Part shown: positions 1 through 64,000 of the stretch, in pieces
Position numbering within the stretch: position 1 is the stretch's first letter
Layout: the number at the start of each line of letters is the position of its first letter
NCBI RefSeq assembly: GCF_014873145.1
Contig: NZ_JADBEK010000001.1
Location: forward strand, 9,052,001 to 9,116,000
Direction: 5' to 3'
DNA from: Nonomuraea angiospora
Lineage (GTDB): Bacteria; Actinomycetota; Actinomycetes; Streptosporangiales; Streptosporangiaceae
Length of the DNA stretch: 64,000 nucleotides
The notes under the pieces: model-generated
The model's input: only the letters and a program-made list of their open reading frames with translations
Told to the model about the DNA's origin: nothing
The model's database searches: none
Made by a program: the position numbers and the translations under genes

Positions 1-25
1 CCAGGGGAAATGGCCCGAGGAAGAC

Positions 26-69
26 TGACCCGCTGGGTCACCATCAGGTTCCCCAGTCACTAAAAAGTG
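26..69. promoter_or_regulatory. Inverted repeats upstream of the RidA-like gene
   Basis: Two small inverted repeats are visible: TGACCC-GCT-GGGTCA at 26-40 and CACT-AAAA-AGTG at 58-69. They lie about 100 bases ahead of the RidA-like start and could be operators for a regulator encoded to the left of the window. No clear -35/-10 pair was identified. This is inference from symmetry only. Confidence 0.25.
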
Positions 70-171
70 CGTTCTTCCATGTCAGGGCACACTCTCTTAT
101 GGTTTCTGAGTAACTACAAGAGACCACCGGCGTCCCGGTTCGCCGGACGTCCGGACAAGGAGGCAGGCAGC

Positions 172-579
172 ATGGCCATCACTCTCGTGAACCCCGACGG
201 ATTGCCCAAGATCGATGTCTACCGGCAGGTGTCGATCGCATCGGGGACGAAGCTCGTCTTCATCGCCGGACAGGTCGCCTGGGACGCCGACGGGGCCACG
301 ATCGGCGAAGGCGACCTCGCCGCGCAGGTCGAGCAGTGCTACCTCAACATCGCCACCGCCCTGGCCGAGGTGGGGGGCTCCTTCGACGACGTGGCGAAAC
401 TGAACGTCCACGTCGTCGACTGGACCCCCGACAAGATGCCCGCGCTCCTGGAGGGCATCTCCCGGGCGGCCGCGAAGCTGGGAGTCACTCCGACTCCACC
501 GGCCACGCTGCTGGGCGTCGCGGCACTGGACATCCCGGACCATCTGGTCGAGATCGAGGCCACCGCGGTCATCGACTGA
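172..579 (+). CDS. RidA/YjgF/UK114 family protein (arginine-lacking subtype)
   Basis: A 135-residue protein that is a single RidA-type domain. Known RidA members are cytosolic and hydrolyse reactive enamine/imine products of PLP enzymes. Landmarks are KLVFIAGQVAWD near the N-terminus, a central helix with CYLNIATALAE, and a C-terminal PPATLLGVAALDIPD followed by VEIEATA. The active RidA subgroup has Arg in the PAR motif preceding that strand; here the position reads PAT, so classical imine deaminase activity is doubtful. I chose ATG 172 over the in-frame ATG at 67 because AAGGAGG lies at 157-163 and the family homology starts here. The TOPRIM gene follows on the same strand after about 60 bases. 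Confidence 0.85.
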   Translation: MAITLVNPDGLPKIDVYRQVSIASGTKLVFIAGQVAWDADGATIGEGDLAAQVEQCYLNIATALAEVGGSFDDVAKLNVHVVDWTPDKMPALLEGISRAAAKLGVTPTPPATLLGVAALDIPDHLVEIEATAVID

Positions 580-641
580 GCAGCTGCTCCGTCGCGTAAA
601 AGGGGATGAACCTCTCCAGGGTGCGGTGCGAGGCTGGGCTC

Positions 642-1202
642 GTGAGCGACACGCAAACCGTGGTCCTGGTCGAGGGCGTCAGCGACAAGTCGGCCGTCGA
701 AACGTTGGCCGAGCGCCATGGCCGGAACCTGGCGGCCGAAGGCGTCTCCCTGGTGGCGATGGGTGGCGCCACGAACATCGGGACGTATGTCGGCAAGTTC
801 GGCCCTGCCGGTCGTGATCTCCGGCTGGCCGGTCTGGTTGACGTCGGGGAGGAAGGCGACTACCGGAGGAGCCTCGAGCGCGCGGGGCTCGGATCCAACC
901 TCAGCAGAAGCGATCTGGAGGCGCTCGGATTCTTCGTGTGCGTCGCCGACCTGGAGGACGAGCTGATCCGCGCCCTCGGCACCGCCATGGTCGAGCAAGT
1001 CATCGACGCAGAGGGCGAGCTCGGCTCGTTCCGGTCACTTCAGAAGCAACCCGCGTGGCGCGGGCGGGCCACTCACGACCAGCTGCGCCGGTTCATGGGA
1101 GCGGGCAGTGGCCGCAAGATCCGCTATTCCAGCCGGCTCGTCGAGGCCCTTGATCTCGATCGCGTGCCGCGCCCGCTGGACATGCTGCTGGCCCACCTAT
1201 GA
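642..1202 (+). CDS. TOPRIM domain protein (OLD-nuclease C-terminal type)
   Basis: A 186-residue protein resembling the stand-alone TOPRIM domain found at the C-terminus of OLD-family nucleases. The glutamate motif is seen as VVLVEGVSDKSAVETL, and an acidic motif follows at LAGLVDVGEEGDYRR. A later CVADLEDELIRALG segment matches the region after the TOPRIM core in this group. No ATPase domain is encoded here, so it would act alone or with a partner elsewhere. The start is uncertain: GTG 642 gives a protein beginning just before the motif, while the in-frame ATG at 606 has AAGGGG too close to it. The cellular role is unknown; nucleic-acid cleavage is inferred only from the fold. Confidence 0.7.
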   Translation: MSDTQTVVLVEGVSDKSAVETLAERHGRNLAAEGVSLVAMGGATNIGTYVGKFGPAGRDLRLAGLVDVGEEGDYRRSLERAGLGSNLSRSDLEALGFFVCVADLEDELIRALGTAMVEQVIDAEGELGSFRSLQKQPAWRGRATHDQLRRFMGAGSGRKIRYSSRLVEALDLDRVPRPLDMLLAHL

Positions 1203-1240
1203 GGCACGTCATCGCCGGGAGCGGGCGCCTGACACGCGAA

Positions 1241-1274
1241 CGCTCCCCGCGGGCTCGTGGGCCCAGGGGGAGCG
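1241..1274. terminator. Possible hairpin between convergent genes
   Basis: CGCTCCCC at 1241-1248 pairs with GGGGAGCG at 1267-1274 across an 18-base loop. It sits between the plus-strand TOPRIM gene and the convergent Gly-rich membrane protein gene. No U-tract is evident, so the assignment is weak. Confidence 0.3.
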
Positions 1275-1323
1275 CTCGTGGTGCGCCTTGTTCAGTTTTC
1301 CGTCGGGCTCGGGGCCTTAAGGA

Positions 1324-2721
1324 TTACCAGTCGCCGCCGCCGAAGTCTCCGCCGCCGAAGTCGCCTCCGCCACCGAAGTCGCCCCAGCCGCCGCCGTCTC
1401 CGCCGCCACCGCCGAAGTCACCGCCGCCACCGAAGTCGCCACCGCCGCCGTCAGCGTAGCCCTCGGCGTAGCCGGCGCCGTAGCCGCCGTAGCCGAAGCC
1501 GCCGCTGAGCATGCTGCCCATCATGGTGCCGATGAACATGCCGGTCATGATGTCGCCGAAGCCGCCGTAGTAGCCGTAGGCGTACGGCTGGTACGCGGGC
1601 CCCGCGTCGTAGTAGGGGCGGCGCTGGCCGTCGACCATGACCTCGCGCATCTGCGGGTCGAAGCCGCGCTCCACGGCCTCGGCGTCCATCTTGCAGGCGG
1701 GCACGTCGCGGACGGCGCCACCGGGCGGGGCCCAGCGGACGTCACGGGCGGACGGGCCGTGCTGCGGGTTGAAGAAGCAGGGGGCGCGCCGCTCGGGGAC
1801 CGGGTCGTTGTGGACCTTGGCCTTCACCACGGCCAGCGCGTAGCGGCCGTCCTCGAGGGTCTGGGTGACCTCGCGGACCTGCTCGGCGCGCTGGACGTTG
1901 GCCAGCTGGGTCTTGGCCTTCTCGTAGGAGTCGAGCGCCTGCTGCCACTCCTCGATGTGCGCGCCGCCCTGGCCGGCGAGCGTCACGTCGGTGTCGAGGG
2001 CGGTGATCTCCTCGCCCAGCTTGGTGACGTCCTCGTCCACGGTCTGCTTGACGGCCGCCAGGTCCTTGGCCTCCTGGAGGGCCTTCTTCTTCTTGCGGTT
2101 GCTGGAGTAGAGGAAGTAGCCGCCACCGCCGACCACGACCAGGCCGCCCAGGGCGATCAGCGCGGCGGTGCCGCCGGCGCCGGGGTTGGCCTGGCTGCCG
2201 CTGTCGAGGGCGGAGCGCTTGCCTGCGACGGCGAGGTCGACGCGGTTGACGAAGTCCTTCATGCCGTCCGCGACGTTGCCGGAGTTGGCGTTCACCGCGA
2301 GGTTGGCCAGCCTGCCCGCGAGGCCCTGCTGGCGCAGAGCGCTCGAGGCCGCGAACAACGTCTGGCCGTCGAGCACGGCGAACGTGGCGCGGTTGCGGCC
2401 GGCCTTGGTGAGCTCGGCGTTGAGCGAGCTCATGTAGGGCGCAATCGTGGAGTTGTCCAGCGTGCCGTCGGGGAGTGCCACGGCGTAGATCTTGCTGTCG
2501 GCCCCCTTCAGCGCGTCACGGATCTCATTCTGCTGGTCCGACGACAGCGATGAACCGGACTCCACGAACAGCGGGTCCTTCTTGTCCTTCCAGTAGGACA
2601 CCACCGACTGAGCATCAGGGGGTGCCGCCGCGTTGGCGGCAGGGGACAGCGCAAGCACGACGATGAGACCGGCGATCAGAGCCGCGATCGCGGCCCCTGC
2701 TCGGCGCAGCGAGTGGGTCAT
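1324..2721 (-). CDS. Secreted/membrane-anchored protein with Gly-rich C-terminal tail
   Basis: A 465-residue protein with a clear N-terminal signal sequence (IAALIAGLIVVLALSPAANA), an extracytoplasmic domain that may be TPM-like, and a transmembrane segment near residues 190-208 (GGLVVVGGGGYFLYS) followed by a Lys-rich stop-transfer. A helical, probably coiled-coil region follows. The last 80 residues are rich in Tyr and Gly and end in repeated GGGDFGGG blocks. This layout resembles actinobacterial membrane proteins of the Rv2345 type, from memory; function is unknown. ATG 2721 is chosen because AGGAGG lies at 2732-2737. Cys residues in the C-terminal half (CFFNP, ACKM) may form a disulfide or bind metal, which is only a guess. 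Confidence 0.75.
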   Translation of the reverse strand: MTHSLRRAGAAIAALIAGLIVVLALSPAANAAAPPDAQSVVSYWKDKKDPLFVESGSSLSSDQQNEIRDALKGADSKIYAVALPDGTLDNSTIAPYMSSLNAELTKAGRNRATFAVLDGQTLFAASSALRQQGLAGRLANLAVNANSGNVADGMKDFVNRVDLAVAGKRSALDSGSQANPGAGGTAALIALGGLVVVGGGGYFLYSSNRKKKKALQEAKDLAAVKQTVDEDVTKLGEEITALDTDVTLAGQGGAHIEEWQQALDSYEKAKTQLANVQRAEQVREVTQTLEDGRYALAVVKAKVHNDPVPERRAPCFFNPQHGPSARDVRWAPPGGAVRDVPACKMDAEAVERGFDPQMREVMVDGQRRPYYDAGPAYQPYAYGYYGGFGDIMTGMFIGTMMGSMLSGGFGYGGYGAGYAEGYADGGGGDFGGGGDFGGGGGDGGGWGDFGGGGDFGGGDFGGGDW

Positions 2722-2842
2722 TGGCAGCAAGCCTCCTTCGCCCATGAGGACGAACGAGCGGTCGGCAAAGTTCCTCACTGTCGCACGTTACCTGTCCGCG
2801 AGCGCGCGGGCGCACACCGTGGCGAAGATGCCGGGATCTCCG

Positions 2843-4588
2843 TCAGGTGTCCTTGATCTCGCAGATCGCGGCGCCCGACGTGACCGTCTGCCCGACCGTG
2901 GCCGTGAGCCCCGTGATCGTGCCCGACTTGTGGGCGGCCAGCGGCTGCTCCATCTTCATGGCCTCCAGCACCACGACGGTGTCGCCCTCGTTCACCACGT
3001 CCCCGTCCGTGGCCACGACCTTGACGATCGTCCCCTGCATGGGGCTGACCAGCGCGTCGCCGCCCGCCGCCGACGCCTTCCTGGCGCCGGCGCCACCGCG
3101 CCGGGGCGCCTTGGCGGGCGCCGGCGCGGAGGCGCCGAGCCCGGCGGGCAGCACCACTTCAAGGCGCTTGCCTCCGACCTCGACCGTCACCGTCTCCCGA
3201 GCGGCGACGTCCGGGCCGGAGGCGACCTCGTCCTCGTACGGCGCGACCGTGTTCTCCCACTCCGTCTCGATCCACCGCGTGTGGACCGAGAACGGCGAGG
3301 AGGTGAACGCCGGATCGGCCACGACGGCCCGGTGGAAGGGCAGCACGGTGGGCATCCCCGAGATCTCGAACTCGGCCAGCGCCCGCCGCGACCGCTCCAG
3401 CGCCTCCTGCCGCGTCCGGCCCGTGACGATCAGCTTCGCCACCAGCGAGTCGAACGTCTGCGGCACCGTCATCCCCGCCTCGTAGCCGGCGTCGAGGCGC
3501 ACCCCGGGCCCGGCGGGCGGGCGCAGGACGGTCAGCGTCCCGGGAGCGGGCAGGAAGTTGCGCCCGGCGTCCTCCGCGTTGATCCGGAACTCGATCGAGT
3601 GCCCGCGCGGCTCCGGGTCGCCGTACTCCAGCGCCTGCCCGTCGGCGATCCTGAACATCTCCCGCACCAGGTCGATCCCCGACACCTCCTCGGTGACCGG
3701 GTGCTCGACCTGCAGCCGGGTGTTCACCTCGAGGAACGAGATCGTCCCGTCCTGCCCCACGAGGAACTCGCACGTGCCGGCCCCGACGTAGCCCGCCTCC
3801 TTCAGGATGGCCTTGGAGCCGGCGTAGAGGATCTCGACCTGCTCCCGCGACAGGAACGGCGCCGGCGCCTCCTCCACCAGCTTCTGGTGGCGGCGCTGGA
3901 GCGAGCAGTCGCGCGTGCTGACCACGACCACGTTGCCGTGCGCGTCGGCCAGGCACTGCGTCTCGACGTGGCGCGGCCGGTCGAGGTAGCGCTCGACGAA
4001 GCACTCGCCCCGTCCGAACGCCGCGACGGCCTCGCGCACGGCCGACTCGTACAGCTCGGCGACCTCCTCCAGGTCGCGCGCCACCTTGATGCCGCGCCCG
4101 CCGCCGCCGTACGCGGCCTTGATCGCGATCGGCAGCCCGTGCTCCTCCGCGAACGCCACGACCTCGGCCGCCCCGGAGACGGGGTCCTGGGTGCCCGCGA
4201 CCAGCGGCGCGCCGACCTGCTGGGCGATGTGCCTGGCCCGCACCTTGTCGCCGAGCGCGGCGATGGCCTGCGGCGGCGGCCCGATCCAGATCAGGCCCGC
4301 GTCGATGACGGCCTGCGCGAAGGCGGCGTTCTCGGCCAGGAAGCCGTATCCGGGATGCACGGCGTCGGCGCCGGAGCGCCGCGCGACGTCGAGCAGCTTG
4401 GCGATGTCGAGGTAGGTCTCCGCCGGGGACCGGCCACCCAGCGCGTACGCCTCGTCGGCGACCCTGGCGTGCAGGGCGTCGAGGTCCTGGTCGGCGTAGA
4501 CGGCCACACTTCCGATCCCGGCGTCCTGGCACGCCCGGGCCACCCGTACCGCGATCTCGCCGCGATTGGCGATCAGCACCTTCCGCAC
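2843..4588 (-). CDS. accA: Acyl-CoA carboxylase alpha subunit (biotin carboxylase + BCCP)
   Basis: A 581-residue alpha subunit of an acetyl/propionyl-CoA carboxylase. The biotin carboxylase half starts with [14 protein letters not shown], has the ATP-grasp glycine loop [13 protein letters not shown] around residue 160, and keeps [17 protein letters not shown]. The C-terminal biotin carrier domain contains EAMKMEQ, whose Lys is the biotinylation site. It carboxylates biotin with bicarbonate and ATP, and passes the carboxyl group to a beta subunit such as the one at 52.1 kb. The GTG start at 4588 has AGGAAGG upstream. It lies 24 bases behind the SDR gene, so the two are probably co-transcribed. 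Length and motifs match the actinobacterial AccA3/AccBC family. Confidence 0.95.
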
Positions 4589-4612
4589 CGACCTAAGTCC
4601 TTCCTGAGAGGT

Positions 4613-5332
4613 TCAGCGGCCCAGGTACGCGCCGCCGTTCACATGGAGCACCTGCCCGGTCACGTGCCTGGCTCCCGCGGAGGCCAGGAACAGAACGGTA
4701 TCGGCGACGTCGGAGGGGGTGCCGGGGCGCCCGTTGCGGGTGTTCTCCACCCGTGCCCTGATGCCGTCGTCGGTCAGCCGGCCGCGGAAGAACTCGGTGT
4801 CCAGGACCAGGCCGGGGGAGACCACGTTCGCGGTGACGCGCCGGGGGCCGAGCTCGGCGGCCAGGTCGGCGGTCCAGGACTCCAGGGCGGCCTTGGCGGC
4901 GCCGTACGAGCCGGAGCCCGTGCCGCGCGCGGCGATGGAGCCGATCGAGACGATCCGGCCGCCCTCCCTCAGGCGCGGCGTCAGCGCGGTCGTGACGAGG
5001 ACGGCGGACATGAGGTTGGCGTTGAGGTTGGCCCACCAGGCCTCGGCCACGTCCGTCAGCTCGCCGGGCTGCCTGCGGTCGAGGTTGGTGTTGCCGCCGG
5101 CGTTGTTGACCAGCACGTCCACGTGCGGCGGCAGGCCGTCGAGCGCCTCTTTCACGGCGACGGGGCTGGAGGCGTCGAACGCCACGTGCGCCGCCCCGAG
5201 CCGCGCCGCGGCCTCCTTCAGCACGTGCTCGCGGCGGCCGGTGATGGTCACGCGGTCGCCGAGCGAGACGAACGCGGCCGCGACGGCGTATCCGATGCCG
5301 GTGCCTCCGCCGGTCACCACAACCTCGCGCAT
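4613..5332 (-). CDS. SDR family oxidoreductase
   Basis: A 239-residue short-chain dehydrogenase/reductase. The N-terminal Rossmann motif TGGGTGIGYAVA binds NAD(P); NNAG, the Ser strand IVSIGS and the catalytic YGAAK motif are all present. The tail HVTGQVLHVNGG is typical of FabG-like members. The start at 5332 is chosen because the protein then begins immediately at the first beta strand (MREVVVTGGG); a longer frame to 5419 adds residues with no homology. It is the first gene of a two-gene unit with the carboxylase alpha subunit, which suggests a link to fatty or acyl-CoA metabolism, but its substrate is not readable from sequence. Confidence 0.88.
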   Translation of the reverse strand: MREVVVTGGGTGIGYAVAAAFVSLGDRVTITGRREHVLKEAAARLGAAHVAFDASSPVAVKEALDGLPPHVDVLVNNAGGNTNLDRRQPGELTDVAEAWWANLNANLMSAVLVTTALTPRLREGGRIVSIGSIAARGTGSGSYGAAKAALESWTADLAAELGPRRVTANVVSPGLVLDTEFFRGRLTDDGIRARVENTRNGRPGTPSDVADTVLFLASAGARHVTGQVLHVNGGAYLGR

Positions 5333-5463
5333 GACCCGAGTGCTCCCCGAGACGTATCCGAACAATCCTCGGGAAGACCATAGCCGCTCGGTATAACTCA
5401 GGCGACGGTAGGTGGTCACACCTTAAGTTGAGGGCGCTTTCCCCCATGTTCCAGGAGGTATGC

Positions 5464-5736
5464 ATGAGCCAGAGCATGTTCGGCGGCGACCTCGCCGAGA
5501 TGCAGCAGATGGCCAGCCAGTTCACGCAGCAGGCTGAGGCGGTCCGCACCACGATGACCGCGCTCGACCGCGAGGCCGCCAAGGTCGGCACAGCGTGGAC
5601 GGGGCCGGGCGCCAACCGTTTCCAACAGTCGTGGCAGAACTACCGCACGGCCTTCCAGCGCATGGCAGAAGAGCTCCAGGAGGCCTCGCGGGTCATCGGC
5701 ACCTACCGCCAGAACATCGAGTCCGCGACGCAGTGA
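5464..5736 (+). CDS. WXG100 family type VII secretion protein
   Basis: A 90-residue ESAT-6-like protein. The central turn reads WTGPGANRF, matching the W-x-G signature with the conserved downstream aromatic, flanked by two predicted helices. Such proteins form helical-hairpin dimers exported by the ESX/type VII machinery. AGGAGG at 5453-5458 precedes ATG 5464; the frame could extend to 5428 but the Shine-Dalgarno site decides. It stands immediately before the mycosin gene. The C-terminal QNIESATQ is short and lacks an obvious YxxxD/E signal, so its partner may carry the export signal. Confidence 0.93.
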   Translation: MSQSMFGGDLAEMQQMASQFTQQAEAVRTTMTALDREAAKVGTAWTGPGANRFQQSWQNYRTAFQRMAEELQEASRVIGTYRQNIESATQ

Positions 5737-5831
5737 GCGACGGATCGGGGCCCTGGCAAGGGAGCCGGGGCTTCCTTCCGGTGAATCAGGGCTGATTTCG
5801 GCGGCCCGCGCCGCCGTCCGAAACCGGCAAG

Positions 5832-5837
5832 CTACGC
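5832..5837 (+). promoter_or_regulatory. Candidate -10 box for leaderless mycosin transcript
   Basis: TACGCT lies nine bases before the mycosin ATG at 5847, and no Shine-Dalgarno sequence is present in the intervening T- and C-rich stretch. The spacing fits an actinobacterial leaderless promoter. Inference from spacing only. Confidence 0.4.
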
Positions 5838-5846
5838 TTTTTCCCC

Positions 5847-6986
5847 ATGATTGGTCGCGCCTTGGTGGCGAGCGTGCTCGCCCTGCAGGTCCCGCTGGCG
5901 CCCGCGGCCGTGAGGGACGAGTGCCGGCCGCCCAGGGGCACCATGCAGGTGGGCGAGTCCTGGGCGCAGAAACGGCTCGACCCCAAACGCGTCTGGTCGC
6001 TGTCCACCGGCGCGGGCGTGAAAGTGGCCATCGTCGACAGCGGCGTCGACCTGCAGCATCCGCAGATCCGCCTGGCGGGCCGGGCCGACCTCACCGGCAC
6101 CGGCTACCGCGACTGCGTCGGCCACGGGACCGCGGTGGCGGGCATCATCGGCGCCCAGTACATGCAGGGCGTGCTCTTCTACGGCATGGCGCCGGGCGCG
6201 CGGCTGCTGTCGTACAAGCAGACCGCCTCAGAGCGGAACGGCGACCCCGACCTGCTGGTCAAGGCCATCAAGGCGGCCGCGGACGAGGGCGCCAAGGTCA
6301 TCAACGTGTCGGTGTCCACGAGCGACCTGCCCTCGCTGCGCGAGGTGGTGCAGTACGCGCTCGCCAAGGACGCGGTGATCGTGGCCGCGGCCGGCAACGT
6401 CACGAAGGAGGACGGCACCCCCGTACCGGCCTATCCGGCCGCCTATGACGGGGTGCTCGCGGTGGGCGCGGCGGGGCCGAACGGCATCCTGTCCAACTTC
6501 TCCAACGTCAAGACCCCCGTCGCCGTGCTCGGCCCCGGCCAGGGCGTCACCTCCACCTGGCCCGGCCGCTCCTATTTCAAGGACCTCAACGGCACCAGCT
6601 ACGCCGCCCCCTACGTCGCCGGGGTGGCCGCGCTCGTCCGGGCCCGCTTCCCGAAGCTGGACCAGGCCCAGGTACGCCAGCGCATCATCGCCACCGCCGA
6701 CGGCGCCACGGGCAGCGGCAAGGGCGCGGGCATGGTCAACCCGATGCTCGCGCTCAGCGCGATCCTCCCGTACGAGCCCGCGGACGCCCCCGTGGTCGCG
6801 CCCCCTCCGCCCAGCCCGCTCGCCGCGGACGCCGTGGCCAAGGTCCCGCCCGTGGACCATGACGCGATCAATCTGGCCCTGATCATCGCGGGATCGGCGC
6901 TCGGGCTGGCGCTGCTGCTGACGGCCGCCCGCGTCGTGATCCCGATGGGCCGCCGCAGGGGCTGGCGGCCCGGCCGTCCCGAGTGA
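5847..6986 (+). CDS. mycP: Type VII secretion-associated mycosin serine protease
   Basis: A 379-residue subtilisin-family (S8) protease. A signal peptide (VASVLALQVPLAPAA) leads into the catalytic domain. The triad is visible: Asp64 in VAIVDSGVD, His93 in GHGTAVAGII and Ser251 in NGTSYAAPYVAG. A Pro-rich linker precedes a C-terminal transmembrane helix around residues 345-367 and a basic cytosolic tail. This is the mycosin plan, in which the protease sits outside the membrane, anchored to the type VII apparatus, and stabilises it or trims substrates. No ribosome site precedes ATG 5847, so the transcript may be leaderless. Its neighbours are a WXG100 gene upstream and a pseudokinase downstream. 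Confidence 0.92.
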   Translation: MIGRALVASVLALQVPLAPAAVRDECRPPRGTMQVGESWAQKRLDPKRVWSLSTGAGVKVAIVDSGVDLQHPQIRLAGRADLTGTGYRDCVGHGTAVAGIIGAQYMQGVLFYGMAPGARLLSYKQTASERNGDPDLLVKAIKAAADEGAKVINVSVSTSDLPSLREVVQYALAKDAVIVAAAGNVTKEDGTPVPAYPAAYDGVLAVGAAGPNGILSNFSNVKTPVAVLGPGQGVTSTWPGRSYFKDLNGTSYAAPYVAGVAALVRARFPKLDQAQVRQRIIATADGATGSGKGAGMVNPMLALSAILPYEPADAPVVAPPPPSPLAADAVAKVPPVDHDAINLALIIAGSALGLALLLTAARVVIPMGRRRGWRPGRPE

Positions 6987-7055
6987 CTCGGGCTGCAAGG
7001 AAACAAAACGGTGAATTGTCGGGTACGGCCCGAAACTTCTGATGCTGAAGTGAAA

Positions 7056-7079
7056 GATCTGGTTCAATGTGACCAGATC
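7056..7079. promoter_or_regulatory. Inverted repeat upstream of the pseudokinase gene
   Basis: GATCTGGT (7056-7063) and ACCAGATC (7072-7079) form a perfect 8-bp inverted repeat with an 8-base spacer, ending 25 bases before the ATG at 7105. The spacing suits a dimeric repressor or activator. It could also form an RNA hairpin in the 5' leader. Confidence 0.35.
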
Positions 7080-7104
7080 ATGCTTTGCCGTGAAAGGTTT
7101 AGTC

Positions 7105-9312
7105 ATGCACGCTTTGCGCCCTGGTGATCCAGAGCGGATCGGCGATCTCAGCATTGTTGGCCGGCTGGGAGAGGGGCCGCGGGGCGAGGTCTTCCTTGGC
7201 CGTGAGTCCGAGGACGCCGCCATCGTCGCGGTGAAGCTGCTCCCGGCGGACCCGGACGCCGGCGCCGACGCGCCGGTCAAGCACCTGGCCGCCAAACAGG
7301 TCTCCAGCTCGTACGTGGCCAGGGTGCTGGACGCCGGAATGCACGAGGACCGCCCGTACGTCGTCAGAGAGCACGTCGAGGGCAAGAGCCTGGCCCAGGC
7401 GGTGGCCGAGGACGGGCCGCTGACCGGGGACGCGCTCGAACGGGTCGCGGTCGGGGTGCTGACCGCCCTGTCGGCCGTCCACCTCGCGGGCCGCTCGCAC
7501 AAGTCGCTCACCCCCCACAACGTCATCCTCGGCCCCGAGGGCCCGCGGGTCACCGACGCCGGGATCGGCGAACCGGTGGGCGAGATCGCCTACCAGGCCC
7601 CCGAGCAGCTGCTCGGCCTGCAGTACGGCCCCTACGCCGACGTGTTCGCCTGGGCGGCGACCATCGCGTTCGCGGCCACGGGCAAGGCGCCGTTCGCCGA
7701 CCGTGACGCGGTGCTGACCGGCGAGCCCGAGGTGGACATCGAGGCCGAGCCGGTGCGCAGGGTGGTGCTGGCGGCGCTGTCCAAGGAGGTCGGCAAGCGG
7801 CCGACCACGTACAGCGCGCTCATGCAGCTGCTCGGCGGCAACGCCAAGCCGCCCGCCGCCCCGCAGACCGCCATCGAGGGCGTGCCGATCCAGGGCATCC
7901 CGGTGCCCGGCGTGCCCGGCGTGCCCAGCCAGGGCGGCCCCGTGCCGCCGCAGGACACGCTGGTCGCCGGCCCGCCGACGCTGCAGGAGGGCCCGCCGCC
8001 CGTCCAGGGGCCGCCGTTCGTGCCCGGCCCCCCGATGCAGGGCCCCCCGATGCAGGGCCCCCCGATGCAGGGCCCCCCGATGCAGGGCCCCCCGATGCAG
8101 GGCCCGCCCATGCAGGGCCCGCCCATGCAGGGCCTGCCGGTGCCGCATCAGCACCAGTCCGAGGCGCCGATGTGGGGCCCGCCGGAGCCGGACCAGCAGC
8201 CGCAGCACATCAGGCTGGAGGCCGTGCCCTCCGGGGCCGCCGCCCGGCCGCGCCGCGGTTTCCCGCTGGGCCTGGTCGCCGGGGTCGCCGTGGTCGCGCT
8301 CATCTCGGTCCTGGGCCTGTGGGGCGCGAACAGGTACGTGAAGCTGCAGCAGGTCAACCCGGCCTCCATGGCGCAGGCCAACTCGGACGAGATCCCGGTG
8401 CCCGCCAGCGCCCCGGCGAGCCCCGGCACGCAGGGCACGGACCCCCTCGGCGGCGGCAGCGATCCGCAGCAGACGCAGCCCGAGGCCACGGTGCCCTGGG
8501 GCGCCACGGCCGCCCCGGACGACTCGGGCGTCGGCCCGCTGACGCTGCCCACCGAGTGGTCCTCGACCGCGCCCCAGGTGCCCCAGGTGCCCGAGCTGAC
8601 CACCGCGCCCACCACCCCGGCCGCGATCCCGACCCAGCCGGTCCCGACGCAGCCGGTTCCCACCGCCACGCAGCCGGCCGCGAACAACACGGCCGAGTCG
8701 ACGCCCACGCCGAGCAAGACGCGGCACGCGAAGCCGACGGCGACCGTCACGAAGACGGTGGACAGGACGCCCACCCCGACGCCGACGCCGACGCCCACGC
8801 CGACCGAGGAGCCGACGAAGGAGCCGACGAGGGAGCCGGAGCCCACCCCGACTCCGACGAAGACGACGGCCAAGCCGACTCCGACCAAGACCACGGCCAA
8901 GCCGACGCCGACGCCCACCAAGACGACGGCCAAGCCCACGCCCACGAAGACGACGGCCAAGCCGACTCCGACCCCGACCAGGACCACGAACCCGTACTCG
9001 CCCACCCAGGTGTGCGGCTCCGGCTTCTCGGTCCAGCGGTCCAGCCCGTTCGGGGGCGGGGTGACGTACCAGCTCTGGAACAACAGCACCGGCCAGAACT
9101 GCGTGGTCACCATCAAGACCACTGAGATCGGCAAGAAGACGCCGGTCAGCGCGACCCTGGAGGTCCAGGGCGGCGGCAGCCAGACGGACTCCGGCAGCTT
9201 CGAGTTCTACGCCGGCCCGGTCAAGCTGCCCGCCAGGGGCAAGTGCGTGCGCTACTCCGGCAGCGCCGGCGGCACCAGCACCAGCGCGGGCTGGGGCAGC
9301 TGCGGAGCCTGA
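7105..9312 (+). CDS. Membrane-anchored Ser/Thr pseudokinase with Pro/Thr-rich extracytoplasmic part
   Basis: A 735-residue protein. Residues 15-255 resemble a bacterial Ser/Thr kinase: Gly loop GRLGEGPRGEVFLG, Lys44 in VAVK and YQAPEQLL. However, the HRD motif is H132-K-S, so the catalytic Asp is gone, and DFG reads D151-A-G. The helix C region is shortened without a clear Glu. A Gly/Pro linker holds seven MQG(P/L)P pentapeptides (8035-8139). A transmembrane helix lies near residues 388-408. Outside the membrane is a long Thr/Pro stretch with TTAKPTPT repeats and a C-terminal beta-rich domain with three Cys. ATG 7105 is preferred because GAAAGG lies at 7092-7097. Its position next to mycosin suggests signalling to, or scaffolding of, the secretion system. 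Confidence 0.8.
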   Translation: MHALRPGDPERIGDLSIVGRLGEGPRGEVFLGRESEDAAIVAVKLLPADPDAGADAPVKHLAAKQVSSSYVARVLDAGMHEDRPYVVREHVEGKSLAQAVAEDGPLTGDALERVAVGVLTALSAVHLAGRSHKSLTPHNVILGPEGPRVTDAGIGEPVGEIAYQAPEQLLGLQYGPYADVFAWAATIAFAATGKAPFADRDAVLTGEPEVDIEAEPVRRVVLAALSKEVGKRPTTYSALMQLLGGNAKPPAAPQTAIEGVPIQGIPVPGVPGVPSQGGPVPPQDTLVAGPPTLQEGPPPVQGPPFVPGPPMQGPPMQGPPMQGPPMQGPPMQGPPMQGPPMQGLPVPHQHQSEAPMWGPPEPDQQPQHIRLEAVPSGAAARPRRGFPLGLVAGVAVVALISVLGLWGANRYVKLQQVNPASMAQANSDEIPVPASAPASPGTQGTDPLGGGSDPQQTQPEATVPWGATAAPDDSGVGPLTLPTEWSSTAPQVPQVPELTTAPTTPAAIPTQPVPTQPVPTATQPAANNTAESTPTPSKTRHAKPTATVTKTVDRTPTPTPTPTPTPTEEPTKEPTREPEPTPTPTKTTAKPTPTKTTAKPTPTPTKTTAKPTPTKTTAKPTPTPTRTTNPYSPTQVCGSGFSVQRSSPFGGGVTYQLWNNSTGQNCVVTIKTTEIGKKTPVSATLEVQGGGSQTDSGSFEFYAGPVKLPARGKCVRYSGSAGGTSTSAGWGSCGA
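8035..8139 (+). repeat. 15-bp in-frame tandem repeat encoding MQGPP
   Basis: Seven 15-base units encode MQG(P/L)P within the pseudokinase linker. The first five are nearly identical at DNA level and the last two diverge at third positions, implying recent expansion by slippage. Confidence 0.9.
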
Positions 9313-9327
9313 GTACTTTTGACAACA

Positions 9328-9363
9328 AGATGGGCCCGGATCCAGACGGATCCGGGCCCATCT
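9328..9363. terminator. Bidirectional terminator hairpin
   Basis: AGATGGGCCCGGATCC at 9328-9343 pairs perfectly with its complement at 9348-9363 across a four-base loop. It sits between the convergent pseudokinase and transglycosylase genes and probably ends both transcripts. Confidence 0.85.
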
Positions 9364-9368
9364 GCCGT

Positions 9369-10463
9369 TCAGTAGCCGACGTAGTCCAGGCCGCGCTTGG
9401 TGTTGACCACGCCGGGCACGTTCGACACCGAGCCGTAGCGCGAGATCGCGTACCGCACGCCGGCGATGATGTTGTCCACCGGGTCGTAGATGTTCTTGTG
9501 CCCGGCCAGCGCGTACGAGTTGAACGTCGGGTCGATGGTCTGCATGAGGCCCTTGGACGGCGTGCCGTTGGCCGCGTTGGAGTCCCAGTTGTTGATCGCG
9601 TTGGGATTCCCGCCGGACTCGTGCTGGATGATCATCCAGATGTCGCTGGCGTTCATCTTCGAGGCCGGCACGCCGTTCTTCTCCAGGATCGCGATGGCCT
9701 GCTCGATCCACTCCTTGACCTGGCCCGTCGGCGCGGGACCGCCTCCGGCGGGCGGGGGGCCGCTGGGGCCGTAGCCCCCGAAGCCGGACGGGCCGCCGCC
9801 GCCGGGCCCGTTCCCGCCGGCCCCTTGCAGGGTGGTGCGCGGCTGGTACTCGGGATCCGGCTGCCACTCGATCTTCCGCCCGGGCGCCGGAGTGAACTCC
9901 TGGGTGGAGACGTCCGGGATCGCGTGGAAAGTGAGCGTGCGGTCTTTCAGGAACCCGTCGATGTCCTTCTTGGCCTTGCTGACCGCCTTGTCCGCCGAGT
10001 CCACCCACGGCTGCGCTTCGGTCTTCGCCTGGTCGACCAGCTTCCGCAACCCGGGCTCCACGTCCGCCTCCTTGGCGTCGGGGTGCTCGCGGTAGTAGGC
10101 GGTCTTGTAGTTGGCGGCGCTGGTGGTCAGGTCCCGGCAGATGGAGCCGATCTCGGTGTGCGAGGTACGCAGGGCGGAGGCGGCGGCCTCGAGCGAGGAC
10201 GCGGAGTTGGACAGCGCCAGCTTCAGGTCCTCGGCCGCGGTGCCGTACTTGCGCATGTAGGTGGCGAACTGGTCGGAGGAGTGGCCCTTCCAGGCGTCGT
10301 CCACCGTCTGGACCGCGGCCCCCAGCGCCCCGTCGAACTCGTTGATGTCGCCCGACACACTGCGCCAGGCGGCGGCGATCTTGTCGATGGCGCCGGGGTC
10401 GCCAGTCACCTTGTTCAGCATGGCGTCGAGCGCGTCGCCTCCGGGCAGGTGGGCGACGCTCAT
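9369..10463 (-). CDS. WXG100-lytic transglycosylase (SLT) fusion protein
   Basis: A 364-residue two-part protein. Residues 1-110 form a WXG100-like helical hairpin with W58-K-G60 (DAWKGHSSDQF), followed by a helical stretch to about residue 190. After a Gly/Pro-rich linker comes a soluble lytic transglycosylase domain: catalytic Glu282 in IIQHESGGNP, then GLMQTIDPTF and a NIIAGVRYAI segment typical of the family. It would cleave peptidoglycan glycan strands. There is no Sec signal peptide, so export through the type VII machinery is inferred from the WXG part and from ATGA coupling to the upstream gene. The start at 10463 overlaps that gene's stop. A polymorphic enzyme delivered to the wall or to rivals is possible. 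Confidence 0.9.
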   Translation of the reverse strand: MSVAHLPGGDALDAMLNKVTGDPGAIDKIAAAWRSVSGDINEFDGALGAAVQTVDDAWKGHSSDQFATYMRKYGTAAEDLKLALSNSASSLEAAASALRTSHTEIGSICRDLTTSAANYKTAYYREHPDAKEADVEPGLRKLVDQAKTEAQPWVDSADKAVSKAKKDIDGFLKDRTLTFHAIPDVSTQEFTPAPGRKIEWQPDPEYQPRTTLQGAGGNGPGGGGPSGFGGYGPSGPPPAGGGPAPTGQVKEWIEQAIAILEKNGVPASKMNASDIWMIIQHESGGNPNAINNWDSNAANGTPSKGLMQTIDPTFNSYALAGHKNIYDPVDNIIAGVRYAISRYGSVSNVPGVVNTKRGLDYVGY

Positions 10464-10792
10464 GAGGTCGCCCTGTGCGCCTTGCGGATGTTCTCCTCCA
10501 CGTTGCTCAGACCCCGCTCGACCCCGCCGAGCTTCCTGCGGGCCTGGTCCATCTCGCCGATCACGGCGCTCCAGACGCCGTTCGCGGCGGTGGCCAGCGT
10601 GCCGGAGTCCTCCAGGTGGCCGAAGGCGGTGGCGGCGACGGGGGTGCGGTTGTTGTGCGGCTCGCCGCGGTCGTCGTAGGCGAGCCTGCCGGGGTTGCGG
10701 TCGTACAGCGTCTCCTCGTACTGGCCGGCGGCCTTGTGGATGGCCGTGCGGCACTTGTCGAGCGCCGAGAGGTGAATCTCCAGATCCGCCAT
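10460..10792 (-). CDS. Small ESX-associated helical protein
   Basis: A 110-residue protein lying between eccC and the WXG-transglycosylase gene, overlapping both in the 4-base or near-4-base manner of coupled translation. It begins MADLEIHLSALDKCR and ends with a helix-rich NVEENIRKAHRATS. Two amphipathic helices separated by a Gly/Asp-containing turn, including GVWSAVIGEMDQARRKL, suggest a WXG100-like hairpin, although the exact W-x-G is replaced by W-S-A. ATG 10792 has GGGGAG at better spacing than the adjacent ATG 10795. It may be the dimer partner of the WXG-transglycosylase fusion. I do not recognise a named family. Confidence 0.75.
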   Translation of the reverse strand: MADLEIHLSALDKCRTAIHKAAGQYEETLYDRNPGRLAYDDRGEPHNNRTPVAATAFGHLEDSGTLATAANGVWSAVIGEMDQARRKLGGVERGLSNVEENIRKAHRATS

Positions 10793-13700
10793 CATTCTCC
10801 CCGTGTCTTGTCCGCGTCCAGGTATGCCGTCTGCGTCAGGCGCGCGCCGTATCGCCGGTCGACCAGGAAGCCGCGGCCCGGCGGCAACGTCTGAGGCCGT
10901 ACGTTGCCGAACAGGTAGCCCTCGTCCTTGTTGCCGGACATGAGCAGCGCCGGCGTGGCCATGTCCTTCATGCGCTGGATGACCGGGTCGAACATGGCGC
11001 GGCCCGCGCCGCCCATCTGGCGGGCCAGCACGACGTGCAGGCCGATGTCGCGGGCCTGCGGCAGCAGGTCCACCAGCGGGTGCAGCGGGTTGGACGAGGT
11101 CGCGACCAGGTCGTAGTCGTCGACGACGATGTACAGGTCGGAGCCCTGCCACCAGCTGCGGTCGCGCAGCTGCTCGGGCGTCAGGTTGGCCGGGGGCAGG
11201 CGGCTCAGCAGGGCGCCCTTGGCGTCGTTGATCAGGTCGGCCGCGGCCGCGCTGGAGGCGGCGTAGCCGATGCGGTGCGGGGTCACCGCCGAGTCGAGCA
11301 GCGACCTGCGGTAGTCGATCACGATCATCATGGCTTCGCTCGGCTGCTTGCGCGCCACCAGCCCCTCGGAGATGAGCCGCAGCAGGTTCGACTTGCCGCT
11401 CTCGTTCTCGCCGAAGACCACGAAGTGCGGGTCGGCGTCGAAGTCGAGGGAGACCGGCGCCAGCGCCGCCTCGTCGATGCCGATCGGGATCCGCTCCCGG
11501 TCGTCCGGCAGCGCGGAGACGGACAGGACGGCGGGCAGCAGCCTGACCCGCGGCGCGGGCGTGCCCTGCCAGGAGTCCCGTACGGCCTGCACCAGCGAGC
11601 GCGCCCCGGCCGCCAGGTCCGAGGAGTTCTGCACCCCGTCGATCCTGGGCAGCGCCGTCAGGAAGTGGAACCCGTCCTTCGTCAGCCCCCGGCCCGGCGC
11701 CGCCTCCGGCACGGCCAGCGCCTTCTTCCTGCTGACCTCCGACTCGTAGGCGTCGCCGAGCTTGAGCTCGATCTTGGTGCCGAGCAGGTCGCGGATGCTC
11801 GGCCGGAACTCCGACCACTTGTTGGTCGCGGCGACGAGGTGGATGCCGTAGCCGAGCCCGCGCGCCGCGATGTCGGTGATGGTCGGCTCCAGCGACTCGA
11901 ACTCCTGCCTGAGCGTCAGCCAGCCGTCCACGACCAGGAACACGTCGCCCCAGCCGTCGCCCTCGATCGAGCCCGCCTCGCACAGCTGCCGGTAGGAGGC
12001 CATCGACTCGATGCCGTGCTCGCCGAAGTCGCGCTCGCGCTGCTCCAGGATGGCGCCGATCTCGGCCACCGTCCGGCGTACCCGGTCGCCGTCGAGGCGG
12101 GTGGCCACGCCGCCGACGTGCGGGAGCCCTTCGAGCGAGGCGAGCGCGCCGCCGCCGAAGTCGAGGCAGTAGAACTGGACCTCGCGCGGCGTGTGCATGA
12201 GCGCCATGCTGGCCACGAGCGTGCGTACGACGGTGCTCTTGCCGCTCTGGGTGCCGCCCGCCACGCCGACGTGTCCGGCGGCGCCGGAGACGTCCAGCCA
12301 GAACGGGTCGCGGCGCTGCTCGAACGGCTTGTCGATGATGCCGATGACGGCGTGCAGCTTGCCCCGGCCCTGCCAGCCCGCGGTCGTCAGGCCGAACTCG
12401 GGGGTGACGGACAGCGGGGGCAGCAGGTGCGCCAGGGTGGGCGGCTCGGCCAGCGGCGGCAGCCAGATGCGGTGCGCCCCGGGGCCGTGCCCGGCCAGCC
12501 GGCCGACCACGACGTCGAGCAGGCTGCGCTGGTTGCCGCCCGCCGGCTCTTCCTCCTCCGGCTGCGGCCCCACCTGGACGGGCTTGGTGATCTCGGGCAG
12601 CGGCATGTAGGCGGGGCCGTACTCGACGACCTCGCGGATCGCCGCGGTGCCGTCGGCGGCGACCGCCTGCGCCGGGTCCTCGTGGTGGGCGCCGGAGACG
12701 TAGGCGGCCTTGAACCTGGTCATACCGGTCGTGTCGAACTTCAGGTAGCCGTTGCCGGGCGCCGACGGCAGCTCGTACGCGTCCGCCACGCCCAGCACGA
12801 CCCGGCTCTCCATGGCGGAGAAGGTCCGCAGGCCGATCCGGTAGGACAGGTGGGTGTCCAGGCCGCGCAGCCGTCCCTCCTCCAGCCGCTGGGAGGCCAG
12901 CAGCAGGTGCACGCCGAGCGAGCGGCCCAGCCGGCCGATCATCACGAACAGGTCGATGAACTCGGGCTTGGCCGACAGCAGCTCGCTGAACTCGTCCAGC
13001 ACGATGAACAGCGTCGGCATCGGCCGCAGGTCGGCGCCCTGCTCGCGGGCCCGCTCGTAGTCGCGCAGCGAGGCGTAGTTGCCCGCCGAGCGCAGCAGCT
13101 CCTGCCGGCGCACCATCTCGCCGTGCAGGGCGTCGTGCATGCGGTCGACCAGGGGGAGCTCGTCCTCCAGGTTGGTGATGACGGCGGAGACGTGCGAGAG
13201 CCCCTCCAGGCCGAGGAACGTCGCGCCACCCTTGAAGTCGACCAGGACGAAGTTGAGGATCTCGGAGGAGTGGGTGATCGCCAGGCCCAGCACGAGCGTG
13301 CGCAGCAGCTCCGACTTGCCGGAGCCGGTCGCGCCGATGACCAGGCCGTGCGGGCCCATGCCGCCCTGCGCGGACTCCTTGATGTCCAGCTCGACCACCC
13401 GGCCGTCGCCACCCATGCCAATGGGCACGCGCAGCCGGTTGCGGCCCGCCCTGGGCTGCCAGGTGACCGCGGGCGAGAGCCGGCCCGGGTCGCCCACGCC
13501 GAGCAGGTCGGTCAGCGTGGTGTTGGTGCCGAGCAGGTCCTGCGCCTCGCCCCCGGAGTTCGCCGAGGCCCGCAGCGGCGCGAGCTGCCTGGCCAGGCCC
13601 TCCGCGCGCGCGTAGTCCAGCTTGTCGGGGTCGCCCAGCCGGGTCGTGGACCGCTTGCCCGCGTGGTCGATCTTCACCATGTGGAACCCGTCGGGCTGGA

Positions 13701-14781
13701 TCTCCAGCCGCAGCGTGCTGGCCTCCTCGACCGGCCCCGTCGACTCCGACAGGTCGATCACCGTGACGCCCTGGATGGCGTCGGTGCCGAGCTGGGAGTC
13801 GTGCGGCACGTGCCCGCCGTCCACGATCACCACGTGGTACGGCAGCGCGTCCGACGCCGTGCCCGGACGGAACCTGGCCCGCTCCTTCAGCTCGTCGCCC
13901 ACGAGCTGGTCGAGCTGGGACAGGTTCTCACCCATCAGCCGCACCTGACCGGCCGCGTCCATCTCCTCGGGGTGCAGCGCGTGCGGCAGCCACTTGACCC
14001 AGTCCCAGTGGGGCATCCACTCCTTGCTCGCGCACACCAGGACCCGCATGTCGTCGGGGGAGTGGAAGGTGACGAGCTGGGCGATGATCGCCCGTACCAG
14101 GCCGCGTACGGCCCGCGGGTCCCCGCTGAGGTGGATCCGGGCGAAAGAGTTGAGCGCCACCGCCACGGGCAGCCCGGACACCGTGGAGTGGGCCCGTACG
14201 AACCTGCGCAGCGCGCCGGCCGTCAGCGCGTCGAGGTCCTCGACCGGCTTGGAGTCGGGCGGGATGAGCTGCACGGCCAGCTTCTGCACGCCGGTGCCGA
14301 GGCGTACCGTGCCGAAGTCGTCGTCTCGGGGCCTGCGCTCCCACAGGCGCGGCCCCATGGCCACCCACCAGAGCGCCTCGGGGGCGGGGCCGCTCCACTC
14401 CAGGGCCTCGCGCTGCTGGACGGCGGCCTTGCGGACCCTCTTGCGGATCTGGGAGAGGTAGCGGAAGTAGTCGCGGCGCAGGCCGTTGAGCCGGTTCTTG
14501 CGCTCGCCCGCGTTGCGGCCGAACTGGCCGACCGTCATGCCCAGCATCGAGACCGCGAACAGACCGCTGGCCACGTACATGATGGGGTTGGCGTTACCGC
14601 CCGCGGTGAACATCAGCCCCATGGCCGCCCCGCCTGCCAGCATGGGGACGTACATGAGGACGCCGGTCATCCCGGCGGGCTGCACCTCGGGGATCTCCGG
14701 CGGGGACTCCAGCAGGATCTCCCCACGCGGTGGCTGGGGGCTGGGGCGGCGTTCAGGGCGCCGGACAACAACAATGCTCAC
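10792..14781 (-). CDS. eccC: EccC, type VII secretion FtsK/SpoIIIE ATPase (fused EccCa-EccCb)
   Basis: A 1329-residue motor of the type VII system. Two N-terminal membrane helices (residues about 38-82) and a DUF region are followed by three FtsK-like ATPase domains. Walker A motifs are GATGSGKS near residue 480, GGTQSGKS near 840 and GENESGKS near 1122. Domain 1 has a strong Walker B (LFIVLDEFSELL) and FVLVDFKGG. All three keep the P-loop Lys, unlike the orphan paralogue at 31-36 kb. It starts with GTG at 14781, with AGGAGG about 12 bases upstream. It is divergent from eccD with a 95-base shared promoter region, and its last codons overlap the next gene, which leads to the WXG-transglycosylase substrate. 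Confidence 0.96.
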   Translation of the reverse strand: MSIVVVRRPERRPSPQPPRGEILLESPPEIPEVQPAGMTGVLMYVPMLAGGAAMGLMFTAGGNANPIMYVASGLFAVSMLGMTVGQFGRNAGERKNRLNGLRRDYFRYLSQIRKRVRKAAVQQREALEWSGPAPEALWWVAMGPRLWERRPRDDDFGTVRLGTGVQKLAVQLIPPDSKPVEDLDALTAGALRRFVRAHSTVSGLPVAVALNSFARIHLSGDPRAVRGLVRAIIAQLVTFHSPDDMRVLVCASKEWMPHWDWVKWLPHALHPEEMDAAGQVRLMGENLSQLDQLVGDELKERARFRPGTASDALPYHVVIVDGGHVPHDSQLGTDAIQGVTVIDLSESTGPVEEASTLRLEIQPDGFHMVKIDHAGKRSTTRLGDPDKLDYARAEGLARQLAPLRASANSGGEAQDLLGTNTTLTDLLGVGDPGRLSPAVTWQPRAGRNRLRVPIGMGGDGRVVELDIKESAQGGMGPHGLVIGATGSGKSELLRTLVLGLAITHSSEILNFVLVDFKGGATFLGLEGLSHVSAVITNLEDELPLVDRMHDALHGEMVRRQELLRSAGNYASLRDYERAREQGADLRPMPTLFIVLDEFSELLSAKPEFIDLFVMIGRLGRSLGVHLLLASQRLEEGRLRGLDTHLSYRIGLRTFSAMESRVVLGVADAYELPSAPGNGYLKFDTTGMTRFKAAYVSGAHHEDPAQAVAADGTAAIREVVEYGPAYMPLPEITKPVQVGPQPEEEEPAGGNQRSLLDVVVGRLAGHGPGAHRIWLPPLAEPPTLAHLLPPLSVTPEFGLTTAGWQGRGKLHAVIGIIDKPFEQRRDPFWLDVSGAAGHVGVAGGTQSGKSTVVRTLVASMALMHTPREVQFYCLDFGGGALASLEGLPHVGGVATRLDGDRVRRTVAEIGAILEQRERDFGEHGIESMASYRQLCEAGSIEGDGWGDVFLVVDGWLTLRQEFESLEPTITDIAARGLGYGIHLVAATNKWSEFRPSIRDLLGTKIELKLGDAYESEVSRKKALAVPEAAPGRGLTKDGFHFLTALPRIDGVQNSSDLAAGARSLVQAVRDSWQGTPAPRVRLLPAVLSVSALPDDRERIPIGIDEAALAPVSLDFDADPHFVVFGENESGKSNLLRLISEGLVARKQPSEAMMIVIDYRRSLLDSAVTPHRIGYAASSAAAADLINDAKGALLSRLPPANLTPEQLRDRSWWQGSDLYIVVDDYDLVATSSNPLHPLVDLLPQARDIGLHVVLARQMGGAGRAMFDPVIQRMKDMATPALLMSGNKDEGYLFGNVRPQTLPPGRGFLVDRRYGARLTQTAYLDADKTRGE

Positions 14782-14876
14782 TGACGGGACAACCCTCCTG
14801 TCACCTGGAACACTTTCTTACCAGACGTGCCATCCCTATATGTTCGGCATGTCGGATTTAGTCAGTCAGACCTGGA
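14782..14876. promoter_or_regulatory. Divergent eccC/eccD promoter region
   Basis: This 95-base, relatively AT-rich stretch separates the divergent eccC and eccD starts and must contain both promoters. It includes CCTATATGTTCGG, with a TATGTT hexamer as a possible -10 for eccD. The eccC Shine-Dalgarno AGGAGG lies on the complementary strand near 14796. Confidence 0.5.
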
Positions 14877-16364
14877 GTGGCCGTGACCTCGCTCGCCCAC
14901 CAGCCGATGCAGCCCATGCGGCCGATGCCGCCCGGGCCGCCCGGGCTGCCGCCGACGCATCCTGGCGCTCAGCCGCAGATGCGCGCGCCGGTGGCGCCGT
15001 TGTGCCACGTCACGATCGTGGCCCCGCGCCGCCGGGTCGATCTGGCGCTGCCTGCCGACATCCCGCTCCCGCACGTGCTGCCAGGCCTCCTGCGCGCCGT
15101 CGGCGAGGCAGGCGGCGACGCGGCCGGACCGCCCGGCTGGGTGCTCCAGCGGCTCGGGGGCGCGCCGTTCGACCTCGGGCAGACGCTCGCGTCCCTGGGC
15201 GTGCTGGACGGCGAACTGCTCTACCTGCGGCCGCGGGAGCTCACGCTGCCGCCCGCGCTCTTCGACGACGTGGCCGACGTGGTCGCCACGGGCGTCAAGG
15301 ACAGCTCGGGCAAATGGGAGGCCCGCCACACCCGGGCCATGGGCGCGGGCGCCGCCGCCATCATGCTCGCGCTCGGCGCTCCCGCGCTGGTGCTGTCCGG
15401 GAGCGCGCCGCTGGGCGTGACCGTGGTCGCGGGCATGCTCGCGCTGCTGCTGGTCGGCGTCAGCGCGGCCCTGTCCAGGGCCGTCGGCGACTCCTCCGCG
15501 GGCGCGCTGATCGGCTACGCGGCGCTGCCGTACGCGTTCCTGGCCGGCCTGTACGGCCTGGTCAGCGGCTCCACCCTGAGTGGGCTCGGCGCCCCGCACC
15601 TGCTGGCCGCGCTGACCTGCACCGCGCTGGTGGCCACCATCGGCGGCACCGTGGTGGCCGACGGAGTCGCGGGTTTCCTCGGCACGGCCATCGCGACCGT
15701 GGCAGGGGCGCTGGCCTCCGCCGTGGTCATGGTGTTCGCTGTCCCCGCGGCGGGCGTGGCGGCGATGACGGTGACGATCCTGATCGCGTTCAGCCCGCTG
15801 ATCCCGACGCTGTCGTTCAGGATCGCCAGGGTGCCGCTGCCGGCCCTGCCCACCAACGCCGAGGAGCTGCGGGCCGACAACCAGCGGCTGGACAGCGAGG
15901 GCGTCCTGGCCCGCACCGCCCAGGCCCGCCGCTACGCCACCGGCATGGTCGTCGGCATCGTGCTCACCGCCATCGGCGCGATGGTCTTCCTGGTCACCAC
16001 GCCGACCTGGATGGCGGTCTCGATGACCGTCGTGCTCTCGCTGGTGCTGCTGCTGCGCGCCCGCGTCTTCCACGGCCTCGGCCAGCGGCTCTGGCTGCTG
16101 GGCACCGGCCTGGCCGGGCTGATCGCGGTGGGGATCGAGCTGAGCGCGGGCGCGGGCACGGTGGCCGCGGCGGCCGTCGTGATGGGCGTGCTCTGGCTGG
16201 CGATGCTGGTCGTCGGGCTCGGCCTGTGGCTGCCGTCCGGGCGGCTCTCGCCGTTCTGGGGGCGCGCGGGCGAGATCGTGGACGTCATCCTGCTGATCGC
16301 GCTCTTCCCACTGGCGCTCGGCGTCCTCGACGTCTACACCTGGATCCGCGGCCTGGCGGGCTGA
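14877..16364 (+). CDS. eccD: EccD, type VII secretion integral membrane protein
   Basis: A 495-residue EccD. After a Pro/Met-rich N-terminus, residues 40-125 form the ubiquitin-like YukD domain (CHVTIVAPRRRVDLALPADI through GELLYLRP). The rest contains about eleven hydrophobic segments, such as AAAIMLALGAPALVLSG and GTVAAAAVVMGVLWLAMLVVG, that form the membrane vestibule in known ESX structures. The GTG at 14877 has little ribosome site; GTG 14883 with GGAG at 14874 is an equal candidate. It is transcribed away from eccC and ends in an unusual decamer-repeat stretch. No eccE follows, in agreement with non-mycobacterial ESX loci. Confidence 0.93.
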   Translation: MAVTSLAHQPMQPMRPMPPGPPGLPPTHPGAQPQMRAPVAPLCHVTIVAPRRRVDLALPADIPLPHVLPGLLRAVGEAGGDAAGPPGWVLQRLGGAPFDLGQTLASLGVLDGELLYLRPRELTLPPALFDDVADVVATGVKDSSGKWEARHTRAMGAGAAAIMLALGAPALVLSGSAPLGVTVVAGMLALLLVGVSAALSRAVGDSSAGALIGYAALPYAFLAGLYGLVSGSTLSGLGAPHLLAALTCTALVATIGGTVVADGVAGFLGTAIATVAGALASAVVMVFAVPAAGVAAMTVTILIAFSPLIPTLSFRIARVPLPALPTNAEELRADNQRLDSEGVLARTAQARRYATGMVVGIVLTAIGAMVFLVTTPTWMAVSMTVVLSLVLLLRARVFHGLGQRLWLLGTGLAGLIAVGIELSAGAGTVAAAAVVMGVLWLAMLVVGLGLWLPSGRLSPFWGRAGEIVDVILLIALFPLALGVLDVYTWIRGLAG

Positions 16365-16378
16365 CCTCGTTGGCGGGC

Positions 16379-16510
16379 TGACCGCCTCGGGCCGCCCCTT
16401 GGACCGCCTCTGACCGCCTCGGGCCGCCTCTGACCGCCTCGGGCCGCCTCGGGCCGCCTCGGGCCGCCTTGGGCCGCCTTGGGCCGCCTTGGGCCGCCTT
16501 GGGCCGCCTT
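16379..16510. repeat. Tandem decamer repeat (KGVCCGCCTY), about 13 units
   Basis: Eleven contiguous 10-base units fill 16401-16510, and two more precede them, separated by a 2-base insertion. Early units alternate TGACCGCCTC and GGGCCGCCTC; the last units are GGGCCGCCTT. Ten is not a multiple of three and the array lies just after the eccD stop, so it is not coding. It precedes a terminator hairpin. Confidence 0.92.
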
Positions 16511-16516
16511 GGACAT

Positions 16517-16555
16517 CCGCCGAAGCGGCCCGGCCCCGGCGGGCCGCTTCGGCGG
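16517..16555. terminator. Bidirectional terminator hairpin after eccD
   Basis: CCGCCGAAGCGGCCC (16517-16531) pairs perfectly with its complement at 16541-16555 over a 9-base GC-rich loop. It lies between the convergent eccD and YbaB-like genes, directly before the latter's stop codon. Confidence 0.8.
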
Positions 16556-16556
16556 G

Positions 16557-16991
16557 TCAGACGTCGCGGGGGTCCTGCTCGCCGAGCCGCCGGAGCCGGT
16601 CGTTCCGTTCGGCCGTCTCCGCGCCGAACATGTCCTGGAACTCGGCGAACTGCCGCTGGATCTCCTCCAGCCCGATGATCTGCGACTGCGGCACGGCCAG
16701 CAGCTCCTGGGCCTGGCGCCCCTGGTCCTCCTGGGCCTGGCGCACCGCCTGGACGACCTCTTCCGCCAGGGTCCTGACGTCCAGGCGCAGCACGCGCGGC
16801 GAGAAGACCACGCTCTGGAGCCGGCCGTCGGCGTCCACGACCGCGGTGGTCAGGCCGCTGCGGCTCTCTCCCTTGCCGGTGATCAGCTGCAGCTCGGCGG
16901 CGGCCGCGGCCAGGCGCGTGAGCTCGCGCTCGTTGTCCCGCAGGAGTTTGTCCACGTCGTCGTCGGTGTAGTCCATGACACGCCACGCCAT
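16557..16991 (-). CDS. YbaB/EbfC-fold protein in the type VII locus
   Basis: A 144-residue protein with the YbaB/EbfC layout: N-terminal helix (VDKLLRDNERELTRL), a short antiparallel sheet with SRSGLTTAVVDADGRLQSVVF, and a C-terminal helix (LAEEVVQAVRQAQ). YbaB proteins bind nucleoid DNA, but the fold also occurs in ESX accessory proteins such as mycobacterial EspL, so a secretion-linked role is equally likely. The C-terminal extension ends with acidic and basic residues (RRLGEQDPRDV). The start is uncertain between 16991 and 16976; neither has a good ribosome site. A second copy of the fold lies at 18.6 kb. Confidence 0.8.
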   Translation of the reverse strand: MAWRVMDYTDDDVDKLLRDNERELTRLAAAAAELQLITGKGESRSGLTTAVVDADGRLQSVVFSPRVLRLDVRTLAEEVVQAVRQAQEDQGRQAQELLAVPQSQIIGLEEIQRQFAEFQDMFGAETAERNDRLRRLGEQDPRDV

Positions 16992-17102
16992 CGGCGCCGG
17001 GTTAACTGGAGGCGATCACTAGCTGGCGAGCCGCTGAATCGATCATGAAGATAGCGGCAAGTGTGCCACTTAGTAGCGATATGTGGACAAGAATGCCGAT
17101 TT

Positions 17103-17429
17103 GTGGGGCAACAACAGGGTAAATCGGGGCAAGAGATCTACGTCACCTCCTCCACCATCGCGCACACGCGAAAGCGCGTCGACGAGGAGCTGCATCCGAA
17201 TGTGGAGTTCATCCACGGGCTCATGTCGTACACGGCCGTGGGGGGACTCGGGTTCGGCGCGATCGGCGGTGTGATGATCGGCGGCGCGTACGAGGAGTTC
17301 CGCCGCTGGGCGGACACCACGTTCACCGAGATGGAAGACGCCGTGCAGAGCTGGTCGGACGCCCTGGAGCGGGCCAGGCGCAACTGGCGCGCGGCCGAGG
17401 AGGCCAGCATCGTGAGGTATCGCGGCTGA
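17103..17429 (+). CDS. Small ESX-associated helical protein, start uncertain
   Basis: About 108 residues, unrecognised. A Gly-rich hydrophobic segment (VGGLGFGAIGGVMIGGAYEEF) is followed by a long amphipathic helix with several Trp (WADTTF, SWSDALERARRNWRAAEE). This looks like a WXG-type hairpin with a glycine zipper that could insert into or bind membrane. Coding-type third-position GC begins near 17139. Start candidates are GTG 17061, GTG 17103 and GTG 17202; the last has GAGGAG at 17184-17189. The region before is unusually AT-rich and probably carries the promoter. Its stop overlaps the ATG of the next gene at 17429, so the two are coupled. Confidence 0.6.
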   Translation: MGQQQGKSGQEIYVTSSTIAHTRKRVDEELHPNVEFIHGLMSYTAVGGLGFGAIGGVMIGGAYEEFRRWADTTFTEMEDAVQSWSDALERARRNWRAAEEASIVRYRG

Positions 17430-18595
17430 TGGGCACGCCAGACCCCTGGGGCGGCGCCCCGGACCCCTGGGCGCACACCCAGACCCCGCCGGCCACCCAG
17501 GCGCCTCCTGGCAATCCGTACGCCACGCCGGCGCAGCCGGCCGCCGCCGCCACGCCGCCGCCGCCGGCCGCCCCGGACCCGTGGGCGCACACCCGGCCTC
17601 CGGCGCCGGCCCAGCCGGCCCCCGCCAATCCCTACTCCAACCCGTACGCCTCCCCGAATCCCTACTCCACGACGCCCACCAGCCCGCGTCCGTACCAGCC
17701 GCAGCCCAGGCCCGTTCCCGGCAACCCCTACGCCTACCCTCCGGCGAACCAGCCCGTAACCCACACCCCTCAGAGCTACGCCTCCAACGGCGCCTCGCGC
17801 GCGAACCTGGGCGCGGGGAGGTTCGGCCCGGCTCCGGAGATGAACGCGGCCCGCCCGGCCCTGCCGTCGCTGGGGGAGAAGGCGCTCAGCGCGCTGAAGA
17901 GGGCGGGCAGGCTCGCCCTGGGGCTGTCTCCCGCCATCGCCATCTGCGGCGGGATGCTCGCCAACGAGCCGGGCATGGCCCAGGCGGTCAGCGTCTGGCA
18001 GAGCGGCATGGCCCAGCGGCTCGACGGCGGGATGAAGAACCTGCTCCCGCAGCTGCGCGACACGGCCAAGGACGGCTGGATCGCGATGGACCGCGACGAG
18101 TTCGACCGGGTGCTGTGGACCTTCCAGCGCGAGTCGGAAGTGCTGCGCAACGTCCTGAACACCGGCGGCAGCTCGCTCGACGAGGTCGCGGCGGCGTACC
18201 GGAGCTTCTGGACCTGGGTCCTGCGCACGTCGGCCGCCGCGCTCGGCCTGCTCCTCGCCGCCAAGGCGCTGCAGCGGGTGCCGCAGAGCTCGGTGTGGGG
18301 CGTGCTGATGGAGAAATACATCACGGCCGAGGTCAACATCGCCACGCTCTTCCTGGCCACCTCGCTGGCCAGCACCCTGAAGGAGGGCGGCGAGGTGCTG
18401 TCGACCATGGTGAAGCGGAACCACCAGTGGAACTACATCACGCCGGCCGGCGCGGCCGCGGTCGACTTCAGGTCGATCGAGATCGACGCCAAGAAGTACC
18501 CCTCCTTCGCGGAGCCCGCCAAGAAGAACGGGCTGCCCCCGCGCTACCAGGACTTCGACTGGATCGAGCCGAAACGGGAGATCTCCCAGCCCTGA
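17429..18595 (+). CDS. Pro-rich N-terminus membrane protein of the type VII locus
   Basis: A 388-residue protein with a disordered Pro/Asn/Tyr-rich N-terminal 125 residues, containing repeated PDPWAHT and NPYS/NPYA motifs. A mostly helical domain follows, with hydrophobic stretches near residues 165-185, 265-285 (SAAALGLLLAAKAL) and 300-325 (IATLFLATSLAS). The C-terminus ends in a short soluble segment (YQDFDWIEPKREI). Such Pro-rich tails often bind partners or cross the cell wall. It is coupled to the preceding small protein and followed by a YbaB-fold gene. I recognise no named family; an ESX-exported or membrane accessory role is inferred from context. Confidence 0.75.
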   Translation: MGTPDPWGGAPDPWAHTQTPPATQAPPGNPYATPAQPAAAATPPPPAAPDPWAHTRPPAPAQPAPANPYSNPYASPNPYSTTPTSPRPYQPQPRPVPGNPYAYPPANQPVTHTPQSYASNGASRANLGAGRFGPAPEMNAARPALPSLGEKALSALKRAGRLALGLSPAIAICGGMLANEPGMAQAVSVWQSGMAQRLDGGMKNLLPQLRDTAKDGWIAMDRDEFDRVLWTFQRESEVLRNVLNTGGSSLDEVAAAYRSFWTWVLRTSAAALGLLLAAKALQRVPQSSVWGVLMEKYITAEVNIATLFLATSLASTLKEGGEVLSTMVKRNHQWNYITPAGAAAVDFRSIEIDAKKYPSFAEPAKKNGLPPRYQDFDWIEPKREISQP

Positions 18596-18645
18596 TGGAT
18601 AGGGTGGGGAGAAAAGCGGCTTCTGCGTCTTGTGGGGTATGAGGG

Positions 18646-19086
18646 ATGATCGAGCGGGAGTTCGGGGCGCTGGACATCGACCGGATCCTCCGGAACGCCG
18701 ACCAGCAGATGGCGCGGGCCGGCGAGTTCCAGCAGGTCCTGCAGGACCTGACGGGCCACGCCCAGGACGAGGACGGCTTCGTCACGGCCGAGTGCGGCAG
18801 CACGGGGCTCAAGGAGCTCGTCCTGCACCCCAAGGCCATGCGCCTCAACTCGGCCGACCTGGCCGAGCGCATCAAGGCCGTCATCGCCGAGGCCAACGCC
18901 GACCTGCAGCGGCGGATCTCGGAGGAGATGGGCAACGTCTTCGGCGAGGAGAACAACCCCATGCGCTTCGCCCAGAACCCCGAGGGCGGCCTGGAGCTGG
19001 TACGGCAGGCCGAGGCGGCCTACAACCGCACGTACGAGGACCTCATGGGAGAGCTGGACAGGATCCGGCAGCGCATGGAGGGCTGA
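18646..19086 (+). CDS. YbaB/EbfC-fold protein (second copy)
   Basis: A 146-residue YbaB/EbfC-like protein. The helix DIDRILRNADQQMARAGEF leads to a sheet containing GFVTAECGSTGLKELVLHP and a C-terminal helix LAERIKAVIAEANADLQRR, then an extra helical tail ending in RIRQRMEG. It is closer to canonical YbaB than the 16.6-kb copy. In this position, after two ESX-type genes and before a terminator, it may chaperone or regulate the secretion substrates rather than coat DNA. ATG 18646 has only a weak GAGGG immediately ahead. Confidence 0.83.
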   Translation: MIEREFGALDIDRILRNADQQMARAGEFQQVLQDLTGHAQDEDGFVTAECGSTGLKELVLHPKAMRLNSADLAERIKAVIAEANADLQRRISEEMGNVFGEENNPMRFAQNPEGGLELVRQAEAAYNRTYEDLMGELDRIRQRMEG

Positions 19087-19090
19087 CAAA

Positions 19091-19121
19091 GCCCGGCTCA
19101 CGTGGCGTGAGCCGGGCGTTT
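19091..19121. terminator. Bidirectional terminator hairpin with T-run
   Basis: GCCCGGCTCACG (19091-19102) pairs perfectly with its complement at 19106-19117 over a three-base loop, followed by GTTTT. It separates the plus-strand YbaB gene from the convergent PPE-like operon. Confidence 0.88.
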
Positions 19122-19130
19122 TGGCCTTTG

Positions 19131-20474
19131 TCAGCCGATGCGGTCGGGGCCGATCTGGTGCGGGGGCGACCAGATGTCCCCTTCGGGGTCGTAGATCTCG
19201 CGGTTGCGCTCGCTGCTCTGGTCGCCGCCCGCGCCCATGCCACCCGGCGGGTACGCCATGAGCCCCGTCCCCGAGGCCGCCGATCCGCCGCGGAGCACCG
19301 ACGGGGCCGCCCCCGCCGCCGAGCCGCCCGTGCCGTACCAGGTGTTCGCGCCGCCGGGGCTCTGCCCCGGAACCGGGGAGAACGGGGTGCTCGTCGGCAC
19401 CTGGGTGGTGGTCGGGTTGGTGAGCACGGTGGGCGTGGACTGGTGCGGGTAACCCGTGGTCGGCGTCGTGGTCGTGGTGGTGGTCGGGAAATTCGGGTTT
19501 CCGGCGTCGGCGAGCTGGGTCTTCGGCGGGTCGGCGCCGATCACCGGAGGCACGCTCTGGTCCTGGTCCCCGGGCTTCTGCGGCGAGTCGCCGGTGCCGG
19601 GGCCGGTGCCCGGCTGCTGGGGGTTGCCGGGGTCCTGGGTTCCCGTGGACGGATCGTCCTGACCCTTGCCCGGGTCCTGGCCCGGATCGTCGCGGCCCGG
19701 GTCCTGGTCCTTGCCGGGGTTCTGGTCGCCCTTGCCGTCGGAGCCGTTGGAGCCGTCGGAGCCGTCACGACCGCCGCCGCTGCTGGTGCCGTCGGAGCCG
19801 GTCGAGCCCTTCGAGCCGTCGCCGGTCCAGTACCTCGTCTCGCCCGACGGCGTCTTGGTGCCGCTGCCGGGGTCGAGGGGCTGCTGCTTCTGGGTCTCCA
19901 CCACCATGGGCTGGATCTCGGGCAGCTTGAACGCCAGGCCGTCGGCGATCTGCGCGTTCAGCTCGTTGATCTTGTTGTTGAGCTTCTCCAGATGCGCCCG
20001 GGCCGCCTGGTCCACGAGATATCCGGCGCTGGTGCCCCACTGCAGGTTGACGTTCGTCGAGGGCTCGTTGTCGACATCGGTCGTGGTGCTGAGGGTGGTG
20101 GGCCCAGGCATGCTCGTCTTGGACGTCCTGAGCTGCTGGGCGTACTCGACCATCGGCTTGCCGGTCTTCTCCATGGCGTCGCCGAGCGCGGCGGCGCTCG
20201 CGTGCAGCAGCCGCAGCGCCTCCAGCGCCGCGGTGGCCCCATCGCCGCGCCAGACTGCGGAGAGCTCCTCAGCGGCCTTCCAGAGCGCGCCCTCGAGCCC
20301 GTTCTTGCCGTGGAGTACCGCGGCGGCCTTGACGTAGCTGTTTCCGGCGTTCTCGATGCGGCCCGGGTCGGTGTCCTTCAAATAGGAGACGATCTGGGCC
20401 CTGGTGGTGAGGGGGCCGGGCTTGGATTCGCCGAGGTAGGTATAGAGCCTGATCGGCTTCCACTCGTCACCCAT
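19131..20474 (-). CDS. PPE-like type VII secretion substrate (1)
   Basis: A 447-residue protein, last gene of the six-gene minus-strand operon. Residues 1-190 are helical and hold a WXG-like turn, W-R-G in AVWRGDGATAALEAL. A long low-complexity region rich in Gly, Asp, Pro and Thr follows. The final residues, including REIYDPEGDIWSPPHQIGP, match an acidic plus Trp plus IG pattern shared with the proteins at 20907 and 23683. Actinobacterial PPE-like proteins pair with a WXG100-size partner, here probably the 137-residue product just upstream. ATG 20474 has AGGGATGG upstream. Export to the surface through the nearby EccBCD machine is inferred. Confidence 0.75.
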   Translation of the reverse strand: MGDEWKPIRLYTYLGESKPGPLTTRAQIVSYLKDTDPGRIENAGNSYVKAAAVLHGKNGLEGALWKAAEELSAVWRGDGATAALEALRLLHASAAALGDAMEKTGKPMVEYAQQLRTSKTSMPGPTTLSTTTDVDNEPSTNVNLQWGTSAGYLVDQAARAHLEKLNNKINELNAQIADGLAFKLPEIQPMVVETQKQQPLDPGSGTKTPSGETRYWTGDGSKGSTGSDGTSSGGGRDGSDGSNGSDGKGDQNPGKDQDPGRDDPGQDPGKGQDDPSTGTQDPGNPQQPGTGPGTGDSPQKPGDQDQSVPPVIGADPPKTQLADAGNPNFPTTTTTTTPTTGYPHQSTPTVLTNPTTTQVPTSTPFSPVPGQSPGGANTWYGTGGSAAGAAPSVLRGGSAASGTGLMAYPPGGMGAGGDQSSERNREIYDPEGDIWSPPHQIGPDRIG

Positions 20475-20496
20475 CTACGCCATCCCTGCCGTTAAC

Positions 20497-20910
20497 TCAC
20501 GCACTGCTGTCCCGGTGCCCTTTTTCGTAGTTGGAGACGGCCTGCTCGACCGCGTCGGCCCACTTCTCGACGTAGTCGACGAGCTGGCTGTAGCTCTCGC
20601 CGAACACCTTGTACGCCGTTTCGAAGTTGGCGCCGAAGTTGCTGGCCACCTCCCACGTGCCAGTTGACTCCGGCCCGACGTTCCCGAGCCCCTCCACCTC
20701 GCTGATCGTGCCGGGGCCGCTCCACGTGGCGCTCATCGACGGCTGCGGGTTGCCGTGCACGGAGCCCAGGTTCTTGCGCAGCCTCGAGACGACGTCCCTG
20801 ATCCCCTCGTGATCCGCGTACTGCCCGCCGCTGTTCCCGCCGAGCCCGGGGAAGTCCTTGGCGAGCTCCAGTCCCGGGACCGGCGAGTCGTTGTCCTTCG
20901 GAACGCTCAC
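20497..20910 (-). CDS. WXG100-like partner protein (137 aa)
   Basis: A 137-residue protein between two PPE-like genes. It has a W-S-G turn (TWSGPG) and a C-terminal long helix (ETAYKVFGESYSQLVDYVEKWADAVEQAV). The length and helical plan suit a WXG100-like partner of the adjacent PPE-like protein. It starts with GTG 20910 in a GTGA overlap with the upstream gene's stop, showing translational coupling. The next gene begins 22 bases after its stop. Exact family name not recognised. Confidence 0.72.
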   Translation of the reverse strand: MSVPKDNDSPVPGLELAKDFPGLGGNSGGQYADHEGIRDVVSRLRKNLGSVHGNPQPSMSATWSGPGTISEVEGLGNVGPESTGTWEVASNFGANFETAYKVFGESYSQLVDYVEKWADAVEQAVSNYEKGHRDSSA

Positions 20911-22340
20911 GCCTTGCCTTTCGAGTCACCCTTGATGGTGTGGTTGGTCGTCGTCACGTCGCTCCTGAAGAGGTCCTCGTCCTCCAGGAGGTACGTGGTC
21001 CGCTCCATCTCCCCCCGCTCCTGGGCGCCCCGGCCGCCGGACGGCGGGACCGCCGAGACCGCGGAGGGGCCGCCGCCCAGGCCGCGCAGGGCGGCCGCGC
21101 TCACGTTGTTGCCCGCCCCGGAAGCCTGGCCTCCACCCCCGCCGAAGCTGCTCCCTCCCGTGGTGTAGCCGCTGTGCGGGCTGCCGATGCCCGTGGTGGG
21201 CAGGCTGGTGGACGGGCCGGACAGGGACGGATCGGGCATCCCGGCCAGGGTCGTCGTCGGGTTCCCGGCGTTCGGGCTCTGGGAGCCGTTCAGGTTCGGG
21301 TTCACGTTCGCGTTCGCGTTCAGGGCGTTGGAGGGGTCGGTCAGGCCGGGGACGTTGCCCGCGCCGTTCTGGCCGTTGCCGCCGTTCCCGTTCTGGCCGT
21401 TCCCGATTCCCGTGCCCACGGTCCCGACCGTGCCGCCGTCGGGGAACGTGCTCGTCGGGTTGTTCATGTCGATGCCCGGGATCTGGTGCCGGCTGAGGTC
21501 CTGCAGGCCGTCCTGGTTCAGGCCGTCGAAGCCGGCCGTCGGGTCGTACGCCTGATTGAGGCCGGCCGGGATGTTGCCGCCGATCCCGGTTTTCCCGCCG
21601 AACGGGCCGGTGGGAACGTTCGGCGCGAGCGTCATGAACTGCGGGATGTCGGTCCTGAGCTCGGCGGGGAACACGTCGTTGTTGAGCTTGGTGTCCTGGC
21701 TCAGCAGCTTGATGGCCTCGGCGGCCTTCTTCATGTCCTTCTCCTCCTTGGAGTCGCCCCAGAGGTTGGCGAAGGGAAGGTCGCTGATGAAGCGGGTGAT
21801 GCCGCCGACGAGGACGCCCACGCCCGCGCCGATCACCACACCCGGCACGGCTCCCACGCCGCCGAAGAAGGAGCCGATGGCGGCCCCGGCCACGCCGCCC
21901 GTGACGGCGGCCTCACCGAAGTCGATGTCGCTGCCGGGGTTGTCGGGCACGTCTCCCTTGGCCGCCGACAACGTCCGGGCGTGGACGATGAGCGCGGGGG
22001 CGACACCGTGCGGGTTCTTCGGGGGGTTCTTGGGATCGACGGGCTGGTCGCTGATGGTGGTCGAGATGTCCGCCGCCGCCTCGCGCAGCCTGCGCAGCTG
22101 CGTCTTGACGGTCTTGGCGTCCTCGCCCGCGGTCCAGTGCTTGTCCAGCTCCCGCAGATGCTTGTCGATCACGTCGACGAGATTGTCGAGCCGTACCTTG
22201 GCTTCGAGGAACTCGGCCGCGGCCTGGCCGATGAGCTGGGGCTTGTTCTTGGCCAGCGTGTCGCGGAGCAGATCGAGCGTCGCACCCTCGAACTCGAGGC
22301 TGCCGATCTGGCCCCTGATGGCCGCCTGATACTCCGCCAT
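20907..22340 (-). CDS. PPE-like type VII secretion substrate (2) with glycine zipper
   Basis: A 477-residue protein. The N-terminal 100 residues form a helical hairpin with a WXG-like turn (HWTAGEDAKTVKTQL). Around residues 145-185 lies a hydrophobic Gly-zipper region (GVAGAAIGSFFGGVGAVPG then VVIGAGVGVLVGGI), suggesting membrane insertion. The rest is Asn/Gly/Pro-rich, with GNGQNGNGGNGQNG runs. The C-terminus carries RTTYLLEDEDLFRSD, the shared acidic/aromatic motif. ATG 22340 overlaps the stop of the preceding gene. It is probably exported and may insert into a membrane as an effector or pore; that is inference. Confidence 0.75.
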   Translation of the reverse strand: MAEYQAAIRGQIGSLEFEGATLDLLRDTLAKNKPQLIGQAAAEFLEAKVRLDNLVDVIDKHLRELDKHWTAGEDAKTVKTQLRRLREAAADISTTISDQPVDPKNPPKNPHGVAPALIVHARTLSAAKGDVPDNPGSDIDFGEAAVTGGVAGAAIGSFFGGVGAVPGVVIGAGVGVLVGGITRFISDLPFANLWGDSKEEKDMKKAAEAIKLLSQDTKLNNDVFPAELRTDIPQFMTLAPNVPTGPFGGKTGIGGNIPAGLNQAYDPTAGFDGLNQDGLQDLSRHQIPGIDMNNPTSTFPDGGTVGTVGTGIGNGQNGNGGNGQNGAGNVPGLTDPSNALNANANVNPNLNGSQSPNAGNPTTTLAGMPDPSLSGPSTSLPTTGIGSPHSGYTTGGSSFGGGGGQASGAGNNVSAAALRGLGGGPSAVSAVPPSGGRGAQERGEMERTTYLLEDEDLFRSDVTTTNHTIKGDSKGKA

Positions 22341-22720
22341 CAGACCTGCATCGCCTTCGACCGGCTCTCGCTGTCCACCTCGGCGCCGTCGTAGTTCTTC
22401 AACGCCTGCTCGAGGAGGCCGATGACGTTCGCCACCTGGCCGGTGATGTTCGAGTAGGTGCTGGTGACGGTCGTGACGGCGTTGGTGGTGCTCTGCCGGA
22501 AGCCCATGGCCGCCGGCCAGAACCCGCCCAGGGCGTCGGGGTCGCCGCTCAACTGCTCGACGGGACCGGAGCCCGTGAAGATGGCCTGCACGGCGCCGCT
22601 GCCGCCGGTCTTGCCGGCCTCGTGGCCGGGATCCAGCATGGCGAGGGCCTCTTCCAGGTCCGCCTTGGCCGCCTTGATCGCCCTCCGGCTGAGCTCAACA
22701 CCGCCGTTGTCGCTGCCCAT
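22340..22720 (-). CDS. ESX-associated helical protein (126 aa)
   Basis: A 126-residue protein with an N-terminal helix (RRAIKAAKADLEEALAML), a Gly-rich loop and a C-terminal helix (NITGQVANVIGLLEQALKNY). The central FWPAAMGFRQST segment replaces a strict W-x-G. Size and position, between a WXG100 gene and a PPE-like gene with ATGA overlap, suggest it is the dimer partner of the latter. GGGGGG lies just before ATG 22720. No named family recognised. Confidence 0.7.
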   Translation of the reverse strand: MGSDNGGVELSRRAIKAAKADLEEALAMLDPGHEAGKTGGSGAVQAIFTGSGPVEQLSGDPDALGGFWPAAMGFRQSTTNAVTTVTSTYSNITGQVANVIGLLEQALKNYDGAEVDSESRSKAMQV

Positions 22721-22755
22721 GTTCCCCCCTCTGGAGTCGGCCCCCGCGCTACGCC

Positions 22756-23067
22756 TTACTTGCCGTCGAAGATCTGGGAGTTGATCCTGTCGACCTGCTG
22801 CATGTTCAGGTTCGTGACGTTGATGTTCTTCTTCATCAGGTCGATGAACTGCGACATGTCGTTGGCCTCGCGCTCCCAGAGCTGCCTGACCTCGTCGAAG
22901 ACGGTCTTGGCCTCGCCCTGCCAGATCGCGCTCTTGGCGAGCAGGTCCCGCTCCAGGTTGTCCAGCTCGGTCACCATGTCGTTGAACGCCTTGGCGAAGT
23001 CGGTCTCACCCTGGCTGAGGCCGGAGTAGTTGACCTTTGTAACGTCGAAGATGTCATCCGCGGGCAT
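22756..23067 (-). CDS. WXG100 family protein (2)
   Basis: A 103-residue ESAT-6-like protein. W-Q-G in AIWQGEAKTVFDEV marks the turn between two helices, with the conserved Phe downstream. The C-terminal helix ends in NMQQVDRINSQIF. It is the second of two adjacent WXG100 genes, so the pair probably forms a heterodimer similar to EsxA-EsxB. ATG 23067 has GGGGAGG five bases upstream. The genes downstream overlap, so all six are likely one transcript. Confidence 0.92.
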   Translation of the reverse strand: MPADDIFDVTKVNYSGLSQGETDFAKAFNDMVTELDNLERDLLAKSAIWQGEAKTVFDEVRQLWEREANDMSQFIDLMKKNINVTNLNMQQVDRINSQIFDGK

Positions 23068-23085
23068 CGCGGCCTCCCCTTGCTG

Positions 23086-23427
23086 CTAGCTGAGACGCGA
23101 GTCGAACTGCACGTTGATCATGTTGGCGATCTGGTTCATCGCCTCGGTCCGCTCTTGGTTGAACGCCTGGTAGTTCTTGTTGCTGGTGCCGATGTTCTCG
23201 GCCAGGCGGCGCAGGCTGCCCAGGATGACGTCCATCCGCTCGTGCCACTTCTTGTGGACGGCGTCGAACGCGGCCTCCGACTGGCCCAGCCAGTGCGCCT
23301 TGAGGCTGATGCCGGCCTGGTCGAGCTGCTGCTGGATGCCACGCAGGCGCTCGGCGGCGTCCTCGATGCGGGTGACGGCGGCGATGAGATCGGCTTCACT
23401 TACTTGAGCCTGTGGTTGTGCCCCCAC
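23086..23427 (-). CDS. WXG100 family protein (1)
   Basis: A 113-residue ESAT-6-like protein and the first gene of the minus-strand ESX operon. W-L-G in HWLGQSEAAFDAV is the signature turn. The C-terminal helix after it is long and ends in MINVQFDSRLS. It begins with GTG 23427, with GGGAGGG five bases upstream. The second WXG100 gene starts 18 bases after the stop, making an EsxA/EsxB-type pair. The promoter should be in the 255-base gap towards 23683. Confidence 0.93.
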   Translation of the reverse strand: MGAQPQAQVSEADLIAAVTRIEDAAERLRGIQQQLDQAGISLKAHWLGQSEAAFDAVHKKWHERMDVILGSLRRLAENIGTSNKNYQAFNQERTEAMNQIANMINVQFDSRLS

Positions 23428-23682
23428 AGTCCCTCCCTTGCTGGTCGGCTGACTCCAGCCGACTACTGGAGTCGGCCCGTTTGGTCACATTAGTGAACAT
23501 CCATCACTAGCGTCGCATGTGATCACGTTAATTTTCCATATCTTCGAGGCGGATGGGGAGTGTATTGACAGAATGTAGGCATTTGGGCCCTTGCTCCTGG
23601 TGAGTGGTAACGCGCCGTATCTGTCTGTACGGCACATCTGGGGCTGGCGTAACGTATGGGCCGATCGTGACAAGGGGGGCAC
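23428..23682. promoter_or_regulatory. Divergent ESX promoter region with GTGATCAC palindrome
   Basis: This 255-base gap separates divergent ESX operons and is markedly AT-richer than its surroundings. It contains the palindrome GTGATCAC at 23519-23526 and TTGACA at 23565-23570 as a possible -35 box, although no convincing -10 follows at standard spacing. AAGGGGGG near 23672 is the ribosome site for the plus-strand gene. Confidence 0.45.
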
Positions 23683-24759
23683 GTGGCCGACGACAGCAAT
23701 CCCTACTCGAGCGCCCTGAACGGGCTCAACGGGCTCGGCGGCGCGACCGTCGACCCGCGTACCAAGGATCCCGACTTTGCGATGAAGTACTCCAGCGTCA
23801 ACACGCTGGGGAAGAACGTAGGCAGCTACGGCGACGACCTGACCTCGATGAGTCAGAAGACCGGCGCCATCGACATGCACCAGTTCACCTTCGGCGTGAT
23901 CGGCGGCGGGCTCAACGTGGCGCATCGTTCGGTCCGAGACGGCGCCGTCGAGGCGCTGAAACAGGCCAAGGAAGTGCTGGACTCGTGGAAGCAGGCGCTC
24001 GCCGACGCGGCCACCAACGGCAAGGACGCCGAGGAGGCCAGCAAGGCCGGCAAAGGCCCAGGAGGCCCCGGCAGGCCGGGCCCGCTGGGCGGCGGTGGCC
24101 TGCCCAAGGGCCCAGGCCTGGGCGGCCTGCCCAAGAGCAGCGTCAACCCCGACGACCTGAAGATTGACAAGCCCTCGACGGACATCCCGAAGCCGGACAT
24201 CCCCGGGTCCGACATCCCGAAGCCGGACATTCCTGGGTCTGACATTCCTAAGCCAGACATCCCGGGGTCCAACATCGATCCACCCAAGATCGATCAACCG
24301 AACATCGACCAGCCCAAGATCGACCAGCCCAACCTTGACCAGCCCGACATCAAGCAGCCGGACGTCAAGACGCCCGACCTGAGCGCCCTCAACCAGACGC
24401 CCAAGACCAACCTGGAAGGCCTCAACCCCAGCCTGCCGACCACGACCACGCCGCAGGTCCCCAGCACCCCCGGCTACGACCCGCGCGCCTCCGTGCCGCG
24501 CACGTCGGTCGGCGTGCCGGAGACCGGGGTGGGATACACCGCCGGCGGTGGCACGCCAAGTACGAGCACGGGCGCGCCGGGGAGCATCGCCCGCGCCCTG
24601 AACAGCGGGATGCCGCTCTACCCCATGTCGCCCGGGATGGGCGGCGGAGCCGGCCAGGAGGAGAAGGACCGCGAGCGCGGCCCCCACCTCGGCGAGGACG
24701 AGGCGGTCTGGGAGACGGACGAGGACATCACGCCGGCAGTGCTCGGCAGGGAGGAATAG
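23683..24759 (+). CDS. PPE-like type VII secretion substrate (3) with DIPKPDIPGS repeats
   Basis: A 358-residue protein that starts with GTG 23683 after AAGGGGGG. Residues 1-125 are helical (SVRDGAVEALKQAKEVLDSW). The middle is repetitive: three DIPKPDIPGS decapeptides, then PKIDQPNIDQP-type repeats rich in Pro, Asp and Ile, which should be extended and elastic. The C-terminus carries GEDEAVWETDEDITPAVLG, the clearest version of the acidic/Trp motif shared with two other proteins here and typical of actinobacterial PPE-like ESX proteins. It is followed after 8 bases by a WXG-membrane protein, its likely partner. Confidence 0.75.
   Translation: MADDSNPYSSALNGLNGLGGATVDPRTKDPDFAMKYSSVNTLGKNVGSYGDDLTSMSQKTGAIDMHQFTFGVIGGGLNVAHRSVRDGAVEALKQAKEVLDSWKQALADAATNGKDAEEASKAGKGPGGPGRPGPLGGGGLPKGPGLGGLPKSSVNPDDLKIDKPSTDIPKPDIPGSDIPKPDIPGSDIPKPDIPGSNIDPPKIDQPNIDQPKIDQPNLDQPDIKQPDVKTPDLSALNQTPKTNLEGLNPSLPTTTTPQVPSTPGYDPRASVPRTSVGVPETGVGYTAGGGTPSTSTGAPGSIARALNSGMPLYPMSPGMGGGAGQEEKDRERGPHLGEDEAVWETDEDITPAVLGREE
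24180..24275 (+). repeat. 30-bp in-frame tandem repeat (DIPKPDIPGS)
   Basis: Three consecutive 30-base units in the gene at 23683 encode DIPKPDIPGS. Synonymous differences between units (CCCGGG versus CCTGGG) show that they have diverged since duplication under protein-level constraint. Confidence 0.85.
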
Positions 24760-24767
24760 GCGAGCAG

Positions 24768-25625
24768 GTGGCTTACGAAGCGGATGTCTGGATGTTCCGC
24801 AGTGCCTGGGCGGCCACTGCGGCGGCGACGGTCGTCATGCCGTACGCGGCGCCCATCCTCGGGCTCATGAGCCTGGTGATCGCCGACCCCGCCGAGCAGA
24901 GCCGGGCGGCGGACCAGTGGAACGACAAGACGCCGGTCAACATGTCGCAGGGCGACAACAAGGACTGGCACCCGCCCATGGCGGTGGGGGCGAAGCCCGC
25001 CCAGCAGACGTCGCTCCTGGTCCCGACGGGCAACTCAGGGAGCCTCAGCGACCTCGCCTACCTTCGCGGCGAGCTGAAGCGGATGGCCAAGGAGATCGGC
25101 GACAACAGCGACTGGGCCGGCCGGGGTTACGCGTCGTTCGTGCAGAAGGTCAACGAGCTCGACGCGCAACTGGACAAGCTCGACAACAACCGCATCGCCT
25201 GCGGGGAGACGCTCAAGTGCTCGGCCACCGCGTTCCACGTCGTGGCGGTGCTGTGCGACATCATCGCCGGCATTCTGACGGTGATGGCGGGGATCGTGCT
25301 CGCCGTACGTTTCGTCCCAGGGGGGCAGGCGTGGGAGGCGGCGATCATCCGCGGGGTGATGAGCGTCTACAGGTGCCTGCAGACGGTCTTCAAGCAACAC
25401 TGGAAGCTCATCATGAAGGTCACCCTCTACCTGGGACTCGCGGGGACGGCCTTCAACCAGTTCACCAAGGACCTTCCGTTCCTGAAGGCCATGCCGTCCA
25501 CCGGCACGCCCAACCTGATGAACGCCAGCGCCATCTGGGACCCCAGCAAGGCGGACATCGTCAAGAATCCGACACCGCAGATGCCCAATGTGGACGACTC
25601 GATGCTGCCAGAATTCGGCTTCTGA
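24768..25625 (+). CDS. WXG-motif membrane protein of the type VII locus
   Basis: A 285-residue protein starting at GTG 24768. A hydrophobic N-terminus (AATVVMPYAAPILGLMSLVI) precedes a soluble stretch and then a WXG turn, DWAGRGYASFVQKVNEL, set between helices as in WXG100 proteins. Immediately after come two long membrane helices around residues 160-190 (VVAVLCDIIAGILTVMAGIV) and 225-245 (KVTLYLGLAGTAFNQF). The C-terminal tail is soluble. Fusing a WXG hairpin to a membrane hairpin suggests an exported pore-forming or membrane-docked factor, co-encoded with the repeat protein before it. No named family recognised. Confidence 0.75.
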   Translation: MAYEADVWMFRSAWAATAAATVVMPYAAPILGLMSLVIADPAEQSRAADQWNDKTPVNMSQGDNKDWHPPMAVGAKPAQQTSLLVPTGNSGSLSDLAYLRGELKRMAKEIGDNSDWAGRGYASFVQKVNELDAQLDKLDNNRIACGETLKCSATAFHVVAVLCDIIAGILTVMAGIVLAVRFVPGGQAWEAAIIRGVMSVYRCLQTVFKQHWKLIMKVTLYLGLAGTAFNQFTKDLPFLKAMPSTGTPNLMNASAIWDPSKADIVKNPTPQMPNVDDSMLPEFGF

Positions 25626-25924
25626 CCCCGCCCATCCCTGCCGAGCCAACGGGAGCCCAGCCGCGCGTATCGTGCCGGCGGGTGACCGGTTGTGCCCGTC
25701 AGGCTGGTCCGGCCCGCTCATCGGGAAGCGCCCGCGAGCGGGCTCGGACACAGACACGGACACAGACCCGAGCCCACCCCGCACCCTGAACCACCAACCG
25801 CACCCCGCCCCCGCACCCCTGAGCCACCGCCGCACCCCGAGCCCTGAGCCACCACCGGCCCCGGAGCCAGTCCCGAGCCTGGACCCACCCCTGAACCCGG
25901 GCCTGGACTTTCCTCCGGACGGGC
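25626..25924. other. C-rich intergenic stretch, no gene
   Basis: About 300 bases between convergent genes. It contains CACAGACACGGACACAGACC-like and CCGAGCC/TGAGCCACC-like short imperfect repeats with a strongly C-rich plus strand. No codon bias, ribosome site or terminator hairpin could be supported. Confidence 0.6.
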
Positions 25925-27340
25925 CTACCGGCTGCCGACGGTCAGGGGCACCATGGCAGCGGCGGGATCCAGCGTCGGCCCCTGCGGGATCGCGTGCATG
26001 ATGTTCGTCGGCACAGGCGCGATGTCCGCGGCGTCATACCCGAGCTTCGCCAGCACGTCAGCCGACGGGATCGGATAGCGCACCCCCTGATCGCTGATCA
26101 GTGCCAGCACGCTCGGCACCGCGCTGAGCTGGCCCTCGCCGGGCAGCACCCCGGCCACCACGGCGCTGCCCGGCGGGAGTAGCACCTGGTCGAAGCGGTC
26201 CTGTACGCCTGAGCTCGACGGCGTCGGAATCGTGACCCTGCTGCCGACCGTCACCTTGGCCACGACCGAGCCGGCCGCCGTGTTCGGATACACCGAGCAG
26301 AGCGGCGTCGAGCCGGACACGTTGATCACCTTGGGCATGGTCGTCGGCAGGGTGGGGTCCATGACGTTCTGGCGCGAGGGCGATGCATTGGCCGAGGCCG
26401 CGTCGATCTGGATCTCCCGCGCCACCCGGTTGCCGTACGCCTTCTTGATGTTCGGGTCCTCCAGCAGGAGCCTGGCCTGGACGGGGGAGATGGGCGCCAG
26501 GCCGTCGTTGAGCAGCACGTACCACCGAGCGGCCGTGCCCGGCATGGCCGGGACCACGAACACCTGCCCCACCGCCGCCGTGACCTTCCCGTTGGCGCGT
26601 ACCTTCCTGCCGAGGTTCGCCACGTTGGGGCCCTTGAAGTCGCGGCCGACCGGCAGCGCCTGCAGCCATGCCGCCGGCACCTTCCTGGGTTGCGCGTTGA
26701 GCGCCCGCACGCCGTGCTCGTTGACGCGCATGCGGCGATTACCCCAGATCACCCAGTTCTGCTCCCCGTCGGAGACCACCATCGCGTCCCCGCCCACGGG
26801 CCTCCCGCCGAGGTCAGTGCCCCCGACAAGGGTCGTGTACGGCTTGCGCCCGCCCGTACTGTCGGGCCCCTCCACCACGCACACCGACCACGGCGCCTTG
26901 ACGAGCTTCTTCCGGTCGGGCAGCGAGTCGGGCGCCCCGGAGATCCCGATGAGCGGCCCTCTGGCGTACCCGGCCAGCGAGGCGGCGCTCACGCTCCGGG
27001 TGTTGATCTCCCCGGCGTCCAGCACGAGCCTGGCCGACACGTAGTTCGCCACCGGCAGCAGCCGGCGCTGCTGCTGGCTGTAGATGAACTTGGCCCCGCT
27101 CTCCTCCTCCACCAGCAACTGCCCCGGGTCGGTCAGCTTGGTCGCGTTCCCGGGCCGCACCAGCCCCCAGATCCCGAACACCGCCATCACCAGGACCCCG
27201 ATCAGGATCCCGCCGAACGTGGCGACGTTCTGCCGGCGCATGGGGGACTCGGGGACGTCGGGCTCGGCCTGCAGGAGCGCCATGCCAAGCCTCTGCTGCA
27301 TCAAGCGGTGTGCCTGGTAGAGGTCCTTCTTGGTCTGCAC
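25925..27340 (-). CDS. eccB: EccB, type VII secretion core protein
   Basis: A 471-residue EccB. The cytosolic N-terminus KKDLYQAHRLMQQRLGMALL is the family signature, followed by one transmembrane helix (residues about 43-62, GILIGVLVMAVFGIWGLV) and a large extracytoplasmic domain with SGAKFIYSQQQRRLLPV and GRPVG-type repeats. Two Cys (SVCVVEG and PLCSVYP) probably form the conserved disulfide. EccB anchors the export channel outside the membrane. GTG 27340 is chosen because GGGGAGG lies five bases upstream; the frame extends further without homology. It is separated from the other core genes by the substrate operons. Confidence 0.94.
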   Translation of the reverse strand: MQTKKDLYQAHRLMQQRLGMALLQAEPDVPESPMRRQNVATFGGILIGVLVMAVFGIWGLVRPGNATKLTDPGQLLVEEESGAKFIYSQQQRRLLPVANYVSARLVLDAGEINTRSVSAASLAGYARGPLIGISGAPDSLPDRKKLVKAPWSVCVVEGPDSTGGRKPYTTLVGGTDLGGRPVGGDAMVVSDGEQNWVIWGNRRMRVNEHGVRALNAQPRKVPAAWLQALPVGRDFKGPNVANLGRKVRANGKVTAAVGQVFVVPAMPGTAARWYVLLNDGLAPISPVQARLLLEDPNIKKAYGNRVAREIQIDAASANASPSRQNVMDPTLPTTMPKVINVSGSTPLCSVYPNTAAGSVVAKVTVGSRVTIPTPSSSGVQDRFDQVLLPPGSAVVAGVLPGEGQLSAVPSVLALISDQGVRYPIPSADVLAKLGYDAADIAPVPTNIMHAIPQGPTLDPAAAMVPLTVGSR

Positions 27341-27605
27341 AGCGCCTCCCCGCGTCAGAATCCGCGCATCAGCATAAACGCCCCAAACCCCACCCGCCCC
27401 AATCCTCCCAATTCCCGCCCCCCCTTCACCCACCCCGCCGTCGGTTCCACCCCCGGCAATTTCACTCGGCCCCTTGACCCCGCCAGCCCTAGGCTCCGAC
27501 CCGCCCTCATGAGGCCCGCTGCCAGCCCCACCCCTGCCCGGCGTAGCGCCGTCCCAGCCCCTCCGCCACCACCTGGCCCGGCGCGTCTAACCCACCTCAG
27601 CCCGC

Positions 27606-27803
27606 CGGCTGCCGGCCGCAGCGGCCAAGATCGCCGCTGGCTTCGCAGTTTCCATCGCGCTGATCCGGGCCAGTTCCCTCGATCACCGCTCGGCGCTTTG
27701 GGCTGCTCTCAGTCCGTCGGCTGCCGGCCGCAGCGGCCAAGATCGCCGCTGGCGTCGCAGCTTCCATCGCGCTGATCCGCGCCAGCTCCGTCAACCAGCG
27801 CCC
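27606..27803. repeat. 112-bp direct repeat, two imperfect copies
   Basis: The stretch beginning CGGCTGCCGGCCGCAGCGGC at 27606 recurs at 27718, giving a 112-base period. About 70 bases match closely, through CATCGCGCTGATCC, and then the copies diverge. Function unknown. Confidence 0.85.
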
Positions 27804-27845
27804 AAGGCTTCGGGCCACCCCCAGCTTCACCCGTCGCCGGCCCCA

Positions 27846-27950
27846 CCTTCTCGCCGCCTGGTGCTTCGGGCGGCTCTCGGCTCGCCCGTCGTCGGCGCCG
27901 CCTTCTCGCCGCCTGGTGCTTCGGGTCGCTCTGGACTCGCCCGTTGCTGG
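27846..27950. repeat. 55-bp direct repeat, two imperfect copies
   Basis: CCTTCTCGCCGCCTGGTGCT at 27846 recurs at 27901, a 55-base period, and both copies continue into a CGCTCT/GGCTCT then CTCGCCCGT segment. It is adjacent to, but distinct from, the 112-bp repeat. Confidence 0.85.
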
Positions 27951-28283
27951 CCACGGCGCTCTGCGACCACCGCCCGCCTGGCGGCTCCCAGCGCCACCTC
28001 CGCTGCCAGCGTCACCTCCGCCTCGCCGCCCCAGCTCGCCCGGCGTTTTCCAACCCGCCCCCATCCCGTACCTGGCCGAAGCCCGTGCCGCCTGCTGGCG
28101 TAGCGCCTCCAGCGCCGTCCCAGCGTCGTCCTCAGCCCCTCGATCGCAGCCCGGTCGGGTCTCTCTGACCCAAGCTCCGCTCGCCCTCGCGCCTCCCATG
28201 CCTCAGGTCGCCTTCCCTCGCCCTTCGCATGTCAGGTCACGCAGCCCAAGCCGCACACAGTTCTCACCCCGGTGCCCTTCCGC

Positions 28284-30029
28284 CTAAGGGAGGAGCAACC
28301 CCCAGTACAGCGCCCACGGAATGAACACGACGCCGCCCGCCATCAGCAGCCCGACCCGCACCCTCTCGCCGGCCGCAGCGGACCGGCGCCACCGTACGCC
28401 GGTCAGGACGGTGCCCGCGACGGTCGCGATCGCGAGAGCCTGGAGCGCCAGCCAGATGAGAGGCCGCTCCACCACCAGAGGCCCCGGCGAGGCCAGTTTC
28501 CCCCCGGTCATGATCGAGTAGAACAAGTACAGGAACCCGCCCACCACCACCGCGAGCCCACCGGCACTGATCAGCCACGCCCCCTTGACGGGCGCCGCCT
28601 TCCCCTGCCCCGCCTTGTTGACGGACGACGCCTCGTTCTGGCCATCCCTGCTGATGACCGCCGCCTCGCCATGCCCTGCCCTGTTGACGGGCGGGGCCTC
28701 ACCCCGCCCCGCCCTGTTGCGAGACGACACCCCGCCGCGCCGCCGGAGCCGGCGTACCAGCGCCCCCACCGGATACCCCCCGAACGCGACCAGGAACAAC
28801 ACCAGCGCCGCGCCCTGAACGCCCGCCGACTCCCACCACCCGGCAGGCGGCACCGCCACACTGTCGTCCGCCTGGACCGGCGCAGGCCCTGTCACCTGCG
28901 CCACCGGCGCCCGCCCCGAGGTCGCCTCTCCCACCCAACTGCCGACCAGCTCCGCATAACCAGGAGCGAGCTCGGGCAGTCGCGTGACCCCACCATCAGG
29001 CGTCCGATGCGCGGCATGATCCGCATCCGCGAAGAACCGGAACGTGTACTGCCGGTTTCCTCCCTTCTCCAAGGCCCTGGCGAAGATGGGCGGCGTCTCA
29101 CGGGGCGGCGTCAGCAGGTCGTGTACGCCCCAGATCCCGAGCACGGGCTGCCGTAGGCTCGCGATGACCGGTTCCGGGTCGTAGTAGGGCTCGGGGAACA
29201 TCCCGGCGTCCGCGATCACCCGGTACATCGTGGGCTCGGCCCGATCGACGAAGGACCCGCGCACCCCCGCCTTGCGCAACCCTGCCGCCACTGCCCAGGT
29301 CTGCTGCCGTAGCGGCTGCAGCCCGTTGGCGCCCACCAGGATCACGAACGAGATGTCCTTGGACCGCGACGCCGCCAGCGGCGCCACCCATCCACCCTCG
29401 CTGAGGCCCCAGATCCCGACCTTCGCCGGATTGACCCCCGGTTGCCGCCGCAGCGTCCGTACGGCACCCAGGGCGTCGTCGGCCAGTTGCGAGTACGACC
29501 TCTCGAACAGCGAATACCCCTCGGAACGCTTGTCGTAGATCAGCACTGACAGCCCTTGGCGGGCGAACGCCACGGCCTCGCCCAGCAGCTTGTCCCGCTT
29601 GGTCCCGGTCCCTGCCCCGTGCACCAGCACAACCCCGGCCCGCCCGCTCCGCGCCCGAGCCCCCGCCGGACTGATCACGCTGCCGTGCAGCACCAGCCCA
29701 CCACTCCCCGGGAAGCTCACCTCGGCGGCCGCCAGGTCGTCGGGCACGTCCCACCCTCCACCGGGCCCAGCACCGGAGTGCGCCACGACGCCACCGCCGA
29801 GCTGTCCAGCGCCGGAGTGGGCCCCGACTCCATCTCCGACCTGCCCGGCCCCGGATCCCCGCTCCCGGACGCCTTGTCCTGCGACGTTTTCGGCCGAGAA
29901 TCCGACCGCTAAGTGTTCCGAAGGAGAGCCGGCCGCAGCATGCGCCACGGAAGTGCCGAACAGTGAAGAACCACCGGAGGGTCCGGCCGCCAGAAGGGTG
30001 GCGGCGACCACCGCAAGAATCTTTCGCAT
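28284..30029 (-). CDS. Secreted alpha/beta hydrolase with C-terminal membrane helices
   Basis: A 581-residue protein. A signal peptide (ILAVVAATLLAAGPSGG) is followed by a linker with two AHSGAG-containing repeats, then an alpha/beta-hydrolase domain: oxyanion region LVHGAGTGTK, nucleophile Ser in GLSEGGWVAP, acid region GIWGVHDLLTP and a His in DADHAAHR. After it come a transmembrane helix (ALVLFLVAFGGYPVGALV), a loop of four 11-residue repeats (NRAGxGEAxxV type) and three more membrane helices. Substrate unknown; the dienelactone/prolyl-oligopeptidase group is closest. ATG 30029 is chosen because TATGTT lies seven bases ahead and no Shine-Dalgarno site exists; 30041 is the alternative. It is divergent from a regulator. 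Confidence 0.82.
   Translation of the reverse strand: MRKILAVVAATLLAAGPSGGSSLFGTSVAHAAAGSPSEHLAVGFSAENVAGQGVRERGSGAGQVGDGVGAHSGAGQLGGGVVAHSGAGPGGGWDVPDDLAAAEVSFPGSGGLVLHGSVISPAGARARSGRAGVVLVHGAGTGTKRDKLLGEAVAFARQGLSVLIYDKRSEGYSLFERSYSQLADDALGAVRTLRRQPGVNPAKVGIWGLSEGGWVAPLAASRSKDISFVILVGANGLQPLRQQTWAVAAGLRKAGVRGSFVDRAEPTMYRVIADAGMFPEPYYDPEPVIASLRQPVLGIWGVHDLLTPPRETPPIFARALEKGGNRQYTFRFFADADHAAHRTPDGGVTRLPELAPGYAELVGSWVGEATSGRAPVAQVTGPAPVQADDSVAVPPAGWWESAGVQGAALVLFLVAFGGYPVGALVRRLRRRGGVSSRNRAGRGEAPPVNRAGHGEAAVISRDGQNEASSVNKAGQGKAAPVKGAWLISAGGLAVVVGGFLYLFYSIMTGGKLASPGPLVVERPLIWLALQALAIATVAGTVLTGVRWRRSAAAGERVRVGLLMAGGVVFIPWALYWGLLLP
28588..28731 (-). repeat. 33-bp in-frame repeats in the hydrolase membrane loop
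   Basis: Four units of about 33 bases encode variants of N-R-A-G-x-G-E-A-x-x-V between the first and second C-terminal membrane helices. The copies differ at several codons. Confidence 0.75.
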
Positions 30030-30036
30030 ACCGCCG

Positions 30037-30101
30037 AACATACTCTGCAGAGAAATCTCGGCAAAGAGAAGTCTGCAGATATCGTTCGCGAGGACTACCC
30101 T
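30037..30101. promoter_or_regulatory. Divergent leaderless promoters with twin TCTGCAGA palindromes
   Basis: Leftward, TATGTT (complement of 30037-30042) lies seven bases before the hydrolase ATG at 30029. Rightward, TACCCT (30096-30101) lies seven bases before the regulator ATG at 30109. Palindromes CTCTGCAGAG (30043-30052) and TCTGCAGA (30072-30079) have centres 28 bases apart. The first falls in the hydrolase -10/-35 spacer and the second on the regulator's -35 position. They are probable operators for the divergent regulator. Confidence 0.55.
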
Positions 30102-30108
30102 CCTCCTC

Positions 30109-30690
30109 ATGAAGGAGGACGAGACGAAGGACGACCACGAGCCGTTCATCCTCGACGACCCGGACAGGCTCAAGGCCCTGGCCCATCCCATGCGCCGCCG
30201 CATGCTGACGCACCTCAACATCCACGGCCCCGCCACCTCCACCACGTTGGGCGAGCTGTTCGGCGCCAAGACCGGCACCACGAGCTACCACCTGCGCCAG
30301 TTGGAGAAGTACGGCTTCATCGAGGAGATCCCCGAACGCTCGTCCGGCCGCGAACGCTGGTGGCGCCGCGCCGAGATCCCCAGGGACATGCGCTTCCCCA
30401 CGCCCGACCAACTCGCCCCGGAGGACCGCGCGGTCCTGGGCGAGTTCCTGAGGATCGGGTTCGAGGAGGACCGCGCCCTCATGGAACGCTTCCCGGCCGC
30501 CTACCGCGCCGACCCCGACTGGGCAAGGGGCTCAAGGGGCCTGGCCCGCATGACGAAGGAGGAGCTGAACGAGTTCTACAACGCCTACATCGCGCTGCTC
30601 CTCAAGTACAGCCACCGGCCAGAGGACGCCCCTCCGGACGCCCGCCCCATCTACGTCCGCTTCTTCACCCTCCCCGCCGACGAGCCCTGA
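30109..30690 (+). CDS. ArsR-like helix-turn-helix transcriptional regulator
   Basis: A 193-residue regulator. Residues 15-85 form a winged helix: DPDRLKALAHPMRRRMLTHL, then TSTTLGELFGAKTGTTSYHL as the recognition region, and a wing with EEIPERSSGRERWW. This is the ArsR/HTH_20 layout found in many actinobacteria. The C-terminal half is helical and probably mediates dimerisation or ligand binding; no metal-binding Cys set is seen. It faces away from the hydrolase gene with paired palindromes between them, so it probably represses both. ATG 30109 lacks a Shine-Dalgarno site but follows a TACCCT box. Confidence 0.86.
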   Translation: MKEDETKDDHEPFILDDPDRLKALAHPMRRRMLTHLNIHGPATSTTLGELFGAKTGTTSYHLRQLEKYGFIEEIPERSSGRERWWRRAEIPRDMRFPTPDQLAPEDRAVLGEFLRIGFEEDRALMERFPAAYRADPDWARGSRGLARMTKEELNEFYNAYIALLLKYSHRPEDAPPDARPIYVRFFTLPADEP

Positions 30691-30992
30691 CCCGCCACGC
30701 CCACACAACCCACCCGCCGACGAGCCCTGACACCACCCTCCAAGTCTTGCCAGTTGCACCTGTCCACGGGCTCTTGCACACGCCCTCCATGCCCGCCAAG
30801 CCGCACCCGCCGAGGATCCGGGCACACCCCAACATCACAGGAAGTCCTCTCGCGGAGCACCAGCATCACGCCGGGCACTACGACGGGGGCTTCCAGGGCG
30901 GAGGTCTGTGATGGCGGGCCCCGCCGCGCGCGGAAGGTCAGTCTCGTAGCCGGCGGTCCCGGGGCGTCGGGGCCGACTCCCGGCCTCGTACG
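30691..30992. other. Intergenic stretch with short direct repeat, no gene
   Basis: About 300 bases between convergent genes. CGCCGACGAGCCCTGAC, which contains the regulator's stop codon, occurs at about 30674 and again at about 30716, a 42-base period. No hairpin terminator or coding signal could be supported. Confidence 0.55.
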
Positions 30993-33900
30993 TCAGTCGT
31001 CGTCGGGGAGTGCCGCTTGGATGGGGGTGATGTTGCCCGTTCTCACCAGGAAGCCTCGGCCAGGGGGGCCGCCGACCGTTCCGCGGGGGAGGCGGATCGA
31101 GAAGATGTCGCCGTCGGCCTGGTTCTGGACGGCCAGCAGCACCCCGGTGCGGGCCTTGCGCGTCTCGGCGACGAACCCGCGATAGGCGACGGCCAGATCC
31201 CCGGTCGTGCCGGCGATCAGCAACCCGTGATCGCCGTCCCGGCCCGACCGGAGCACCTCCTCCAGCGCCATCCCCAGGGGACCGTCCGCGTTGATCAGCT
31301 CGGCGTCGTCCACCAGCACCACGTACTGCTCCAGCTCCGCCACCAGCTCCGGCAGGTTGGCGGCGTTGCCGTCCAGCACGGCCAGTGCACCGTTCAGCTC
31401 CCTTAACGGGCTGCGTCTGGGCGCGACGGCGATGACGGGCGTGCCCCGGGCGATGAGCGAATGGGCGGCGGTCAGCAGGACGGACGAGCGGCCGGAGCGG
31501 GACGGACCGGCGATCACGGCGCCGGGACCGTGGGCCAGCAAATCGAGCCCGAGCGGGGCCAGGGCGTCGCCGCCGGCACCGATCAGTGCCCACAACGGGG
31601 ACGGGGGTGTGAACGTCGCGTCCAGGGCGAGTGTTTGGGAGGCCGTGACGCGCATGGGGAGGGCGTCCACTCGCAAGGGGGGCTCGCCGTTCCACTGCCG
31701 GCCGCCCCGGGCGGCGCCAGCGGACCGCCCGTGACCTCGTCGAGGGCTCTCCGCATCCGGCGTGCGGGCCAGGGCTTGGAAGGCGGCGACCTGGGCCGGG
31801 CCCGACGGGTCGGGGGAGAGCAGCGCGATGTGGTGCTCCACGATGCCGTGCTCGCCCATCGAGAGCGCTCGGCCGGGTGGCATCGACGAGGGCAAGCCCT
31901 TGAGGGGGAAGCCGGCCAGGCCGAAGTCGGAGGAGTCCGACAGGCGCAGGAGCAGGCGGTCGTCGAAGACGGTCGAGACCTGGCCGAGCAGGCCCGACCG
32001 GTCGCTGGTGACCACGGCCCTGAACCCGACCGCCGGGCCTTCGCGCATGAGCTGGAGCAGCGACTCGATCAGGCGGCCGTAGTCGTAGCTCTCGAAGGCG
32101 GCGACGAAGCCCTCCCAGCGATCGAGCATGAACACCAGCCAGGGCAGGCGGTGGCCGGCTTGGCGGTATTCGGCAAGGGAGGCGTGCCCCGCCTCGGCCA
32201 GGAGCTGCTGGCGGCGGCCCACCTCGGCACGCAGGCGGGTGAGCAGGCGTTCGACCCGGTCGATCTGGTCGCGGGTCACGACGGCGCCGCAGTGGGGCAT
32301 CGTGACCAGGGGCAGGAGCGCCCCGGAGCCGCAGTCGACCGCGTGGACGTGGACGTCTTCCGGGGAGGCGTGGGCCGCGATGGAGCCCGCGATCGTGCGT
32401 AGTGCCGTCGATCTGCCGGAGCGGGCGGCCCCGGCGATGAGCAGGTGGCCTCCGTTGGCCAGGTCCAGCGCGAGAGGGGAGCGGTCCTGCGCCCATGGTC
32501 GGTCGGTCAGGCCGTAAGGCAGGGGCGGGACTTCGACGAACGCACCCGATGGGGATGCCGCGCCATGGGGCTCCGGGTGGGAGGGGAAGGGGTGGTCAGG
32601 GTGTGTGCCGCTCGGTAGAGGGCCTTTCGAACCTCCGGAGGCGCGGTGGGTCGCTGGGTGAAGCGCGGGGTGACCTGTGGGCGGGTGTGCGGGGAGGCCG
32701 AGGGAAGGCTGGGCCGAGCCCTTCACGGAGACCTGGACGGGGTCATGGGGGCGGGCGGCGATCCCTGGAATGTGCCGGGAAGCGTCTTTCGGTGGCGGGT
32801 TGGGAGGTGTTGTCTGAGGCGTAGGGGAGCCGCTGGAAGGTGAGGAGGCGGTGGCCGGGGATGGCGTGGTGAGGGCCGGGAGGTCCAGGACGAAGTGGGT
32901 GGGGAGGGGATCGAGCCAGGGGCTGGGCTGGACGGGGACCGCGGCCAGGTGGGTGGCCTCGATGAGGGCGTTGGCGACCAGGGAGAGGTCGGTGACCGTC
33001 GAGTCCTCCTCCGGCTCCGGCGGGGGCGGCAGGGGTTTGCCCAGCGAGCGCCAGCTCACCTCCAGCACCCTGATGGCGGCGCCCGGCCCGGCGAGCGGGC
33101 CCGCCGAACCCGGGGCGGGGCTGCGGCCTCCTACCCTGGCCGTCTGCACGGCGGTCGCGGCCCCCACGCCGGAACGGACGTAGCAGCGACCGGGCGTCGA
33201 CTTGGAGATGTGGGCGGCGTCCGGGAGGTCGATGACGTCGGAGGACTCCGCGGGCTCGGTCACGCGCAGGGCGATGCGCAACGACGTGTTCGCCTGGATG
33301 TCGGCCGTGACCACGCCCGCGGGGCGCTGCGTGGCCAGGATGAGGTGGATGCCCAGCGAGCGGCCACGGCGGGCGATGTCGACCAGGCCGGTGACGAAGT
33401 CGGGCAGCTCGGCCACCAGGGCGGCGAACTCGTCGATGATCAGCACCAGGCGCGGCATGCCCGTGCCCGTGTAGTCCTCGATGTCCTTGGCCCCGGCCGC
33501 CGCCAGCAGCCGCTCTCGCCGGCGGATCTCGGCCGCCAGCGAGTCGAGGGCCCGCTGGGTCAGGTGGCCGTCGAGGTCGCTGACCATGCCGACCGTGTGC
33601 GGCAGGCGTACACACTCCTTGAAGGCGGCGCCGCCCTTGTAGTCGATCAGCACGAACGTGAGCTGGTCGGGCCGGTTGGCCACCGCCAGCGAGCAGATCA
33701 GCGTCTGCAGCAGCTCCGACTTGCCCGCGCCCGTGGTGCCGGCGATCAGGCCGTGGGGGCCGTCGAGCCTGAGGTCGACCGAGAACGGCCCCTCGGGGCC
33801 GATGCCGATCAGCGCGCTCGTGGAGCCCTGGGCACGCCATCGCCCGGCCAGCTCCTGTCCGGACGGGCTGGGCATGCGCATCAGGTCGAGCAGGCGGACG

Positions 33901-35975
33901 GCGTCGGGGAGGTTGCCCGACGGGTCGTCCCTGCTCACGTCGCGGATCGGGGACAGGGCTCTGGCCAGCCGGTCGGACCAGGTCGGGGAGACGAGGTCGC
34001 CCAGGATCGGGCCGATGGCGTCGAGGCCGCCGCCGCGCAGGCGTACGAGACCGTCCGTGCCGCACGCGGCCACGGTCTGGCACTCCTCGGGCAGCAGCCG
34101 CTGGTCGTCGTCGATGGCGAGCGTGAACACCCCCGAACGCGGGCCCTGGCGCAGCACCTGCGGCATGTTGGGCAGGCCGCGCAGCACCTGGGCGCCGTCG
34201 AGGATCACCAGGACGTCGTACGGGCGCACGTCGTACGAGGAGAAGGTGGGCTTCTCCGGGCCCCCGAGGTCGTCCCAGCCGGTGGGGATCTTGCCCAGCT
34301 CGGGGATCGCGGTGTTCTGGCGTTCGTCGATGAGGGCGGCGAGCTCGGAGACGCGGCGGGCGGCCGACTCGGGGTCGGTGCCGACCAGTGCCACGCACTC
34401 CTCGCCCGCGCGCGGCGTGCAGTGCGGGAGCCAGCGCATCCAGCCCCAGCGGCGCTCGCCGTCGGCGTGCGCGGACACGATCACGATGGCCAGGTCACGG
34501 GGGCTGTGCAGGGTCGCGGCCTGGGCGATCAGCCAGCTCGCGAGGCTGGTCGCCGCGGCGCGCGGGCCCGTGACGCCCGCCACGCCCAGCCTGCGCATGG
34601 GCAGCGCCACCGGAACGGAGTGGCACATCGGCGGATCGATGGGCCCGCCCTGCTCCTCAGACAGCTCCAGGTTGGCGGGCAGGTCGGCGAGCCCGACCCT
34701 GAGCCTGAGCGAGTCGGCGTCGTGGATCCTGCGCTCCCACAGCCGCCTGCGCGGCCCCGTGGCGGTGAGCAGCACCTGCGCCGGGTCGGGCGCGTCCGAC
34801 CTGCGGGCCGCCTCGTCCGCCATCCTCGCCCGCTCGACGGCCTCGTCGTACGCCTGAAGCTGCTCGTGGTACTCCTTGAGCGCCTTCTTGTGCTGTTTCT
34901 TGCCGTGGCGGCGGTCGCTCCACCACTGGCCGATCATGATGACCGGGGTCATGAGGGCGACGAGCAGGTAGTAAGGCTGCTTCAGGGCGAACGCGAGCGT
35001 CACGCCGAGCACGGCGGGCAGGAGGGCGGCGAGCAGCTGGAGGCGCAGGCCTTCGTTCCTGGAGGGCTCCTTGGGCTTGACGAACTTGCGCTCGGGCTCG
35101 GAGCGCCGGAGCCGGGGCGGGCGGTTGTAGGACACGCCGCCCTCGCTCCTGGGCGCCAGATGCGCGTCTTTGGGCTCGATCGACGTCAGCACGAACACCG
35201 ACGAACCACACGTGAGCACGGCCTGGTCGGGCCACTCGGTCCGCTCCGTGAGCGGGCGGCCGTCGAGCTCGGGCACCTCGCCGTAGTCGGCGGCCAGCTC
35301 GGCCGCCTCCCGCTCCGCGACCCGGGCCGTGAGCTCGGCGACCTCCTCGGCCCACCGGCCCTTGAGCTTGAGCCTGGGCGCCTCGTCGGGCTGCCGCCAG
35401 GCGCGCTCGATGGTGATCGCGTCCGGTGTCACGCGTACGGTCACCGCCTCCGGGGCGAGGGCAGGGTCGGCGGTGGTCATGGCGCACATCGGGTCGGAGC
35501 CGATGACGTGCACGCCCAGGCCCAGCCGGTGTACGGCGCCGGCGGCGGGGCCACCCACCACGCGCACCTCGGCCACCCCGCCCGGCTCCTCGACGAGGGT
35601 CTCGCGGGCGAGCGCGGGGTCCAGCGTGATCTTGTCGCCGTCGCGCAGCACGGCGGTGGCCCTGGCGCGAGGGTCGAGGGGGCGGCCGTCACGCCACAGC
35701 ACCGGCGCCGTCCCGGTCCCCGCGGCGCTCGGTTGCGCTGTGACCGCCTGGGTCGCGGTGGGCTCCGGGCGGCGGGGGTGCGGCACGTGGGCGCCGGCGT
35801 CCTGAGGGGCCGACATCCCGTAGGGGGCTCGTGCCTTGGGCAGGCGGACGACCTTCGCCAGCGGCCCGTGATCGTTGAGCGCCTCGCTCACCCTCGCCAC
35901 TGTGGCGCCGTCGTCGCCGTCGATCACGACGTCACGGTCGCCCTGCCCGCCGAGCACGGTGAGCATGATCCGCAT
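30993..35975 (-). CDS. Orphan FtsK/SpoIIIE (EccC/EssC-like) ATPase with YukD/FHA-like N-terminus
   Basis: A 1660-residue protein. The N-terminus (MRIMLTVLGGQGDRDVVID) is YukD-like, followed by a Pro-rich linker and an FHA-like domain around residues 105-210 (GVHVIGSDPMC). Two membrane helices lie near 330-375. Three FtsK-type domains follow: the first has an intact Walker A GTTGAGKS near residue 744 and Walker B LVLIIDEFAAL; the second reads GAARSGRS near 1180 and the third GPSRSGRS near 1489, with Arg instead of the P-loop Lys. A Pro/Ser linker separates the first two. The plan resembles firmicute EssC or actinobacterial EccC-like proteins. ATG 35975 has GAGGAGA upstream. No WXG100 genes are adjacent, so it may serve the nearby ESX locus. 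Confidence 0.88.
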   Translation of the reverse strand: MRIMLTVLGGQGDRDVVIDGDDGATVARVSEALNDHGPLAKVVRLPKARAPYGMSAPQDAGAHVPHPRRPEPTATQAVTAQPSAAGTGTAPVLWRDGRPLDPRARATAVLRDGDKITLDPALARETLVEEPGGVAEVRVVGGPAAGAVHRLGLGVHVIGSDPMCAMTTADPALAPEAVTVRVTPDAITIERAWRQPDEAPRLKLKGRWAEEVAELTARVAEREAAELAADYGEVPELDGRPLTERTEWPDQAVLTCGSSVFVLTSIEPKDAHLAPRSEGGVSYNRPPRLRRSEPERKFVKPKEPSRNEGLRLQLLAALLPAVLGVTLAFALKQPYYLLVALMTPVIMIGQWWSDRRHGKKQHKKALKEYHEQLQAYDEAVERARMADEAARRSDAPDPAQVLLTATGPRRRLWERRIHDADSLRLRVGLADLPANLELSEEQGGPIDPPMCHSVPVALPMRRLGVAGVTGPRAAATSLASWLIAQAATLHSPRDLAIVIVSAHADGERRWGWMRWLPHCTPRAGEECVALVGTDPESAARRVSELAALIDERQNTAIPELGKIPTGWDDLGGPEKPTFSSYDVRPYDVLVILDGAQVLRGLPNMPQVLRQGPRSGVFTLAIDDDQRLLPEECQTVAACGTDGLVRLRGGGLDAIGPILGDLVSPTWSDRLARALSPIRDVSRDDPSGNLPDAVRLLDLMRMPSPSGQELAGRWRAQGSTSALIGIGPEGPFSVDLRLDGPHGLIAGTTGAGKSELLQTLICSLAVANRPDQLTFVLIDYKGGAAFKECVRLPHTVGMVSDLDGHLTQRALDSLAAEIRRRERLLAAAGAKDIEDYTGTGMPRLVLIIDEFAALVAELPDFVTGLVDIARRGRSLGIHLILATQRPAGVVTADIQANTSLRIALRVTEPAESSDVIDLPDAAHISKSTPGRCYVRSGVGAATAVQTARVGGRSPAPGSAGPLAGPGAAIRVLEVSWRSLGKPLPPPPEPEEDSTVTDLSLVANALIEATHLAAVPVQPSPWLDPLPTHFVLDLPALTTPSPATASSPSSGSPTPQTTPPNPPPKDASRHIPGIAARPHDPVQVSVKGSAQPSLGLPAHPPTGHPALHPATHRASGGSKGPLPSGTHPDHPFPSHPEPHGAASPSGAFVEVPPLPYGLTDRPWAQDRSPLALDLANGGHLLIAGAARSGRSTALRTIAGSIAAHASPEDVHVHAVDCGSGALLPLVTMPHCGAVVTRDQIDRVERLLTRLRAEVGRRQQLLAEAGHASLAEYRQAGHRLPWLVFMLDRWEGFVAAFESYDYGRLIESLLQLMREGPAVGFRAVVTSDRSGLLGQVSTVFDDRLLLRLSDSSDFGLAGFPLKGLPSSMPPGRALSMGEHGIVEHHIALLSPDPSGPAQVAAFQALARTPDAESPRRGHGRSAGAARGGRQWNGEPPLRVDALPMRVTASQTLALDATFTPPSPLWALIGAGGDALAPLGLDLLAHGPGAVIAGPSRSGRSSVLLTAAHSLIARGTPVIAVAPRRSPLRELNGALAVLDGNAANLPELVAELEQYVVLVDDAELINADGPLGMALEEVLRSGRDGDHGLLIAGTTGDLAVAYRGFVAETRKARTGVLLAVQNQADGDIFSIRLPRGTVGGPPGRGFLVRTGNITPIQAALPDDD

Positions 35976-36280
35976 GATGCCGTCTCCTCGCTCGGATCTC
36001 GGGCGCCCAAAGGTAGCGCCCGAAGCGAGGGTAGGCGGGGTGGTTGACGGCAATGGCATGGCTGGCTGGGGCTGGGGATGAGCGGGGGTTGGGGCTCCCG
36101 ATGGCTGTGGATAAGCGGTCTCCGCTCTTTGGCGGGGTTGGGTGGCTTGCTCGGGGGTGGTGGGGGTGGGGGTGCGGTGTATGGCATTGGTGTCCGTTTG
36201 GTTAGGTCGCGGGGCGTTGCGTCCGGCCGTGAGTGTTGATGGGTGATTGGCGGTCATTGGGGGGGCGGGTGGGCGTGGGT

Positions 36281-36358
36281 GGCTGGCGGGGGATTGAGGG
36301 ATGGGGTGGCGTCGGGGCGGTTGGCGGGGGATCGAGGGATGGGGTGGCGTCGGGGCGG
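36281..36358. repeat. 38-40-bp direct repeat, two copies
   Basis: GGCGGGGGATTGAGGGATGG and the following GGTGGCGTCGGGGCGG recur about 38 bases later with one T-to-C change. The array is intergenic, upstream of the Tad operon. Confidence 0.88.
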
Positions 36359-36486
36359 CTGGCTGGGCGTCGTTCGCGTTGCGCCGGGCTGCGCCGTGCA
36401 ACGTCTCGCCGACGCGCGCCCGTGGGATCCGTAGGACCTGCCGGTGGGACCGGCGTGAGCGCATGGGACCAGTGGGACCTCTGGGG

Positions 36487-36600
36487 CCGATGTGCGCATG
36501 GGGCTGGTGGCCCCCTGGGACCGATGTGCGCACGGGGCTGGTGGCCCCCTGGGACCGATGTGCCCACGGGGTTGGTGGCCCTGTGGGACCGATGTGAACG
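36487..36600. repeat. 34-bp tandem repeat, about 3.3 copies
   Basis: The unit begins CCGATGTGCGCAYGGGGCTG and continues GTGGCCCCCTGGGA. Copies start at 36487, 36521, 36555 and 36589 (partial). The 34-base period is not coding. Units are adjacent without spacers, so it is not a CRISPR array. Confidence 0.9.
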
Positions 36601-36990
36601 GGCTGCGACGCCTGTGAGCCGAAGGAGCCCTTGTGGGGTGGATGTGCGGTGGTGGTGGAGGCGCCGGAAAGTGGGTGGCGGTGGCGGGTTCTTGGGGGCT
36701 GAGCTGTGAAGGGCGGCGCCGGCGCTGGGGGTGAAGGTGGCGGATTGAGTTATGTGGTTGGCGATTCCGGTGGGATGCAAGTAAATGGATGTGGTCAGTG
36801 GTATTGGGGTGGTGACTAGCTGAAGAAATGGCTGTTCGTCAACTCGATAGAAAGAATCGGCATCGATTATTCGGTATTGACGTCCCGTCACCTGCGAAAC
36901 AAGCATGGGTCCTCGCATTCCGCCCCCGCGCGCCCTCCCCGCCCCACATAATGGCGGCAATTCCACGATTCAATTGGGAGCCCCCGACCC

Positions 36991-37662
36991 ATGAGGACCA
37001 GTGAAAAGCCTGCCGTCAACGCGGCGGCGGGGTTGTCCGGCCCGGCCTCGCGCAAGCTCCCCGTGCCCCCTCGCGAACGCAAACCGGCCCTGGCCGCCCT
37101 TGCCGTTCTGCTGATCCTGGGCGGCGCGCTGGCCACGACGTTGCTCGTGCTGCGCAGCGGCGACCGCGTCTCCGCGATCCGGGTGACCCAGCAGGTCGGC
37201 GCGGGACAGAAGTTCACCGCGCAGATGCTGGAAGAGGTCCAGATCGCGGCCGACAGCGGCGTCGACTACGTGAGCTGGTCGGAGCGGGGCAAGGTGGAGA
37301 ACAGCTTCGCGACCGTCACGATCCTCCCCGGCACGCTGTTCACGAGCCGGATGGGCGTCAAGCAGAGCAGCGAGCTCGGCCCGGGAAAGGCGACCGTCGG
37401 ATTGGCCCTCAAGCCAGGGCAAATGCCCGCCGGAGTGGAGGCCGGAGACCGGGTGCAGGTGATATATGTGCCGAGCCGGTCGGGCCAGGGACAAACGAAG
37501 GTGCTGGCGGAAAGCGCTCTCGTGTTCTCGGTGGGCGACAAGTCCAGGACGACGAATTCCGGTCAGATCACGGTAATAGTGGATTCATCAGCGTCGCCGG
37601 AAATAGTGGCGTTCGCCTCCAGCGGTGAGATCGCGGTGGCCGAGCTACCGGGGGCACGCTGA
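36991..37662 (+). CDS. cpaB: CpaB/RcpC-type Flp pilus assembly protein (SAF domain)
   Basis: A 223-residue protein, first gene of the Tad operon. A single membrane helix (LAALAVLLILGGALATTLLVL, about residues 33-53) precedes a SAF domain with IRVTQQVGAGQKFTAQML and a later GLALKPGQMPAGVEAGDRVQVIYV segment. CpaB/RcpC proteins are periplasmic or cell-wall components guiding the Flp pilus. The actinobacterial version is short, as here. Its stop is one base from the GTG of the next gene, indicating one transcript. Start ATG 36991 lies in the first stretch of normal coding composition after an AT-rich leader; the nearest ribosome-site candidate is the TGGGAG ahead of it. Confidence 0.88.
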   Translation: MRTSEKPAVNAAAGLSGPASRKLPVPPRERKPALAALAVLLILGGALATTLLVLRSGDRVSAIRVTQQVGAGQKFTAQMLEEVQIAADSGVDYVSWSERGKVENSFATVTILPGTLFTSRMGVKQSSELGPGKATVGLALKPGQMPAGVEAGDRVQVIYVPSRSGQGQTKVLAESALVFSVGDKSRTTNSGQITVIVDSSASPEIVAFASSGEIAVAELPGAR

Positions 37663-37663
37663 C

Positions 37664-38380
37664 GTGGCGCTGATCGTACTGGCCGCCGACAAGGGCGCGC
37701 CGGGTGTGACGACCGCGGCGACCGCCCTGGCGGCGGTGTGGCCGCGCCCCGTGCTGCTGGCCGAATGCGACCCGGCGGGCGGTGACCTCGCCTACCGGCT
37801 CCCGGCCGCCGACGGCGGCGTGCTGAACCCCGGCAAGGGCCTGCTCACCCTCGGCGCCACCGCGCGGCGCGGGCTGGAGCCCGCCCAGATCCACCAGCAC
37901 ACGCAGAAGATCGTCGGCGGTCTCGACGTGCTGGTCGGGCTCACGCACGGCGAGCAGGCCGCCGGGCTCACCTGGCTGTGGGGCCCGCTGGGCAGGGCGC
38001 TCGCCGGCATCCCGAACGCCGACGTGATCGCCGACTGCGGCCGCCTCGGCGCGCACGCGCAGCTCGGCGACCTGATGGCCGAGGCCGAGCAGGTCGTGCT
38101 GCTCACCAGAGCCACCCTCGACCACGTCGCCCATTTGCGCGAACGCCTCCAGATCACCAAGGCGCACGGCGTCGCCGTGATCGCCGACCCGCGCAACTAC
38201 CGCGCCTCCATCGACGACGTACGCAGGATCGTCGGCCCGGCCGTCCAGTACGTGTACGGCCTCGCGCACGACCCCAAGGGCGCCGAGCTGCTGCGCGGCC
38301 AGTGGGGCGGACGGCTCGACCGCTCCCTGCTCATCCGCACCGCGAGGGACCTGGCAGGAAGGCTGGTGAGCCACCGATGA
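37664..38380 (+). CDS. TadZ/CpaE-like MinD-family protein with degenerate P-loop
   Basis: A 238-residue protein in the TadZ position. It keeps the deviant ParA/MinD fold: LIVLAADKGAPGVTTAATAL in place of the KGGxGKT loop, then LLAECDPAGGDLA as the Walker A-prime/B-like strand, and VIADCGRLG. The P-loop Lys is absent, so ATP hydrolysis is unlikely; TadZ proteins are polar-localisation factors and often have atypical loops. GTG 37664 follows the cpaB stop directly. Its last codons overlap the ATG of the TadA ATPase gene, supporting a coupled role in placing the pilus machine. Confidence 0.8.
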   Translation: MALIVLAADKGAPGVTTAATALAAVWPRPVLLAECDPAGGDLAYRLPAADGGVLNPGKGLLTLGATARRGLEPAQIHQHTQKIVGGLDVLVGLTHGEQAAGLTWLWGPLGRALAGIPNADVIADCGRLGAHAQLGDLMAEAEQVVLLTRATLDHVAHLRERLQITKAHGVAVIADPRNYRASIDDVRRIVGPAVQYVYGLAHDPKGAELLRGQWGGRLDRSLLIRTARDLAGRLVSHR

Positions 38381-39672
38381 TCGATCACTCGCTGGTCAAG
38401 CGCTTCCGCCAGGAGGTCGGCGACCGCCTGGCCCACCAGCGCCGGCTCGACCAGGCCAACGGCCTGCCCCCGATGACGGGGGAGGACGAGCGCCAGTTCG
38501 CCCGGGCGCTGATCTCCCAGGTCCTGGAGGAGCACGCCCGCAACGAGATCGGCCTCGGCCGCACGCCGCCCACCGTCGAGGAGGAAGAGGCGCTCGCGGC
38601 CGGCATCCACGCCGCGCTGTTCGGCGTGGGCAGGCTGCAGCCGCTGCTCGACGACCCCCAGGTCGAGAACATCGACATCAACGGCTGCGACAGGGTGTTC
38701 GTCAGCTACGCCGACGGCCAGGAGGTCATGCACGACCCGGTCGCCGAGTCCGACGACGAGCTGATCGAGCTCATCCAGATCCTGGCGGCGTACTCGGGCC
38801 TGTCGAGCAGGCCCTTCGACACCGCCAACCCGCAGCTCGACCTGCGCCTGCCCGACGGCTCCAGGCTGAGCGCCGTCATGGACGTCACCGTCAGGCCGGC
38901 GGTCTCGATCCGCCGCGCCCGCCTCGGCAAGGTCTTCCTGTCCGACTTGGCAGGCAACGGCACGATAAGTCGGGACATTGCGCGGTTCTTGACGGCCGCC
39001 GTCGCCGCCCGCAAGAACATCATGATCGCCGGATCCACCAACGCCGGCAAGACCACCCTGCTGCGGGCCCTGGCCAACGAGATCCAGCCCACCGAGCGCC
39101 TCATCACCGTCGAACGCGCCCTGGAGCTCGGCCTCGACCAGTTCCCCGAGCTCCACCCCAACGTCGTCGCCTTCGAGCAGCGCCTGCCCAACTCCGAGGG
39201 CCAGGGCGAGATCTCCATGGCCGAGCTGGTCAGACGTTCCCTCCGCATGAACCCCAGCCGCGTCATCGTCGGCGAGGTCCTCGGCGACGAGATCGTCACC
39301 ATGCTCAACGCGATGACGCAGGGCAACGACGGCTCCCTGTCGACCATCCACGCCAACTCCAGCATGGAGGTCTTCAACCGCATCTCCACCTACGCCCTGC
39401 AGGCCGGCGAGCGCCTGCCCATCGACGCGACCCACATGCTCATCGCGGGCGCCATCGACTTCGTCGTCTTCATCACCAAGCGCAACGACTACAACGTCGG
39501 CGGCACCCTGCGCCGCTACGTCTCCAGCATCCGCGAGGTCAACGGCTGCGACGGCCGCGTCCTGTCGAGCGAGGTGTTCGTGCCGGGCCCCGACGGCACC
39601 GCCGTCCCGCACGCGCCGGTCTCCTGCCTGGACGAGCTCGCCGCCCACGGCTACCTGCCAGGGGGGTGGTGA
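38377..39672 (+). CDS. tadA: TadA/CpaF Flp pilus assembly ATPase
   Basis: A 431-residue secretion ATPase of the CpaF family (type II/IV secretion superfamily). An N-terminal domain with LLDDPQVENIDINGCDRVFV and a conserved VRPAVSIRRAR segment leads to Walker A GSTNAGKTTLLRAL near residue 219. The Asp/His boxes (TVERALELGL) and Walker B region SRVIVGEVLGDEI follow, then QGNDGSLSTIHANS. It powers pilin assembly from the cytosolic face as a hexamer. ATG 38377 overlaps the TadZ stop (ATGA). Length and motif order are normal for the family. Confidence 0.95.
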   Translation: MIDHSLVKRFRQEVGDRLAHQRRLDQANGLPPMTGEDERQFARALISQVLEEHARNEIGLGRTPPTVEEEEALAAGIHAALFGVGRLQPLLDDPQVENIDINGCDRVFVSYADGQEVMHDPVAESDDELIELIQILAAYSGLSSRPFDTANPQLDLRLPDGSRLSAVMDVTVRPAVSIRRARLGKVFLSDLAGNGTISRDIARFLTAAVAARKNIMIAGSTNAGKTTLLRALANEIQPTERLITVERALELGLDQFPELHPNVVAFEQRLPNSEGQGEISMAELVRRSLRMNPSRVIVGEVLGDEIVTMLNAMTQGNDGSLSTIHANSSMEVFNRISTYALQAGERLPIDATHMLIAGAIDFVVFITKRNDYNVGGTLRRYVSSIREVNGCDGRVLSSEVFVPGPDGTAVPHAPVSCLDELAAHGYLPGGW

Positions 39673-39676
39673 CGAG

Positions 39677-40522
39677 GTGATCTTCGACCCGTTCGCGCTG
39701 CTGGCCGGAGCGGTCGCCGGCGGCGGCCTGTTCCTGTTCTTCATCTCCCTGTACGGCATGCGCCCCCGCCCGCCCCAGCCCAAGCGCCACCTGCTCAAGA
39801 TGCTGACCACCCGCACCGCGATAGCCGCGGTCGCGGCCGGGCTCGTCCTGATCATCACCGGCTGGCCGGTCATGGCGGTGGGCACGGTGCTGCTCGTGTT
39901 CGCCTGGCGTGGCCTGTCGGGCGGGGCCGCCGAGGAGCGCGCCGCCATGCGCCGGCTCGAAGGGCTCGCCGCCTGGACCGAGTCCCTGCGTGACACGATC
40001 GCCGGCGCGGCCGGGCTCGAACAGGCCATCCCGTCGTCCATCAGGGCCGCCGCGCCCATGCTCAGGCCCCACCTGCGCGCCATGATCGACCGGCTGCACA
40101 CGAGGATGGCGCTGCCGGAGGCGCTGGCGCTGTTCGCCGACGAGCTCGACGACCCGTCGGCCGACCTCGTGGTGGCCGCGCTCATCCTCAACTCCCGGCT
40201 GCGCGGCCCCGGCCTGCGCGACGTGCTGGGCGCGCTGGCCGTCTCGGCCCGCGAGGAGCTCGACATGCGCCGCCGCGTCGAGGCCGAACGCCGCGCGACC
40301 AGGCGCAGCGTCCAGATCGTGGTGATCACCGCGCTCGTCTTCGCAGGGCTCCTCATCCTGTTCAACCCCTCCTACGTGGCCGAGTACGAGGGCCTGCTGG
40401 GCCAGGCCGTGCTCCTGGTGGTCGCGGGGCTGTTCGGAGCCGGGTTCGCCTGGATGAGGCGGCTGGCCAGGTTCGACAAGCCGACCCGGCTGCTCATGGG
40501 AGGAGGCGGCGGCAATGGTTGA
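39677..40522 (+). CDS. tadB: TadB, type II secretion F family membrane protein
   Basis: A 281-residue membrane platform protein of the Tad system. Membrane segments include LLAGAVAGGGLFLFFISL, AVAAGLVLIITGWPVMAV, and two C-terminal helices (ITALVFAGLLILFNP and VLLVVAGLFGAGFAW). The T2SSF domain lies between, with a Leu-rich LEGLAAWTESLRDTIAGAA stretch. It docks the TadA ATPase and, with TadC, forms the inner-membrane base. GTG 39677 follows the tadA stop by four bases with a GGGGGG stretch upstream. The end overlaps the tadC start. Confidence 0.9.
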   Translation: MIFDPFALLAGAVAGGGLFLFFISLYGMRPRPPQPKRHLLKMLTTRTAIAAVAAGLVLIITGWPVMAVGTVLLVFAWRGLSGGAAEERAAMRRLEGLAAWTESLRDTIAGAAGLEQAIPSSIRAAAPMLRPHLRAMIDRLHTRMALPEALALFADELDDPSADLVVAALILNSRLRGPGLRDVLGALAVSAREELDMRRRVEAERRATRRSVQIVVITALVFAGLLILFNPSYVAEYEGLLGQAVLLVVAGLFGAGFAWMRRLARFDKPTRLLMGGGGGNG

Positions 40523-41435
40523 GGGCGCGCTCGGTGGAGCCGTATTAGGGCTCGGCCTGTTCGTGCTGCTGCGGGCGCTCTTCCCGGCCCGCCCGGGGCT
40601 GGTGGCGCGGCTGCTCGCGCTCGACGCCGTGCGCGAGGACACGGGCGGCCCGAGCATCCAGCTCCTGCTGCCCGAGGAGGAGGTCAGCGCGTTCCGCCGC
40701 GGCCTGGGCGCCCGCCTGGCCCGCCTGTACGCGGCCCGCGGCTGGGAGGTCAGGTCGATCAAGGCGGACCTGGCGCTGCTCGGCCGCTCGTTCGAGGCGT
40801 TCCTGGCCGGCAAGGTGCTGCTGGCGGCCAGCGGTCTGCTCGCCTTCCCGCTGCTGCTCGGCTGGCTGGTGCTCATGGAGTGGGGCACCTCGCTCGCCAT
40901 CCCGTTCTGGGCCGCCGTGCTCGTCGCGCTGCTGTTCTTCTTCCTGCCCGACCTCCAGGTACGCAAGGACGCGGCGGCCAGGCGGCGCGACTTCCGCCAT
41001 GTGGTCGGCGCGTTCCTGGACCTCGTCTCCATGAACCTGGCCGGCGGCCGCGGCGTCCCCGAGGCCCTGATGATGGCCGTCTCGGTCAGCGGTGAGCAGC
41101 CCAACTGGGCGATGGGCCGCATCCGCGACGCGCTCAGCGGCGCCAGGATCGTCGGCATCACCCCGTGGCAGGCGCTCGGCCAGCTCGGCGAGGAGATCAA
41201 CGTCGACGAGCTGCGCGACCTGTCCGCCGCGCTCGGCCTGGTGGCCGACGACGGCGCCAAAGTACGCGCGTCGCTGACGGCGAGGGCCGCGACGCTGCGC
41301 CGGCGCGAGCTGGCGGAGATCGAGGGCAGGGCCGGCGAGCGGTCGCAGTCGATGCTCGTGGCCCAGCTGCTGCTCTGCGCCGGTTTCGTGATCTTTCTCA
41401 GTTTTCCCGCCGCTATGAAGATGTTGGGGTCCTGA
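40515..41435 (+). CDS. tadC: TadC, type II secretion F family membrane protein
   Basis: A 306-residue paralogue of TadB. Hydrophobic segments lie near the N-terminus (GAVLGLGLFVLLRALFP), at residues 95-140 (LLAASGLLAFPLLLGWLVL, FWAAVLVALLFFFLP) and at the C-terminus (MLVAQLLLCAGFVIFLSFP). The T2SSF core contains FLDLVSMNLAGGRGVPEALM. It overlaps tadB by eight bases, with GGAGG just upstream of ATG 40515, and its stop overlaps the pilin ATG. The TadB-TadC pair is standard for Tad loci. Confidence 0.9.
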   Translation: MVEGALGGAVLGLGLFVLLRALFPARPGLVARLLALDAVREDTGGPSIQLLLPEEEVSAFRRGLGARLARLYAARGWEVRSIKADLALLGRSFEAFLAGKVLLAASGLLAFPLLLGWLVLMEWGTSLAIPFWAAVLVALLFFFLPDLQVRKDAAARRRDFRHVVGAFLDLVSMNLAGGRGVPEALMMAVSVSGEQPNWAMGRIRDALSGARIVGITPWQALGQLGEEINVDELRDLSAALGLVADDGAKVRASLTARAATLRRRELAEIEGRAGERSQSMLVAQLLLCAGFVIFLSFPAAMKMLGS

Positions 41436-41665
41436 TGAACCATCCCTGGATCGTTTACCTCACCGCGTACCTGGGTGTCCGCATCCAGCGCGCCCGCACC
41501 GCCCCCACCCGCGGGGCCTCGGCCGTCGAGTGGGTGATCATCACCGCCATCATCGCCGGTGTCGCCCTTGGTCTGGCCACCTTGATCAAGAGCCTGGTCG
41601 AGCAGAAGCAGAGCGACATCACGGGCACCTTCGGCGGTGGCGGCGACACCGGTGGCAACCCGTAA
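41435..41665 (+). CDS. flp: Flp-type pilin
   Basis: A 76-residue prepilin. A basic leader (RIQRARTAPTRG) ends in the cleavage motif G/ASAVEW, placing Glu at mature position 5, followed by the hydrophobic helix VIITAIIAGVALGLATLI. Flp pilins normally have Glu-Tyr there; Trp replaces Tyr. The C-terminal tail is short and Gly-rich (FGGGGDTGG). It would be cut by a TadV/CpaA prepilin peptidase, which is not encoded in this operon. The ATG at 41435 overlaps the tadC stop. Confidence 0.9.
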   Translation: MNHPWIVYLTAYLGVRIQRARTAPTRGASAVEWVIITAIIAGVALGLATLIKSLVEQKQSDITGTFGGGGDTGGNP

Positions 41666-42080
41666 AGGGGACGAGCGGGGCGCGACGGTGATCGAGCTGG
41701 CCCTCCTCATGCCGGTCATCCTGGCGGTCGCGCTGCTCATCGTGCAGGTCGCGCTCTGGTTCCACGCCCGCCAGGTCGCGGAGGCCGCCGCCCAGGAGGG
41801 CGCGCGGGTGGCCAGGGCGGCGCCGTTCGACTCCGGCGACTGGCCGGGCCAGGCCACCACGAAGGCCACCGACATCATCCGGGCCGTCGGCCCGAAGCTG
41901 CTCCAGGGCGCCACGGCCACGACGTCCGAGAAGGAGCCGGACGAGCGCTTCGTCACCGTGACCGGCAGCGCCGTACAGGTCATCCCGCTGCTGCCCGAGC
42001 TGACGTTCACGATCACCGCCACCGCGGGCGGGCCGGTCGAGTGCTTCCGCCCGGACAACGGCGGCGGGGACTGCTCGTGA
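41652..42080 (+). CDS. TadE-like pseudopilin
   Basis: A 142-residue TadE family protein. RKGDERGATVIELALLMPVI carries the prepilin cleavage context G/ATVIE and the start of one hydrophobic helix, followed by an extracytoplasmic domain with two Cys near the C-terminus (VECFRP, GGDCS) that may form a disulfide. Pseudopilins of this group prime or regulate Flp pilus assembly. GTG 41652 places the leader length in the normal range; GTG 41637 is an alternative. The gene overlaps the end of flp and its stop overlaps the next GTG. Confidence 0.85.
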   Translation: MATRKGDERGATVIELALLMPVILAVALLIVQVALWFHARQVAEAAAQEGARVARAAPFDSGDWPGQATTKATDIIRAVGPKLLQGATATTSEKEPDERFVTVTGSAVQVIPLLPELTFTITATAGGPVECFRPDNGGGDCS

Positions 42081-42469
42081 GGCGGGCGGAGCGCGGCTCC
42101 ATGGCCGTGGAGACCGTGATGCTGGCCCCGCTCTTCCTGCTGTTCATCATGTTCCTGGCGGGCGCGGGGGTGCTGGTGGAGTCGCAGGGGCGGGTCAACG
42201 GGACGGCCAGGGACGCGGCCCGGGCGGCGTCGGTGCAGCGCACGCTCGACGACGCCGAGGCCGCCGCCAAGGCCATCGCCGACAGCACGCTGACCGGGCC
42301 CTGCGGGTCCCCGTCCGTCTCGCTGGACGGCTCCGCGTGGGAGCAGGGCGGCCAGGTCCAGGCCGAGGTGAGCTGCGAGCTGGACCTCGGCTTTCTGGGG
42401 TTCGGCGGCGTCAAGCGGCTGACCGGCACGGCGGTGGTGCCGATCGAGCAGTTCAGGAGGGTCGAATGA
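42077..42469 (+). CDS. Second TadE/TadF-like pseudopilin
   Basis: A 130-residue protein with a short basic leader and RGSMAVETVMLAPLFLLFIM, again a G/SMAVE cleavage context and hydrophobic helix. The extracytoplasmic part has paired Cys (GPCGSPS and VSCELD). It starts with GTG 42077 in a GTGA overlap with the TadE-like gene. Together with its neighbour it makes the usual TadE/TadF pair of minor pilins. CAGGAGG near its end is the ribosome site for the next gene. Confidence 0.83.
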   Translation: MRRAERGSMAVETVMLAPLFLLFIMFLAGAGVLVESQGRVNGTARDAARAASVQRTLDDAEAAAKAIADSTLTGPCGSPSVSLDGSAWEQGGQVQAEVSCELDLGFLGFGGVKRLTGTAVVPIEQFRRVE

Positions 42470-42876
42470 ACGAGCGGGGGTCGATGTCGGTGTTCACCGT
42501 GTTGTTCTCTGTCGTCGTGTTCCTGCTGGCCGGGCTCCTCGTGGACGGCGGCGCGGCGATCAACGCCCGGCTGCGCGCGGCCGACGTGGCCGAGCAGGCG
42601 GCGCGGGCCGGCGCCGACGAGATCGACGTCGACCACCTGCGCTCCACCGGCCAGACCCGGCTGCTCGGCGAGGACCAGGTGTGCGCCAGGGCCGACGAGA
42701 TCGTCGCCGCGCAGGGCGGCGAGGGCGTGACCCGCGGCGAGTGCGCCGTCGGCCAGGGGCAGGCGCAGGTGACGGTCAGCGTGTCGGCGCGCTGGCAGGC
42801 GTTCTTCCTGAGCGCGATCGGCTTCCCCGGCGGGGAGATGACCGGCCAGGCCGTGGCCGCACCCGAAGCGAGATAG
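42466..42876 (+). CDS. TadG-like pilus assembly protein
   Basis: A 136-residue protein with RGSMSVFTVLFSVVVFLLAG at the N-terminus, as in the TadG/Tad N-terminal domain family. Here the fifth mature residue is not Glu, so it is probably not processed like the TadE proteins. The rest (AINARLRAADVAEQAARAGADEID) matches actinobacterial Rv3660c-neighbour type pilus proteins. It has CAGGAGG before ATG 42466 and overlaps the previous stop. It is short because it lacks the von Willebrand domain of proteobacterial TadG. Confidence 0.8.
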   Translation: MNERGSMSVFTVLFSVVVFLLAGLLVDGGAAINARLRAADVAEQAARAGADEIDVDHLRSTGQTRLLGEDQVCARADEIVAAQGGEGVTRGECAVGQGQAQVTVSVSARWQAFFLSAIGFPGGEMTGQAVAAPEAR

Positions 42877-42945
42877 ACCGAAACTCACCGGTCGATGGAT
42901 CGGCGAGCGTACGAGCACGACCCTGGACGGCGGAAGGGAGAGACG

Positions 42946-45648
42946 ATGCCGACGCGAGAGCCCGCGCGCCCACACGGACGTCACACGCCCGTGCGCGCCA
43001 AGGCCAGGCGCAGCGCCGCAGACGTGCTCGCCGGCATCGGATCGCTGATCGTGCTGGTCGCGCTCGTGGGCGGGGTGCCGTACGCGCTGCTCACGTTCGT
43101 GGGGCCGCCGATCGCGCCCGAGCTGCTCGACCTCGACCTGCTCACCAGCCGCGTCGGCCCGAGCACCGTCATGGCCGTGCTGGTGCTGCTGGTGTGGCTG
43201 GCCTGGTTCCAGCTGTTCGTGTGCGTGCTGGTCGAGGTGTACGCGGGCGTGCGCAGGGTCGGCATGCCGGCCCGCGTGCCGCTCTCCGGAGGCACGCAGG
43301 CGCTGGCCAACAAGCTCGTCGGCGCGGTGCTGCTGCTGTTCACGGCGGGTGCGATGGTCGTGCCGCTGGCCAAGCTGGCGCCCACGCCGGCCGCCACGCC
43401 CGTGACGGCGGTCGCGTACTCCGCGCCGATAGTCGAGAAGACGACCCTCGACACGCACAAGACCAAGAAGGTGTACGTGGTGCAGCCCCCGCACGGCCGC
43501 CACCACGAGAGCCTGTGGGAGATCGCCGAGAAGTGCCTCGGCGACGGCCGCCGATATCCCGAAATTTACCGACTTAATCAGGCGAAGGAGCAGCCGGACG
43601 GCTCCCGCCTGCGCATGGCCGACCTGATCAGGCCCGGCTGGGTGCTCGACATGCCGGACGACGCCCGGCACGCCCACGTCGTCCCCGTCGACCAGCCCCG
43701 CGAGCAGACCCTCCGCGAGCACCCGGGCAGGGCCTCCATAAACCGGGACGCGGACCGGCACGCCGACTCGAAGACCGGCCACGCCGAGAAGAAGGTCGAG
43801 GCCAAGCACCGCCAGCCGGATCAGCAGCAGCAGCCCGACCGGCCGCAGGCCACCATCCGGCAGAGCCAGACGACCGACCTGACCGACTACCTCGCCACCG
43901 CCTCGCTGGCCGCCGCGGGCCTGCTGGTGGTGCTGGCCAGGCGGCGCCGCGAGCAGCTCTGGCGCAGGGTGTTCGGCCGCCGGATCGCCCGCCCGCGCGA
44001 CGACGCCGCCCAGGCCGAGGTCGCGCTGAGGCTGGGCGGCGACGCGCCGGGCGCCCGCATCCTCGACATCGGCCTGCGGCTGCTCGGCGCCGAGCTGGCC
44101 GCCCAGAACCGCACGCCGCCCACCGTGTACGGGGCGCACCTGTCGGCCCGCACCCTCGACCTGTGGATCCACCCGCCGGAAGGCGACGCGCCCGCGCCCT
44201 GGACGGCCCAGGACGGCGGCCAGGTGTGGCGGCTGCCCGCCCACGAGGGCCGCCTGCTGGAGGAGCAGGCGGGCGGGGCGCCGTACCCCGGCCTGGTCTC
44301 CATCGGCACGGACGCCAGCGGCCGCGTGCTCATCGACCTGGAAGCCGCGCAGGGCCTGATCAACGTGCGCGGCCCGCAGACCACGGCCGCGCTGGCCGCC
44401 CTCGCCGTCGAGCTGGCCACCAACCGCTGGTCCGACCGCATGCGCATCACGCTCGTCGGCTTCGGCGAGGAGCTGACCGCCATCGCGCCCGACCGCATCA
44501 GGGCCGTGGGCGGCCTGGCCGAGGTGCTGCCCGAGCTGGAGGCGATCGCCGCGCCGCGCAGGGAGGTGCTGACCGGGCGCATCACCGGCAGCCCCCACGA
44601 CGCCCACTACCTGCTGTCCGCGGTCGCGCCCACGCATGAGGAGGCCCGGCGCCTGGCGCTGCTGGCCCGCCGGGACACCGCCGGCTACGTGCTGGCGGGC
44701 GAGGTCCCGCACGCGACCTGGACGCTGGAGATCGGCGACGACGGCCGGGCCAGGATCGCCGAGCTGGGCTTCGACGTGCAGGCCCAGCTCCTGCCCCGCC
44801 GCCACTACCAGGCATTGATCGACCTGTTCCGCACGGCCTCGCAGGTCGACGGCGAGGCCGTCTCCGAGGCCGAGCCGCTGGCGGGGCTGCACCCGCCCGC
44901 CGTCGAGATCAGGATGCTCGGCCCCATCGAGGTCATCGGCCTGCGGCCCCTGGAGGAGGGCCGGCTGGCGCTGGCCGCGGAACTGCTGGTCTACCTGGCC
45001 ACGCATCCCGGCGGCGTGCACCCCTCGGTGCTGGGCGGGGTGCTCTGGCCGCGCGGCGTGCAGGACATGGTCAGGGACGCCACGATCGCCAGGGTCGCCG
45101 AATGGCTCGGCCCCGAGCACCTGCACACCGACGAGGCCGGCCGGATCAGCCTGGGGCCCGAGGTGCGTACGGACTGGGCGCTGTTCCGCGAGCTCGTACG
45201 CCGCTCGCACGGCGACCCCACGGCCCGGGCCGTCCTGCTGGAGAAGGCGCTCGGCCTGGTCAGGGGCCCGCTGCTGAGCGGCCGCCAGCAGGGCAGGTAC
45301 GCCTGGCTGGCGGCCGAGGACCTGGAGTACGACGTGGCCGCCGAGGTGGCCGACGCCGCCCACCAGCTCTGCGAGCTGCGGCTCGCGCACGGGCAGCCGG
45401 ACGCCGCGGTGGCCGCCGTACGCGCGGCCCTGCTGCTGGCGGTGGACGACGAGGGCCTCTGGCGCGACCTGCTGCGGGCCACGCACGCCACCGAGGACAC
45501 CGTGCGGCTGCGCGCCGTCGTCGAGGGACTGACCCGCAGGGCGGCCTCGCACCCGTACGGCGGCGGGATGGCCCCGGAGACCGAGGCGCTGATCGAGGAA
45601 CTGCTGCCCACGTGGCGCATCCATGTGGTGAGGGAGTCGTCGGCATGA
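42946..45648 (+). CDS. LysM and BTAD domain membrane protein of the Tad locus
   Basis: A 900-residue protein. Three membrane helices occupy residues about 25-145, followed by a LysM-like domain (VVQPPHGRHHESLWEIAEKC to RPGWVLDMP, about residues 175-245). Then come a charged linker, a fourth helix (YLATASLAAAGLLVVLA), a large cytosolic region, and at the C-terminus a BTAD-type helical repeat domain (residues about 650-880) with a winged-helix-like part before it. LysM would bind peptidoglycan, and BTAD is known from SARP regulators. The order links wall sensing to a cytosolic helical scaffold. ATG 42946 has AAGGGAG upstream. The gene sits inside the Tad operon, overlapping the next gene. Confidence 0.85.
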   Translation: MPTREPARPHGRHTPVRAKARRSAADVLAGIGSLIVLVALVGGVPYALLTFVGPPIAPELLDLDLLTSRVGPSTVMAVLVLLVWLAWFQLFVCVLVEVYAGVRRVGMPARVPLSGGTQALANKLVGAVLLLFTAGAMVVPLAKLAPTPAATPVTAVAYSAPIVEKTTLDTHKTKKVYVVQPPHGRHHESLWEIAEKCLGDGRRYPEIYRLNQAKEQPDGSRLRMADLIRPGWVLDMPDDARHAHVVPVDQPREQTLREHPGRASINRDADRHADSKTGHAEKKVEAKHRQPDQQQQPDRPQATIRQSQTTDLTDYLATASLAAAGLLVVLARRRREQLWRRVFGRRIARPRDDAAQAEVALRLGGDAPGARILDIGLRLLGAELAAQNRTPPTVYGAHLSARTLDLWIHPPEGDAPAPWTAQDGGQVWRLPAHEGRLLEEQAGGAPYPGLVSIGTDASGRVLIDLEAAQGLINVRGPQTTAALAALAVELATNRWSDRMRITLVGFGEELTAIAPDRIRAVGGLAEVLPELEAIAAPRREVLTGRITGSPHDAHYLLSAVAPTHEEARRLALLARRDTAGYVLAGEVPHATWTLEIGDDGRARIAELGFDVQAQLLPRRHYQALIDLFRTASQVDGEAVSEAEPLAGLHPPAVEIRMLGPIEVIGLRPLEEGRLALAAELLVYLATHPGGVHPSVLGGVLWPRGVQDMVRDATIARVAEWLGPEHLHTDEAGRISLGPEVRTDWALFRELVRRSHGDPTARAVLLEKALGLVRGPLLSGRQQGRYAWLAAEDLEYDVAAEVADAAHQLCELRLAHGQPDAAVAAVRAALLLAVDDEGLWRDLLRATHATEDTVRLRAVVEGLTRRAASHPYGGGMAPETEALIEELLPTWRIHVVRESSA

Positions 45649-46244
45649 GACGAGTCGTGCTGCTGCTGTTGCTGATCGTCCTGGCGGGCTGCGGGCAGGC
45701 CGAGCGCCCGTACACGCCCGTGGCGGAGCCCACCCCGGCCGAACCCTCCGTCAAGGCCACCGAGCCGGCGCAGTCGCTGCCGAGCGGCCCCCAGAGCATC
45801 GCCATCGGCGACGGCCTGCGCGTGCGGGTGGAGTGGCCGGCCGACCCCGACCCGCTGCTGAAGGTCATCGTCGACCAGTACGTGGGCACCCGCCAGGCCG
45901 TCGTCGAAGGGACCCGCGGCTACCGGCGCAATCTCGAGATCCAGGCCGAGGCGCAGGCGACGGAGTGGGTGAACCAGTTCGTCGACGAGGAGCGCTCGCT
46001 GCGCGGGACGGGCCGGCTCTACGACCTGCGGGTCAGCGCCCGCATGGGCAAAGGCGCTCAGATCAACGCATGCGTGGATGAGTCGGGCGTGCGGTTGATC
46101 TCCTCCCGCACCGGGAAGGCCGTCGCGTCCCAACCCGATTGGCTGCGCACCCCCTACAGCCAGAGCGTGGTCGCCCACCGCGGTGACGACGGGGTGTGGC
46201 GCATCAGGTCCTACATCACCTCCACAGAGAGATGTCCCCGATGA
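45645..46244 (+). CDS. Tad-locus lipoprotein
   Basis: A 199-residue predicted lipoprotein. The signal VVLLLLLIVLAGC has a lipobox LAGC, so the Cys would be acylated at the outer face of the membrane. A Pro/Thr-rich spacer precedes a small alpha/beta domain (DPLLKVIVDQYVGTRQAVVE, then VRLISSRTGKAV), possibly an NTF2-like fold. ATG 45645 overlaps the stop of the LysM-BTAD gene. It probably assists pilus assembly at the wall; function is inferred from context only. Confidence 0.82.
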   Translation: MRRVVLLLLLIVLAGCGQAERPYTPVAEPTPAEPSVKATEPAQSLPSGPQSIAIGDGLRVRVEWPADPDPLLKVIVDQYVGTRQAVVEGTRGYRRNLEIQAEAQATEWVNQFVDEERSLRGTGRLYDLRVSARMGKGAQINACVDESGVRLISSRTGKAVASQPDWLRTPYSQSVVAHRGDDGVWRIRSYITSTERCPR

Positions 46245-47164
46245 AACCTTTGCTCGCGGTACTGCTCGCGGTGCCGCTGCTGCTCGATCCGACGGCTCCC
46301 CCAAAAGTCGACGCCAATGCGGGTGGGACCGGCAACACCAGGTTCGTGGAGCTGGAGGCCAGCACCATCACGATCACCGGTGACGGCGCCGGGGGCGGCA
46401 GGGGTGACGGCTACCGCGTCCCGCGCCCGTGCTGGTACGAACCCAGCCTGGACGCCGAGGCGATGTACCGGCTGCACACCGAAGGAGCGGGCCCGGCCAG
46501 GCGGGCGGGCATCGACGAGGGCAGTTTCCGGGCCTTCATCCAGCAGTTCGAGGAGAAGCGCGGCAAGCCGGGCCGGTGGTGGGTGCCCGCGTACAACAAG
46601 GCCGATCCGAACGGCGCCGCCTGCTGGGGCGGCCTCGAACAGTTCATCTTCATGCCCCCGAACACCACGCCGCCGTCCGGGATCACGATCGAGCAGCTCG
46701 CGCAGATCGCCAGGGCCGCGCTGACCGTCCCGGAGCCCACGGTCAAGCTGAACCCCGACGCCAAGAGCTTCGTCAACCTCCCGACCTACGTCTGGCTGGA
46801 GAACGTCGGCCAGCCGCGCCGCACGGTCACGGCGTCGATCCCCGGCGTCATGAGCGTGACCCTGGTGGCGACGCTGCAGGACATCAAGATCGACCCGGGC
46901 ACGACCAAGGACCGGGCCGAGGTGCACGAGGAGGGCTGCGGGCCGTCCGGGAAGCCGTACGCGAAGGGCGCCCAGTTCACCTGCGGCGTGCGTTACCTGC
47001 GCTCGGCGATCGACCAGCCGCGCGAGAAGTACACGCTGACCGTCACCACCGTCTGGCCGGTCCAGGCGGCCGGCAACGTGGTGCCGTTCCAGTTCGCGCC
47101 CGTACAGGTCGGAGGCAGCCGGGACGTGCCGGTCGGCGAGATCCAGAGCAACGTCAAGCCATGA
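46241..47164 (+). CDS. Exported protein at the end of the Tad operon
   Basis: A 307-residue protein with a signal peptide (MKPLLAVLLAVPLLLDPTA). The mature part contains CWYEPSLDAEAMYRLH, a helix ending in FEEKRGKPGRWWVPAYN, and a C-terminal beta-rich domain (TYVWLENVGQPRRTVTASI, VCGVRYLRS-type Cys pair). Actinobacterial Tad loci often end with such a protein, but I do not know its function. ATG 46241 overlaps the lipoprotein stop and has AGAGAG nine bases upstream, so it is preferred over ATG 46232. A hairpin at 47172-47197 may end the operon. Confidence 0.82.
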   Translation: MKPLLAVLLAVPLLLDPTAPPKVDANAGGTGNTRFVELEASTITITGDGAGGGRGDGYRVPRPCWYEPSLDAEAMYRLHTEGAGPARRAGIDEGSFRAFIQQFEEKRGKPGRWWVPAYNKADPNGAACWGGLEQFIFMPPNTTPPSGITIEQLAQIARAALTVPEPTVKLNPDAKSFVNLPTYVWLENVGQPRRTVTASIPGVMSVTLVATLQDIKIDPGTTKDRAEVHEEGCGPSGKPYAKGAQFTCGVRYLRSAIDQPREKYTLTVTTVWPVQAAGNVVPFQFAPVQVGGSRDVPVGEIQSNVKP

Positions 47165-47171
47165 TGAGCGG

Positions 47172-47197
47172 GGTCCGGGGCCGCTCAGGCCCGGACC
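47172..47197. terminator. Possible terminator of the Tad operon
   Basis: GGTCCGGG (47172-47179) pairs with CCCGGACC (47190-47197) over a ten-base loop, just after the last Tad-operon stop and overlapping the 3' end of the convergent MarR gene. Confidence 0.5.
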
Positions 47198-47619
47198 ACC
47201 GCCACCAGCGGGGCCAGCTCGGGCAGCTCCGCCGCCTCGTCGAGCACTTCCTTCAGCACGCCGTCGTGCGTGGGACGGGCCCGCTCCAGCAGCTCGAACC
47301 CGGCCTGCGTGACCTCCGAGTAGATCCCGCGCCGGTCGTCCTCGCACAGGTAGCGCCTGAGCAGGCCGCGGTTCTCCAGGCGGGTCACCAGCCTGGTCGT
47401 GGCGCTCTGGCTGAGCACGACGGCCCTGGCGAGCTGCTGCATCCGCATGTGCCAGCCGTCCTGGCGGGCCAGCACGTCCAGCACTGTGTATTCGCTCACA
47501 CTGAGCGAGTGCTCCTTCTGGAGTGCTTTCTCCAGCCTGTCCTCGATTTTCGCGTGCAGCGCCGCGAGGGTGCGCCAGCCCTGGGCGCGCGCCTCCACGG
47601 CGTCATCGGCTAGGGGCAT
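47185..47619 (-). CDS. MarR family transcriptional regulator
   Basis: A 144-residue MarR regulator. The winged helix spans ALQKEHSLSVSEYTVLDVLA, MQQLARAVVLSQSATTRLVT (recognition helix) and a wing with YLCEDDRRGIYSEVTQAGFE. Flanking helices form the dimer interface. It is divergent from the MFS exporter at 47710, separated by 90 bases that include TAATGT (47671-47676) as a possible exporter -10. The usual arrangement is a repressor of the exporter, relieved by ligand or oxidation. ATG 47619 has GAGGAGG about seven bases upstream. Confidence 0.92.
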   Translation of the reverse strand: MPLADDAVEARAQGWRTLAALHAKIEDRLEKALQKEHSLSVSEYTVLDVLARQDGWHMRMQQLARAVVLSQSATTRLVTRLENRGLLRRYLCEDDRRGIYSEVTQAGFELLERARPTHDGVLKEVLDEAAELPELAPLVAVVRA

Positions 47620-47709
47620 GTGACAGCCTCCTCGACATCCTTGTATGTTCGTGTAGTCGGCGTGTGCAAATAATGTCCACGCTCACTAACGTCGTCTGAG
47701 GAGTAGTCT

Positions 47710-48864
47710 ATGCCTCTCGCCCTGTTCGCCCTCGCGATCAGCGCCTTCGGCATCGGGACCACGGAGTTCATCATCAACGGGCTGCTGCCCGAGGTGGCGG
47801 CCGACTTCCACGTGACCATCCCGGCCGCCGGCCTGCTCGTGTCCGGCTACGCCCTGGGCGTGGCGGTCGGCGGGCCGCCGCTCACCATGCTCGGCGGGCG
47901 CCTGTCGCGCAAGACCATGCTGCTGTCGCTGATGGTGCTGTTCATCGCCGGGAACCTGCTGTCGGCGCTGGCGCCCTCGTACGCGGTGCTGATGACCGGC
48001 CGGTTCCTGTCGGCCTTCGCCCACGGGGCGTACTTCGGGGTCGGTTCCGTGGTGGCCGCCGGCCTGGTGGCGCCGCAGAAGCGGGCCAGCGCCATCGCCA
48101 TGATGTTCACCGGCCTCACGCTCGCCAACGTCCTGGGCGTGCCCCTGGGCACCTGGATCGGCCAGGCGTTCGGCTGGCGGGCCACGTTCTGGGTCGTGGT
48201 GGCGATCGGCGTGGCCGGGCTCGCCGGCGTCCTCGCCCTCGTCCCGCGGCAGCCGCGCCCGACCGGGAGCGTCGTGCGGGAGCTGGCGACGTTCCGCAAG
48301 GCCGGCGTCTGGTTGGCCCTCGGGATGACCGTCTTCGGCTTCGCCCCGGTCTTCGCCGTCATCACGTTCATCGCGCCCGTCATGACCGGCGTGGGCGGCT
48401 TCTCGCCCGGCGCCGTGCCCGTGGTCATGGCCCTGTTCGGGGTCGGCCTCGTGGCGGGCAACCTGATCGGCGGCAAGCTGGCCGACCGGGCGGTCATGCC
48501 CAGCATCTACGGCTCGGTCGCCCTGCTCACCCTGCTGGCCGTGGCGGTGGCCCTGGTGTCGGGCAACCAGGTGGCCTTCGTGATCACCATCACGCTGTTC
48601 GGGGTGGCCGCCTTCGCCACGGTCCCGCCCCTGCAGACCCGCGTCCTGGACGCCGCCGCCGGCGCCCCCACGCTCGCCTCCGCGGCCAACATCGGGGCCT
48701 TCAACCTGGGCAACGCGATCGGCTCCTTCGCGGCCGGCCTCACCATCGACGCCGGCTTCGGCTACACCGCCCCCGCCTGGACCGCGGCCCTGCTGGGCCT
48801 GGCGGGGCTGGCCGTGGCGGGAGCGGCGGGCCTCCAGGCCCGCCGCCTGGTGCCGGCCACCTAG
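47710..48864 (+). CDS. MFS transporter (DHA1/AraJ-like exporter)
   Basis: A 384-residue major facilitator with twelve predicted helices. The N-terminal FALAISAFGIGTTEFIINGL and the VSGYALGVAVGGPP motif in helix 2, with GGRLSRKTML as the motif A-like loop, are typical of drug/sugar exporters of the DHA1 group. It is divergent from the MarR gene, which probably controls it. TGAGGAG lies ahead of ATG 47710. Its TAG stop shares a CTAG palindrome with the stop of the convergent Ogt gene. Substrate unknown. Confidence 0.92.
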   Translation: MPLALFALAISAFGIGTTEFIINGLLPEVAADFHVTIPAAGLLVSGYALGVAVGGPPLTMLGGRLSRKTMLLSLMVLFIAGNLLSALAPSYAVLMTGRFLSAFAHGAYFGVGSVVAAGLVAPQKRASAIAMMFTGLTLANVLGVPLGTWIGQAFGWRATFWVVVAIGVAGLAGVLALVPRQPRPTGSVVRELATFRKAGVWLALGMTVFGFAPVFAVITFIAPVMTGVGGFSPGAVPVVMALFGVGLVAGNLIGGKLADRAVMPSIYGSVALLTLLAVAVALVSGNQVAFVITITLFGVAAFATVPPLQTRVLDAAAGAPTLASAANIGAFNLGNAIGSFAAGLTIDAGFGYTAPAWTAALLGLAGLAVAGAAGLQARRLVPAT

Positions 48865-49361
48865 ACCGCGCGGGACTCGTGGGCGATCAGCCACTCCTTG
48901 ACCGGCACGCCGTAGTAGTAGCCGCCGTAGCCCCCGACGCTGGGCAGGACCCGGTGGCAGGGGACGAAGGGCGCGATGAGGTTCTGCGCGCAGGCCGAGC
49001 CGGCCGCCCGGGCGGCCGTCCTGGGCATGCCCGCCCGCTCGGCCAGCTCCGCGTACGAGACCGTGGTCCCCGCCTTGACCTCGCGCAACGCGGCGTGGAG
49101 CCGCTTGCGGGTGGCCGTGCCCGGCTGGGAGACCCGGACGGCGTCCAGGGCGTCCAGGTCCCCGGCCAGGTACGCCCGGACCGCCTCGGAGGCGGCCCCG
49201 AGGTCGTCCACGACCTCCAGGCCCTCCGACTGCAGCTCGGGCGTGAGGCGTACGAACATCTCCGTCGGGTCGGCGGTGAAGCCGGCCGCCACCACGACGC
49301 CCTCGCGGGACAGCAGGGACAGCGGGCCCACCGGGGTCGGGATGAGCTGGGCAGCGATCAT
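48861..49361 (-). CDS. ogt: Methylated-DNA-[protein]-cysteine S-methyltransferase
   Basis: A 166-residue suicide alkyltransferase that repairs O6-alkylguanine. The active-site PCHR motif sits in IAPFVPCHRVLPSVGGYGG, and the helix-turn-helix TTVSYAELAERAGMPRTAAR with the Arg finger is present. The N-terminal RNase H-like domain begins IPTPVGPLSLLSREG. ATG 49361 overlaps the stop of the upstream Ada-AlkA gene (ATGA), so it is the second gene of an alkylation-repair operon. Its TAG stop overlaps the MFS stop. Confidence 0.94.
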   Translation of the reverse strand: MIAAQLIPTPVGPLSLLSREGVVVAAGFTADPTEMFVRLTPELQSEGLEVVDDLGAASEAVRAYLAGDLDALDAVRVSQPGTATRKRLHAALREVKAGTTVSYAELAERAGMPRTAARAAGSACAQNLIAPFVPCHRVLPSVGGYGGYYYGVPVKEWLIAHESRAV

Positions 49362-50737
49362 GATGAGCTCCAAAGGTGCAGGGCGGCGTAGGCCCGCCAG
49401 GGCCGCCACCGCTCGATGTGGTCGTCGGGGATGCCCAGGCAGGCCATGCGCTTCCTGAGCACGAGGTCGCCGGTGGGCCACGCGTCCGGGTCGCGCAGCG
49501 CCCGGAGCGCGATGTAGCTGGCCGTCCACGGGCCGATGCCCGGGACTTCGAGCAGGTCCGACACCGCCTCGGCGGGGTCCTGGCCGCCGTCGAGGTCCAG
49601 GCGGCCCTCCACCAGGTGGCCGGCCAGGTGCTTCAGCGTGTCGATCCGGCGGTTGGTCAGGCCCACGCCGGTCAGGTCGGTCTCCAGGAGTTCGGCGGGG
49701 GTGGGGAAGAGCGGGCCGGGGGCCTTGGCGACGATGCGGCCGAGGAGGGTCCGGGCGCCGGCCACCGAGATCTGCTGGCCCACCACCGCGCGTACGGCCA
49801 GCTCGAAGCCGTCGAACGCGCCCGGCACCCGCAGCCCGGGACGGGCCGTCACCAGGGGCCCGAGCGAGGTCTGCTCAAGGATCTCCGAGATGGCGGAGGG
49901 GTCGGCGTCGAGGTCGAGCAGGCGGCGGCAGCGCGCCACGACGCGGGCGAGCTGCCGCGTGTCGTCCATCACGACGTCCAGGGCTATGTGGTCCCGTCGT
50001 GGTGTGAGCGTGATCGTCCCGCCTGGCACGGCTCGCGCGTACGACGTCCGGTCCGCCACCTCCAGCCCCGGGATGGCGCGGGCCGCCAGGAACGCGAAGA
50101 CCCCCTCCACGTCGTACGGCTCGCGCCGGTGCAGCCGCAGCCGCAGCGTCGCGTCGCAGACCCGCGGGCCCGCCGTGGCCCGCAGCTCGCTGGGCGTGAA
50201 GCCGTAGGTCTCCCGCATCGTCGCGTTGAACTGCCGCACGCTCCCGAACCCCGCCGCGAACGCCACCTCCGTGACCGGCAGCCCCGTCTCCGTCAGCAGC
50301 TGCTTGGCCAGCAGCAGCCGCTTGGTCCGCGCGACCGCCAGCGGCCCGACGCCCAGCTCGGCCACGAACAGCCGGTGCAGGTGCCGCTCGGTGATGTGCA
50401 GTCGCTGGGCCAGCCCCGCCACGCCCTGCTCGTCCGCCGCGCCGTCGTCGATCAGCCGCAGCGCCCGGCCGACCAGGTCGCCGCGCACGTCCCAGCCCGG
50501 GTCGCCGGGCGAGAGCTCCGGACGGCACCGCTTGCACGGCCGGAACCCCGCCGCCTCGGCCGAGGCCGCGTGCCGGTAGAAGCGCACGTTCCTGGAGGAA
50601 GGCGTACGTGCCGGACAGATCGGACGGCAGTAGATGCGCGTCGTCGTCACCGCCGTGTAGAAGCGCCCGTCGAACCGTGCGTCCCTGGCGGAGACGGCCC
50701 GGTAGCAGGAGTCGAAGTCGAGCTGGAGTGGTGACAT
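49358..50737 (-). CDS. Ada-AlkA fusion: adaptive-response regulator/DNA glycosylase
   Basis: A 459-residue fusion. Residues 1-75 are the Ada zinc domain with Cys37, Cys41, Cys68 and Cys71 at the positions of the E. coli Zn ligands. An AraC-type helix-turn-helix domain follows (LHITERHLHRLFVAELGVGP, EVAFAAGFGSVRQFNATMRE). The C-terminal half is an AlkA glycosylase with AVVGQQISVAGARTLL and the HhH-GPD segment VPGIGPWTASYIALRAL ending in the TGD catalytic Asp. It both senses methyl phosphotriesters and removes alkylated bases. There is no Ogt domain in it; that function is the adjacent gene. ATG 50737 is supported by MSPLQLDFDSCYRAV homology. Confidence 0.94.
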   Translation of the reverse strand: MSPLQLDFDSCYRAVSARDARFDGRFYTAVTTTRIYCRPICPARTPSSRNVRFYRHAASAEAAGFRPCKRCRPELSPGDPGWDVRGDLVGRALRLIDDGAADEQGVAGLAQRLHITERHLHRLFVAELGVGPLAVARTKRLLLAKQLLTETGLPVTEVAFAAGFGSVRQFNATMRETYGFTPSELRATAGPRVCDATLRLRLHRREPYDVEGVFAFLAARAIPGLEVADRTSYARAVPGGTITLTPRRDHIALDVVMDDTRQLARVVARCRRLLDLDADPSAISEILEQTSLGPLVTARPGLRVPGAFDGFELAVRAVVGQQISVAGARTLLGRIVAKAPGPLFPTPAELLETDLTGVGLTNRRIDTLKHLAGHLVEGRLDLDGGQDPAEAVSDLLEVPGIGPWTASYIALRALRDPDAWPTGDLVLRKRMACLGIPDDHIERWRPWRAYAALHLWSSS

Positions 50738-50856
50738 GCCTCCGACACTAGGCGCTCCCCGAGGGCGCCGACTGGCGGAAATCGGACGTGAGCGTCGAAC
50801 GGCAGGTCAGCAGGCCGGGCCGGGTGACCTGCGGAAATCGGACACCCGGCGCACGG

Positions 50857-51798
50857 CTACTTGGACGAGACGCCCACGCCCAGGTCGAACTCCCGGTAGA
50901 CCCGGGCCCAGAAGCCGTCGCGCAGCCACACCCGGGCCTCCGGGTAGGGGCGCAGCGAGTGGCCGAGCTCCTTCTCCGCCTCGATCAGCAGCTCGGTGTC
51001 GATCACGGTCGGCAGGATGGGCCCCGGCAGCAGGTCGCGGATGTTGTCGCGGCCACGGGTGAGGATCCACTTCTGGGCCACGTGCTCGCCCACGTCCTCC
51101 ACGCGCGGGCGGCTCGGCCCGAGCTTGGCCACCTGGCCCGGCTTGGCGTGCGGCTTGACCGGCGTGCGCCCGGCGAAGACCTGGGCGGGCGACGGGGCCG
51201 CGGCCGGCGGAGTGACCGGGACGGGCTGGGGAGCACGGCTGAAAAAGGGCCTCAGGAAATCAGCGGAGATCACTTCCACGGTGTCGGACTCCCACACCAG
51301 GCGCTCGGCCTGGTTGGTGCCGTATGGCGGCTCGACGCCCCACAGGTGGATCCGCACTCCGTACGCCTGCGCCGCCTCGACCGCCGGAACCATGTCCTCA
51401 TCGCCTGCCAGCAGGATCGTGTCGGTCACCGCATGATGCCGGGCCAGCGCCTCCAGATCGCTCCTGATCTGCGCGTCCACGCCCTTCTGCTGGCCACGGG
51501 CGTTCAGGTTGCCAAGCCGCACCTTGACCCACGGGAGCTGGGCGATGACCCGCTGGTCGACGGTGGGCACACGGTCACGGGCGGCGTCATACCAATAGAT
51601 CCGCAGAAGTTCGCCGGAAGTACGTTCCTCTGCATGTTTCTGTAGACTCTGGATGAGTTCATCGGCGGCCACCCGATATTCCTTGCGTTCCTTGGCACCG
51701 AGCAGCACTTCACCCGCCGCCGCGTACAGATAACCGACATCCACCAGGACGGCGTACTTGGCTGCCACAGGATGCGGCATGAGGTCTGGGATGGCCAT
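50857..51798 (-). CDS. NYN domain (PIN-like) putative ribonuclease
   Basis: A 313-residue protein. The NYN domain spans residues 14-185: VLVDVGYLYAAAGEV with the first acidic residue, IYWYDAARDR, then GVDAQIRSDLEAL and ILLAGDEDMVPAVEAAQAYG carrying the acidic metal-binding set. A Pro-rich linker leads to a C-terminal domain (DNIRDLLPGPILPTVIDTEL). NYN proteins of this LabA-like group are metal-dependent RNases. It has its own AT-rich promoter region after the accE gene. GGAGG lies close before ATG 51798. The RNA target is unknown. Confidence 0.85.
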   Translation of the reverse strand: MAIPDLMPHPVAAKYAVLVDVGYLYAAAGEVLLGAKERKEYRVAADELIQSLQKHAEERTSGELLRIYWYDAARDRVPTVDQRVIAQLPWVKVRLGNLNARGQQKGVDAQIRSDLEALARHHAVTDTILLAGDEDMVPAVEAAQAYGVRIHLWGVEPPYGTNQAERLVWESDTVEVISADFLRPFFSRAPQPVPVTPPAAAPSPAQVFAGRTPVKPHAKPGQVAKLGPSRPRVEDVGEHVAQKWILTRGRDNIRDLLPGPILPTVIDTELLIEAEKELGHSLRPYPEARVWLRDGFWARVYREFDLGVGVSSK

Positions 51799-51909
51799 GT
51801 CGTCCTCCAGGCCGCGGTGTTAGTTGATCGGCTGACTATATACGCCTACTTTCTCTAGATAGTCCCAACTCCCGGGGAACTTGACACCCGATTCTCAGGA
51901 TCTATCTAG
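51799..51909 (-). promoter_or_regulatory. AT-rich promoter region of the NYN gene with CTAGATAG inverted repeat
   Basis: This gap is strongly AT-rich for the genome. CTAGATAG (51855-51862) and CTATCTAG (51902-51909) form a perfect 8-bp inverted repeat with a 39-base spacer; the second arm overlaps the accE stop. A TATATA-like stretch on the minus strand near 51838 may be the -10. Confidence 0.35.
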
Positions 51910-52115
51910 GGTAGTGCGCTCATCCGCCATGCCGACTTCCCTGGGACGACAGGCTTACGCATACCTCTGGCTGGGTTTCGCCACCTTTGCCGACGCGGCT
52001 CCGGAGACGCCTCGGGTTCGGCGTGCGAGCTCTGCCGCGCGACGAGTACGGCCACCAACGCCGCGATCTCCTCGGGCGTGGCGTTCCCCCGGACAATTCG
52101 CAGATCTGGCGTCAT
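51906..52115 (-). CDS. accE: Acyl-CoA carboxylase epsilon subunit
   Basis: A 69-residue small subunit found only with actinobacterial acyl-CoA carboxylases. It starts [20 protein letters not shown], the family signature, and ends in the basic, Trp-containing tail [11 protein letters not shown] to [11 protein letters not shown]. It stabilises or activates the alpha-beta complex. ATG 52115 overlaps the stop of the beta-subunit gene, so the two are coupled. Confidence 0.92.
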
Positions 52116-53701
52116 AGCGGGATGTTCCCATGCTTCTTGGGCGGGAGCGTCGCCCGCTTGTTCCTGAGGGCCCGCAGCGCCCTGACGACCTGGGCCCGGG
52201 TCTCGGACGGCCGGATCACCGCGTCCACGTAGCCGCGCTCGGCCGCGATGTACGGATTGGCCAGCGTGTCCTCGTACTCGGTGACGAGCCGGGCGCGCTC
52301 GGCCTCGGGGTCGTCGGAGGCGGCGAGCTCGCGCCGGTAGAGGATGTTGACCGCGCCCTGTGCCCCCATGACCGCGATCTGGGCCGTAGGCCAGGCCAGG
52401 TTGACGTCCGCGCCGAGGTGCTTGGAGCCCATGACGTCGTACGCGCCGCCGTACGCCTTGCGCGTGATCACCGTGATCAGCGGCACCGTGGCCTCGGCGT
52501 AGGCGTAGAGGAGCTTGGCGCCCCGGCGGATGATTCCGTTCCATTCCTGATCGGTTCCTGGGAGGAATCCCGGCACATCCACAAATGTCAGTATCGGAAT
52601 ATTAAAGGCATCACATGTTCGAATAAATCGGGCGGCCTTCTCCGATGCGTTGATATCCAGACATCCTGCGAAATGCATGGGCTGGTTGGCCACGACCCCG
52701 ACCGGCTGGCCGTCCACCCGGCCGTACCCGACCACGATGTTCGGCGCGAACAGCGCGTGGACCTCCAGGAACTCCCCGTCGTCCAGCACGTGCTCGATGA
52801 CCCGGTGCATGTCGTACGGCTGGTTGGCCGAGTCGGGGATCAGCTCGTCGAGCTCCGGATCGGGCTCCAGGTCGGCGGCGGGCTCGAAGGCGGGGGCCTC
52901 GTCCAGGTTGTTCGACGGCAGGTACGACAGCAGCGCCTTGACGTACTCCAGCGCGTCGTCCTCGTCGGTGGCCTGGTAGTGGGCCACGCCCGACTTCGTG
53001 TTGTGCGTGTGCGCCCCGCCGAGCTCCTCGAACGTGACCTCCTCGCCCGTCACCGTCTTGATCACATCCGGGCCGGTGATGAACATCTGGGACGTCTGAT
53101 CCACCATCACCACGAAGTCGGTCAGCGCGGGGGAGTAGACGTGACCGCCGGCCGCGGCGCCCATGATGAGCGAGATCTGCGGGATCACCCCGGACGCGTG
53201 CACGTTGCGCTTGAAGATCTCCGCGTAGAGGCCGAGCGCGACCACGCCTTCCTGGATGCGCGCGCCGCCGCCCTCGTTGATGCCGATGATCGGGCACCCG
53301 GTCTTGATCGCCAGGTCGAGCACCTTGACGATCTTCTCGCCGTACACCTCGCCGAGCGAGCCGCCGAACACCGTCACGTCCTGCGAGAACACGCACACCT
53401 GCCGGCCGTCGACCGTGCCGTGCCCGGTGATGACGCCGTCGCCGTACGGCCGCCGCTTCTCCAGCCCGAACATCGTGGACCGGTGCCTGGCGAACTCGTC
53501 GAACTCCACGAACGAGCCCTCGTCCAGCAGCGCGAGCACCCGCTCCCTGGCGGTCATCTTGCCCTTGGCGTGCTGCTTGTCCACGGCCGCCGCGGAGCCC
53601 GCGTGCGCGGCCTCGTCGAGCCGCCGCTCCAGGTCGGCGATCTTCCCGGCGGTGGTGTGGATGTCTGGCTTGTCCGGCAACTCCTCGGCAGCAGTGCTCA
53701 T
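52112..53701 (-). CDS. accB: Acyl-CoA carboxylase beta subunit (propionyl/acyl-CoA carboxyltransferase)
   Basis: A 529-residue carboxyltransferase. It begins with an N-terminal helix ([17 protein letters not shown]), then [16 protein letters not shown] and [19 protein letters not shown]. Two oxyanion loops are marked by [13 protein letters not shown] and the later [11 protein letters not shown]. It transfers carboxyl from biotin on the alpha subunit to propionyl- or acyl-CoA, supplying methylmalonyl-CoA for lipid or polyketide synthesis. ATG 53701 is chosen by homology; the open frame runs much further upstream only because stop codons are rare in antisense of GC-rich genes. The epsilon subunit is coupled downstream. 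It matches AccD5/PccB by motif. Confidence 0.95.
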
Positions 53702-53725
53702 GCGCGCAAGGCTAGTCCTTCCTCC

Positions 53726-53731
53726 TAGAGT
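53726..53731 (+). promoter_or_regulatory. Candidate -10 box for leaderless ABC ATPase transcript
   Basis: TAGAGT ends six bases before the ATG at 53738 and no Shine-Dalgarno site lies between. This fits a leaderless actinobacterial promoter. Confidence 0.4.
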
Positions 53732-53737
53732 GGATCC

Positions 53738-54502
53738 ATGACGGATGCGGTTCGCACGCACGGGCTGTTCAAGCGCTACGGGCCGCAGGTCGCGGTGGCG
53801 GGCGTCGATCTGGTGGTGCCGTCGGGGAGTTTCGCGGGCCTGGTCGGGCCCAACGGCGCGGGCAAGACCACCACGCTCAGCATGATCACCGGGCTGCTCC
53901 GGCCAGACGGCGGCACGGCCGAGGTCGACGGGTTCCACGTCTGGCGCGATCCCGTGGAGGTCAAGACGCGCATCGGGGTGCTGCCGGAGGGGCTGCGGCT
54001 GTTCGAGCGGCTGTCGGGCCGCGAGCTGCTCCTCTACAACGGCCGGCTGCGCGGCATCCCCAAGGCCGACGTCGAGCGGCGCGCGGATGAGCTGCTGGCC
54101 GTGATGGACCTGACCGGCGCCGCCGACAAGCTCGTCATCGACTACTCCACCGGCATGCGCAAGAAGATCGGCCTGGCCGCCGCGCTGCTGCACAACCCGT
54201 CCGTGCTCTTCCTGGACGAGCCGTTCGAGGGCGTCGACCCGGTCAGCGCCAACACGCTCACCGACGTGCTCCAGCGCTTCACGGCGTCCGGCTCGACGGT
54301 GATCTTCTCCAGCCACGTGATGGACCTGGTCGAGCGGCTGTGCGACTGGGTGTCGGTGATGAGCGCGGGCCACATCGTGACCCAGGGGCCGCTGGCGGAC
54401 GTACGCGGCGGGCGCAGCCTCAACCAGGCGTTCCTCGAGCTGGTCGGCGGTTCGCGCGACAACGGCGAGGGCCTCACGTGGCTCGGCGCCAACCCCAGGT
54501 GA
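53738..54502 (+). CDS. ABC transporter ATP-binding protein
   Basis: A 254-residue ATPase. Walker A is [12 protein letters not shown] near residue 40, the signature is [16 protein letters not shown] (S-T-G-M rather than S-G-G-Q) and Walker B is [15 protein letters not shown], followed by the switch His in [11 protein letters not shown]. This variant signature is common in ABC-2 exporters. It is divergent from the carboxylase beta gene and followed by its permease after 34 bases. Substrate unknown. Confidence 0.93.
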
Positions 54503-54536
54503 CACCCGTGAGCCCCGCCGCACCCGAGGAGTCCCG

Positions 54537-56096
54537 TTGACCACCGTGGCCCTGTTCGCGCAGCTCAAGCTCCGGTTACTGGCCGGAAACCTGCGCGGAG
54601 ACCTGCAGCGCAAGCTCGGCTTCGTCTTCACCCTGCTCATCGCCACCGGCCTGGCCCTGCTCGGCTTCTTCCTGATGAGCCTGCTCCGGCTGGCGCCCCA
54701 CGACGTCGCCGCCGACCTGGTGATCGTCGCGTTCACGTTCTTCCTCATCGGCTGGATGATCGTGCCGCTGATGGCGTTCGGCCTGGACGACACGCTCGAC
54801 CCGGCCAAGCTGTCGCTCCTGCCGCTGCGCACCGGGCAGCTCGCGGTCGGCATGTTCACCGCGTCCGTGACCGGGGTCTGGCCGCTGGCCATCCTGATCG
54901 TCATGGCAGGCGCGCTGGTGGGGGTGGCGACGGGCGCCGGCGGCGTGCTGCTCGGGGTGCCGGCGGTGCTGCTGCAGTTCGCGCTCTGCGTGGTGACGTC
55001 GCGGCTGATCACCACCTCGCTCTCCAGCGCGCTGCGCACCCGGCGGGGCCGTGACGTGCTGGCGGTGGCGGCGCTGCTGGTGGTCGTGCTCGCGCAGCTG
55101 CCCAACCTCGTGATGAACCGCGGCCTCGGCGACCCAGAGGCCATGCTGCGCCAACTGGCGGGCGTGCTCAGGTGGACCCCGCCGGGCATGGCGGCCCATG
55201 CGATGGCCGACGGCGGCCTGGCCGGGCTGGCCGAGCTCGCGCTGGTGGCCGTGATCGTGGTGGCGCTCGGCCTGCTGTGGATCAAGGCGCTGGGCCGGGC
55301 CCTGGTGACGCCCGACGTCTCCACCCAGGCCGCGTCCGTGCGCAAGGAGAGTGGCCTGGTCGACCGGTTCCTGCCGGACGGGCCGCTGGCGGCCGTGGTG
55401 ACCAAGGAGCTGAAGTACATCAGGCGCGAGCCCAGGTCCCGCGTGGGCTGGTTCAGCGCGATCGTGGTCACCGTCGTGGTGGCGTTCTCGCTGAGCAGGA
55501 GCACCGGCGGCACGGAGGCCAGTGCGATCGTCCCCACCTGCGTCGGAGCCCTGATGATCGCGCTGCAGTCGGGCAACGCGTTCGGCATCGACGGCCGCTC
55601 GTTGTGGATGAACGCCGTGGTGTTCGGCTCCGAACGCGGGCTGGCCACCGACCTGGCCGGGCGCCACCTGGCCAACGCGTCGATCGCCGTGCCGCTGCTC
55701 GCGGTGATCGCGGCTGCCACCGGCCTGTTCACCGGCCACCCCGGCATGATCGTCCCGGCGGCGCTGGCCGGGTGGGGCGCACTCGGCATCGGGCTCGGCG
55801 TCGGGTCGGTGACCAGCGTGGTGGTCCCGTACACCGTGCCCGAGCGGATGAACGCCTTCAGCGGCGCCGCGCCCGGGCAGGGCGGCCAGGCGTTCGCCTC
55901 CGCCTTGGGGGCCACGCTCGGCATCGCGCTGCTGTCGCTGCCGTTCGTGGTGCCGCTGGCGTTCGGCTGGTTCTGGGTGTGCGCCGTGGCGCCGTTCTAC
56001 GGGCTGCTGGTGGAGGCGCTCGGCAGGCGCCTGGCCGCCAGGATCGGATTCGCCCGGATGCCGGAGCTGCTGGGAGCTGTTTCCAAAGGTAGTTGA
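54537..56096 (+). CDS. ABC transporter permease
   Basis: A 519-residue membrane protein with about ten to twelve hydrophobic segments, for example [38 protein letters not shown] and [20 protein letters not shown]. It matches large permeases paired with ABC-2 type ATPases. The TTG start at 54537 is chosen because GAGGAG lies six bases upstream. It is coupled with the ATPase at 53738. The TGA stop lies 65 bases before the PEP carboxylase start. Confidence 0.88.
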
Positions 56097-56148
56097 GTGG
56101 TCTAGTCCAATGGGCGAGACCGGTCTACGGCTTCCCGGAGCGACTCGA

Positions 56149-56154
56149 TACCCT
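56149..56154 (+). promoter_or_regulatory. Candidate -10 box for leaderless ppc transcript
   Basis: TACCCT ends seven bases before ATG 56162; no ribosome site is present. The same hexamer and spacing precede the regulator gene at 30109. Confidence 0.4.
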
Positions 56155-56161
56155 TCGAAAC

Positions 56162-58783
<2,622 letters not shown>

Positions 58784-58784
58784 A

Positions 58785-58824
58785 CCCGCCTGCCCTCGCT
58801 GGGATCCCAGCGAGGGCAGGCGGG
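58785..58824. terminator. Strong bidirectional terminator after ppc
   Basis: CCCGCCTGCCCTCGCTGGG (58785-58803) pairs perfectly with its complement at 58806-58824, a 19-bp near-perfect palindrome with a two-base centre. It separates the convergent ppc and epoxide hydrolase genes. Confidence 0.9.
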
Positions 58825-58839
58825 CCGGTGCGAGGCGGT

Positions 58840-59919
58840 CTAGCGGAGGCCCTCGAAGAAGGCGATGACGTCGGAGGTGAGGGCCTCCGTCGCGGTGTGC
58901 GCGGTGTAGTGGCCGTGCGCCGGGGCCGGCAGCGTCTTCCAGGAGACGATGTTGGCGTGGTCGCGCTCGGCGAAGCGGCGGATCGACTTGAAGTCGCCCT
59001 CGGCCATCGCCAGCGCGGTCGGCGCCGTGGTGGGCTCCTTGGGCTGCTCCACGCGGGCGTTCTCCCAGTACTGCCGGATGGCAGAGCCGGCGGTCCCGGT
59101 GAACCAGTAGATGGCGGCGTTGGTGAGCACGAAGTCGTCGTCCAGGTCCTCGTCGAAGAGCTGGACGAGCCAGCCCAGGAGCCCGGCGGGGGAGTCGGCG
59201 AGGGCGTGGGCGAGGGTCTGCGGCTGCTGCGAGTGCAGCACGTTGAAGGCGCCCTTCTCCTTCCAGAACCAGTCGAGCACGGCCAGCCCGGCCTGGTCCT
59301 CCTCGCTCAGCCCGGCGAACTCGGCCGGGTCGCCGGAGGGGAAGGAGAACAGCTGCGTGACGTGCACGCCCACGACGTGGTCCGGGTCGATCCTGCCGAC
59401 CTCGGGCGAGATCATCGAGCCGCCGTCGTTGCCGACCGCGCCGTAGCGGGTGTAGCCGAGGCGGGCCATCAGCTCGGCCCACGCCCTGGCGATGCGCTGG
59501 TTGTTCCAGCCCAGCTCGTCGGCGGGGCCGGAGAAGCCGTAGCCGGGGACCGACGGGATGACCAGGTGGAAGTGGCGCGACAGCGGCTCGACGGCCTCCA
59601 GGTACTCGGCGATCGAGCCGGGCCAGCCGTGGGTGAGGATCAGCGCCAGGGCGTCGGGGTTGTCATTGCGTACGTGGATGAAGTGGATGTTCTGCCCGTC
59701 GATCTCGGTGGTGAACTGCGGGTGGGCGTTGAGCCTGGCCTCCTGCGCGCGCCAGTCGAAGCCGTCCCGCCAGTAGCCGACCAGGCGCCTGACCCGCTCG
59801 ACGCTGACGCCCTGGTCGGCTCCGGGGATCTCGTGGGTGAAGCGGGTCAGGGCGAGACGGGCCTGGAGGTCGTCGAGGTCGGTCTGGGGGATCTCGACGC
59901 GGAAGCGGCTGATGCTCAT
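58840..59919 (-). CDS. Epoxide hydrolase (alpha/beta hydrolase)
   Basis: A 359-residue epoxide hydrolase. The EHN-type N-terminal domain (IPQTDLDDLQARLALTRF) is followed by the oxyanion motif HGWPGS, the nucleophile Asp in GNDGGSMISPEVG, cap residues including Tyr in NAAIYWFTGTAG, and a catalytic His near the C-terminus (APAHGHYTAH). It hydrates epoxides to diols. AGGAG lies upstream of ATG 59919. An array of GGAAY/RTTCC half-sites precedes it and suggests control by a TetR-like repressor that is not encoded in this window. Confidence 0.9.
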   Translation of the reverse strand: MSISRFRVEIPQTDLDDLQARLALTRFTHEIPGADQGVSVERVRRLVGYWRDGFDWRAQEARLNAHPQFTTEIDGQNIHFIHVRNDNPDALALILTHGWPGSIAEYLEAVEPLSRHFHLVIPSVPGYGFSGPADELGWNNQRIARAWAELMARLGYTRYGAVGNDGGSMISPEVGRIDPDHVVGVHVTQLFSFPSGDPAEFAGLSEEDQAGLAVLDWFWKEKGAFNVLHSQQPQTLAHALADSPAGLLGWLVQLFDEDLDDDFVLTNAAIYWFTGTAGSAIRQYWENARVEQPKEPTTAPTALAMAEGDFKSIRRFAERDHANIVSWKTLPAPAHGHYTAHTATEALTSDVIAFFEGLR

Positions 59920-59939
59920 GGAAGGCTCCTGGAACAGGC

Positions 59940-59987
59940 GGAACGGTTTGTTCTGTTCCAGAATAGCAGAACGGAATGCTTTATTCC
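59940..59987. promoter_or_regulatory. GGAAC/GTTCC inverted repeats ahead of the epoxide hydrolase gene
   Basis: GGAAC (59940-59944) and GTTCC (59955-59959), then GGAAT (59973-59977) and ATTCC (59983-59987), form two inverted repeats. GTTCTG (59950-59955) and CAGAAC (59967-59972) give a third overlapping one. The cluster lies just upstream of ATG 59919 and overlaps the end of fdhD. It is a likely operator for a dimeric regulator. Confidence 0.45.
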
Positions 59988-60819
59988 ACTACAAGCCGCT
60001 CCGATCCCGCATAGACGTTGCAGCGCTCTCCGCGCAGGAACCCCACGAGCGTGATGCCGAACTCCCTGGCCAGCTCCACCGCGAGCGACGACGGCGCCGA
60101 GACCGCGCACACCGCCGGGATCCCGGCGGCCAGCGCCTTCTGCATGATTTCGTAGCTGGTCCGCCCGCTGACCATGAGCACGTGCTCGGCCAGCGGCAGC
60201 CGCCCGCTCAGCCCCGCCCAGCCGACCAGCTTGTCCACCGCGTTGTGGCGGCCCACGTCCTCCCGCACCGCCACCAGCGTGCCCGTGGCCGAGAACAGCC
60301 CGGCCGCGTGCAGGCCGCCGGTCTTGCCGAACCCGCCCTGGGCGGCGCGGAGCGCGTCAGGCAGCCCGTACAGGAACTCGGGGGTGAGGCCGAGCCCGCC
60401 CCTGGGGACCGGCTTGCAGCGGTCGTGCAGCGCCTCCAGGCCGGCCGAGCCGCAGACGCCGCACGCGCTGGAGGTGACGAAGTGGCGATCCAGCGCGGGC
60501 AGGTCGGGGATGGGGCCGCGCAGGCGCACGGTCACCGTGTTGTAGCGGGCCTCGGGCGGGAGGTCCTCGTCGGTGCAGTACGCGATGGCGGAGATGTCGC
60601 CGGGACCGGCCAGCCCCTCGCCGTGCAGGAACCCGGCGGCCAGCTCGAAGTCGTGCCCCGGGGTGCGCATGGTGATGGCCACGGTCTTGCGCGTGCCGTC
60701 GGGCGCGGTGAGCCGGATCTCCAGCGGCTCCTCGGTGGCCAGGTAGTCGCGCCGCTCCCTGGTCGCCGAGCCGGACAGCTCGACGATCCTGAGGCGCGTG
60801 GTGGGCCCGGGACGCGTGC

Positions 60820-60823
<4 letters not shown>
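59981..60823 (-). CDS. fdhD: FdhD, formate dehydrogenase accessory sulfurtransferase
   Basis: A 280-residue FdhD. It transfers sulfur to the molybdenum cofactor of formate dehydrogenase-type enzymes. The redox Cys pair is in SSACGVCGSAGLEAL; other landmarks are EEPLEIRL, MRTPGHDFELAAGFLHGEG, REDVGRHNAVDKLVGWA and SGRTSYEIMQKALAAGIP. GTG 60823 overlaps the stop of the upstream oxidoreductase gene (GTGA), its probable client enzyme. Confidence 0.94.
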
Positions 60824-63024
<2,201 letters not shown>

Positions 63025-63059
63025 CTCTCCATCTTCCTCCTGGCTGCAAAGATAGAGGG

Positions 63060-63881
63060 GTGCCCGACTCGCGTTACTCCGACCTCGACCGGCCGCCGCT
63101 CTCCGAGGCGGCGCTCAACCGCGCGCTGGTCCGCCCCGGCTCCCTGTGGACCGGCATCACCGTCGTGGAGAGCACCGGCTCCACCAACGCCGACCTGGCC
63201 GAGGCCGCCCACGCCGGAGCCCCGGAGGGGACGGTGCTGGTGGCGGAGGCGCAGCTGGCCGGCCGCGGCCGGCTGGGCCGCACCTGGACGGCGCCGCCGC
63301 GCTCGGGCCTGACGTTCTCGATCCTCCTCAAACCGGATGTGCCGGCCACCGCGCAGGGCTGGCTGACGCTCCTGTACGGCGTCGCCGCCGCCTCCGCCCT
63401 GCGCCGCCTGGCCGAGGCGGACGTACACGTCAAATGGCCCAACGACCTGCTGATCGGCGAGCGCAAGCTGGCCGGGATCCTGGCCGAGCGGGTGGAGAGC
63501 GGCGTCGTCATCGGCATGGGCCTGAACGTGTCGCTCAGGCAGGAGGAGCTGCCCGTCGAGACGGCCACGTCGCTGGCCATCGAGGAGGCGGCCTGCCTCG
63601 ACCGCGACCCGCTGCTCAGGGCGGTGCTCAGGGAGGTCGAGAGCCACTACAGGGAGTGGACCGACGCGAAGGGCGACGCGGAGGCGTGCGGGCTGCGGGC
63701 GGCGTACCTGGCGGCCAGCGCCACGGTCGGGCGGCGGGTCAGGGTGGAGCTGCCGGGGCAGCAGGCGGTCACCGGGACGGCCACGGGCGTCGATCAGTTC
63801 GGACACCTGCAGGTGGAGTCGGCGGGGGAGCGCTACACGCTGAGCGCGGGCGACGTGGTGCACGTCCGCCCGGCGGACTGA
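63060..63881 (+). CDS. birA: Biotin-[acetyl-CoA-carboxylase] ligase BirA
   Basis: A 273-residue biotin protein ligase. The biotin/ATP loop is GRGRLGRTW near residue 70, followed by KWPNDLLIGERKLAGIL and IGMGLNV. The C-terminal SH3-like domain ends GDVVHVRP. There is no N-terminal DNA-binding domain, so it is a monofunctional ligase. It would biotinylate the EAMKM Lys of the alpha subunit at 2.8 kb. GTG 63060 has only AGAGGG directly adjacent. The 35-base gap to the divergent fdhF gene is small, so the promoters overlap. Confidence 0.93.
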   Translation: MPDSRYSDLDRPPLSEAALNRALVRPGSLWTGITVVESTGSTNADLAEAAHAGAPEGTVLVAEAQLAGRGRLGRTWTAPPRSGLTFSILLKPDVPATAQGWLTLLYGVAAASALRRLAEADVHVKWPNDLLIGERKLAGILAERVESGVVIGMGLNVSLRQEELPVETATSLAIEEAACLDRDPLLRAVLREVESHYREWTDAKGDAEACGLRAAYLAASATVGRRVRVELPGQQAVTGTATGVDQFGHLQVESAGERYTLSAGDVVHVRPAD

Positions 63882-63934
63882 CCTGATCCGCCGGGAGCGT
63901 AGCCGCCACGCGGCGATGGTGGGACGATTTTGCC

Positions 63935-64000
63935 ATGACCCTTCCCGACCATCATCTGACGCAGGGTGAGCGGCGCATCCGGTCCTTCCATCCCCATTGG
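63935..64000 (+). CDS. Start of a further gene, possibly a PH domain membrane protein (partial)
   Basis: Only the first 22 codons are visible (MTLPDHHLTQGERRIRSFHP, then HW), running off the window. A short start with a HPHW motif resembles bacterial PH-domain membrane proteins that sit beside birA in actinobacteria such as Mycobacterium (Rv3278c), recalled from memory. The identification is tentative. There is no Shine-Dalgarno site ahead of ATG 63935. Confidence 0.5.
   Translation, partial: MTLPDHHLTQGERRIRSFHPHW

Follow-up and report, generated by a model that had tools for sequence, protein, structure and literature searches.

An ESX-type N-terminus joined to a peptidoglycan-hydrolase domain in the eccC gene run of Nonomuraea angiospora

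Introduction

How ESX substrates pass through the cell wall of actinomycetes is, to our knowledge, an open question. A locus of Nonomuraea angiospora raises this question in a concrete form. In the window analyzed here, a stretch of 64,000 nucleotides from a genome of 13.09 Mb in one contig, a hydrolase with the shape of an ESX substrate is apparently co-translated with the ESX motor. This makes it testable whether a secretion channel exports the enzyme that opens its way. We therefore ask how this protein is built, how firmly its gene is linked to eccC, and whose wall it is likely to cut.

Results

Architecture of the fusion protein and its gene run

The gene under study (Table 1) is a complete open reading frame at the position given in the initial annotation of this DNA, which had left its strand unnamed. 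The proposed architecture of a WXG100-like hairpin (W58-K-G60) joined to an SLT domain with Glu282 is confirmed by Pfam matches over the respective cut-offs. PF06013 (WXG100) covers residues 22-99 of the protein (P0002) with 36.4 bits (cut-off 27.3; E 6.6e-9), and PF01464 (SLT) covers residues 271-347 with 46.8 bits (cut-off 21.3; E 2.5e-12). The NCBIfam WXG100 model TIGR03930 scores 34.6 bits, under its own cut-off of 44.85, and the PPE profile PF00823 reaches 18.5 bits, below the Pfam cut-off of 26. Glu282 is the glutamate of an E-S motif, which we take to be the catalytic residue of the SLT family. The designation 'lytic transglycosylase' holds as a statement of family membership according to Pfam, but it is a family name, and SLT-family muramidases exist: in the accessible text of the respective papers, the SLT-family domains of PrgK (PMC11323569) and CwlP (PMC10653849) are reported as muramidases.

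The claimed absence of a Sec signal was also borne out by a hydropathy scan (Kyte-Doolittle, first 60 residues). No Sec-like hydrophobic stretch was found at the N-terminus of P0002 (peak 11-residue mean of 0.83) or in any of the 120 homologues listed (peak mean of at most 1.88). Structure prediction of the protein alone, which had been suggested as a check, was performed with AF2 (mean pLDDT 83.1, pTM 0.57, 56 sequences). The model contains long helices up to residue 173 (9-20, 23-57, 61-126 and 132-173, with high pLDDT), followed by the linker and a C-terminal helical domain in which the loop 290-307 is of low confidence. The linker contains a GFGGYGPSGPPPAGGG-like sequence that is conserved across the SLT fusions. 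Around GFGGYGPSGPPPAGGGPAPTG the linker of the SLT fusions shows a degree of conservation that is unusual in disordered linkers (mean identity of the linker 0.56); by eye, this stretch was not seen in the NlpC/P60 siblings described below.

Table 1. Coordinates of the fusion gene, its parts and the surrounding ESX genes (positions in the window)
Feature	Coordinates	Strand	Remarks
WXG100 protein	5428..5736	plus	PF06013
Mycosin-like S8 protease	5847..6986	plus	PF00082; TIGR03921 270.1 bits, just under cut-off 278.75
WXG100-SLT fusion P0002	9369..10463	minus	complete ORF, 364 aa
P0002 SLT domain, residues 246-364	9372..9728	minus	PF01464 at 271-347
P0002 Glu282 codon	9618-9620	minus	in H281-E282-S-G-G-N-P
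P0002 Gly/Pro-rich linker, residues 206-245	9729..9848	minus	mostly low model confidence
P0002 N-domain, residues 1-205	9849..10463	minus	WXG100 hairpin and second helical pair
P0002 W58-K-G60	10284-10292	minus	within N-domain
111-aa helical hairpin P0003	10460..10795	minus	proposed export partner
eccC, ESX motor ATPase, 1329 aa	10792..14781	minus	TIGR03924 985.8 bits, TIGR03925 884 bits, over cut-off
eccD	14877..16364	plus	TIGR03920, PF19053
WXG100 protein, tandem pair member	22756..23067	minus	PF06013
WXG100 protein, tandem pair member	23086..23427	minus	PF06013; TIGR03930 over cut-off
eccB	25925..27433	minus	TIGR03919, PF05108

In the gene run, eccC is followed by the gene of P0003 and then by the fusion gene, with an ATGA overlap at both junctions. 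With EccC identified by TIGR03924 and TIGR03925, the proposed coupling to eccC through a small helical protein stands; this neighbour, given as 110 residues long, has 111 amino acids from the first ATG and 110 from the second.

Several further genes of the locus are recorded here. About 16 kb from eccC, another ATPase gene (30993-36533, minus strand) encodes an EssC/EccC-like protein of at most 1846 aa; its scores of 489 bits for TIGR03928 and 394 bits for TIGR03924 are both under cut-off. YbaB/EbfC-family proteins are encoded close to eccD and putative substrates (16557-16991, minus; 18646-19086, plus). A Ser/Thr kinase gene (7069-9312, plus) whose product has a Pro/Thr-rich C-terminal half converges with the fusion gene, and the same convergence is seen in several loci of Nonomuraea and Microbispora.

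The fusion family and its linkage to eccC

A protein search with P0002 returned at least 1580 matches at E ≤0.001 among 7994 scored candidates. The nearest homologue among the matches listed is a protein of Nonomuraea jabiensis (95% identical). All 120 homologues listed carry both PF06013 and PF01464 in the precomputed Pfam column, as well as a W-x-G motif. Glu282 is invariant in the 56 aligned sequences (P0002 and 55 of the 120 homologues listed), and the exact string ESGG[ND][PR] is absent from 14 of the 120. In the N-domain, W58, G60 and F66 are invariant across 35 sequences, NlpC/P60 carriers among them.

The linkage to eccC was assessed in 121 genomes of the order, using thresholds of E 1e-20 for the fusion family (16 candidates scored per genome) and E 1e-50 for EccC. 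The fusion family was matched in 25 genomes and EccC in 115. Since nearly all genomes possess EccC (115 of 121), the co-occurrence of both in 25 of 25 genomes is uninformative. As to distance, 18 of the 27 SLT fusions counted in these 25 genomes lie less than 3 kb from the EccCa match, 21 less than 5 kb and 26 less than 20 kb; these copies share ancestry and do not represent 27 independent events. For this count, a single ORF of G111 that had given two rows was counted once, and a row of G077 duplicating another contig was left out. The 27th fusion, from G077, borders on the end of its contig, in which the final 235 bases of the eccC contig reappear.

A second set consisted of the best 80 of 584 confirmed loci, by rank. 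An EccC-like ORF is present in 28 of these loci, namely in 28 of the 35 top-ranked (L009-L043) and in none of the other 45, a split that was chosen after the list was seen and in a set in which some loci end at contig ends. By genus name, all 28 belong to the Streptosporangiaceae, and the seven remaining top-ranked loci come from one Streptosporangium (L017) and six Pseudonocardiaceae. P0002 and the copies of the order are encoded with ESX core genes, which was not seen in the 45 lower-ranked loci. Homology and gene linkage support the view that a peptidoglycan-hydrolase domain on a predicted ESX-type N-terminus is coupled to eccC, and that this link is kept within the order.

The fusion family is missing from 90 of the 115 genomes with EccC. 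In the EccC windows of 20 of these 90 genomes, the profiles of the partner, the SLT domain and the NlpC domain (the last built from eight sequences) gave no match, and the N-domain profile gave weak matches alone (best 1.3e-10). The cassette is thus no general need of the ESX machine. This bears on the initial proposal that the enzyme opens the wall for secretion, which is plausible in itself but has to be reconciled with EccC in 115 genomes and the family in just 25; for pilus passage, the other purpose suggested, we found no support here. The same absence, together with Pseudonocardiaceae loci that keep the partner and the fusion with no EccC-like ORF in the flanks retrieved (10 kb at most), and with 10 of 11 NlpC-type genes that have no EccC in the fetched stretch (see below), would agree with a general hydrolase of wall growth, used in hyphal growth or sporulation, for which ESX is a mere exit and which has no role in the machine. 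The ATGA coupling to eccC and the close eccC linkage of the 27 copies of the order argue against such an enzyme, and we consider it quite improbable.

The small partner

P0003 has no match in Pfam or NCBIfam at E 0.1, and ten members of its family gave Pfam matches far under cut-off only. The AF2 model is a helical hairpin (mean pLDDT 88.4). A direct search with P0003 returned 12 others besides itself, and those with an organism name are all from Nonomuraea. By means of a profile built from these sequences (E ≤0.001, some matches reaching merely 2e-4 to 5e-4), a partner-family ORF was detected 5' of the fusion in 42 of the best 80 loci. These are 32 of the 35 top-ranked loci (missing in L033, L037 and L038) and 10 of the 45 lower-ranked ones, all ten Pseudonocardiaceae by genus name. 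No partner was seen at the second SLT copy of this genome (L097). Common features of the family are the helical hairpin and an FGxL motif. The family is unnamed and is defined here together with the N-domain that is common to SLT and NlpC/P60 enzymes.

We infer that P0003 and the N-domain of the fusion form an export pair. A small partner gene before the gene of a long protein is also found in PE/PPE pairs; in structural comparisons of P0002 and P0003, PE/PPE structures score level with unrelated helical bundles. Mycobacterial-type T7SSa export involves a [HY]xxx[DE] motif after the helical hairpin of one partner. This motif is absent from P0003 and occurs in P0002 at 180 and 326 only, away from the end of the N-domain hairpin. 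It may or may not carry weight here: of the WXG100 tandem pair of the locus, one protein has none and the other only HERMD at 62, and a 126-aa neighbour has YDGAE. The locus contains two further small-before-large arrangements on the minus strand (22340-22720 with 20907-22340, and 20497-20910 with 19131-20474), one of which includes the 126-aa protein; its YDGAE lies at 110, near the end, and is a motif absent from the fusion and P0003.

A second cargo on the same N-domain

The order survey yielded 39 proteins with the N-domain in a search that was seeded with SLT fusions: 27 with SLT, 10 with intact NlpC/P60 and 2 broken copies. Twelve matches cover the N-domain alone, and ten of them carry NlpC/P60, eight according to Pfam and two (G087, G105) by a DCSGL motif and likeness to those eight. 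The broken copies are a frameshifted NlpC-type gene (G084) and a second copy in G090 with a stop and no hydrolase domain. Among the intact copies of this SLT-seeded search, 37 of 37 bear a peptidoglycan-hydrolase domain. The genome studied here encodes one NlpC/P60 form (L096) in addition to two SLT fusions, and 10 of the 25 family-bearing genomes of the order also have the NlpC/P60 form.

Including the frameshifted gene, 10 of the 11 NlpC-type genes are preceded by a partner-like ORF, with none at G082. The fetched stretch, which comprised 13-15 kb for nine genes and 5.5 kb for two, contains EccC for one of the 11 only (G074), where the partner, N-NlpC/P60 and N-SLT stand in tandem and adjoin eccC.

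With N-domains of both kinds as queries, 18 of 394 genomes were matched class-wide. All 14 strong places encode SLT or NlpC/P60. Nine of the 10 weak places (E 1e-10 to 1e-16; all but G326) were fetched: G452 is an SLT protein, and the remaining eight resemble WXG100 proteins and have a different C-terminus or none. Taken together, the N-domain and its partner look like an ESX cassette for peptidoglycan hydrolases; neither the partner family nor the NlpC/P60 siblings figured in the initial annotation.

Phage and Nocardia relatives of the SLT domain

The SLT domain matches 940 phage records, two of which fall into the 60-80% identity band. The 25 phage records listed are 46-56% identical to it, most of them annotated as tape-measure proteins, and one fusion homologue itself bears the database name tape-measure protein. 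The sole PDB sequence match of the domain is a designed repeat protein, which we regard as due to chance.

After near-copies had been dropped from 131 distinct domains, an unrooted tree was calculated from the remaining 87 rows (118 columns); its group labels come from a motif rule, which gave the label 'cell_other' to at least one of the fusions (L031). A branch with support of 97/98 has 61 of the 62 cellular rows and one of the 25 viral rows on one side. The cellular exception is a Nocardia row (L080) on a very long branch. The filter let through no Sec-exported SLT domain of this genome, and the tree therefore offers no comparison of that kind. Phage tape-measure SLT domains are close in sequence, yet most are kept apart in this unrooted tree. 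The number of phage matches and the tape-measure name would be expected if the enzyme were phage-derived, had no role in ESX and stood beside eccC by accident, but against this count the split of cellular and viral rows, the WXG100-like N-domain and the recurrence of the eccC link in several genera, and we give this reading as a whole hardly any credence. The viral-collection row that groups with the cellular ones (L101, 3001-3357) could stem from a prophage or from a contig assigned to the wrong collection.

Nocardia also has proteins of this SLT subtype with other N-termini, some of which match DUF4226 (L061, L046 and L075, below cut-off in L046); L061 also has a match to EspA/EspE below cut-off. 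Perhaps these DUF4226-SLT proteins are a second route to an ESX-linked hydrolase. Some other carriers of the subtype do not look ESX-like: L045 and L054 start with a LysM-like repeat, as judged by eye, and L087 has a hydrophobic, signal-like stretch.

Own wall or competitor wall

A polymorphic toxin is expected to combine a conserved N-domain with variable C-domains and to be accompanied by an immunity gene. Among the fusions, mean pairwise identity is 0.76 in the SLT domain and 0.39 in the N-domain (1540 pairs). This is the reverse of the toxin pattern and favours the producer's own wall as target. Diverse C-terminal toxins on a conserved N-domain were not found either, since the C-domain is the more conserved one and is SLT or NlpC/P60 in every intact copy of the order survey.

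Furthermore, the region downstream of the fusion was surveyed in 43 loci (within 400 bases, with a GC-position ORF filter). The nearest ORF is convergent in 21 loci, on the same strand in 16 and was not found in 6. The recurring same-strand followers are a family of 376-415 aa in 7 loci, aminotransferase-like by eye, a family of ~560 aa in 2 loci, and proteins of 213-215 aa in 2 Streptosporangium loci, metallo-hydrolase-like by eye. A further group of 11 ORFs from 8 loci appears opposite the convergent kinase gene, and these ORFs are probably not genes. Beyond these, no small follower on the same strand recurs within this distance in the 43 loci, which again favours the producer's own wall.

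The initial annotation had also considered an attack on rivals. In that case the fusion would be an antibacterial ESX effector whose SLT domain (NlpC/P60 in relatives) attacks the walls of competitors, and P0003, as the small gene present 5' of the fusion, could encode the inhibitor or immunity protein. The cassette is patchy across the order, as is often the case with effectors, the N-domain is modular, and the accessible text of PMC3482391 counts domains of the NlpC/P60 and peptidoglycan glycohydrolase kinds among the predicted toxins of other secretion systems. The conservation of the C-domain, the occurrence in 37 intact copies of no more than two cargo classes, each of them peptidoglycan hydrolases, and the lack of a recurring small follower in the 43 loci weaken this proposal, and we judge it unlikely. 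Comparative sequence data favour own-wall remodelling, which fits them better than a polymorphic toxin does.

Discussion

In the mechanism that we propose, P0003 and the N-domain of ~205 aa would pair as a helical export unit, in the manner of PE/PPE or LXG/Lap, and EccC from the same gene run would carry this pair across the membrane, thereby delivering the C-terminal SLT domain to the wall. There, Glu282 would cut glycan strands, the main substrate most likely being the wall of the producer itself. In some relatives, NlpC/P60 on the N-domain would be the likely cutter of peptide bonds, so that the cassette could cut both strands and cross-links. EccC-dependent export, enzymatic activity and the own-wall target are what we infer for the fusion; with some reserve, we consider it probable that it is a partner-paired SLT enzyme that is exported by EccC and cuts mainly its producer's own wall. 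A bolder extension, which we put forward tentatively and would not yet bet on, is that ESX exports its own wall-opening kit, a module of partner and N-domain with a glycan-strand cutter co-translated with the motor and, in 10 of the 25 family-bearing genomes of the order, also a peptide cutter, and that the machine does not depend on Sec-exported hydrolases for this purpose.

In a full-text search of the open-licence literature, as far as its texts were accessible, we recognised no paper describing a WXG100-SLT fusion or the module. Databases already contain the annotations 'transglycosylase SLT domain-containing protein' and 'WXG100 family type VII secretion target'. Hydrolases linked to type VII systems are also already known, namely EssH and the NlpC/P60 enzymes of plasmids. 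In the accessible text of PMC13059805, EssH of Staphylococcus aureus, a CHAP-domain protein with an unstructured N-terminus, is Sec-exported and serves the T7SSb; the wall-spanning EsaA is described there as not conserved in T7SSa. EssH and the fusion have in common that a type VII system has a peptidoglycan hydrolase genetically dedicated to it. However, the fusion combines a WXG100-type domain with an SLT domain, has a small partner and belongs to a T7SSa; neither a Sec signal nor a CHAP domain as in EssH was found in P0002 by hydropathy scan and Pfam. The NlpC/P60 hydrolases at T7SSa clusters of mycobacterial plasmids, as cited in the same source, resemble the cassette by description in being peptidoglycan hydrolases linked to T7SSa genes. 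PrgK of the pCF10 T4SS, according to the accessible text of PMC11323569, shares with the fusion an SLT domain in a wall hydrolase of a Gram-positive secretion system, a likeness by description and not by sequence; it differs in belonging to a T4SS and in its architecture.

With regard to the proposed export unit, the PE/PPE pairs (PDB 2g38, 4w4k, 5xfs) differ in that unrelated BAR domains score equally in the comparison, the PPE score of the fusion is under the Pfam cut-off, and the fusion and P0003 are without YxxxD/E. The LXG/Lap systems (accessible text of PMC9600955; PDB 8gmh) share with the present system one or more small partners and a long protein whose C-domain is distinct from a type VII N-domain. 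In LXG proteins, however, the C-domains are variable toxins, whereas here the C-domain is better conserved than the N-domain and is a peptidoglycan hydrolase in the 37 intact copies.
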